This document shows positions 1-34,285 of a stretch of 34,285 nt of DNA, piece after piece. The stretch's first letter is position 1. Every line of letters begins with the position of its first letter. Where the stretch lies: contig JAFGWG010000065.1 of the NCBI GenBank assembly GCA_016937255.1, forward strand, positions 1-34,285. The letters run 5' to 3'. The stretch comes from Bacteroidales bacterium (GTDB lineage Bacteria > Bacteroidota > Bacteroidia > Bacteroidales > DTU049). Both the position numbers and the translations under genes were made by a program. The notes under the pieces are model-generated. The model had not been told where the DNA came from and ran no database searches. It saw nothing but the letters and a program-made list of their open reading frames with translations.

Positions 1-2
1 AA

Positions 3-332
3 TCTTATGGATCTACAAGTGGACATATAACATTGAGTATTTCGGTGGTATTTGTGGTGCTTTTAATGATTTTGCTGTTTAGATCAGGTACCTGGCGGCG
101 AGTCTCACTGGGAGAAACTATAGATAGCAGAGTAAATGTTATTGACGAAGATAAAGTAAAAAAAGGCGATATTGGAAAATGTGTAACTCGCCTTAAACCA
201 TCTGGAAATGCTGAAATCAATGATGAAGTGTATGAAGTGCACAGCATGGAAGGAATTATTGAAGTGAATACGGAAATAACGGTCTCCAAAGTGGAAGGCT
301 ATCGAATATTTGTAAAACCCTTAAAATCATAA
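3..332 (+). CDS. nfeD: NfeD-family membrane protein, C-terminal part (cut by window start)
   Basis: The reading frame is open to the first base of the window, so the true start lies outside. What remains is one hydrophobic segment (about 15 residues around [14 protein letters not shown]), a short basic stretch, and a small beta-rich domain with the spaced glycines typical of the NfeD OB-fold: [15 protein letters not shown], then [12 protein letters not shown], then KVEGYRIFV. NfeD proteins are membrane partners of flotillin-type proteins; longer versions carry a ClpP-like serine protease domain ahead of the membrane region, and which version this is cannot be seen here. The stop codon is followed after only 2 bases by floA, the usual nfeD-floA order, so co-transcription is very likely. 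A TTG at position 33 could be misread as the start, but the frame continues upstream. Confidence 0.85.
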
Positions 333-334
333 TT

Positions 335-1363
335 ATGACCCTTGAAACTGCAATGTTAATTTTGCTTGCTGTGAAATCATCTACCATTGGGCTTTATTTT
401 GCTATTGGTATTGGTGGTTTGATAGGCTTGCTGTTTATTTTCTATTTGGTGCCTGTAGGCCTATGGTTTACTGCACTTTTATCAGGCGTACGTGTATCGC
501 TGATTCAGCTGATATTTATGCGCTGGCGTAAAGTTCCACCAAAAGTTATTGTTCGTGCATTGATTACTTCTCATAAAGCGGGAATTAATCTTACCAGAAA
601 CGATATGGAAGCGCACTATTTGGCCGGTGGTCACGTGCAAATGGTTGTTAATGCACTTATTAGTGCTGATAAAGCCAATATTCCATTGGATTTCAGAGCC
701 GCAACTGCTATCGACCTTGCTGGTCGTGATGTATTTGAAGCTGTACAGATGAGTGTTAATCCTAAAGTTATTAATACTCCTCCGGTAACTGCTGTTGCTA
801 AAGATGGTATTCAGCTTGTGGCTAAAGCTCGTGTAACTGTTCGTGCTAGTATTCGCCAACTCGTTGGGGGTGCCGGTGAAGAAACTATCCTTGCCCGTGT
901 TGGTGAAGGTATTGTAACTTCAATCGGTTCTTCTGTTAGCCATAAAGAAGTTTTGGAAAATCCTGATAAGATTTCTAAGGTTGTATTGGCTCGCGGTCTT
1001 GATGCCGGAACTGCATTTGAAATTCTTTCCATTGATATCGCCGATATTGATATAGGTAAAAACATTGGTGCTGTTCTGCAGATGGATCAGGCTCAAGCTG
1101 ATAAAAACATTGCTCAGGCGAAAGCTGAGGAAAGAAGAGCTATGGCTGTTGCTGAAGAACAAGAAATGATTGCTAAAGCTCAGGAAGCTCGTGCAAAAGT
1201 TATTCTTGCAGAAGCAGAAATCCCAAGAGCTATTGCTGAAGCATTTACCAAAGGAAATCTTGGAATTATGGACTATTATCGTCTGAAAAATATTCAGGCC
1301 GATACTGATATGCGTGATTCGATTTCAAACCCACCAGGTGAATCTAAAGATAAAAAGAAATAA
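335..1363 (+). CDS. floA: Flotillin-like protein FloA
   Basis: A 342-residue protein, close to the usual 330 or so of bacterial FloA (UPF0365). It has an N-terminal hydrophobic hairpin at about residues 18-50 ([19 protein letters not shown] and following), then an SPFH-like middle domain (about 60-240) with the very conserved segments [18 protein letters not shown] and [12 protein letters not shown]. The C-terminal part (about 245-320) is rich in Ala/Glu/Lys heptads ([20 protein letters not shown]), the coiled coil used for oligomerisation. FloA marks functional membrane microdomains and scaffolds signalling and secretion proteins in other bacteria. It starts with ATG 2 bases after the NfeD stop and ends just before a strong hairpin terminator. 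Identification is by family pattern; the client proteins in this organism are unknown. Confidence 0.95.
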
Positions 1364-1374
1364 ACTTTTTATAG

Positions 1375-1398
1375 AAACCGCCTTCGGGCGGTTTTTTT
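1375..1398 (+). terminator. Rho-independent terminator of nfeD-floA
   Basis: Stem AAACCGCC / GGCGGTTT with a TTCG tetraloop, followed by a run of seven T. It sits 12 bases after the floA stop. The T-run overlaps the stop codon of the convergent murD-type gene (TAA read from 1399 to 1397), so the hairpin may also stop minus-strand transcription, though the tail on that side is not a clean T-run. Confidence 0.92.
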
Positions 1399-2782
1399 AT
1401 GCTCCTAAATCTCGCACTGCAGCTTTATACTGCTCGCCACGATCTTCGAAATTCTTAAACTGATCATAACTGCTGGCTGCAGGAGATAAAAGACAGGCTT
1501 TGCCTTCTTTGGTATGTTTGTATGCCATTTCAACTGCTTCCTGAATATTATAAGCATCAAATACTTTCTTGTGATGGTTGTATTTGCGCAGGGTGTTTTT
1601 TAATATCTGACCCACTTCTCCCATTAATATCAAATTGCTGACATTGCTAGAAATAAGGTATTGTACCAATTCTTCATATGCAATTCCACGATTGAATCCA
1701 CCCAAAATAAGACTATCGCACTTGGGAATAGATTCCAAAGCTGCAATACAAGCTTCGGGAATAGTTGCAATAGAATCATTATAAAACTCAATGCCTTTAA
1801 ATTGACCAAGAAATTCCAATCGATGAGGTAGAGGCTCAAAACTATACATGGCTTTCATGATTTCATTATCGTTTAATCCATATACTTCTGCAACCAGAAA
1901 AGCAGCACCCATATTAAGGCGGTTATGTTTTCCCTTAAGTTGAATCTTTTTATAATTGCTGCAAATGATACTTTCGCCATTATTATCTCGATAAAAAACA
2001 GAATTCTCGCCAAAACTTATGCTGTTTATGCCATCCAGTTTTAAACGCTGCGTATCAAAAACCTGAACCTTGGCTTTTAGGTCTTTTTTTGCAGCGGCAC
2101 ATTGATACAACTCGTTTGGCAATATTAAAATATCAGCTTTGTTTTGATGAAGTGCAATTTGCCATTTGGCTTCGGCATAATCTTCAAAAGACTTATAATG
2201 ATCAAGATGCTCCGGAAAAATATTCAGCAAAACTGAAATATGCGGCGAAAACCTGCAATGTTCAAGCTGGTGCGAACTCAATTCCAATACAAATATTCCA
2301 TTGTGTTTGTCGAGATAGTCGAAAATGGGGGAGCCTATATTTCCGGCCAGTATGCTGTTGTGCCCTGTTTCTTTAAGAATGTGATGAATCAGACTGCTTG
2401 TAGTGCTCTTTCCTTTTGTACCCGTAATTCCAATAACTCTTGCCCGAAAATACTGTAAGAATAATTCTGTTTGAGAAGTGACTTTATCATCATCTTTTAT
2501 ATTGGCCGTGAATTCTGTCATTGGAATACCCGGTGTTTTCAAAATTAAGTCAAACTCATCCGCTTTTTCTAAATACTCATGACCATGAAAAATGTTGCTT
2601 ATGGGGAAATTTTCAGGAATTCCCTTAAATGGTTCCGCGCTTTTGTCTGCCAAAAAAATCTGCTCGTTATTAAGGTGTTTGTGAAGAAAATTGAATGAAC
2701 TTTGTCCTTCACGACCAAAGCCTGCAATCAGAATTTTCTTATTCTGAAGATAACGTATAAAATCATTTAATTCCAAGGGCAT
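1397..2782 (-). CDS. murD: MurD-type ligase, probably MurD2 (UDP-MurNAc-L-Ala:L-glutamate ligase)
   Basis: A 461-residue Mur ligase. The N-terminal Rossmann motif AGFGREGQSS is at residues 20-29, the ATP-binding loop GITGTKGKSTTSS at 118-130, the metal/ATP motif ELSSHQLE at 167-174, NIFPEHLDHY at 187-196, KGKHNRLNMGAA at 283-294, and a C-terminal LLSPAASSYDQF block. All are standard for MurD, which adds glutamate to UDP-MurNAc-L-Ala in the cytoplasm. Two positions differ from what I know of D-Glu-adding enzymes: the usual DSKATN reads DSIATI (336-341), and the GGDGK motif reads GGFNR (361-365). The gene overlaps the MurL gene by 20 bases and is downstream of it. That pairing suggests MurD2, which adds L-Glu that MurL then epimerises. 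The family assignment is firm; L-Glu specificity is inferred from the neighbour and from the altered motifs. Confidence 0.87.
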   Translation of the reverse strand: MPLELNDFIRYLQNKKILIAGFGREGQSSFNFLHKHLNNEQIFLADKSAEPFKGIPENFPISNIFHGHEYLEKADEFDLILKTPGIPMTEFTANIKDDDKVTSQTELFLQYFRARVIGITGTKGKSTTSSLIHHILKETGHNSILAGNIGSPIFDYLDKHNGIFVLELSSHQLEHCRFSPHISVLLNIFPEHLDHYKSFEDYAEAKWQIALHQNKADILILPNELYQCAAAKKDLKAKVQVFDTQRLKLDGINSISFGENSVFYRDNNGESIICSNYKKIQLKGKHNRLNMGAAFLVAEVYGLNDNEIMKAMYSFEPLPHRLEFLGQFKGIEFYNDSIATIPEACIAALESIPKCDSLILGGFNRGIAYEELVQYLISSNVSNLILMGEVGQILKNTLRKYNHHKKVFDAYNIQEAVEMAYKHTKEGKACLLSPAASSYDQFKNFEDRGEQYKAAVRDLGA

Positions 2783-4175
2783 CTTTCAGTGTTCTTTCTG
2801 TTTTTGGGGGTAAAAAATGTTCGTTATTCCATTCCAATAATGCAGAATTCAGAATTCCTTTATCAAATGGATCAGCTTTTTGCAATAGTATCGGAATATC
2901 TTCTTCTGCAATTTTATATTGATCTAATGCTGCAGACATTGCAAGATTCACTTCCTCTGTTGTACCCACACACTCAAAAGGCTTTGCTTCCTTTTTTCCG
3001 CTGAGTTCATCAATGAATTCTTGTAGCGATGCGTCATTTAGAATATTTCGACCAATGATATTTCGTGTTTCTTCAGGACTTAAAAACGGGCTGATAATTA
3101 TGGATGCAAACAGGCATTTCGGACAATGACCACACCATTTATTTTCTTTGCTGCCTACATTACAGCTTCTAAAAATGGGATGGTAGGCAGGCATTTTGGC
3201 AAAGAGAGAGGCAATTTGTAATTCACTTATCGGGCGCAAAAAGCTGAAATACTCTGTTTCACTGGCGATATATTTCATGTAATACTGCCTAAAGTCGCTT
3301 TCAAATTCAAATGATTTAGAGTATTGATGATTGACATCGCTGCCTTTAACAGTGCTCTCATTGGCGCTACTTTCATTGCTCAGCGCAATATATTTGCTTC
3401 CTGTAATAATAGCTGCACTCAATGTATAAAAAGCCAGCATAGCACTAAATGGCGTATGACCGTTTAGAAATCCTTCAGCATTCATTTTCAAAAGCTGGGG
3501 ATCTATGGTTCTTTCAATTCTGATGAAATAATCTTCAGGAATACCGGCGGCAATAAGTGTATTTACAGTAGCACCCCGAGGATTAATGATGAGTGGGAGA
3601 ACGTCATATCCCGCATTTTTTAGCAATTCCAGTGTTACCGGCGAGTCTTTTCCACCACCAATGGGTACAATTACTTTTTGGGCATCGACTTTGAAGTTTT
3701 GAACCAAAACCGGTGCTGGCCCATGGCTCTCAATTTGAATAAAATCATTTTGAGTAGTGTTTATTCCATTGATATAAAAGAATTCGCCCAGACCCTGATA
3801 ATAAAGCTTTTTCCACCAATTTAATTGTTCGTTATCAAGTAGAAAATCTTTGATTATCAATTTGGGGGCGCAGGTAGATTTCCAATAGCTTATGAGTTCC
3901 ACCATGCCGCAGTGGAAGAAAATTTGTCTCAAATCTTGCTCTGAATGCAATATTTGAGCATTTATGCTGTTAAAATATAAGGTGACTTGTGGACTGAAGT
4001 GAAAATGATCATCAATAGTAAAGTGAAAACGGGCAGTCACTTTGTCAGTATCTTTGAAAATGTCGAAAGAATCGAAGCAGAAAGTGCTGTATTCTTCTCT
4101 CAGCTTCAGATATTTGTCATGATGTTGATAAATTTTCACTTTATGGAACAACTTTTGAAGTGTTTTACTTGTCAA
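2763..4175 (-). CDS. murL: UDP-MurNAc-L-Ala-L-Glu epimerase MurL
   Basis: A 470-residue protein that I recognise as MurL, the ATP-dependent epimerase known from Xanthomonas that converts the terminal L-Glu of UDP-MurNAc-L-Ala-L-Glu to D-Glu, replacing the need for free D-glutamate. Visible features are a PP-loop-like nucleotide motif VPIGGGKDSPVTLELL (170-185), GFLNGHTPFSAMLAF (235-249), LSNESSANESTVKGSDVNHQ (265-284), and a cysteine cluster C338...CGHCPKC (348-354) that may bind metal. No signal peptide or membrane segment is seen, as expected for cytoplasmic cell-wall precursor synthesis. Its 3' end overlaps the downstream MurD-type gene, so the two are probably translationally coupled. The start is TTG at 4175: an in-frame TAG lies eight codons upstream and there is no in-frame ATG between. 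It is divergent from yqgE with a 37-base gap. Family identification is from memory of its motifs and from context. Confidence 0.82.
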   Translation of the reverse strand: MTSKTLQKLFHKVKIYQHHDKYLKLREEYSTFCFDSFDIFKDTDKVTARFHFTIDDHFHFSPQVTLYFNSINAQILHSEQDLRQIFFHCGMVELISYWKSTCAPKLIIKDFLLDNEQLNWWKKLYYQGLGEFFYINGINTTQNDFIQIESHGPAPVLVQNFKVDAQKVIVPIGGGKDSPVTLELLKNAGYDVLPLIINPRGATVNTLIAAGIPEDYFIRIERTIDPQLLKMNAEGFLNGHTPFSAMLAFYTLSAAIITGSKYIALSNESSANESTVKGSDVNHQYSKSFEFESDFRQYYMKYIASETEYFSFLRPISELQIASLFAKMPAYHPIFRSCNVGSKENKWCGHCPKCLFASIIISPFLSPEETRNIIGRNILNDASLQEFIDELSGKKEAKPFECVGTTEEVNLAMSAALDQYKIAEEDIPILLQKADPFDKGILNSALLEWNNEHFLPPKTERTLKDALGIK

Positions 4176-4212
4176 ATGTATAAAAAGAATCTCTAACTAA
4201 AAATATAAAGCG

Positions 4213-4785
4213 ATGTTTGAAATAAAATCAAATGCAATTGCGCCGACACAGGGACGTCTCCTGTTGTCTGAGCCTTTATTGCGTGATTTTTATTTTCGTC
4301 GCTCAGTTATTTTACTCATAGATCATAGCGATGATGGATCATTTGGGGTTATTATTAATAAGCCTTTGAAAATGACTTTGAACGAGGTTGTTAGTGGTAT
4401 TCCTGAATTTAATGCTCCGGTATATATTGGCGGGCCGGTTGATTCTGATAAAGTTTTTTTTCTGCATACGCTTGGGGATGAAATTCCTGACTCTGTTCAA
4501 GTAAATGAAGAAATGTACTGGGGTGGCAATTTAGAAGCACTTACCGAGAAAATTAAAGCCGGTCTGGTTGATTCAAAGGACATTCGTTTTTTTCTTGGGT
4601 ATAGTGGTTGGACAAGCAATCAGCTTAACGACGAAATAAAATCCAATTCATGGGCGGTGGCTATTCCGAAACCAGATATGATTATGAAACTGAAGCCCGA
4701 ACAAATGTGGAATAAATATGTAGGAACACTTGGTAAAGATTACCGCTTCTGGCTGCACATGCCTAAAGACCCGATGTTGAATTAA
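4213..4785 (+). CDS. YqgE/AlgH family protein
   Basis: A 190-residue protein of the UPF0301 (YqgE/AlgH, DUF179) family. The N-terminal signature QGRLLLSEPLLRDFYFRRSV (14-33), the following ILLIDHSDDGSFGVIINKPL, the GGPV turn with its downstream FFLHTL, and the late FFLGYSGWTSNQL with a C-terminal tryptophan are all family hallmarks. The biochemical role is unknown; names such as AlgH come from an old link to alginate regulation that does not define a mechanism. It is divergent from murL with a 37-base gap. A near-perfect copy of its last 25 bases, including the stop region, is found 258 bases downstream. Confidence 0.92.
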   Translation: MFEIKSNAIAPTQGRLLLSEPLLRDFYFRRSVILLIDHSDDGSFGVIINKPLKMTLNEVVSGIPEFNAPVYIGGPVDSDKVFFLHTLGDEIPDSVQVNEEMYWGGNLEALTEKIKAGLVDSKDIRFFLGYSGWTSNQLNDEIKSNSWAVAIPKPDMIMKLKPEQMWNKYVGTLGKDYRFWLHMPKDPMLN

Positions 4786-5042
4786 GCTCTCTTATTGAAA
4801 TCTTTCCATCGTTCCGATTGAAAAGAGGATCATGGAAAGATTGATGTTTTGGATCATCCCTACAAGATGAAATTCTTTGTGTAATATATTTGACCGAGCT
4901 TCTATCCTTTTGTGGTATCAGGTTTTGTGATTATTGGATGGTCAGACCTTTCTGGGGTCAACTAGCACAATTCTTACAGCTTATTTCTCTCAACAGTGTT
5001 GAGATATTTTCTGTAAGTGCCTAAAGATCCGATGTTGAATTA
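4760..5042 (+). repeat. Direct repeat of the yqgE 3' end (4760-4784 and 5018-5042)
   Basis: The last 25 bases of yqgE (TGCCTAAAGA...GTTGAATTA) recur at 5018-5042 with a single C-to-T difference. The two copies are 258 bases apart. The second is not part of a gene. This looks like either a short tandem duplication followed by decay of the middle, or an insertion that split or copied the gene end. Confidence 0.85.
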
Positions 5043-5052
5043 GTATTCAATT
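4786..5052. other. Gene-free spacer between convergent yqgE and GH3 genes
   Basis: No open frame of interest. It holds an 11-base inverted repeat (4799-4809 with 4832-4842, AATCTTTCCAT / ATGGAAAGATT, 22-base loop) and a short hairpin TCTCAAC-AGT-GTTGAGA at 4988-5004. Neither has a convincing T-run, so both are weak terminator candidates for the two convergent genes. The spacer ends in a copy of the yqgE gene end (see the repeat entry). Confidence 0.5.
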
Positions 5053-6564
5053 TTACCCATTCATCCCCACCAACTCCTCAATATATTCCCGGTGGTTGGC
5101 CAGACGTGGAATTTTGTTCTGTCCGCCGAGTTTGCCGCGTTTTTTCATCCAATCTATAAAGAGACCTGAACGGGCGATAATGAGTTCGGGCATGTCGAGT
5201 GTAGATCCGGGCTGTCGCTTGGCCTCGTAGTCGGAATTAAGTTTCTGCAGCTCGAGATCAAGGATTTTTGCAAATTCATCAAAGCTCTGTGGTTCTTTTG
5301 TAAATTCAATCAGCCATTGGTGGCGACCTTTGCTTTCGTCATCTATATATTTAGGCGCAGCGGTGTATTCGCTAATTATAGATTCGGTTTTGTCGCAAGT
5401 CTTTTTCAGCGCCCGTTCGGCATTGTCAATCATTAATTCCTCTCCAAAAGCGTTGATAAAATGCTTGGTGCGTCCTTTAATGATAATTTTATGCGGATAT
5501 AAAGAGGTGAATTCGATAGTATCACCAATCATATATCTCCATAAACCACCGGTGGTACTGATCACCACAGCATAAACTTTCCCAATTTCAACATCAGCAA
5601 CAGTAAGTGTTCGAGGTTTTGCCTTGTCGATGTCTTCAAATGGAATAAACTCATAAAAGATTCCATAATCCATCATAAGAAGCATCGATGAGTCGTTTAG
5701 GTCATCCTGAATGGCGAAAAATCCTTCCGAAGCATTATAGGTTTCAATATAATTCATGCCGGGTGCAGGAAGTATTTTTTTGTATTGCTCACGGTAAGGT
5801 TCAAAGTTGATTCCTCCGTGTACAAAAACTTCCAAATTAGGCCAAATTTCATGGATATTGTCTTTTCCGGTAGTCTCCAGAATATACTTAAGCATGATAA
5901 GGTTCCACGAAGGAACACCCACAATACTGGTTACATTTTCATTGATGCTCACCTCGGCAATGCGTTGTATTTTTTCGTCAAATTCATCAATGAGGGCAAT
6001 GCTTGCATCCGGAGTGCGCTTTAGATCGAGGAAGAAAGGTACATTTTCTATGTAAATGGCTGAAAGATCACCCACGCGCGATTGATCATTGATGGGATTT
6101 ACCTGATGGGATCCACCTAAAGTCAAACCCTTGCCCGTGTAGATTTTGCTTTCGGGAACACTATCGGTATAAAGAACGAAAACATCCTTTCCGCCTTTAA
6201 AATGCGATTCTTCTAAAGAATCTTTGCTCACGGGAATATACTTGCTTTTTTCATTGGTAGTGCCCGAAGATTTGGCAAACCATTTTACATCGCGGGGCCA
6301 GAGAATATTACTTTCACCTTTCATCATGCGATGGATAAATGGATATAGGTCTTCGTAAGAGGAAATCGGAACCCTGCTTTGAAATTTCTCAATGGAATCG
6401 ATGCTGCGGAAATCGTACATTTTTCCGAATTCGGTTTTGTCGGCTTTCCAAATAAGGTAATTGAAAGTTTCTTCTTGGTAATAAAACGGATTATGTCTGA
6501 TATCATCAATTTGATTCAGTCGCTTTAGGTTAATCCATGATATTAGTGAATTAATTATCGGCAT
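5053..6564 (-). CDS. GH3-family (auxin-responsive promoter type) acyl-adenylating enzyme
   Basis: A 503-residue member of the GH3 fold, a branch of the ANL adenylating superfamily named after plant enzymes that join amino acids to acyl acids. The three nucleotide-binding motifs are present: SSGTTNEKSKYIP (99-111), YNASEGFFAIQ (276-286, matching the Y-x-x-S-E motif) and LWRYMIGDTIEF (341-352). A hinge-like GRTKHFINAFGEEL follows at 364-377 before the small C-terminal domain. Bacterial GH3 proteins are common in Bacteroidota but their substrates are mostly unknown, so ATP-dependent activation of a carboxylic acid is all that can be claimed. No signal peptide is seen. A TAnnTTTG box lies 18 bases before the ATG. 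It is a single gene, convergent with yqgE and divergent from ppdK. Confidence 0.9.
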   Translation of the reverse strand: MPIINSLISWINLKRLNQIDDIRHNPFYYQEETFNYLIWKADKTEFGKMYDFRSIDSIEKFQSRVPISSYEDLYPFIHRMMKGESNILWPRDVKWFAKSSGTTNEKSKYIPVSKDSLEESHFKGGKDVFVLYTDSVPESKIYTGKGLTLGGSHQVNPINDQSRVGDLSAIYIENVPFFLDLKRTPDASIALIDEFDEKIQRIAEVSINENVTSIVGVPSWNLIMLKYILETTGKDNIHEIWPNLEVFVHGGINFEPYREQYKKILPAPGMNYIETYNASEGFFAIQDDLNDSSMLLMMDYGIFYEFIPFEDIDKAKPRTLTVADVEIGKVYAVVISTTGGLWRYMIGDTIEFTSLYPHKIIIKGRTKHFINAFGEELMIDNAERALKKTCDKTESIISEYTAAPKYIDDESKGRHQWLIEFTKEPQSFDEFAKILDLELQKLNSDYEAKRQPGSTLDMPELIIARSGLFIDWMKKRGKLGGQNKIPRLANHREYIEELVGMNG

Positions 6565-6582
6565 ATACTCGTTTTACTTTTA

Positions 6583-6590
6583 CAAATCTA
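6583..6590 (-). promoter_or_regulatory. Putative -7 box of the GH3 gene
   Basis: Read on the minus strand this is TAGATTTG, an exact match to the Bacteroidota -7 consensus TAnnTTTG, 18 bases before the ATG at 6564. A TTG about 24 bases upstream could be the -33 element, but the spacing is long. Confidence 0.45.
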
Positions 6591-6710
6591 ATGAAATTTT
6601 GGGGAATACTGAATCAATTGTTTATCAATAAACTCATAATGCTTTTGAGAACAATATTTTCAAGTTCATTATTAAAAAATAATTAAATGCAAAATAGTAT
6701 ACATTAAATA

Positions 6711-6741
6711 TTGTAAAAACGGGTGAGAATGATTAAATTTG
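6711..6741 (+). promoter_or_regulatory. Bacteroidota-type promoter of ppdK
   Basis: TTG at 6711-6713, 20 bases of spacer, then TAAATTTG at 6734-6741, an exact TAnnTTTG. The ATG follows 28 bases later at 6770. Both elements and their spacing fit the sigma-ABfr-type promoter. Confidence 0.72.
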
Positions 6742-6769
6742 CACCTCATTTTAAAAAACACAGAACACT

Positions 6770-9490
6770 ATGACACAAGTTAAAAGGGTCTATACTTTTG
6801 GAAACGGTAAAGCAGAAGGTAGAGCAGATATGAAAAATCTTCTCGGTGGTAAAGGAGCGAATTTAGCTGAAATGAATCTTATAGGGGTACCTGTCCCAGC
6901 AGGATTTACAATTACAACCGAAGTGTGTACAGAGTATAATACTATAGGAAAAGATAAAGTAGTTGAACTCATGAAAGGCGAAGTTGAAGCAGGTATTTCA
7001 GCAACAGAGCAGGTTATGAATGCCAAATTTGGATCAACTGGTGATGCTTTCCCATTATTACTTTCAGTTAGATCTGGCGCAAGAGTTTCTATGCCCGGAA
7101 TGATGAATACTGTTCTCAATTTGGGTATGAATGATGATGCGGTTGAATTGCTTGCAGCAAAATCAGGTAATGCAAAATTTGCTTATGACTCATATCGACG
7201 CTTCATTCAAATGTACGGTGAAGTAGTTATGGGTGTAGAAGCTGAGCATGGCGAACACTGTCCTTTCGAGTTGGTGCTTGATAAAGTGAAAAACGAAAAA
7301 GGATATCAGGCCGACAATGAAATGTCAGTTGAAGATCTTAAAGGCGTTGTTAGTGCTTTTAAAGCGGTTGTAAAAGAAAAAGCCGGTGTTGATTTTCCAA
7401 CTGATCCTTGGGACCAATTATGGGGCGCAGTTTGCGCAGTGTTTGATTCTTGGAATACTGAGCGTGCTATTCTATACAGAAGAATGGGAGGTATTCCTGA
7501 AGAGTGGGGAACAGCTGTTAACGTTCAGGCCATGGTTTATGGAAATATGGGCGATACATCTGCAACTGGTGTCTGTTTTTCTCGTGATGCCGGAACAGGT
7601 GAAGATATCTTCAACGGCGAATATCTTGTAAACGCTCAGGGCGAAGATGTTGTTGCTGGTGTACGTACGCCACAGGAAATTACAATTGAGGGCTCAAGAA
7701 GATGGGCTGAAAGAAAAGGTATAACTGAGGAAGAACGCATTGCAACTTTCCCTTCACTGGAAGAAAAAATGCCTGAGTTGTATAAAGAACTTGATACGGT
7801 TCAACAAAAACTAGAAGATCATTATAAAGATATGCAAGATATGGAGTTTACCATTCAGGATGGAAAGCTTTGGATGTTGCAAACTCGTAATGGTAAGCGT
7901 ACTGCAGCAGCAATGGTTAAGATCGCTGTTGATATGATGAATCAGGGATATTTTGACGAAAAAACAGCTTTGTTACGTCAGGATCCTAATAGACTAGATG
8001 AATTATTACACCCTGTTTTTGATAAAACTGCCATTGCCAATGCTACTGTATTATCAAAAGGTCTTCCTGCATCTCCGGGTGCTGCTACAGGTAGAATTGT
8101 CTTCTCAGCAAATGATGCTGCAGAATGGGCAGAGAAAGGCGAGAAAGTTATTCTTGTTCGTCGTGAGACCTCTCCTGAAGATTTGAAAGGAATGGCTGCT
8201 GCAGTTGGTATTTTAACCGAACGTGGTGGTATGACCTCTCATGCAGCTGTTGTGGCTCGTGGAATGGGTAAATGCTGTGTTTCCTCAGCTGCCGGTATTG
8301 TGGTAAGCGGGAAATCATTGACCATAAACGGTGTTGAATTTAAAGAAGGTCAGTATATTTCATTGAATGGTTCTACCGGAGAAGTTTATGACGGTGAGGT
8401 GGCTACAATTACGCCTTCACTGGAAGGAAACTTTGGTAAAATAATGGAAATGGCTGAGAATAATACACGCATGTCTGTGAGAACAAATGCTGATACCCCA
8501 ACTGATGCTCAGGCAGCACGTGAATTTGGCGCTAAAGGTATTGGTCTTTGTCGTACAGAGCACATGTTTTTCGAAGGTGAACGTATTTGGAAAATGCGTG
8601 AAATGATTCTCGCTGAAGATACTGCTGGACGCAAAGTTGCTCTTGATAAATTACTCCCAATTCAGCGTGAGGATTTCTACGGAATTCTAAAAGCAATGGA
8701 CGGTTTTGGCGTTACTATTCGTCTTCTTGATCCTCCTTTGCACGAGTTTACTCCTAATGACGAAGCAAGCCAAAAAGAAATGGCAGAAAAATTAGGCGTA
8801 GATGTAAAACTAGTTAAAGATAAAGTGGAGTCTCTTCACGAATTTAACCCAATGCTTGGGCATAGAGGTTGTCGTTTAGGAAATACATATCCTGAAATTA
8901 CAGAAATGCAGGCGCGTGCTATTATTGAAGCTGCTTGTGATCTTAAAAAAGATGGATTTAATCCTAAGCCTGAAATCATGGTTCCTCTTATTGGAACTGC
9001 TCAGGAATTCAAAATGCAAGAAGAACTTATCAGAGCTACCGCAAAGAAAGTTTTTGAAGAAAAAGGAATGGAAGTAGATTACCTCGTTGGTACTATGATT
9101 GAGATTCCAAGAGCTGCATTAACTGCCGGTGAAGTAGCTGAGCATGCCGAGTTCTTCTCATTCGGAACCAATGACCTTACTCAGATGACTTTTGGTTACT
9201 CTCGCGATGATGCTGGGAAATTCCTGCCGATCTATATTCAAAAAGGTCTCCTAAAGCATGATCCATTCCAGGTTCTAGATCAAGAAGGTGTTGGACAATT
9301 GGTGAAAATGGGAACCGATCGTGGTCGCGCTGCCAATTCAAAGTTGAAAGTGGGTATCTGCGGTGAGCATGGCGGTGAGCCTTCATCAGTTGAATTCTGT
9401 AACAGCGTGGGTATGGACTATGTAAGTTGTTCTCCTTTCCGCGTGCCAATCGCACGATTGGCTGCTGCACAAGCAAATCTGAAAAGCTAA
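6770..9490 (+). CDS. ppdK: Pyruvate, phosphate dikinase
   Basis: A 906-residue PPDK, full length for the family. It interconverts pyruvate + ATP + Pi and PEP + AMP + PPi in the cytoplasm. The N-terminal ATP-grasp domain begins GNGKAEGRADMKNLLGGKGA and includes SVRSGARVSMPGMMNTVLN. The swivelling phosphohistidine domain has TERGGMTSHAAVVARGMGK with the catalytic His at residue 491; the Thr two residues before it is the site regulated by phosphorylation in plant enzymes. The C-terminal TIM barrel has GLCRTEHMFF, EFTPND, SFGTNDLTQMTFGYSRDDA and the catalytic Cys at residue 864 in GICGEHGGEPSS. It stands alone with its own promoter and a strong terminator. In anaerobes and other fermenters PPDK often works in the glycolytic direction using PPi; the direction here cannot be read from sequence. 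Confidence 0.97.
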   Translation: MTQVKRVYTFGNGKAEGRADMKNLLGGKGANLAEMNLIGVPVPAGFTITTEVCTEYNTIGKDKVVELMKGEVEAGISATEQVMNAKFGSTGDAFPLLLSVRSGARVSMPGMMNTVLNLGMNDDAVELLAAKSGNAKFAYDSYRRFIQMYGEVVMGVEAEHGEHCPFELVLDKVKNEKGYQADNEMSVEDLKGVVSAFKAVVKEKAGVDFPTDPWDQLWGAVCAVFDSWNTERAILYRRMGGIPEEWGTAVNVQAMVYGNMGDTSATGVCFSRDAGTGEDIFNGEYLVNAQGEDVVAGVRTPQEITIEGSRRWAERKGITEEERIATFPSLEEKMPELYKELDTVQQKLEDHYKDMQDMEFTIQDGKLWMLQTRNGKRTAAAMVKIAVDMMNQGYFDEKTALLRQDPNRLDELLHPVFDKTAIANATVLSKGLPASPGAATGRIVFSANDAAEWAEKGEKVILVRRETSPEDLKGMAAAVGILTERGGMTSHAAVVARGMGKCCVSSAAGIVVSGKSLTINGVEFKEGQYISLNGSTGEVYDGEVATITPSLEGNFGKIMEMAENNTRMSVRTNADTPTDAQAAREFGAKGIGLCRTEHMFFEGERIWKMREMILAEDTAGRKVALDKLLPIQREDFYGILKAMDGFGVTIRLLDPPLHEFTPNDEASQKEMAEKLGVDVKLVKDKVESLHEFNPMLGHRGCRLGNTYPEITEMQARAIIEAACDLKKDGFNPKPEIMVPLIGTAQEFKMQEELIRATAKKVFEEKGMEVDYLVGTMIEIPRAALTAGEVAEHAEFFSFGTNDLTQMTFGYSRDDAGKFLPIYIQKGLLKHDPFQVLDQEGVGQLVKMGTDRGRAANSKLKVGICGEHGGEPSSVEFCNSVGMDYVSCSPFRVPIARLAAAQANLKS

Positions 9491-9511
9491 TTTCAAGCAA
9501 TCAGCATAAAT

Positions 9512-9540
9512 AAAAAGCCGGCTTTTTGTCGGCTTTTTTT
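9512..9540 (+). terminator. Rho-independent terminator of ppdK
   Basis: Stem AAAAAGCCG / CGGCTTTTT with a 9-base loop, followed by a T-run, starting 21 bases after the ppdK stop. Confidence 0.92.
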
Positions 9541-9985
9541 ATAACTCTAATCTTATGGAGGGTTTAACCCACAGAGGCTTAGGTGATCTGATGTAAAATC
9601 ATTTTTAGTTTCTAAAGATATAATCACCAAATATCTACGTATTCGGGGAATACAATCACCGAAAATGGTAAAATATAGTAAATCAAGTTGTATTTGAGAT
9701 TGAATGAAAATCTGCGTATTAAACATTCCACCGTCTGCAGCAAGGTAAAACCTTCAAGGTTTCTGTTGCGGTAAGGACGCTTTCAAACCTTGAAGGTTTG
9801 AGTGGTGGCAAGGACATGGAACCGTTTAAGGCGCAGATTTATTTTGCTTCGCTAGTAGTTCCACGTCGCAATTTTATCATTACAACGACGATGTTGCTTT
9901 TTAATTTATAATCAAATGCCGTACTTCCCTTCGCCAAGCTCAGGACAGGCTCGGCTCAGCATGACATTTGGTTTTTCGCGAGTAC
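9541..9985. other. Gene-free spacer with dispersed repeats
   Basis: No plausible gene in about 445 bases. It contains the CCTTGAAGG inverted repeat (9748-9799, separate entry). Near 9929-9968, next to the stop of the small T9SS gene, there is a stretch CCTTCGCCAAGCTCAGGACA and following, which resembles intergenic repeats seen in many bacterial genomes. The remainder shows no structure I can name. Confidence 0.5.
9748..9799. repeat. Inverted repeat AAACCTTCAAGGTTT / AAACCTTGAAGGTTT
   Basis: The two 15-base arms (9748-9762 and 9785-9799) are exact reverse complements, separated by 22 bases. Each arm is itself nearly palindromic, so two stem-loop arrangements are possible. A third copy, AAACCTTGAAGGT, lies at 34199-34211, so this is a dispersed element. 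It has no T-run and no gene ends next to it, so a terminator role is unlikely. Confidence 0.8.
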
Positions 9986-10867
9986 CTATTCTATCACCAA
10001 CCTCCTACTAAACTCACTATTAGCTGTCTGAACCTCTAGAACATAAATACCAGCTTTCAGATTAGAGGTATTCAGCGTTTTTTCGGATAATCCCAGGCTA
10101 TATGACGCATATACTTCTTGCCCAAGAACATTTCTGATCGAAATTCTGCAATTCTCCATTGGCAAATTCTCAATGATTAGATAATCTTGTGCGGGATTGG
10201 GGTAGATATTTAAGTTGCTCCAAAACTCATTGATACCAACATCTTCGTATGTGCAGTATGGAACAATCCCGGTTTCAAATAATCCTAAAGAATCATCACT
10301 GTAACATCTGAGATTACCGTTCAGCGGATCACAAGCAAAATACTGAGGAAAGAAATACGCATGAAGAGGGCCAATTTTTTCTACAATCGTATCAACACCC
10401 CAGAACCAATTATTACCTGTTGTGTTTACAACTATATATTTCAGTGTATCACCATTTATTATTTTTTGTCCGTTTCCAGTGACATTTACTTTAACAGTAT
10501 CACTAGAAATGGATTCATTAGGCGTGAAACTCCACGACTCACCTGGGTTAATGTTCATATTAAACAGTGTGTCAAATTCTAATGAGTCATTATGAAATAT
10601 TTGAACAACACCATTTTCTTCATGTAAAATCACTTCTAAACCCAGACAATCGCATGGATAGCAGTTCTTGGTAAGAATATAACAATCTTTCCCTTGAACC
10701 ACAGTATCACGCAAAGCATTCATGTGACAGTATGAGTTGTAATATCCCGAAACAGGATCAAATTTAATGCTTCCATAGTGCCATTGTGCCTTTCCTTCAA
10801 ACCAATCTTGGCCATTTGAGTGTAGCGATAGTAAAAAGAGTATGCCAATAAATGCTATTATTCTCAT
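9986..10867 (-). CDS. Small secreted protein with T9SS C-terminal sorting domain
   Basis: A 293-residue exported protein. It begins with a signal peptide (MRIIAFIGILFLLSLHSNGQ, cut likely after about residue 19). The middle (20-215) matches no domain I recognise; it has several cysteines (NCYPCDCLG), repeated Asp/Thr-rich strands and two closely spaced tryptophans. The last 75 or so residues are a T9SS sorting domain: IYPNPAQDYLIIENLP, then ISIRNVLGQEVY, then LNTSNLKAGIYVLEV, ending SRRLVIE. T9SS exports such proteins across the outer membrane and often anchors them at the surface. Its ATG directly abuts the stop codon of the upstream 1434-residue gene, so the two form one transcription unit. 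Its tail is nearly identical in DNA to that gene's tail. Confidence 0.85.
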   Translation of the reverse strand: MRIIAFIGILFLLSLHSNGQDWFEGKAQWHYGSIKFDPVSGYYNSYCHMNALRDTVVQGKDCYILTKNCYPCDCLGLEVILHEENGVVQIFHNDSLEFDTLFNMNINPGESWSFTPNESISSDTVKVNVTGNGQKIINGDTLKYIVVNTTGNNWFWGVDTIVEKIGPLHAYFFPQYFACDPLNGNLRCYSDDSLGLFETGIVPYCTYEDVGINEFWSNLNIYPNPAQDYLIIENLPMENCRISIRNVLGQEVYASYSLGLSEKTLNTSNLKAGIYVLEVQTANSEFSRRLVIE

Positions 10868-11086
10868 TTATTCAATTATGAGTTTAGACACTTTTTCATT
10901 CTTTCCTTCGATATGAATGAAGTAGATTCCAGAAGTCAGATTGCTAGTTTTTAGTGTTGTTTGTTTAGCTCCATATGTGAAACTAACAAATACCTCCTGC
11001 CCAAGAACATTTCTGATCGAAATCCTACAATTCTCCATTGGTAGACTATCAATGATTAGATAATCTTGTGCAGGGTTAGGGTAGAT
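10120..11086 (-). repeat. Near-identical T9SS tail segments in two adjacent genes (10120-10207 and 10999-11086)
   Basis: Two 88-base segments, each encoding YPNPAQDYLII through NVLGQE of a sorting domain, match at 79 of 88 bases without gaps (counted by eye), while the flanking coding sequence diverges. Both are direct repeats in the same frame. The pattern suggests recent copying or gene conversion of the sorting tail between neighbours. Confidence 0.85.
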
Positions 11087-14000
11087 TAGGATGCTATTGT
11101 TTTCTGAATCTGAAATTCCAGTGCAGTTTGTGTATGTAATCACAATAGTATCGGTACTCATACATCCGTTTGCAGAGAAATCGACAAATAATGTGTCAGT
11201 TCCGTAGCCGCCAGTAAAGCTGGAATCAAGCGAAACAATTTGTGTGGTATCTCCGGTGGACCAATTATATGAATCGGCTCCAGCTCCGGCATCGAGTACG
11301 AGCGTTTGACCATCGCAAAGTGTGGTATCTGAGGGAAGTCCGCTTGTATGATACCCAAATGAGTGAACAGTGAAAAGTAGAGTGTCGTTATTAGCATCCA
11401 CATCATTTGCATATTCTAAAATGATTTCAAAATCGTAATCCATGGGATAAACTGTCATATCAGCCAAGGAATCAAAGGTGTGATACATGAAATCATTAGG
11501 AAGAATGTCTGCGGTTAGAATTAGAGTGTCAATTTGCAGGAGTGAGCTGTTCATTTCTGCATGGAATATCAGTGTGTCGCCGGTTGGAATAGTTTCAACC
11601 GCATTTGTGTTTTGTATCTTAATAGTAACAGTTTCCATATTGTGCTCACACGCATCTATTGGAGAAGTAAGTGAATCCATGGCAATATCTATGGAAGGCA
11701 CTTCGTATACATGAAAATCATCAAAAGCGAAGCCGTCGAGCATATTGGTTGTGGTATCTGAGTTGAATACAAAACGGAATTTCACCCATGGCTCACCAGC
11801 AAGCATGAATAATTCATGACGTGCCATTTGCCAGGTGCTTTGAGAAGTTCCGCTCCAGCCCGTGCTGTCGGTAAACCAGTTCAGCGTATCGCCCATCTGT
11901 CCGATCGGGTTCCAGAGCATACCATCAAGGGTGTATTCAAATGAAGTGATATCAGCTGTTGTATCGCTGTTTACCCAGTACATGAAGTCGACCTGCGGAC
12001 GACCGAGTGCAGAGAAATCAAAACAAGGACTTTCAATAAAACTGGAAACTGTATCAGCGTAGAAACCTGAAGCACAGGTTGAATAAGCCAGAGAAGAACT
12101 AAAAGCTGAATTTATGGTCATTCCTGCCGGCGTTCCGTGCTCCCAGTTTTTATCCTGCGGAGCCCAGAGTTGTGCAGTAGCATCTACATCATCGAAAAAC
12201 GGATAAGCATTTACCAGCGGCTGGCTGATTATGGTTATTTCTGCAGTATCGTTGTTTGTGTTTACATCACCAGGAATTTGTGCTGCCACAATAATGTGAT
12301 ATGGTCCCGGAGTGCTGAAATCGTAAGTCTGACTTGTTGTGAAAGCTGTTGTGTCATTCGGTAAAACAGAAAAGAAAATGGTGTCATTAGTCCAGCCCAA
12401 GCCACCGTCAATAGATACAATAATCGGAATAGAATCGGCCGTCATAGTACCGTAGTTTGCAATATCTCCACTGATATAATCTGTTCCCAAACCGCAGCCT
12501 GATTGTGGGGCATCGATGGAAATGATGGCTGCTTCAATTCCACGTTCTTCAATATGCACATTATCGAATGCAAAGCCATCGTCGTTATTAAATGCATTTG
12601 CACCAAAATGTACTCTAAGTTTTGCTCCGGGATAAGAAGTCAGACTTTGTAAAGAATGCTCCACCGTAATCCAACCGCCACTACCGTTGGCGTTATTTCC
12701 GGTCCAACCATCGGCATTACTTGCTATTCCATTCACATCCATATCGTTGTACCAGTTGGGCTCACCATAGAACCCAAGTACTTGCCAGCTTGCTCCGCCA
12801 TCGACCGAATATTCAATATTTGCTCCATCCCAACTACTTTCTGCTTCGTACCAAATGTCTAGCTCCAGCCAAGGATCACTCATTCCGTATAAATCAAAAC
12901 AAGGACTGATGACAAAACTGTTTTCATTAAAATTACAATCTCCAGAAAGATTGGTAACCCAGGCTTGTGTTCCGTCTGATGCAGAATTTATGGTAGGATT
13001 TGCAGGTGCTCCAAGTGCCCAGCTGTTGTTTGTTCCGCTACTATTCCAATTTCCTGGCCCTCCTTCAAAGCTCTCACTATAAGGGAATGTTGTAATAGTT
13101 AGGTAGCTGATTACAGAAGAATTTGCTTCATCGTTTGTTGCATTTTCATCGGTTGCAAGTTGAGCGCGTACTGCCAAATTGTAGCTATTTGGAACCGCTA
13201 AATTTGCAGTTGCAATGAAAGTATAGTCAAGAGTGTCGCCTGAAGGGATTGAATCTAGTAACTCTAGAGTTGACCATGAGCCTCCACCATCGGTTGAAAA
13301 TTGCACAGGTATATTGTATTCATCAGAACTGGCATTATTATAAAATCTTGCAGTGATCTGCTCCATTGCACTCAATCCGCATGAGCTCATGGGAGAAAGA
13401 ATTTCAAGTGTTGCAATATCGTGGGTTAGCAATTCATATTCATCGGCGCCCATATCTGGGTTGGTGGCGTTGCGCGGGTCATCTTCAATATCTGTTGTTA
13501 CAAAAGCGTAGGGTGTGCCAAGACCATTAAGCGCTGCATTGGTGAAGTGAACATCGTTTGAACCTGTAAATACAGGATCGATATTTACGGAATTCACGTC
13601 AAAACCGAGTGAGAAAACTGTTGCTTGCCATGCCGAAAGATCCGTCTGATTCACACTGCTATATTTTCCTAAGTATGAACCATTTACTAAATAATCGTTA
13701 TAGTTTAATTGAGAAATGTAATGCTGACTTACTGCTCCAGATGAAATTTCAATGGCATATCCTCCTCCATGGTTTTCGAAAATATTATTCAGAATTTTTA
13801 TGTTGCCATAAGTTCCTGATATAGATGAATTTACATACAATGCTCGACCGCCTGTTGTACTACCACTTTTCACTCTAATTGTATTATAGGCAATGTCTAC
13901 GTACTCACAATTGTGAGGATAAATGGCACTCAAAGAAGAGGTGTTATTATCCTGAACAATGAAATTATTGCTGAGCAAAACGGGTTGAGATACAGTTCCA

Positions 14001-15172
14001 ATTACCTCTCTTAGATAAATTAAATCTCCGGCTGCTCCATCTGCATAAATACTATTGCGAGAAATACGAATGGCGTCTTTGGAGTAGCGCATGTAAATTC
14101 CACTGAAATTGTTGGTCACTACATTAGTCTCCACCACGTTGCTGTCAATAATCGTATTGCTTTGATTGTACATAAACATAGCCGATACATACTGGTTTTT
14201 GAAATAATTACATTGAATGGTAATAGAATCTTCAGTCATTAGGGAAGAAGCTCCATACAAATACATCCCATAAGCACCATTTTCAAAGCTATTGTACTCA
14301 AAAACGCTTAATGAATCATTGGTTTCTAGCCCTGGATTTGAATAGATCAAGGCGAGCGTATTGTTATTGGTTGTGGTTGGGTCACCAATGAGTCGTAGGT
14401 GATGATAATGATTATACGCAGAAGTGCTATCTATCATTAATACACGGCCGTATAATACTCCACCGGTAGATTGTAAACTAAGATGTTCAAGTGTAAAATA
14501 GGAAGTTGCATTAATGGCAAAAGTATAATTGTCTGCTGCTCCTGTTGGCGTATGAGTTATTAATACCGCAGCACTATCTTGTGATTGAGATCTGAAGATA
14601 ATATTGTTTGTTTCAGAAACGCCATGAACACGATTAATCATTGCATTTTCGTTGTAGGTTCCATCAGCAATTTCAAAAATTACTGGACCGCAAACTCCAC
14701 CGAGTGATAGTGTATCGGCAGCTCCTGAAATGCTTTGAAAATTGTTTCCTATTGCTGGCATAACTGGGTTAATGGTGTAAATCCCACTGAATGAAACGAA
14801 AATCATAGTTCTGATGGTATCATTGTGTAGGGCGGTATCTGCAGAATCGAGCCAAATTATAACTTCGTAAGCCCCGGGACGAGTCAAGAGAAATGTATCA
14901 AGGCGAACGGTATCATTTGCACCTGAGGCAATTGCTGAGCTTGGTGCTGTTGTGCTTTCGTTAATGCCATTGCTCACAGTCCAATTAATATTGAGAGCTC
15001 CGGGAGCAATTCCGGTCATTCCAGAATCACAAAGCAAAACTCTGAGCTCTACTGTTGCTCCAAGACAATAGTATTGAGAATCAGGAACAATTTTGGTTAA
15101 AGCGTAGTCTTGTGAAAAAGCTTGAGAAATTCCACTTAATAATAAAAGAAGAGAGAGTAATAATTTATTCAT
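10868..15172 (-). CDS. Large T9SS-secreted beta-helix protein with repeated adhesin-like domains
   Basis: A 1434-residue surface or secreted protein. Signal peptide at 1-20 (LLLSLLLLLSGISQAFSQ). Residues about 130-570 form a right-handed parallel beta-helix rich in Asn turns, closing with the common NPDMGADEYE motif near 571-580. After that come three CARDB-like beta-sandwich segments starting near 582 (HDIATLEILSPMSSCGL), 893 (IISIDAPQSGCGL) and 1165 (DIAMDSLTSPIDAC). The first two are each followed by a MAM/jelly-roll-like unit beginning FPYSESFEGG near 696 and YPFFDDVDATAQLW near 989. A further Ig-like piece (CDGQTLVLDAGAGADSYNWS) precedes the T9SS tail (YPNPAQDYLII ... VSKLIIE). The modular build suggests binding to cells or polymers; no catalytic motif is seen. 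Its ATG overlaps the sirtuin stop by 8 bases and its stop abuts the next T9SS gene. Domain limits are approximate. Confidence 0.86.
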   Translation of the reverse strand: MNKLLLSLLLLLSGISQAFSQDYALTKIVPDSQYYCLGATVELRVLLCDSGMTGIAPGALNINWTVSNGINESTTAPSSAIASGANDTVRLDTFLLTRPGAYEVIIWLDSADTALHNDTIRTMIFVSFSGIYTINPVMPAIGNNFQSISGAADTLSLGGVCGPVIFEIADGTYNENAMINRVHGVSETNNIIFRSQSQDSAAVLITHTPTGAADNYTFAINATSYFTLEHLSLQSTGGVLYGRVLMIDSTSAYNHYHHLRLIGDPTTTNNNTLALIYSNPGLETNDSLSVFEYNSFENGAYGMYLYGASSLMTEDSITIQCNYFKNQYVSAMFMYNQSNTIIDSNVVETNVVTNNFSGIYMRYSKDAIRISRNSIYADGAAGDLIYLREVIGTVSQPVLLSNNFIVQDNNTSSLSAIYPHNCEYVDIAYNTIRVKSGSTTGGRALYVNSSISGTYGNIKILNNIFENHGGGYAIEISSGAVSQHYISQLNYNDYLVNGSYLGKYSSVNQTDLSAWQATVFSLGFDVNSVNIDPVFTGSNDVHFTNAALNGLGTPYAFVTTDIEDDPRNATNPDMGADEYELLTHDIATLEILSPMSSCGLSAMEQITARFYNNASSDEYNIPVQFSTDGGGSWSTLELLDSIPSGDTLDYTFIATANLAVPNSYNLAVRAQLATDENATNDEANSSVISYLTITTFPYSESFEGGPGNWNSSGTNNSWALGAPANPTINSASDGTQAWVTNLSGDCNFNENSFVISPCFDLYGMSDPWLELDIWYEAESSWDGANIEYSVDGGASWQVLGFYGEPNWYNDMDVNGIASNADGWTGNNANGSGGWITVEHSLQSLTSYPGAKLRVHFGANAFNNDDGFAFDNVHIEERGIEAAIISIDAPQSGCGLGTDYISGDIANYGTMTADSIPIIVSIDGGLGWTNDTIFFSVLPNDTTAFTTSQTYDFSTPGPYHIIVAAQIPGDVNTNNDTAEITIISQPLVNAYPFFDDVDATAQLWAPQDKNWEHGTPAGMTINSAFSSSLAYSTCASGFYADTVSSFIESPCFDFSALGRPQVDFMYWVNSDTTADITSFEYTLDGMLWNPIGQMGDTLNWFTDSTGWSGTSQSTWQMARHELFMLAGEPWVKFRFVFNSDTTTNMLDGFAFDDFHVYEVPSIDIAMDSLTSPIDACEHNMETVTIKIQNTNAVETIPTGDTLIFHAEMNSSLLQIDTLILTADILPNDFMYHTFDSLADMTVYPMDYDFEIILEYANDVDANNDTLLFTVHSFGYHTSGLPSDTTLCDGQTLVLDAGAGADSYNWSTGDTTQIVSLDSSFTGGYGTDTLFVDFSANGCMSTDTIVITYTNCTGISDSENNSILIYPNPAQDYLIIDSLPMENCRISIRNVLGQEVFVSFTYGAKQTTLKTSNLTSGIYFIHIEGKNEKVSKLIIE

Positions 15173-15917
15173 TGCGCAGTGTTTTTATTTCGTGAATGAG
15201 TTTGGTTATGATTTCGCCTGCTTTTCCTTGCAGGAAAATATCATTGGATGCGTGGGCGTAAATATTGTCGTCGGTATTAATCTCAATAATTTGTGCACCT
15301 TTATTTTTGGCTAGATGAGGAATCATAGAGGCGGGCATTACTTCGCCGGAAGTTCCAATAATGAGAAGAAGATCGGCGCTTTCAGCTTCGTGCACCGATC
15401 TGGCATATGCAACTGGAGGAATACCCTCACTAAAGAAAATGAAATCTGGTTTTACAAGGCTATTGCAATGGTTGCATTGCACGGGTAGGGAAGAAAAGTC
15501 GATTTCGTTTTTATTGAATTTTTTGTTACAAGAAGTGCAAACAAGGGTTTGAGCTGTGCCATGAAATTCCACAACATCGGTATTTCCCGCTTCCTGATGA
15601 AGATTGTCAATGTTTTGAGTTATAACTGTTTTCAATAGCCCCATTTTTTCCAATTCTGCAAGTCCAATATGAGCTACATTTGGATCGGCTTTGCCAAAAA
15701 AGTCGTAAAATAATTTATGAATGACGGTCCATGCTTCGAGTGGGTTTTGATGAAAATAGTCGAGGTCGAGAACAATAGGATCGTAAGTATTCCATAGCCC
15801 GCCTTCACCACGAAATGGCGGAATGCCGCTTTCTACGGAGATTCCGGCCCCTGTAAAAGCATTGAGATGACTTGAATGAAGTATTTTTTGAGCTGCCTCA
15901 GTAATATATTTATCCAT
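15165..15917 (-). CDS. Sir2-family NAD-dependent protein deacylase (sirtuin)
   Basis: A 250-residue sirtuin when started at the ATG at 15917; a longer frame to 15965 would add 16 residues ahead of the conserved fold. Sirtuins remove acyl groups from protein lysines using NAD+. The key motifs are GAGISVESGIPPFRG (23-37), TQNIDNLH (100-107), the catalytic His119 in EFHG, zinc ligands C127/C130 and C148/C151, and the NAD-binding GTSGEV (188-193). The Tyr-x-x-Arg pair that marks desuccinylase-type (SIRT5/CobB class) enzymes is not visible in VIHKLFYDFF, so deacetylation is the safer guess. A TAnnTTTG box sits just 5 bases before the 15917 ATG. The stop overlaps the start of the giant T9SS gene by 8 bases, implying coupled translation, a strange pairing with no obvious functional link. 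Confidence 0.93.
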   Translation of the reverse strand: MDKYITEAAQKILHSSHLNAFTGAGISVESGIPPFRGEGGLWNTYDPIVLDLDYFHQNPLEAWTVIHKLFYDFFGKADPNVAHIGLAELEKMGLLKTVITQNIDNLHQEAGNTDVVEFHGTAQTLVCTSCNKKFNKNEIDFSSLPVQCNHCNSLVKPDFIFFSEGIPPVAYARSVHEAESADLLLIIGTSGEVMPASMIPHLAKNKGAQIIEINTDDNIYAHASNDIFLQGKAGEIITKLIHEIKTLRNE

Positions 15918-15922
15918 CTGAA

Positions 15923-15930
15923 CAAATATA
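15923..15930 (-). promoter_or_regulatory. Putative -7 box of the sirtuin/T9SS unit
   Basis: Reads TATATTTG on the minus strand, an exact TAnnTTTG, only 5 bases before the ATG at 15917. If real, the mRNA would have almost no leader, and it favours 15917 over 15965 as the start. No clear TTG at the -33 distance. Confidence 0.4.
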
Positions 15931-15965
15931 TGAAAGAATCTTGAATATTTAGAGTATTTTGACAT

Positions 15966-15989
15966 AAAAAAAGCCGCATCTCTGCGGCT
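15966..15989 (-). terminator. Rho-independent terminator of the 16.0-18.1 kb unit
   Basis: On the minus strand AGCCGCA, loop GAGA, TGCGGCT, then a T-run of seven. It lies 33 bases beyond the stop at 16023 and just before the sirtuin promoter region, cleanly separating the two transcription units. Confidence 0.9.
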
Positions 15990-16022
15990 AATTGTATATT
16001 AAATCAATTAAGTAATGCGATC

Positions 16023-17444
16023 TTATTTTAATTTAAACGTATCCAGATTCCAGGGAGCGGCTGCAGTTTTGGGGACAGGAGCAATATCGTATTTTGATGC
16101 ATAGCGACCTTCACCAAAATAAGAATCGTAGTATGCCTGAAGACGTCGGTTGGGGAGATGTATTTCAGGATTCATCTCGCGGTCAATTTTATTGGGCCCG
16201 AACATGCTAAAATTCCCACGTTTTGTAATAATCTCTTGAGGAAGATCATTAAAAGGTTTACAGTGGTCGTAGACTTCCAGCACAAGAAATTCAATATATT
16301 CCTGAGAATACCCGAGGTAATTGCTTTTAATTTCCCAAAGAAATGTTTCATGATTAAATATATCGTGGAAACTTAACCCAAAATACTTTTGAAATAATTT
16401 CTCTCTTTCTTTAAAAACGCCTGGTCTCATTTTTTGAGTGTCTATACAGGCTTGTTTTGGGTTAGGTGCCATAGACCATGGTTCTATGAAAGGAGCAAAT
16501 GAGCAATAAGCCAAACTCCAGAAATCGAGGTCCCAAAGTAAGTTCTCCCAGTATCTTTTGATCTTATCCCATTTTTTAATTTGCGGTTCAAGTTCGCGAT
16601 CGATATCGTCGTTTACTAATGAAAGTTCACGAGTATTAGGTACGTTAAACTTATTTTTGGCGGCCATATCGTCGAAAGCTTTCAATTTTCTGCGTTCTTT
16701 TTCGATATGTAATGGTGAAACCATCATGGCTTGTGCAAAATTCATAAGGTATTCTTGACCGTCGCGCTGCACAGCGGTACCTTCAGCGGCTTTATCGAGT
16801 CCTTTTTCGATCTGAATGCGAAGGAAATTGGGTAATGTCATACCTGGCTCTTCTCCTAAATCAATAAGAGCTTGAATTGGTTTAATAATTTTCTCAGGGT
16901 TACTAAGAACTTCCACTTCTACTGAACTGTCGAAAGCAGCAGGTTTTTTCTTTAGGGTTTCTTCAATATTTTTTTCACCCTGTTTTTTCATTTTTTCTGC
17001 ATCAGATGCAGACACAGCACCTGTACGTTGCATATAATCAAGTCCCATTTGCTGTTCGGCATTTGGATCGTGACTTCCGGCAAGCTTAATGGCTTCCTCA
17101 TAGCTTCTTTTTAACTCAGAAATAGAGTTTCTTAATGCATCAAGTACTAATTTTAGTAAATTTTCATCGCTGTAATTGGAATCATCGCTATTGAGTTCTT
17201 CATTTGCTTGGGCACTTAATGCTCTTAAATAATAATCGCTGATATTGGTATAAATACCCTCATTCATTACTGCGGCATTGAAGGCATTATAATCGTCGTG
17301 TTCTTGGCCAAGTTGCTCAAGTCGATTATAAGCAGTTACAAGGTTGTCAAAATGCTCTCCACTGATATTTTTGCTCTTGCAATCTTCCACCATGTTTTTA
17401 AATGGAGTAAGCATGGGATCCAGCATCATTTTATCTATAGGCAT
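16023..17444 (-). CDS. Conserved-looking hypothetical protein, 473 aa, second gene of a two-gene unit
   Basis: I do not recognise this protein. It has no signal peptide, membrane helix or T9SS tail, so it should be cytoplasmic. Residues 1-130 are predicted to be mostly helical (NISGEHFDNLVTAYNRLEQL, then NLLKLVLDALRNSISELKRS). Residues 130-180 are Lys/Glu-rich and probably extended or coiled. The second half has an aromatic stretch near 298-320 (KRYWENLLWDLDFWSLAYCS) followed by FAPFIEPWSM, then KYFGLSFHDIF and EIKSNYLGYSQEYIEFLVLE, and a Pro/Ala-rich end. It starts 12 bases after the stop of the upstream unknown gene and is closed by a strong terminator. Well-formed codons over 473 residues and its tight operon argue that it is real. 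Function cannot be assigned. Confidence 0.78.
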   Translation of the reverse strand: MPIDKMMLDPMLTPFKNMVEDCKSKNISGEHFDNLVTAYNRLEQLGQEHDDYNAFNAAVMNEGIYTNISDYYLRALSAQANEELNSDDSNYSDENLLKLVLDALRNSISELKRSYEEAIKLAGSHDPNAEQQMGLDYMQRTGAVSASDAEKMKKQGEKNIEETLKKKPAAFDSSVEVEVLSNPEKIIKPIQALIDLGEEPGMTLPNFLRIQIEKGLDKAAEGTAVQRDGQEYLMNFAQAMMVSPLHIEKERRKLKAFDDMAAKNKFNVPNTRELSLVNDDIDRELEPQIKKWDKIKRYWENLLWDLDFWSLAYCSFAPFIEPWSMAPNPKQACIDTQKMRPGVFKEREKLFQKYFGLSFHDIFNHETFLWEIKSNYLGYSQEYIEFLVLEVYDHCKPFNDLPQEIITKRGNFSMFGPNKIDREMNPEIHLPNRRLQAYYDSYFGEGRYASKYDIAPVPKTAAAPWNLDTFKLK

Positions 17445-17456
17445 AATTCTTCGTTT

Positions 17457-18113
17457 TTAACGGTTAACAAGTGTTTTGTATAATTGAATTTGTTCCTGAA
17501 TATGTTCATCAGAGAATGGCAAAAGCCTTCTATGCCGATATTCAAGATTTTTCTCGGGAATGAGCCGCCAGCCGGCTTGCCATTCATGGTTGTTCTTCTC
17601 AGCAGCTTCCACTCCTTTTTGCATGGATTGTACAACCTCGGCACATGTTTCTTCCATACGACTTTTATAATTGTCGGGAACTACTGCGTTTTTGTACATA
17701 AGGTATGTGTCTAGTTGATCCCAGTCATAAATAAACTCCTGATGAGCTTCATCCATGGAAATTTCAATGCTGTTTTTGTTAAGAATATCAGTAACTAAAT
17801 TGGTGACATCCAATGCTACTTTGCATTCATCTACCTGTTCTAGAATTCTCTGAGGCCCCAGTATTCTGACAATTTCCTGATGTTTCTCAAAGTGTGCTTC
17901 ATCCATAATAGACTGGTCTTTTATGAGTGCTACCGCACAACGTTCATTTAAGTCGCCAAGTTTTTCCTTGAACTCTTCCAGAACTGCACATGATTGCATG
18001 GCATCAGAGACTTTCTTTTCCGCTTCGTACGAATGTTTGTACTTTTCATTGCCTGCAAATCGTTCGGCCCGAGTTGCGTAATAGGCTTTGTAATCTTGTA
18101 GTAAATCTGACAT
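17457..18113 (-). CDS. Hypothetical protein, about 218 aa, first gene of a two-gene unit
   Basis: Not recognised. The protein is charged and appears almost wholly helical, with heptad-like stretches (YEAEKKVSDAMQSCAVLEEF, HFEKHQEIVRILGPQRILEQ) and no signal peptide or membrane segment. The C-terminal third has KNNHEWQAGWRLIPEKNLEY, RHRRLLPFSDEHI and QIQLYKTLV. I place the start at the ATG at 18113: a TTG 21 bases upstream (18134) is possible, but it lies inside an exact TAAATTTG promoter box, so the ATG is more likely. It is followed 12 bases later by the 473-residue gene, and a terminator of the preceding unit lies upstream, so these two genes form an isolated two-gene unit whose products probably act together. 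Confidence 0.75.
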   Translation of the reverse strand: MSDLLQDYKAYYATRAERFAGNEKYKHSYEAEKKVSDAMQSCAVLEEFKEKLGDLNERCAVALIKDQSIMDEAHFEKHQEIVRILGPQRILEQVDECKVALDVTNLVTDILNKNSIEISMDEAHQEFIYDWDQLDTYLMYKNAVVPDNYKSRMEETCAEVVQSMQKGVEAAEKNNHEWQAGWRLIPEKNLEYRHRRLLPFSDEHIQEQIQLYKTLVNR

Positions 18114-18131
18114 ACTAATGAATTTTATCGC

Positions 18132-18139
18132 CAAATTTA
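18132..18139 (-). promoter_or_regulatory. Putative -7 box of the 16.0-18.1 kb unit
   Basis: TAAATTTG on the minus strand, an exact TAnnTTTG, 18 bases before the ATG at 18113. No good TTG at the usual upstream distance, so the call rests on one element plus the position just after a terminator. Confidence 0.5.
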
Positions 18140-18172
18140 ATATTCAAAGGGATATAAATCACGGTATTTAAC

Positions 18173-18203
18173 AAAAAAAGCTACTGATATTTGGTCAGTA
18201 GCT
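18173..18203 (-). terminator. Rho-independent terminator of the C10 protease genes
   Basis: On the minus strand AGCTACTGA, 7-base loop, TCAGTAGCT, then seven T. It lies 38 bases beyond the stop of the 690-residue protease. Confidence 0.9.
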
Positions 18204-18240
18204 CATTTTTATTTGTGAGTAAGTAGTTTTTCAGGGTGAA

Positions 18241-20313
18241 TTATTTGAAGAATTTTAGTGTTTTCTTAATTTCGGTATTTGATATGGTACAAAAATACAT
18301 TCCATTGCTTAAGGATGATGTGTTCAGATTGATTGTGCTGGACGAAGATAAAATTGAGATTTTTCTCTGGGAAATTGTTCTACCAGTAATATCAGTTAGA
18401 CTTATTGAATATTCACCTTCAGGGAAAGAATTAACTTGTAGATATTGATTATCTCCATCGGCGAAAACATATATACTAAGATTGCTATTTTCTTCAATGC
18501 TGCTCGCAAGAGAATTATAATTGAATGAAAATCCATTTTGAGCAGTTGAACTATTGGTCTTAAAGAGAACCATTACTTGAGGTGAATTGATGTAGAATGT
18601 TTGTGGAATATTGGCACCACTAAATGTTGAAATTAAAGCGTAAGATCCACCGCTGTAATCATAAAAGTCGAGGAAATCTTGATTATCTTCTAGGGTAAAT
18701 TCAGTGAAATTAAATTGAATTGCAGCTGCTCCTGCTGGTTCAAGTTTCCATCTGCACATCGTATTATTATTGTATGGAAAAGAATTGCTGCCATCGCTAA
18801 CTGTACCTGAGGGAGTATACAAGAAACTCAAATTATTACAAAATATAGGTACATTCCCATAATAATCGAGGAGGAAGCCCTGGTTGGTAATAGAAGAATT
18901 GGATTCGAATGTAATAAACACTTCTTTTGCGTTGACACTTAAATCATTAGGGATGGAATCTCCACTATATGATCCGATTAAGATTCCGTTGGTATCGTCT
19001 CCTTCATAAATGCTTAAAATATCATTGCCCGATTCCGTCTTAAAACGTTTAAAATCGATATCAATTCTTGAAACAGTGTCTGTTGGATGAATATACCACG
19101 AACAACTTTGATCATTTAAGTAATTTGCAGAACTATTTCCTGAGGAAATACTACCACTGCGACTTTGCATATTGTAATTTCCACAAGCAAAAGGATATGA
19201 AGCTGATGATGGGTAACAGTTAATAAATGCTTGTTGCCCACTTGAGAAATTATAACCCGGGTTCAAATTATTGATATAAAAATACCCGTTATAATAGCCA
19301 CTCCAACCCCAATTGAAGTGAAATAAGTCTCCATCATATCCGTCGCAAACAAAAGCATGACCGCTACTAACATCATAGCCAGCATAAGGAATGGGATAAC
19401 CTGCATCTAATTGCCCTTTTAAGAGATTTTTCCAGTTGGTTTCAGTATAATCATCCTTATAATCAAGGCTAGCAGAAGAATTATAACCAAAAAAAGTCTT
19501 CATGGCAGCTAATGTTGTGTTCATATATGCACCTGACCCATACGGACTGTAGTTCATGTCGATTGCTACGCCACAATCATAGAGCAATTTTGCAACATCA
19601 TAATTTTCGTATATGAGTTTAGATGGCATTTGCTGATAATTATAGTTTGATTGGCTGAAATTTACACTTAAATATCCATAATTCGAACTATATCCATGAG
19701 AGCCTGTGCCAACTGTAGGGTATCTATAATAATACATTGTCATTCCCATCATTGTTGCAACGCATCCAGCATATACGCGACCAGCTGGACCATCGGGATC
19801 TTCAGGACAAAGTGCATTGTAGTAACCTCCCTGATCCCATTCGCAGTTAAGCAAAGGTTCTACAACAGCTGGTTTAGGATTGTCATAAGAGCCATCCAAT
19901 AAATCAGCCCACATTTGTGAAGTAACTGCATCAGCTTGAACGTTATTTGCTCTAATGTATTCAATTTGCTCAACATAACTAGCAAGCATATCTTCCATTT
20001 GTACGGGAACTTCATACTCACCAAAGGGATTTGAATAAGAATATCCCAATACAGGATAAGCGGCATCGTCTCCACTTATTATAATGAAACCATCATTATT
20101 GATATTGAAAACATAAAGCGCTGTTTCAGTGCCAGTATTGCTTTTAATAGCACTATGTTGCGTTAATGCAAAGGGCTTGCCTGCTATAGATCCGTCATGT
20201 TGTGAAAGCAGGAATGAGTGTGCCGCATTCAAAGCCTTATCAGAGCTAATTGGCTTGGCAAAAATACTAAGTGCAAAAAATGCAAAAAGTAGAAATATTG
20301 TAGTTTTTCTCAT
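18241..20313 (-). CDS. C10-family (streptopain-like) cysteine protease with two CUB-like domains
   Basis: A 690-residue secreted protease. Signal peptide 1-19 (MRKTTIFLLFAFFALSIFA). An N-terminal propeptide of the Spi/C10 type (about 22-150, with ALYVFNINNDGFIIISGDDA) precedes the catalytic domain (about 155-390). The active site is Cys184 in YAGCVATMMG and His319 in SGHAFVCDGY, with the supporting HFNWGWSG (332-339). Two CUB-like domains follow (about 400-500 and 505-610), each with a CSWYI/CRWKL strand and an FxxNSS...GF ending. The last 75 residues keep the strand pattern of a T9SS sorting domain (ISLTDITGR, LSNGMYFCTIS, KTLKFFK) but have lost the YPNP opening. It is 42 bases downstream of a paralogous protease in the same orientation, so probably co-transcribed. 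Expected role: extracellular protein degradation, activated by propeptide removal. Confidence 0.92.
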   Translation of the reverse strand: MRKTTIFLLFAFFALSIFAKPISSDKALNAAHSFLLSQHDGSIAGKPFALTQHSAIKSNTGTETALYVFNINNDGFIIISGDDAAYPVLGYSYSNPFGEYEVPVQMEDMLASYVEQIEYIRANNVQADAVTSQMWADLLDGSYDNPKPAVVEPLLNCEWDQGGYYNALCPEDPDGPAGRVYAGCVATMMGMTMYYYRYPTVGTGSHGYSSNYGYLSVNFSQSNYNYQQMPSKLIYENYDVAKLLYDCGVAIDMNYSPYGSGAYMNTTLAAMKTFFGYNSSASLDYKDDYTETNWKNLLKGQLDAGYPIPYAGYDVSSGHAFVCDGYDGDLFHFNWGWSGYYNGYFYINNLNPGYNFSSGQQAFINCYPSSASYPFACGNYNMQSRSGSISSGNSSANYLNDQSCSWYIHPTDTVSRIDIDFKRFKTESGNDILSIYEGDDTNGILIGSYSGDSIPNDLSVNAKEVFITFESNSSITNQGFLLDYYGNVPIFCNNLSFLYTPSGTVSDGSNSFPYNNNTMCRWKLEPAGAAAIQFNFTEFTLEDNQDFLDFYDYSGGSYALISTFSGANIPQTFYINSPQVMVLFKTNSSTAQNGFSFNYNSLASSIEENSNLSIYVFADGDNQYLQVNSFPEGEYSISLTDITGRTISQRKISILSSSSTINLNTSSLSNGMYFCTISNTEIKKTLKFFK

Positions 20314-20355
20314 ACGAATGATTGGTTTGGAGTATAAAGATACGTCAATATTTAC

Positions 20356-22437
20356 TTATTCAATCACAAATTTTTGCCAAATATTTCCATTTTCGCTTAA
20401 CAGGCCAATCTGAAATATGCCTGCATTAAATTCAGCGATAGGAATTTGTATCATGTCTTCGTTTTCAAAAGAACGCTGAAATACTTCACGACCACTGAAA
20501 TCGTAGATCACGATATTCCCTTTTTCAATATTATTGCCAGGCACGATATTGAGGTAGTCGGAGGCAGGATTAGGATACAGGCGTATTGAGAGTCCTTCTG
20601 GATTGTCATCGATACCGGTTGTGATGGTGTAAAAAGCTTCGAAACCTTGCCCTGTATAGCTTGCATTTGTTTTGAACATTACGCTCATATAATTGGAATT
20701 CACAGTAGTAGCCGACGGAATTGAACTGCCAGAATATTCAGCAATAGTATTGCCACTTACCCCATCAATAACTCTAACATAGTCGTAGGTGTCTTCCAAA
20801 TCAAAAGCTGTGAAATGCAGCGTAATTGAGGTTGCAGTGGCAGGTGTAATATACCAGCGACAAAAGCTGCTGTTTCCATAATGATTGCTTCCACTTCCAT
20901 CCTCAATAGTATCTGTTTCAGCAGTTAATGATACTACTCCAGAACAAGAAAGTGGAACATGTCCTGAATATTGTAATAAAAAGCCTTTGCCATTATTACT
21001 GGCATTACTTGTGAATTCAATAAATACTTCGCTACTGTTCACTGTAAGTTCTGAAGGGATGGTACTTCCAGTATATGAGCCCGCTACAGTACCTGTGTTG
21101 TTAGAACCTTCATAAATAACAATCTGATCATCGCTTGCGATATTGAGCTCTTCAAAATTGATTTTGTAATAATCGCATTGTGCCTCAGGACTAATGAGCC
21201 ATGAGCAATTGCTGTTGGCAGCATAGTCAGCCATGGGTCCGCTTCCATCTTCAATGCTTCCATGAGTATGTTCTAAAGTAGTATTTCCACTGCAGCCATA
21301 AGGGAAAGCACTTGTGGGGGGGTGTATTTCAAAAACAGCACCTTGCCAGTCATTGAAATCACTTCCTGCTGGGTTTAATGCATCGAGATAGAAATAGCCA
21401 TTTGCATATCCATCCCAGCCCCAATCGAAATGGAAGTAATCGGTGCCATCATACCCATCAATTATGAAGGCATGCCCGCCGCCACTGCCAGAACCGGAGT
21501 AAATTACAGGGTAAAAATTATCAATATCATCTCGAATCCATGATTTCCAAGTTGTATTTCCAACACCGAATTTAGATTCGTAATGAGCATCATTATCGTA
21601 TCTGAAATAATCTTCGAGTGCATCATCAACATCGTAGGTATTTGCACCAGAACCATCGTATCCAAAACTCATATCAACAGATACGGCACAATGGTAGCTT
21701 AATTCAGCAATTTCATACATAGGTGTAGAAGCCTTAAATGCCATATAATTATAATCGTATGTGGATGCTCCAAAGTTGACGGATTGTGTTCCATATCCCG
21801 AGGCATAATAGCTGTGCGATCCATTTCCAGTTGCAGGATAGCGATAATAATATATCACCTGTGCCATGGCAGTTGCTACACATCCAACAAGAGCATGTCC
21901 TTGTGCATCAGATGGACAGAGTATTTGGTAATTTCCACTTTGCCCCCAATTGGAACGAAGAAAAGGTGCTACTGCCTTGGTGGATACAAAAGGATTGGTT
22001 CCTTTATTTTCAAGTAAATATGACCATTGTGCCTTGTTTTCACTTGTGCCGGTAATGGAGTTTGCACGATAATAATTTATCTGATTGATGTAATTCTGCA
22101 TCCAGTATGCAAAGTTCGATTTAGGTTCAGTATTAGGAATCGTTGCTTGATCACTGTATGCAATGATTGGAGTAGTAGATTTATCACCAGAAACAATGAC
22201 AAAGCCACCATTTATCATATTGAAAATATATAATTGCGGATTCAGGGCGTCAATACCTAAATAATTATTTTGCAATTGAAGCATGCTTTTGCTAAGATTC
22301 TTTTGCGGATACTTCACTTGCATAAACTTGCTGGCTGCATCTCTTGCGTCATTAAGATTGATATTCTGTCCATTCATCACTAAACTGTTTAAGCTAAACA
22401 GCGCCAAGATCACTATTGTAATCAAACGTAATTTCAT
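20356..22437 (-). CDS. C10-family (streptopain-like) cysteine protease with two CUB-like domains and T9SS tail
   Basis: A secreted protease of 693 residues from the ATG at 22437; a frame to 22467 would add ten polar residues in front of the signal peptide MKLRLITIVILALFSLNSLV, and the -7 box at 22465-22472 overlaps that extension, so I use the shorter form. Propeptide about 25-150, then the catalytic domain with Cys186 in LVGCVATAMAQ and His322 in GGGHAFIIDGY, followed by YFHFDWGWDGY. Two CUB-like domains (about 385-490 and 500-605) follow, each with CSWLI/CRWYI and FTSNASNNGKGF/FKTNASYTGQGF. The tail is an intact T9SS sorting domain (LYPNPASDYLNIVPG ... KFVIE). It is a clear paralogue of the next gene with the same domain order, so a tandem duplication. 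Confidence 0.94.
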   Translation of the reverse strand: MKLRLITIVILALFSLNSLVMNGQNINLNDARDAASKFMQVKYPQKNLSKSMLQLQNNYLGIDALNPQLYIFNMINGGFVIVSGDKSTTPIIAYSDQATIPNTEPKSNFAYWMQNYINQINYYRANSITGTSENKAQWSYLLENKGTNPFVSTKAVAPFLRSNWGQSGNYQILCPSDAQGHALVGCVATAMAQVIYYYRYPATGNGSHSYYASGYGTQSVNFGASTYDYNYMAFKASTPMYEIAELSYHCAVSVDMSFGYDGSGANTYDVDDALEDYFRYDNDAHYESKFGVGNTTWKSWIRDDIDNFYPVIYSGSGSGGGHAFIIDGYDGTDYFHFDWGWDGYANGYFYLDALNPAGSDFNDWQGAVFEIHPPTSAFPYGCSGNTTLEHTHGSIEDGSGPMADYAANSNCSWLISPEAQCDYYKINFEELNIASDDQIVIYEGSNNTGTVAGSYTGSTIPSELTVNSSEVFIEFTSNASNNGKGFLLQYSGHVPLSCSGVVSLTAETDTIEDGSGSNHYGNSSFCRWYITPATATSITLHFTAFDLEDTYDYVRVIDGVSGNTIAEYSGSSIPSATTVNSNYMSVMFKTNASYTGQGFEAFYTITTGIDDNPEGLSIRLYPNPASDYLNIVPGNNIEKGNIVIYDFSGREVFQRSFENEDMIQIPIAEFNAGIFQIGLLSENGNIWQKFVIE

Positions 22438-22464
22438 ATGTCGATTGTTTGGTTTATGGATAGA

Positions 22465-22472
22465 CAAAAATA
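22465..22472 (-). promoter_or_regulatory. Putative -7 box of the C10 protease genes
   Basis: TATTTTTG on the minus strand, an exact TAnnTTTG, 27 bases before the ATG at 22437. The nearest TTG lies only 14 bases upstream of it, which is short. Confidence 0.48.
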
Positions 22473-22732
22473 ATTGAATAATGTTGCAAGCCCATGAAAA
22501 TCTTTGTAAAATTATGTTTATTTATCTGTTTGAATACACGTTTTTATACCTGAAAATTTAATTATTGTTGCCACGAACCAATAGCTTTTGTTAGTAAATC
22601 CTCATACAAGATTCAATCGTCGTCCGCCAACAGTAATAGGTTTGCAGATGACATCGATGCGTTGTATAATGCAGTAAATATATGGTATTGTTCGTGTTGA
22701 CGATCTCATGATCTCCAGTTGGTCGAACGATG

Positions 22733-22750
22733 AGAGGTCAACTTGGCTTT
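22733..22750 (-). repeat. Dispersed repeat AAAGCCAAGTTGACCTCT, copy 1 (inverted)
   Basis: On the minus strand these 18 bases are identical to 32656-32673 on the plus strand. After a stretch present only here (about 25 bases), the similarity resumes: GAGATCGTCAACACGA here versus GAGAGCGTCAATACGA there. The shared element is therefore longer than 18 bases but diverged. Both copies lie in gene-free spacers. Confidence 0.75.
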
Positions 22751-22895
22751 CTTAATCCGTTGTAAGGTCTATGACATTCCTTTTTTATCCAAACTGGGTA
22801 GATATTATTCCCTCAAGGATAAAAAATATAGATGGGGACAAAATCTTTTGTTATTTTCGCATATTATTGAATATTAAAGCAGAAAACACCAATCG

Positions 22896-24149
22896 ATGAA
22901 GACCATTATACACAATATAAAAGAGCTTTATGTGCTGGAAGACAGTCCGTTTCAACATCCATATTCTGGAAAGCAAATGGCCGACCTCAGAAGTTTAAAA
23001 AATGCATACCTGATTATTGACAATGAAAGAATAGAATCTTTTGGTTTGATGGATAATCTTTCAGATGATCTGAATTTATTTGCAAAAGCAATTGATGCCA
23101 CTGGTAAAATGGTTATGCCCGGATTTTGCGATTCACATACCCATATTGTCTTTGCAGGCTCTCGCGAAGCTGAATTTGTAGATAAAATAAATGGTCTTTC
23201 TTACGAAGAAATTGCCCGTCGTGGTGGTGGAATACTAAATAGCGCAAGGCGTCTGCAAACTACCTCTGAAGATGAATTGTATGAAGCTGCTGCAAAGCGC
23301 CTCAATGAAGTTATTTTACACGGTACAACAGCCATTGAAATTAAAAGTGGCTACGGCCTTACATATGAGAGTGAGTTGAAAATGCTTCGTGTGATAAAAA
23401 GACTCAAAGAGAATTTTCCAATTACCATAAAAGCAACTTTTCTAGGCGCTCATGCTATTCCACGCGAGTACCGGGACAATAGAAAAGCATATATTGATTT
23501 GGTAATCAATATAATGCTGCCCGATGTTGCTGCTCAAAAACTGGCAGATTATATCGATGTATTTTGCGATGAAGGTTTTTATACTGTGGAAGAAACAGGC
23601 CAAATATTGGAAGCTGCAGCAAAGTTTGGTATTAAACCAAAGATACACGCCAACGAATTGGCCAATAGTGGTGGGGTTCAGGTCGGAATTAAACATAATG
23701 CCATTTCAGTAGATCACCTCGAAAAGATAGATACTGAAGAAATTTTGGCGCTGAAAAATAGCAATACCATTCCTACTGCACTTCCGGGTGTATCTTTCTA
23801 TTTGAAAATACCTTTTGCACCGGTACGCAAAATGATTGATTCCGGATTACCTGTTGCATTGGCTTCAGATTTTAATCCCGGCTCATGCCCAAGCGGAAAC
23901 ATGCAGTTTGTAATGTCGCTTGCATCTATCTACGGCGGACTTCTGCCTGAAGAAGCACTTCATGCGGTAACCATTAATGGTGCGTGTGCTATGGAGCTTC
24001 AACAAGAGTATGGCTCTATCTGCCCGGGCAAATTTGCCAATCTTATTATCACCAAAGAAATTCCAAGTCTTGCATATATGCCTTATTATTATGGGTTCAA
24101 TAAAATTGATTCTGTAATGATTAAGGGTGATATTTACCATGAGAAATAA
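22896..24149 (+). CDS. hutI: Imidazolonepropionase
   Basis: A 417-residue amidohydrolase, usual length for HutI. It opens the ring of 4-imidazolone-5-propionate to give N-formimino-L-glutamate in histidine breakdown. Metal and substrate motifs: MPGFCDSHTHIVFAGSREAE (74-93, with His81 and His83), RRGGGILNSAR (109-119), GTTAIEIKSGYGLTYESELK (about 142-161), FLGAHAIPREY, HANELANSGG, and the late metal Asp in LASDFNPGSCPSGNMQ. Cytoplasmic. It is followed after 12 bases by the formiminotransferase gene, which uses its product, so they form an operon. HutH and HutU, the first two steps, are not in the window. Confidence 0.97.
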   Translation: MKTIIHNIKELYVLEDSPFQHPYSGKQMADLRSLKNAYLIIDNERIESFGLMDNLSDDLNLFAKAIDATGKMVMPGFCDSHTHIVFAGSREAEFVDKINGLSYEEIARRGGGILNSARRLQTTSEDELYEAAAKRLNEVILHGTTAIEIKSGYGLTYESELKMLRVIKRLKENFPITIKATFLGAHAIPREYRDNRKAYIDLVINIMLPDVAAQKLADYIDVFCDEGFYTVEETGQILEAAAKFGIKPKIHANELANSGGVQVGIKHNAISVDHLEKIDTEEILALKNSNTIPTALPGVSFYLKIPFAPVRKMIDSGLPVALASDFNPGSCPSGNMQFVMSLASIYGGLLPEEALHAVTINGACAMELQQEYGSICPGKFANLIITKEIPSLAYMPYYYGFNKIDSVMIKGDIYHEK

Positions 24150-24161
24150 AAACCAAATATT

Positions 24162-25853
24162 ATGAAGCAAATCATCGAATGTGTTCCCAATTTCAGTGAA
24201 GGTCGTGATATGACCGTCATTAAGCAGATTACTGATGTGATTGAATCTTGCGATGGCGTTCGTCTTTTGGATGTGGATCCCGGGCATGCCACCAATCGTA
24301 CAGTTGTAACTTTTGTGGGTACTCCCGAAGAAGTTATTGAAGCCGCATTTCAGGTTGTAAAAAAAGCTTCCGAACTGATTGATATGTCTAAACATTCAGG
24401 TGCTCACCCACGCTTTGGTGCAACCGACGTTTGCCCGCTGGTACCTGTGGCCAATATTACCATGGAAGAAGTGGTGAAATTTGCACACAAACTTGCACAA
24501 CGCATTGGCGAGGAACTCGAAATACCTATTTATTGTTACGAAGATGCAGCTAAAATCCCTGAGCGTAGAAATCTTGCTTTTTGTCGCTCTGGTGAATATG
24601 AAGGCTTGCAGCAAAAATTAGCCGATCCAAATATGAAGCCCGATTACGGTCCTGCAAAGTTTAATGCCAAAGCCGGTGTTACTGCTGTAGGTGCACGTGA
24701 TTTTCTTGTGGCCATTAATTATAATTTGAATACTACTTCTACCCGTCGTGCCAATGCAATTGCATTCGATGTGCGCGAAAAAGGACGTCCGCAGCGTGAA
24801 GGAAACGCAGTTACCGGTAAAAAACTTACCGATGCAAATGGAAAAGAGGTTTGGACTCCAGGAACGCTGAAAGGAACCAAAGCTATTGGATGGTTTATTG
24901 ATGAGTATGGCATTGCACAGGTTTCAATGAATATTACCAATATTACCCAAACGCCTGTTCATATTGCCTTTGATGAGGTTTGTTCCAAAGCGCAGGCTCG
25001 TGGAATTCGTGTAAGCGGATCTGAAATTGTAGGCCTTGTTCCTAAAAAGGTTCTTATAGATGCCGGGAATCATTATCTGGGTAAGCAAAATCGATCGCTG
25101 GGAATTTCTGAAGAAGAGAAAGTGAAGATTGCAGTAAAATCTATGGGTCTGGATGATCTGAAACCTTTCAATCCGCAGGAAAAAGTAATTGAATATCTGC
25201 TCGAAAGTGAAAACACCGAGCAGAAGCTGGTGGATATGACCTGTACAGGCTTTGCCAATGAAACTGCCAGTGAGTCTCCGGCTCCAGGCGGTGGATCTAT
25301 TGCTGCCTATATGGCGTCACTCGGTGCTGCGCTAGGTACAATGGTAGCCAATCTCAGCTCACATAAACCCGGCTGGGACGACCGCTGGGAAGAGTTTTCA
25401 CAATGGGCTGAAAAAGGTCAGGCATTAAAAGATGAGTTGCTACACCTTGTGGATGAAGATACCCGCTCTTTCAACCTCATTATGGATGCTTTTGGTTTAC
25501 CCAAGAAAACCGACGAAGAAAAAGCTGCCCGAAAAGCGGCCATTCAAGATGCTACTAAATATGCAACAAGGATTCCTTATCGTACCATGGAAAAAGCCGC
25601 AGAAGTTTTACCACTGTGCAAGGCTATGGCCGAAAAAGGAAATCCTAATTCAGTTTCAGATGCCGGTGTAGGTGTACTTGCAGCTGTTGCAGGCGTACGT
25701 GGCGCATATCTCAATGTGCTTATCAATGCGTCTGATTTGGAAGATAAAGCATGGGCAGGAGAGATCATTGCAAATGCCGAAGAACTGATGAACGAAGCCA
25801 TGGCTTCTGAGAAAGAGATTATGGAACTCGTTTTGGGGGTGATAAAAAGATAA
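24162..25853 (+). CDS. ftcD: Bifunctional glutamate formimidoyltransferase / formimidoyltetrahydrofolate cyclodeaminase
   Basis: A 563-residue fusion, close to the length of animal FTCD. The N-terminal formiminotransferase (about 1-300) opens with IIECVPNFSEGRD and has VDPGHATNRTVVTFVG, KHSGAHPRFGATDVCPLVP with its catalytic-type His, and NYNLNTTSTRRANAIAF. A linker near 300-340 leads to the cyclodeaminase domain (about 345-563) with SESPAPGGGSIAAYMASLGA, DDRWEEFSQ, DEDTRSFNLIMDAFGLPKK and SDAGVGVLAAVAGVRGAYLN. The first domain moves the formimino group from formiminoglutamate to tetrahydrofolate, releasing glutamate; the second releases ammonia to give methenyl-THF. Both halves look intact. 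Many bacteria keep these as separate genes or use HutG/HutF, so the fused form is notable but regular in Bacteroidota. Confidence 0.96.
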   Translation: MKQIIECVPNFSEGRDMTVIKQITDVIESCDGVRLLDVDPGHATNRTVVTFVGTPEEVIEAAFQVVKKASELIDMSKHSGAHPRFGATDVCPLVPVANITMEEVVKFAHKLAQRIGEELEIPIYCYEDAAKIPERRNLAFCRSGEYEGLQQKLADPNMKPDYGPAKFNAKAGVTAVGARDFLVAINYNLNTTSTRRANAIAFDVREKGRPQREGNAVTGKKLTDANGKEVWTPGTLKGTKAIGWFIDEYGIAQVSMNITNITQTPVHIAFDEVCSKAQARGIRVSGSEIVGLVPKKVLIDAGNHYLGKQNRSLGISEEEKVKIAVKSMGLDDLKPFNPQEKVIEYLLESENTEQKLVDMTCTGFANETASESPAPGGGSIAAYMASLGAALGTMVANLSSHKPGWDDRWEEFSQWAEKGQALKDELLHLVDEDTRSFNLIMDAFGLPKKTDEEKAARKAAIQDATKYATRIPYRTMEKAAEVLPLCKAMAEKGNPNSVSDAGVGVLAAVAGVRGAYLNVLINASDLEDKAWAGEIIANAEELMNEAMASEKEIMELVLGVIKR

Positions 25854-25953
25854 GACTGTTGTACTGTTTCCCACGAAGAACGTAAGGGTAAGCGCACAGA
25901 GTTTTATTAGCCACGGATACTACGGCTTGCACAGCACAGGTACATGGTTGAGA

Positions 25954-25988
25954 TAACCACGATCCGATAGCTATCGGATTCACGAATT
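25954..25988 (+). repeat. 35-base repeat with an 18-base palindrome, copy 1
   Basis: The core ATCCGATAGCTATCGGAT is a perfect palindrome. The full 35 bases occur again, exactly, as the reverse complement at 29880-29914. Similarity is visible beyond that: both copies are followed, on the same side, by a diverged segment ending in GTGGGAAAC (in copy 1 read on the minus strand, ending near 25867; in copy 2 near 29976). Confidence 0.9.
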
Positions 25989-26702
25989 GAATTATTTGGT
26001 GCAGCATAGTTTATTTCAGCGAATGCACATAGAAGCGTCTACGGCATTCTATGTACCACTAATTGGGATGCACTTGCTGCGCTCTCTGGTGACGCATGGA
26101 CATGGATTGAATCGTGATTCGTGAGGCTGGAAAATTGAATGGGTAAAGTGGAAAGAGGTGCTTTTGAGACAAGGTTTATCATTTTTGAGACAAGGCATGC
26201 CTTGTTACGGGATTGATTGTGCTTGGGGGTTGTAGGCGGAACACAGATTACATGGACTCGTACTTCGGGGTTGAGTTTTTGCTTTGTGACGTCTTTGACA
26301 TCCTCATGCCTTGCGTGACATAAATGCTCGTATGAATGAGATTACCACCGTGCTCAGTTTCGTTTCGCTGATGTGGGAATTTGATAATGGTGTATTGGTG
26401 AGCAAGTGAGTCTGGTCAGTGCTTGAGTTAGTTATATCATTCGAAATTGATCAGCCATTCAAAATTTTGCGAATACTGTTATTTCTCCTAAAAATTTCAG
26501 AGTGTAAAACTAAAGGGAGGCGAGATGCGTCAAAATTTTGAGAAAAGACCGATTGCAGATTATTGACTGGCTGTTCTAGTTCTCGAATACGCTCGAACTG
26601 ACAGCCTGAGCGCCTGTGCTGAGTAGTCGAAGGGCTAGATGCGTCATTGATTTTTAGCTTTCACTCTTCAGCATTTGATTTTTTGGAGCTTTTCATCAAG
26701 GA

Positions 26703-26755
26703 ACCGAGCGCAGCGAGCTCATGAACACCTTTGAATATAGTGTTACCTTGTGAAT
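26703..26755 (+). repeat. Dispersed intergenic repeat, copy 1 (partner at 30519-30580)
   Basis: ACCGAG...GCGAGCTCATGAACACCTTT with a following CCTTGTGAATAA is matched at 30519-30580 by ACCGAG...GCGAGCTCACGAACACCTT and CCTTGTAAGTAA, in the same orientation. Each copy lies a little beyond the stop of a minus-strand gene (C25 peptidase here, CLC transporter there). Confidence 0.65.
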
Positions 26756-26804
26756 AAAAAGCGGTAAAAGCCCGCTCGGCACCTGAGGGCATATAACAAA
26801 CCCC

Positions 26805-28874
26805 TTACCGAATAACCAACTTCATCGTACCCCTTTCATTGGCCGACAACGTCTGAAGCAAGTATACCCCCGTCGGCAGTTCCCTTAAATCTAATACATG
26901 TGTACCTGTCTCCGATTTAGCTGAATACACACATTTTCCATCAATCGAAAGAACACGGATATCTGAATCCTTATCAAGTTCAATTGAGAATACTCCATTT
27001 GATGGATTTGGAAATACATGAAGCTGATTTTCAGGTTCTTCCTTAACAGAGGTTTGAATACCGTCTACCCAGATGCGCAAAACAGGATCTCCCAGAATAT
27101 TATTGTCATAATGCACCCAACGCTGTGCTCCGGGTTCGTACTCGCCTGCTATATCTACCCAGGGCGCTGTAGCAATTTTCGACATCACAAAGGCATCACC
27201 CAAATTATACAGATTGAGCGAAGGATTATATATGGCATTTATAAACTCTCGATGCAGGTGTTGCGATGGACCTTCGGAGCTGCCTTCGTTAAACCAGCCA
27301 TATCGGGAATTGCACACGGCAGCAGCCAAGAAATTGCTCATGGTAACTGATTTCTCTGCAATGCAATCATCGTAATCAAATGCACCGCAAATACATCCAT
27401 GTGTGTAAAGCAGGCCATAACTATGAGTAGTGCCGTCCAGGTTCGAGAATGTACTGTTGTTTAAATCCCAGTCTCCCATTTTCATCATATAATCGTTAGA
27501 AGAGTGACCAACATGATGAATAAATGAGCTGCCATTATTTACAGCTGTAATCATATCTCCCTGCGTCCATTCTATTGCATATCCCGGAGGGTCTATCCAG
27601 TAATCAAACAGGCTGTCGATGGTATTGCTGGCAGTGGGAATTCCCATAGTGGTGTATCCATGGTCGCTGTGATTGTCGAGCATGAGATACAGATAGTCTT
27701 GCCCCAAAGTGAGCGGGGTTTCTGATAATAATTCGCCTAAAAACAAGGGCTTATTCATGTCGGCCTGCACAGGGTATTTCTGATACCAAATGCTTTTGTG
27801 TACCATGTTTTCCAGCTCCTGCATATTACTCACTGGGAAACGCCCTACGGCAAGTTCCGGCAGTAAATCAGCCGAGTCGCTCATTTCGCCGTACACCGCA
27901 TCGCCGTCGAAATTAAAGTCGCCGTCCAGACCTGAGTAATACAGGTCGGCCGGAATATCATAGTCGTCGTATCCGCTGCCCGAATTCACATAACAATAAA
28001 AACCACGGGCAGGCACATGTTCAATATCGCCACCCAAAATCACATATTCAATGGAATTGGTCTGATACTCATTTATAATGTAGTTGCGTATTTTATCCTG
28101 ATTGTCATTACCGCTTGTTCCTGCATAAATACTCTCAACTGTAGTAAGATTCGAGGAAATACCCATCGAAGTGTAGTAATCTATAAGGCTGTCGAAACCC
28201 GTTTCCAGCGAAGCCGGTGTTATGATGAGTAATTGATAGGCCTGTTTGCTTCGGTCGAGCGTATAATTGGCAATCATTTCAGGGTTTTGCACAAACCAGC
28301 GTACTCTTTGTAGCACATTTTCAGATGCGCTCAAATTCTTCAATGCTTTGGTGCTCTTAGTGCTTTTTTGTGTATGCACTTTTATGGTAACCTGAGAATA
28401 GTATGATAGCTTCCCTGTTGATGGATTATAATTTACTGGAGTGAATACAAAGCTTGCTATTGCAAACCCGTTTAGGTATTGTGTATTAAGCTTGCTGTGA
28501 TTTGAAAGAGGGAACGAAATGCTGCTGTATATGTCTTCATTTTTCTGAAAAGGGGTCGCCGTTGTAGTGCTATAGGGTATAGCCGCCTGCGAGGGACATA
28601 GTTGGTAGCTTTTGTCAATTTCTACTTCGCCACTCATTTCAATATCTACCGATGTAGCCATTTCGCCCGGTGGAAGTAAAAGCGATACCGGTACATAAGG
28701 CAGCAACGGGTTTCCCGGTGCACCGTATTGCTGAGTCCCGCTGAGAATAAGTAAATGGTCATTCCCCACATTTTCAATGGTGTAGGAGGGGAAACGCCAG
28801 GTGTGTTCAATAGTCTGGGCTACAGATCTACTGCCAATTGAAAGTACTACGGTTAAAAGCAGAAAAAAACGCAT
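26805..28874 (-). CDS. C25-family (gingipain-like) cysteine peptidase with T9SS tail
   Basis: A 689-residue secreted peptidase. Signal peptide 1-19 (MRFFLLLTVVLSIGSRSVA). The N-terminal region (about 25-200) is the propeptide type found in C25 proteins (GAPGNPLLPYVPVSLLLPPG, FTPVNYNPSTGKLSYYS). The catalytic domain (about 210-590) has LLIITPASL, YVILGGDIEHVPAR, PELAVGRFPVSN, the active-site His457 in FIHHVGHSS and probably Cys494 in YTHGCICGAFD (Cys496 is close by), then the C25 closing motif NLGDAFVMSK and ILGDPVLRIWV. The tail is a T9SS sorting domain (VFPNPSNGVFSIEL ... GTMKLVIR). Unlike the gingipains it lacks large adhesin domains. Expected activity: secreted endopeptidase; Arg/Lys preference cannot be read from sequence. 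It stands alone between two repeat-rich spacers. Confidence 0.93.
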   Translation of the reverse strand: MRFFLLLTVVLSIGSRSVAQTIEHTWRFPSYTIENVGNDHLLILSGTQQYGAPGNPLLPYVPVSLLLPPGEMATSVDIEMSGEVEIDKSYQLCPSQAAIPYSTTTATPFQKNEDIYSSISFPLSNHSKLNTQYLNGFAIASFVFTPVNYNPSTGKLSYYSQVTIKVHTQKSTKSTKALKNLSASENVLQRVRWFVQNPEMIANYTLDRSKQAYQLLIITPASLETGFDSLIDYYTSMGISSNLTTVESIYAGTSGNDNQDKIRNYIINEYQTNSIEYVILGGDIEHVPARGFYCYVNSGSGYDDYDIPADLYYSGLDGDFNFDGDAVYGEMSDSADLLPELAVGRFPVSNMQELENMVHKSIWYQKYPVQADMNKPLFLGELLSETPLTLGQDYLYLMLDNHSDHGYTTMGIPTASNTIDSLFDYWIDPPGYAIEWTQGDMITAVNNGSSFIHHVGHSSNDYMMKMGDWDLNNSTFSNLDGTTHSYGLLYTHGCICGAFDYDDCIAEKSVTMSNFLAAAVCNSRYGWFNEGSSEGPSQHLHREFINAIYNPSLNLYNLGDAFVMSKIATAPWVDIAGEYEPGAQRWVHYDNNILGDPVLRIWVDGIQTSVKEEPENQLHVFPNPSNGVFSIELDKDSDIRVLSIDGKCVYSAKSETGTHVLDLRELPTGVYLLQTLSANERGTMKLVIR

Positions 28875-29063
28875 ATAATATTGATTTATTTATAAGTGCA
28901 ATATTAGGGATAATTAGTTGCATAGGGTAAAAACTTTTACACTTCCGCCCTCAGCGTCTTTTGTGTACTATATTTAGCAAAATTTCTATGAACCAATTCC
29001 ACTAATCAGCTAATTAAATTGGCGTATTTTTTGTTGCAAATAGTTCTTGCCAAAAATCACATC
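28875..29063. other. Spacer upstream of the C25 gene and the gene remnant
   Basis: No gene. Contains a short low-complexity stretch CCAATTCCACTAATCAGCTA (from about 28984), of the same type as in the 29.7-30.1 kb spacer. No exact promoter box was found for the C25 gene; TAATATTG, read on the minus strand near 28905, is one base off. Confidence 0.3.
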
Positions 29064-29215
29064 ATGAAAAAAAACTTTCCTTTCTGTTTATCCTTTTATT
29101 GCCAATTATTGCCATTGCTCAAGGTGAAATAGTGTACTACGTCAGTACTTGTGGAAATTTATTTAAAACTGTAAACTCGGGCAGCAGCTGGAACAATATG
29201 TTTATCGCGGGGTGA
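29064..29215 (+). pseudogene. Frameshifted stub of a secreted beta-propeller-type protein
   Basis: ATG at 29064 is followed by eight A. In the frame read after that run (from 29075) the sequence encodes LSFLFILLLPIIAIAQ, a good signal peptide end, then GEIVYYVSTCGNLFKTVNSG and SSWNNMFIAG before a TGA at 29213. The SG-S-S-W pattern after LFKT resembles the Asp-box turn of BNR/YCF48-type propellers (LYKTxDGGxxW). One A missing from the run (eight instead of nine) explains the break, and everything after the first propeller strand is gone. Read straight from the ATG the frame gives only a short non-signal peptide ending at TAG. This is a dead remnant, or possibly a phase-variable start whose body has been deleted. 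Confidence 0.7.
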
Positions 29216-29246
29216 GTATGTTTTATGGTAATTTACCCAAAAACAC

Positions 29247-29277
29247 TTGAATAATTCATTCGAATTTTGTATATTTG
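29247..29277 (+). promoter_or_regulatory. Bacteroidota-type promoter of the small lipoprotein gene
   Basis: TTG at 29247-29249, 20 bases of spacer, TATATTTG at 29270-29277. Same spacing as the ppdK promoter. The ATG at 29344 leaves a leader of roughly 60 bases. It lies just after the dead stub, so the lipoprotein has its own promoter. Confidence 0.7.
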
Positions 29278-29343
29278 TGTTGTTTATGAAGGCGTTATAA
29301 GTCATTTTTACACAAAACATTGAATCCCAAAAAATAGATAAAT

Positions 29344-29688
29344 ATGAAATCTCAACTTTTATTATTTCTTACAGGGTTCTTGGTTTTATTATCTGGTTGC
29401 GAAAAAGATATGAGTAAATTCAGCCCAAGTGATGTTCTTATCTATAGTTCAGAGTTTGCTTGTGGTAATACTTCAATTAGATTGGCGGAATATGAAGCAA
29501 AACAAATTCCATATGAATTTAGGGAAATTTGGTTGAACATTGATCAAGATCCACATCCAGTTAATTGGGGTGAAATGTGGGAAAAAGCTCATTCAATAGG
29601 GGTAACTTATATTACATTTCCACTTGTAGATGTGAAAGGCACAATTTTAATTAATCCTACTGCTGAAGAAATAATTAAAGAGTTATAA
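29344..29688 (+). CDS. Small lipoprotein with a glutaredoxin-like pattern
   Basis: A 114-residue protein. A lipoprotein signal peptide ends in LLSGC with the lipidated Cys at 19. The mature part reads as a compressed thioredoxin/glutaredoxin fold: strand DVLIYSSEFAC (30-40), a C-x-x-T active site CGNT (40-43) reminiscent of the CGFS monothiol glutaredoxins, a helix SIRLAEYEAKQ, strand YEFREIWLNI, helix NWGEMWEKAHS, and the cis-Pro-type segment TYITFPLVDVKG (88-99) followed by the final strand and helix NPTAEEIIKEL. All these fit the order of a glutaredoxin, except that it is membrane-anchored outside the cytoplasm. Cys40 is the only cysteine of the mature fold apart from the lipidated one. 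It has its own promoter and no partner gene. The fold is inferred by eye; redox activity is untested. Confidence 0.75.
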   Translation: MKSQLLLFLTGFLVLLSGCEKDMSKFSPSDVLIYSSEFACGNTSIRLAEYEAKQIPYEFREIWLNIDQDPHPVNWGEMWEKAHSIGVTYITFPLVDVKGTILINPTAEEIIKEL

Positions 29689-30112
29689 GAATAAAATAAC
29701 GACTTATAACAAATGCACCCCCGGTACCGAGCAATCTTTCACATGGGAAAAAGAAACATTCTGGCTAATCAGCTAATCAATCCCCAATCAACCAATCTCC
29801 CAATTAGTGAAATTCGCCACCAGCGAGTTATACGAGCGCGGTGGTAATTCTCTTTTTTAATCAATACCTGTAAACTAATAATTCGTGAATCCGATAGCTA
29901 TCGGATCGTGGTTAATACCTTAGTGCCCTTAATTCTTAGTGTGCTTAGCGGTCTTTGTGGGAAACCATCCATCTCAGTAACAATCCCAATCCGCGTTTAT
30001 CCGTCTATTAATTGTTTCTGCGTTAATCCACCTCCCATATCTCTCTTCTAAATTATAGATTCTAAGTTCTAAGCTCTCACTTCTAATTTCTCAAATCCCA
30101 AATCCCAAATCA
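29689..30112. other. Spacer of degenerate low-complexity repeats
   Basis: No gene in 424 bases. From about 29771 the text is a chain of short related words (CTAATCAGCTAATCAATCCC, then CAACCAATCTCCCAATTAG). The 35-base palindromic repeat follows (29880-29914), then GTGTGCTTAGCGGTCTTTGT, and from 30044 to 30112 a run of near-repeats (TTCTAAATTATAGATTCTAA, GTTCTAAGCTCTCACTTCTA, AATCCCAAATCCCAAATCAC). Similar CCAAT/CCCAATTAA words recur at 30682-30718. Confidence 0.6.
29880..29914 (-). repeat. 35-base repeat with an 18-base palindrome, copy 2 (inverted)
   Basis: Exact reverse complement of 25954-25988. The pair brackets the C25 peptidase gene, the dead stub and the lipoprotein gene, about 4 kb. 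Confidence 0.9.
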
Positions 30113-30454
30113 CTACAACAACCCACTCCAGCGCATCAATGTTTCTTTAGTTTCTGGTCGAAAGCCTTCAATTTCTTCGGGAGCAATAATTCCATCTTTC
30201 ATTTGTACTGCAATTACATCCAGATATTTTGAACCTGTAACATAATTATACCGAAGTGATATATGTTTGTCGTAGTTGCGAACATGTTGATAAAGCTTGC
30301 CGTATGCCTCCCTGTTCTCCAGGTTATTCTGCTCCCATTGTTTAATAATTTCGGCAGATTCTTTAAGCCCTGCAATATATTCCCGTTGCAGCCCTTTTTC
30401 TATTATTTCACGGGCAAGCTTCTTCTCGGCTTTGGTTAAATTAAGATCACTCAT
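30113..30454 (-). CDS. Small hypothetical protein, 113 aa
   Basis: Not recognised. The N-terminal half is strongly helical and charged (TKAEKKLAREIIEKGLQREY, then KESAEIIKQWEQNNLENREA). The second half begins HVRNYDKHISLRYNYVTGSK and ends with KDGIIAPEEIEGFRPETKET. No signal peptide, membrane segment or cysteine. Start at ATG 30454; TGTATTTG about 40 bases upstream is one base off the -7 consensus. It stands alone between repeat-filled spacers. Composition and amino-acid pattern look like a real cytoplasmic protein, but nothing points to a function. Confidence 0.65.
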   Translation of the reverse strand: MSDLNLTKAEKKLAREIIEKGLQREYIAGLKESAEIIKQWEQNNLENREAYGKLYQHVRNYDKHISLRYNYVTGSKYLDVIAVQMKDGIIAPEEIEGFRPETKETLMRWSGLL

Positions 30455-30717
30455 AAGTCTGTTTTTTGTATTGATAATCTGCTTTATTAATCTTCAAATA
30501 CAAGTCCAATCAGCGTAAACCGAGACACAAAGTGGCGAGCTCACGAACACCTTGAAGAATAATTGCGCCTTGTAAGTAATCCGTAGATTCCTTAAAACAT
30601 GCGTTCTCAGTACCTCCTCCGCCTCCTCTGCGGTTAATATACAGCAGAACTCCTCAAGCACAACCAGGCCTAATTAACTATTTTCCCATTTCCCCAATAA
30701 CCAATTCCCAATTAATC
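30455..30717. other. Repeat-rich spacer
   Basis: Contains the second copy of the ACCGAG...GAACACCTT repeat (30519-30580), a CCTCCTCCGCCTCCTCTGCG-type stretch near 30611-30632, and CCAATAACCAATTCCCAATT near 30694-30713. No gene and no terminator for the CLC gene was seen. Confidence 0.5.
30519..30580 (+). repeat. Dispersed intergenic repeat, copy 2 (partner at 26703-26755)
   Basis: Same orientation as copy 1 and a similar position relative to the downstream end of a minus-strand gene. Identity is best over GCGAGCTCA(T/C)GAACACC; the rest is diverged with small gaps. Confidence 0.65.
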
Positions 30718-32511
30718 CTACTGTTCCTGCATCATACCATGAATAGTCTTGCGGTAAGAGGTAAGAGTATTGGCACGGGAAACGAACCCCAGATATTTGC
30801 CGTCTTTTACCACCGGCAGGTTATAGTTTTTGCTGGCTACAAATTTGTTTACGGCGTCTTCCATACTGTCTTTGCTGATATCGACAATGGAGTTTTCTTT
30901 AAGCACAATCATAATATCTTCTACCTTCACTTTATTGTACAATTCGCTTTTAAACATTATTTCGCGAAGATCATCGAGGTGTACCACGCCATAAAAGTTT
31001 TTATCTGCATCAATTACTGGGAAGAGGTTTCGAGTGCTTTTCTCAATTTTAGGAATCAGATCGCCCAGTGTTTCATCCATACTAGTGGAAATGAAATTGC
31101 ATTCCAGATGATTCTTTATATCGAGCATTTTTAAGGCAGTTTGATCCTTGTTTCGGGTCATCAATTCGCCTTTGCGGGCAAGCTGATACGTGTAAATGCT
31201 ATATTTTTCGAATAATTGAATGGTGAAATATGAAAATGCTGCCACAATCATAAGTGGAATGAATAAGCCGTAGCCACTGGTAATTTCGGCAATGAGGAAT
31301 ATAGCGGTAAGCGGCCCATGGAGTACGCTCGAAATGGTGGCGGCCATACCCACAAGGGCAAATACCGGAACCGGTAAATCGGTGCCCAGAAAATGATTGG
31401 CTGCAATACCAAAAGTAAGTCCTAAAACGGCTCCTACAAAAAGCGTAGGCGCAAAAACTCCTCCGATACCTCCGGCTTTGAAGGTGAGAGTCATGGTAAT
31501 GACCTTCAGGAATATTGTAAGCAGTAATATGCCAATGATGAGAAGAAAATTGGTGTCATTTGCACCAATAAGTATGCTGTCGTTGTAAATAAATGAAAAA
31601 TCGCCATTTAGTGCCATGTTAATGGGGCCGTATCCTTCACCATATAGGGAAGGGAAGAGAAAAAGCATTATGCCTAGGATTGACCCTGCAATAATGAGTC
31701 GCCATCCCCACGATTTAATTTTATCGAATATTCTGGAAAGGCCTGAATACATTTTGAAATAATATAGCCCGAAGAGACCACCCAGTATTCCAATTAAAAT
31801 GAAGAACGGTACTTCACCAAAGCTGAGTGAATAATCAATAACAACGGGATAAACCACATCTTTTCCGAGAAAGAAAATGGAAGTAAGCACTGCTGTTGAG
31901 CTGGCTAATAGTAGTGCAATAAGCGACGACATGGTAAGGTCGAGCATGAAAATCTCGAGTACATATACCACCCCGGTAATTGGTGCTTTGAAAATGGCTG
32001 CCATGGCTGCTGTAGATGCTGCGCCAAGTAAAAGAACAGTTTCTTTATAATTCAGATGAAAAACACGAGCCACATTCGATCCTATGCCGGCGCCGGTAGC
32101 AACAGTGGGACCTTCAAGTCCTACAGAACCACCAAATCCAACTGTAAAAGTAGTGGTGATAATGGAAGAAAAAAGGTTGTGTGCTTCCATTTTGCCACCT
32201 TTTTTTGCAATGGCGTACAAAACACTGGGGATACCATGACCAACTTTCTTTTTAATAATGAAATTCATAAAAAGCACAGCCAAACCTATTCCTACAATGG
32301 GAAAGAGGAAGTAGAGGAAGTTTCCAACCTCACCGGCAATATGTTCGGTAAGTAGTGTGCGAATGTAATGAACCGAGTTTTTAATAAGTACCGCAGCAAT
32401 TCCAGCCAACACGCCAATGATAAGGCTTAGGATAAGAATGAAGTTTTTATTGCTGATATTCTTCATTCTCCAAACCAGGAAGCGGGTAAATATGTTCTTG
32501 TGTTTACTCAT
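30718..32511 (-). CDS. CLC-family chloride channel/antiporter with C-terminal CBS pair
   Basis: A 597-residue inner-membrane protein from the ATG at 32511; a frame to 32556 would add 15 residues ahead, but a TACATTTG box at 32520-32527 favours the later start. The CLC signatures are in order: GHGIPSVLYA (91-100, where GSGIP is usual), GGSVGLEGPTVATGAGIGS (127-145, with gating Glu133), FKAPITGVVYVLEIF (174-188) and GGIGGVFAPTLFVGAVLG (347-364). About ten or more hydrophobic stretches cover residues 25-435. Two CBS domains (about 465-590) form the cytoplasmic regulatory part. The gating glutamate is present. At the position of the internal proton glutamate of E. coli CLC (second E of its IIEEM motif) this protein has Ile187 (VLEIF), so strict Cl-/H+ exchange is uncertain. 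A single gene. Confidence 0.93.
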   Translation of the reverse strand: MSKHKNIFTRFLVWRMKNISNKNFILILSLIIGVLAGIAAVLIKNSVHYIRTLLTEHIAGEVGNFLYFLFPIVGIGLAVLFMNFIIKKKVGHGIPSVLYAIAKKGGKMEAHNLFSSIITTTFTVGFGGSVGLEGPTVATGAGIGSNVARVFHLNYKETVLLLGAASTAAMAAIFKAPITGVVYVLEIFMLDLTMSSLIALLLASSTAVLTSIFFLGKDVVYPVVIDYSLSFGEVPFFILIGILGGLFGLYYFKMYSGLSRIFDKIKSWGWRLIIAGSILGIMLFLFPSLYGEGYGPINMALNGDFSFIYNDSILIGANDTNFLLIIGILLLTIFLKVITMTLTFKAGGIGGVFAPTLFVGAVLGLTFGIAANHFLGTDLPVPVFALVGMAATISSVLHGPLTAIFLIAEITSGYGLFIPLMIVAAFSYFTIQLFEKYSIYTYQLARKGELMTRNKDQTALKMLDIKNHLECNFISTSMDETLGDLIPKIEKSTRNLFPVIDADKNFYGVVHLDDLREIMFKSELYNKVKVEDIMIVLKENSIVDISKDSMEDAVNKFVASKNYNLPVVKDGKYLGFVSRANTLTSYRKTIHGMMQEQ

Positions 32512-32519
32512 TTCGGGGG

Positions 32520-32527
32520 CAAATGTA
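32520..32527 (-). promoter_or_regulatory. Putative -7 box of the CLC gene
   Basis: TACATTTG on the minus strand, exact TAnnTTTG, only 8 bases before the ATG at 32511. As with the sirtuin gene this would give an mRNA with almost no leader. Confidence 0.4.
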
Positions 32528-32655
32528 CAAAAATTGATTTGTGGATGGGATGTCATCTATGGTGTTTTTTCTTTGTCTTGGATTTCCCTCGGCTTTCCAT
32601 CGTCCACATAACCATATTGCATGTAAAAATGTGGGCATAGAATCGTTGATGCAGC

Positions 32656-32776
32656 AAAGCCAAGTTGACCTCTGAGAGCGTCAATACGACACCGAAACCA
32701 TTTGCGACGATTCCAAGCCGCATATCTACTAAACGTGCGACGTTGGAATGCCGCAAAGCCTATTGAGTTGACCTCT
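32656..32776 (+). repeat. Dispersed repeat AAAGCCAAGTTGACCTCT, copy 2, with a partial third copy
   Basis: Bases 32656-32673 equal the reverse complement of 22733-22750. About 100 bases on, CGCAAAGCC followed by five extra bases and AGTTGACCTCT (32753-32776) is a second partial copy in the same orientation, so the element may be tandem here. Confidence 0.7.
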
Positions 32777-32941
32777 TATAATCAACTCTACATATTTTTG
32801 CCCACAGATTATTCACAAGATCAAATATATCGATGGAAGATCTATTATGCCACTAGTGTGAGTCAAATAAACTAATCAAACCATTTAGCATCTTTTCTAT
32901 GTTCTTTGATAAATTTACACATATAAACAACTTTTTTATCG

Positions 32942-32949
32942 TAAATTTG
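32942..32949 (+). promoter_or_regulatory. Putative -7 box of the 355-aa T9SS gene
   Basis: TAAATTTG, an exact TAnnTTTG, 35 bases before the ATG at 32985. No TTG at the normal upstream distance. Confidence 0.5.
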
Positions 32950-32984
32950 TCTGCAATAATAGAACTAATTTAAAACCACTGAAT

Positions 32985-34052
32985 ATGAAAAAACTTGTAC
33001 TTCTTGTTGCTTTGTTTTCCACTATTGGTTTGCAGGCACAAATTGTTTTAACACAAAATGAAATGCCCGGTATTGGCGATGCATTTATTCAATTAACCGA
33101 TACCACCCCTGGCGCAACTTTGCAGCAAACGGTTTTTGCCAATGGTAATGATTATACTTGGGATTTTAGCGCACTTGCAGCACATGATACTGTTGGCATA
33201 AACTTTATAGATGCTACTACAACCCCATATGCATCATATTTTCCTACAGCCGATATGAGTTTGCGAATGGGCGACAGTACCTATGCCTATTTTAATGTCG
33301 ATGCCAGTGTAGCAGAAATTATGGGTCTTGCTGGGTATTATGATACCATTGCTTTTCAGATGATTTATGCTGATCCTGACATTATTTATGAATTTCCTTA
33401 TACTATGGGCACAAGTTTTCAAGATACTTATGCTGGATCATTTACAGCCTATTTAGGAATTGATCCTGGAATTGGTTATATTATTGATAGTGTTCGTGTT
33501 TCTGATTCACATGCTGAAAGTCAAACAGTAATAGGCTGGGGAACAGTTACTACAGCTATGGGTAATTTCGATGTTGTAAAAACTGAAATTATTGATACCA
33601 CAATAACCAAAACTGAGGCTTATGCGTCTGCATTTTCGATATGGGTTCCTTATTCAACAGATACTACAATTTATGGCCGTTACCAATGGAATATGCGCAA
33701 TACCGGTCTTCCTCTTATTGAAGCTGAGTATTCAATAGACCCATCAGATTCTGTAATTTATAGTATTGATTGGTTGTTTGTGTCACCTATTTTAAGTGTT
33801 GATGAAGACTCAAGATTCTCATTGAAATTATTCCCTAATCCTACCAGCGATGTTCTTCATATAACGCTACCATCAATGATGCCTTGTTTTATCAGAATTA
33901 CTGATGCTCAGGGTCGCATTATAATGCAGGGAAATGAATTGCAAAGTGGAAAAGTAAGCATTCCTGTTTCTTTCCTCGAAAATGGAGTGTATTTTGTTTC
34001 AGCCATTATTGGAAACGAAGTATTGGGAACCAAAAGCTTTATTAAGGATTAA
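32985..34052 (+). CDS. T9SS-sorted secreted protein of unknown function, 355 aa
   Basis: Signal peptide 1-19 (MKKLVLLVALFSTIGLQAQ). The body (20-275) is beta-rich with few charged residues and begins with ITLTQN-like VLTQNEMPGIGDAFIQLTDT and a DYTWDFSAL segment, a beginning I associate with Bacteroidota secreted proteins that have no assigned domain. GWGTVTTAMGNFDVVKTE near 184-201 also fits that group. The last 75 residues form a T9SS sorting domain: LKLFPNPTSDVLHITLP, IRITDAQGRIIM, FLENGVYFVSAI, ending GTKSFIKD. It has its own promoter box and a strong terminator. No enzyme motif is visible. Confidence 0.87.
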   Translation: MKKLVLLVALFSTIGLQAQIVLTQNEMPGIGDAFIQLTDTTPGATLQQTVFANGNDYTWDFSALAAHDTVGINFIDATTTPYASYFPTADMSLRMGDSTYAYFNVDASVAEIMGLAGYYDTIAFQMIYADPDIIYEFPYTMGTSFQDTYAGSFTAYLGIDPGIGYIIDSVRVSDSHAESQTVIGWGTVTTAMGNFDVVKTEIIDTTITKTEAYASAFSIWVPYSTDTTIYGRYQWNMRNTGLPLIEAEYSIDPSDSVIYSIDWLFVSPILSVDEDSRFSLKLFPNPTSDVLHITLPSMMPCFIRITDAQGRIIMQGNELQSGKVSIPVSFLENGVYFVSAIIGNEVLGTKSFIKD

Positions 34053-34079
34053 TTATCCCTGAAAATATTTCAACAGAAG

Positions 34080-34104
34080 CCACTCCGTTTGGGGTGGTTT
34101 TTTT
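34080..34104 (+). terminator. Rho-independent terminator of the 355-aa T9SS gene
   Basis: Stem CCACTCC / GGGGTGG (one G-T pair) with a GTTT loop, then seven T, 28 bases after the stop. Confidence 0.9.
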
Positions 34105-34198
34105 ATGCGTATAAGTTTTTATGAAAATTCTTGAGGACAATAGTGATAGACGTAACTTTCGTGACTTAGAGAACCAGACCTTGGTTCGTGCGGCTGCA

Positions 34199-34211
34199 AA
34201 ACCTTGAAGGT
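34199..34211 (+). repeat. Third copy of the AAACCTTGAAGGT motif
   Basis: Thirteen bases identical to the right arm at 9785-9797. Preceded by GGCTGCA, comparable to GTCTGCAGC ahead of the left arm. The rest of 34105-34285 holds no gene. Confidence 0.55.
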
Positions 34212-34285
34212 GGGGTGTTAAAAATCAAGATAATTACATTTTTTTTCTTCATCCCATATTCATGGCATTGCGTCTCTTTTTTAGT

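Follow-up and report, generated by a model that had tools for sequence, protein, structure and literature searches.

The question raised by this locus is how D-glutamate reaches the cell wall of a Bacteroidales bacterium in whose genome no glutamate racemase (MurI) was recognised. The window, that is the whole stretch of 34,285 nucleotides that was analysed (Bacteroidales bacterium contig JAFGWG010000065.1, GCA_016937255.1), carries two overlapping genes that an earlier note had read as a MurD2-MurL pair in a Bacteroidota. MurD2 is the L-Glu-preferring ligase of Xanthomonas oryzae, with MurL as its partner, and the route has so far been described in some Proteobacteria and in rare actinobacteria (PMC8788868). 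The reading we favour, at a probability of about 0.9, is that the pair makes cell-wall D-Glu by way of MurD2 and MurL, that it replaced glutamate racemase once and long ago, and that it is the only recognisable D-Glu route in this lineage. The pair would have taken over D-Glu supply from MurI early in the lineage, the canonical murD would have remained in the division cluster, and in many species its catalytic domains would later have been removed and only the C-terminal domain retained. Both enzyme activities are inferred here, and so is the idea that the MurD C-terminal domain serves a non-catalytic purpose. Against this reading stand a MurL profile score of 250 bits where the cut-off is 700, the identity of only 26–34% to the Xanthomonas pair, and the retention of a full-length canonical MurD without a known D-Glu source.

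The gene pair and its two proteins

Both open reading frames, their overlap and the motifs GGGKDS, NGHTPFSA and CGHCPKC are all present where the earlier note had put them (Table 1). The pair is not a chance arrangement, because NF041275 and TIGR01087 are matched at E-values of 3.5e-74 and 9e-108 and an overlap of the same length occurs in X. sacchari. This overlap likely reflects translational coupling. Adjacency or overlap of murL and murD2 is kept in most relatives as well as in X. sacchari, and overlaps of 4–47 nt are found in most relatives having both genes on one contig. Fusion into a single open reading frame has occurred in two Bacteroidales genomes (937 aa, L148 79-2892; 876 aa, L252 1264-3894), and two further relatives have open frames, 889 and 921 aa long, that suggest the same. 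The genes are separated in two genomes (L097 and L131 in G200; L106 and L056 in G209), and the rumen loci L016-L024 have murL with no murD2 within the fetched stretch.

Table 1. Features of the murD2-murL pair in the window
Feature	Position	Strand	Observation
murD2 ORF, 461 aa, ATG start	1397..2782	-	TIGR01087 361 bits, E 9e-108; L-Glu-type residues by alignment
murL ORF, 470 aa, TTG start	2763..4175	-	NF041275 249.9 bits, E 3.5e-74; AF2 fold QueC/QatC-like
murL/murD2 overlap, 20 bases	2763..2782	-	Also 20 bases in X. sacchari (L159 5136-5155)
GGGKDS, MurL residues 173-178, predicted PP-loop for ATP	3642..3659	-	Invariant in 19 MurLs
NGHTPFSA, MurL residues 238-245	3441..3464	-	NGH, P and FS invariant in 19 MurLs
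CNVGSKENKWCGHCPKC, MurL residues 338-354, four cysteines	3114..3164	-	C338, C348, C351 and C354 invariant in 19 MurLs
MurD2 Glu191	2210..2212	-	Equivalent to E. coli MurD D182 and X. oryzae MurD2 E197
MurD2 Ile338	1769..1771	-	Equivalent to E. coli MurD K319
MurD2 Arg365	1688..1690	-	Equivalent to E. coli MurD K348 and X. oryzae MurD2 R358

The neighbours of the pair are floA, an AlgH-type gene and an OlsH-like gene, which bears out the earlier statement that it lies outside a cell-wall cluster. The flotillin gene floA occupies positions 335-1363, and past the AlgH-type gene, at 5053-6564, a GH3 protein resembles the lyso-ornithine lipid synthetase OlsH (425.6 bits, cut-off 620). Farther along (9986-28874) there is a series of large secreted proteins that end in Por secretion tails, among them two C10 peptidases with CUB domains and one C25 peptidase of the gingipain type, and these are likely cargo of type IX secretion.

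A search of the 470-aa protein against MurL profiles, which the earlier note had called for, matched NF041275 over 386 positions with a score well below the model cut-off of 700. The MurL of X. sacchari scores 836 bits and those of Saccharibacteria and other Bacteroidales 234–258, and for this reason the cut-off looks tuned to Xanthomonadales; applied as it stands, it would miss all the Bacteroidales and Saccharibacteria MurLs tested. The protein is 34% identical to X. sacchari MurL across 326 aa (E 1e-60) and is, judged by its sequence, a divergent MurL. In a comparison of 19 MurLs from Bacteroidales and Saccharibacteria, NGHTPFSA and CGHCPKC (residues 348-354) vary at one or two residues only. 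The four cysteines are present in X. sacchari MurL too and would form a QueC-like zinc site.

The discoverers of MurL found no known domains in it, reported that ATP is converted to AMP and proposed adenylation. An AlphaFold2 model of the window protein is of fair quality (pLDDT 77, pTM 0.81). Among known structures it comes closest to QatC (Z 15.4; 313 residues at 4.4 A) and then QueC (Z 11.9; 180 residues at 3.3 A), and numerous further PP-loop enzymes follow at lower rank. Foldseek by itself was weak (best E 1.1e-3), and a PDB sequence search gave only weak PP-loop and other matches. The predicted fold fits the N-type ATP pyrophosphatase (QueC/QatC) type, and the GGGKDS PP-loop sits where the QueC/QatC-like domain begins; together they point to a catalytic domain that may use ATP and release AMP, which fits the reported reaction and the adenylation proposal, and adenylation would be the chemistry of the window MurL as well. 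The likeness to QueC and QatC extends to an SGGxDS-like motif and a cysteine cluster, but identity is only about 11–13% and their substrate and reaction are different.

In the ligase the decisive positions are few. In X. oryzae MurD2 the preference for L-Glu was traced by mutagenesis to Glu197 and Arg358, which correspond to Asp182 and Lys348 of E. coli MurD; the K319T variant of the E. coli enzyme takes L-Glu (PMC8788868). The window ligase, 26% identical to X. sacchari MurD2 in 480 columns, has Glu/Ile/Arg at D182/K319/K348, as X. sacchari MurD2 does; it thus bears the Glu and Arg of a MurD2 and not the Asp/Lys/Lys of a canonical MurD. Among 24 Bacteroidales pair ligases Glu is found in 23 of 24, Arg in 23 of 23 and Ile in 24 of 24, whereas all 33 full-length division-cluster (dcw) MurDs of a first set have Asp/Lys/Lys. 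The 461-aa protein is therefore, at the level of its residues, a MurD2, and it would ligate L-Glu. With the X. oryzae pair (MurD2 XOO_1320, MurL XOO_1319) the window pair shares gene order, L-Glu-type residues, the PP-loop and cysteine motifs and a host without murI. It differs in its low identity and its Bacteroidota host, in the fused forms of its relatives, and in that Bacteroidales retain a canonical murD, whole or short, in the division cluster. The earlier proposal of a MurD2-MurL pair in a Bacteroidota is upheld by the profile match of the one protein and the residues of the other.

D-glutamate supply and the ancestry of the pair

The earlier note had also suggested searching the whole genome for murI, a D-amino-acid transaminase and a second murD. 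In this 3.85 Mb genome, from an assembly that is 96% complete, so that a single missing gene is weak proof by itself, profile searches found no PF01177 protein and no TIGR00067 MurI. D-amino-acid transaminase was not found either, the two Aminotran_4 proteins being IlvE and a PabC-like protein whose gene adjoins pabB. Lack of both enzymes, seen here at 96% completeness, is what is expected of a host of the MurD2-MurL pathway. A second MurD does exist, canonical, of full length and with Asp/Lys/Lys (L094 8919-10256), in a division cluster with the order ftsL-ftsI-murE-mraY-murD-ftsW-murG-murC-ftsQ-ftsA-ftsZ (names by similarity and synteny). The genome accordingly resembles one with the canonical MurI and MurD route in its MurD gene but differs in having neither MurI nor the transaminase. 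The suggestion that the lineage may carry both routes is half right: a canonical MurD is retained, but no known D-Glu source is.

Across 295 genomes of the same order MurL was found in 97, MurI in 179, both in none and neither in 19; the Fisher p of 4e-59 for this exclusion is overstated, as the genomes are related and independent events are few. MurL genomes are distributed over 44 families of the order. PF01177 matches in some of them were considered as a hidden MurI, and none reaches the TIGR00067 cut-off (146.65); one protein that was checked is of the RacX/Asp-Glu-racemase type (TIGR00035 200.5 bits, TIGR00067 23.7). Clear MurL was absent from the other 197 genomes sampled across the phylum, which gave four weak partial matches only. 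One genome of the order, G223 (98% complete), had no MurL, MurI or MurD above cut-off and is possibly without ordinary peptidoglycan.

In a tree of MraY and FtsW from 45 genomes the MurL genomes form one clade (SH-aLRT 100), which includes G203, a fragmented assembly without MurL; a second, quick tree of 120 genomes is weakly supported at its base and did not recover this clade. Bacteroidales MurLs are monophyletic, and among the sequences compared their nearest relatives are those of Saccharibacteria, which also have murL-murD2 pairs. In the Candidatus Saccharibacteria loci from rumen and gut (L025-L036) the pairs mostly overlap by 4 bases and MurL is about 36–41% identical to that of the window. 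Since the MurL genomes group in the MraY and FtsW tree and their MurLs are monophyletic, the pair appears to be inherited within the order, and recent horizontal acquisition within it is rejected. These genomes look like an old inherited replacement of MurI, and one early gain followed by inheritance is the simplest reading. The earlier hint at acquisition by transfer into this lineage is thereby not supported; any transfer was ancient.

Roughly one in three species sampled from this Bacteroidales order apparently relies on MurD2-MurL for D-Glu, and Saccharibacteria carry the genes too. The wider host range broadens a proposed narrow-spectrum drug target, and it is a caution that the absence of murI from MurL-bearing genomes is real. 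An open-access literature search turned up no relevant previous work on Bacteroidales MurL or truncated forms of MurD.

The murD retained in the division cluster

The murD between mraY and ftsW was surveyed in 105 genomes, 104 with MurL and G203. Full-length copies occur in 55 of them and short ones in 40; in 3 more the gene resembles the full-length form but runs into a contig end, 2 genomes have none, and in 5 the locus is unassembled. Eight genomes had first seemed to have no MurD: in one the gene meets a contig end, in five the locus is unassembled, and two of family f116 (L250, L251) have no dcw murD, with mraY outside the cluster and, in L250, adjoining murL. These two are the only apparent cases of full loss. 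In MurI relatives the gene was of full length in 32 of 32.

All 40 short genes are open and encode 176–199 aa (mode 182), mostly 0–46 bases past mraY, and their usual start is a Met aligned with residue 264 of the MurD of the window's genome, exactly so in 27 of 40. They match TIGR01087 at positions of about 270–440, which is the C-terminal domain (Mur_ligase_C); they differ from it as known in standing alone, without the UDP-binding and ATPase domains, and no report of such a stand-alone protein was found among the papers searched. Short and full forms occur side by side in the same families. The tree requires 15 changes, and branches with good support impose at least 10 to the short form. 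Several short MurDs are closest to a full-length MurD from their own family, or stand equally near to full-length and to other short ones; this points to a gene truncated repeatedly where it lies, at least about ten times. A single ancient short lineage is disfavoured by this mixing, and most short forms that have a full-length family relative are no less similar to full-length copies than to short ones of other families.

Bacteroidota lack Shine-Dalgarno sites, and initiation is set by mRNA structure and by particular bases, among them A at -3 (PMC6847099). Tests for a start at Met264 were devised once the short forms had been seen, with the MurI set and other gene regions as controls. In the full-length murD copies from MurL genomes, A makes up 49% of the 18 bases preceding Met264, as compared with 49–52% at real starts and 33% at other internal ATGs (p 1.6e-14), and predicted structure is weaker than at other internal ATGs (-1.5 vs -6.5 kcal/mol, p 3e-10). 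For synonymous A-ending codons, the 12 strongest of 438 windows of codons start at residues 252-265, and the top one spans 264-271 (z 9.2). For MurI genomes the maxima fall at the true murD start, and the codon window just before Met264 ranks 296th. The excess near Met264 is seen in 26 of 31 families of MurL genomes (p 0.0002) and in 11 of 23 of MurI genomes, and in the window genome's own murD it is slight (4 of 6, 3.6 expected).

Alternative readings and the role of the C-terminal domain

It might be argued instead that the ligase of the pair is just another D-Glu-adding MurD of the ordinary kind, next to a protein that is no epimerase. The good TIGR01087 match would agree with this, but we hold it to be very improbable in view of the L-Glu-type residues throughout the pair ligases, their overlap and fusion with MurL, and MurI in none of the 97 MurL genomes. 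D-Glu salvage is the main rival where the retention of a catalytically intact MurD is concerned: the dcw MurD could use salvaged or imported D-Glu for part of the precursor and MurD2-MurL supply the rest. The P-loop, the carbamylated-Lys position and the tested Mg and D-Glu residues are indeed intact in 55 of 55 full-length dcw MurDs of MurL genomes, purifying selection acts on their N-terminal and middle parts (dN/dS about 0.08–0.21), and some relatives have a RacX/Asp-Glu-type racemase. In the 40 relatives that lost the catalytic domains D-Glu ligation by MurD is, however, dispensable, the window's genome has no PF01177 racemase whatever, and RacX-like matches are only weakly commoner with full-length MurD (13/55 vs 4/40, p 0.11). 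Two active routes are a serious possibility that we nevertheless consider the less probable. The rate ratio of the N-terminal and middle parts to the C-terminal part is 1.40 in MurL and 1.20 in MurI genomes, with overlapping ranges.

Decay would be suggested for the short MurDs by the loss of D-Glu-binding residues in several (Lys354 is retained in 10 of 40), by the strong divergence of some and by the smaller genomes in which they occur (median 2.7 vs 3.5 Mb, p 0.0013). That they are functionless pseudogenes is nonetheless hardly credible when every frame is open, at least about ten separate truncations led to a single shape, and the three closest pairs have NG86 estimates of dN/dS of 0.04, 0.05 and 0.06, values from which the product is a protein under selection. 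The A-rich, unstructured stretch before Met264 might instead mark an internal ftsW promoter and not a translation start. This is unlikely, as the strongest synonymous A excess covers the first eight codons from Met264, just as at the true gene start in MurI genomes, and short murD genes mostly begin at this codon.

Within the favoured account of MurI replacement by MurD2-MurL, we see about an even chance that murD in these Bacteroidales is a gene within a gene, with the start at Met264 giving a C-terminal domain of about 182 residues that has a non-catalytic, selected job, and that many species have since dropped the enzyme part. The murD remnant would then be a natural experiment in which catalysis moved elsewhere, the catalytic domains were repeatedly dropped and the C-terminal domain between mraY and ftsW was retained. 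The place of its job is perhaps the MraY-MurG-FtsW assembly. By analogy a structural role may be plausible, since MurD, MurE and MurF of Thermotoga are reported, in work as cited in PMC6420597, to bind MurG and MreB, and the short murD makes the old question of structural roles of Mur ligases in the wall-synthesis complex directly testable.
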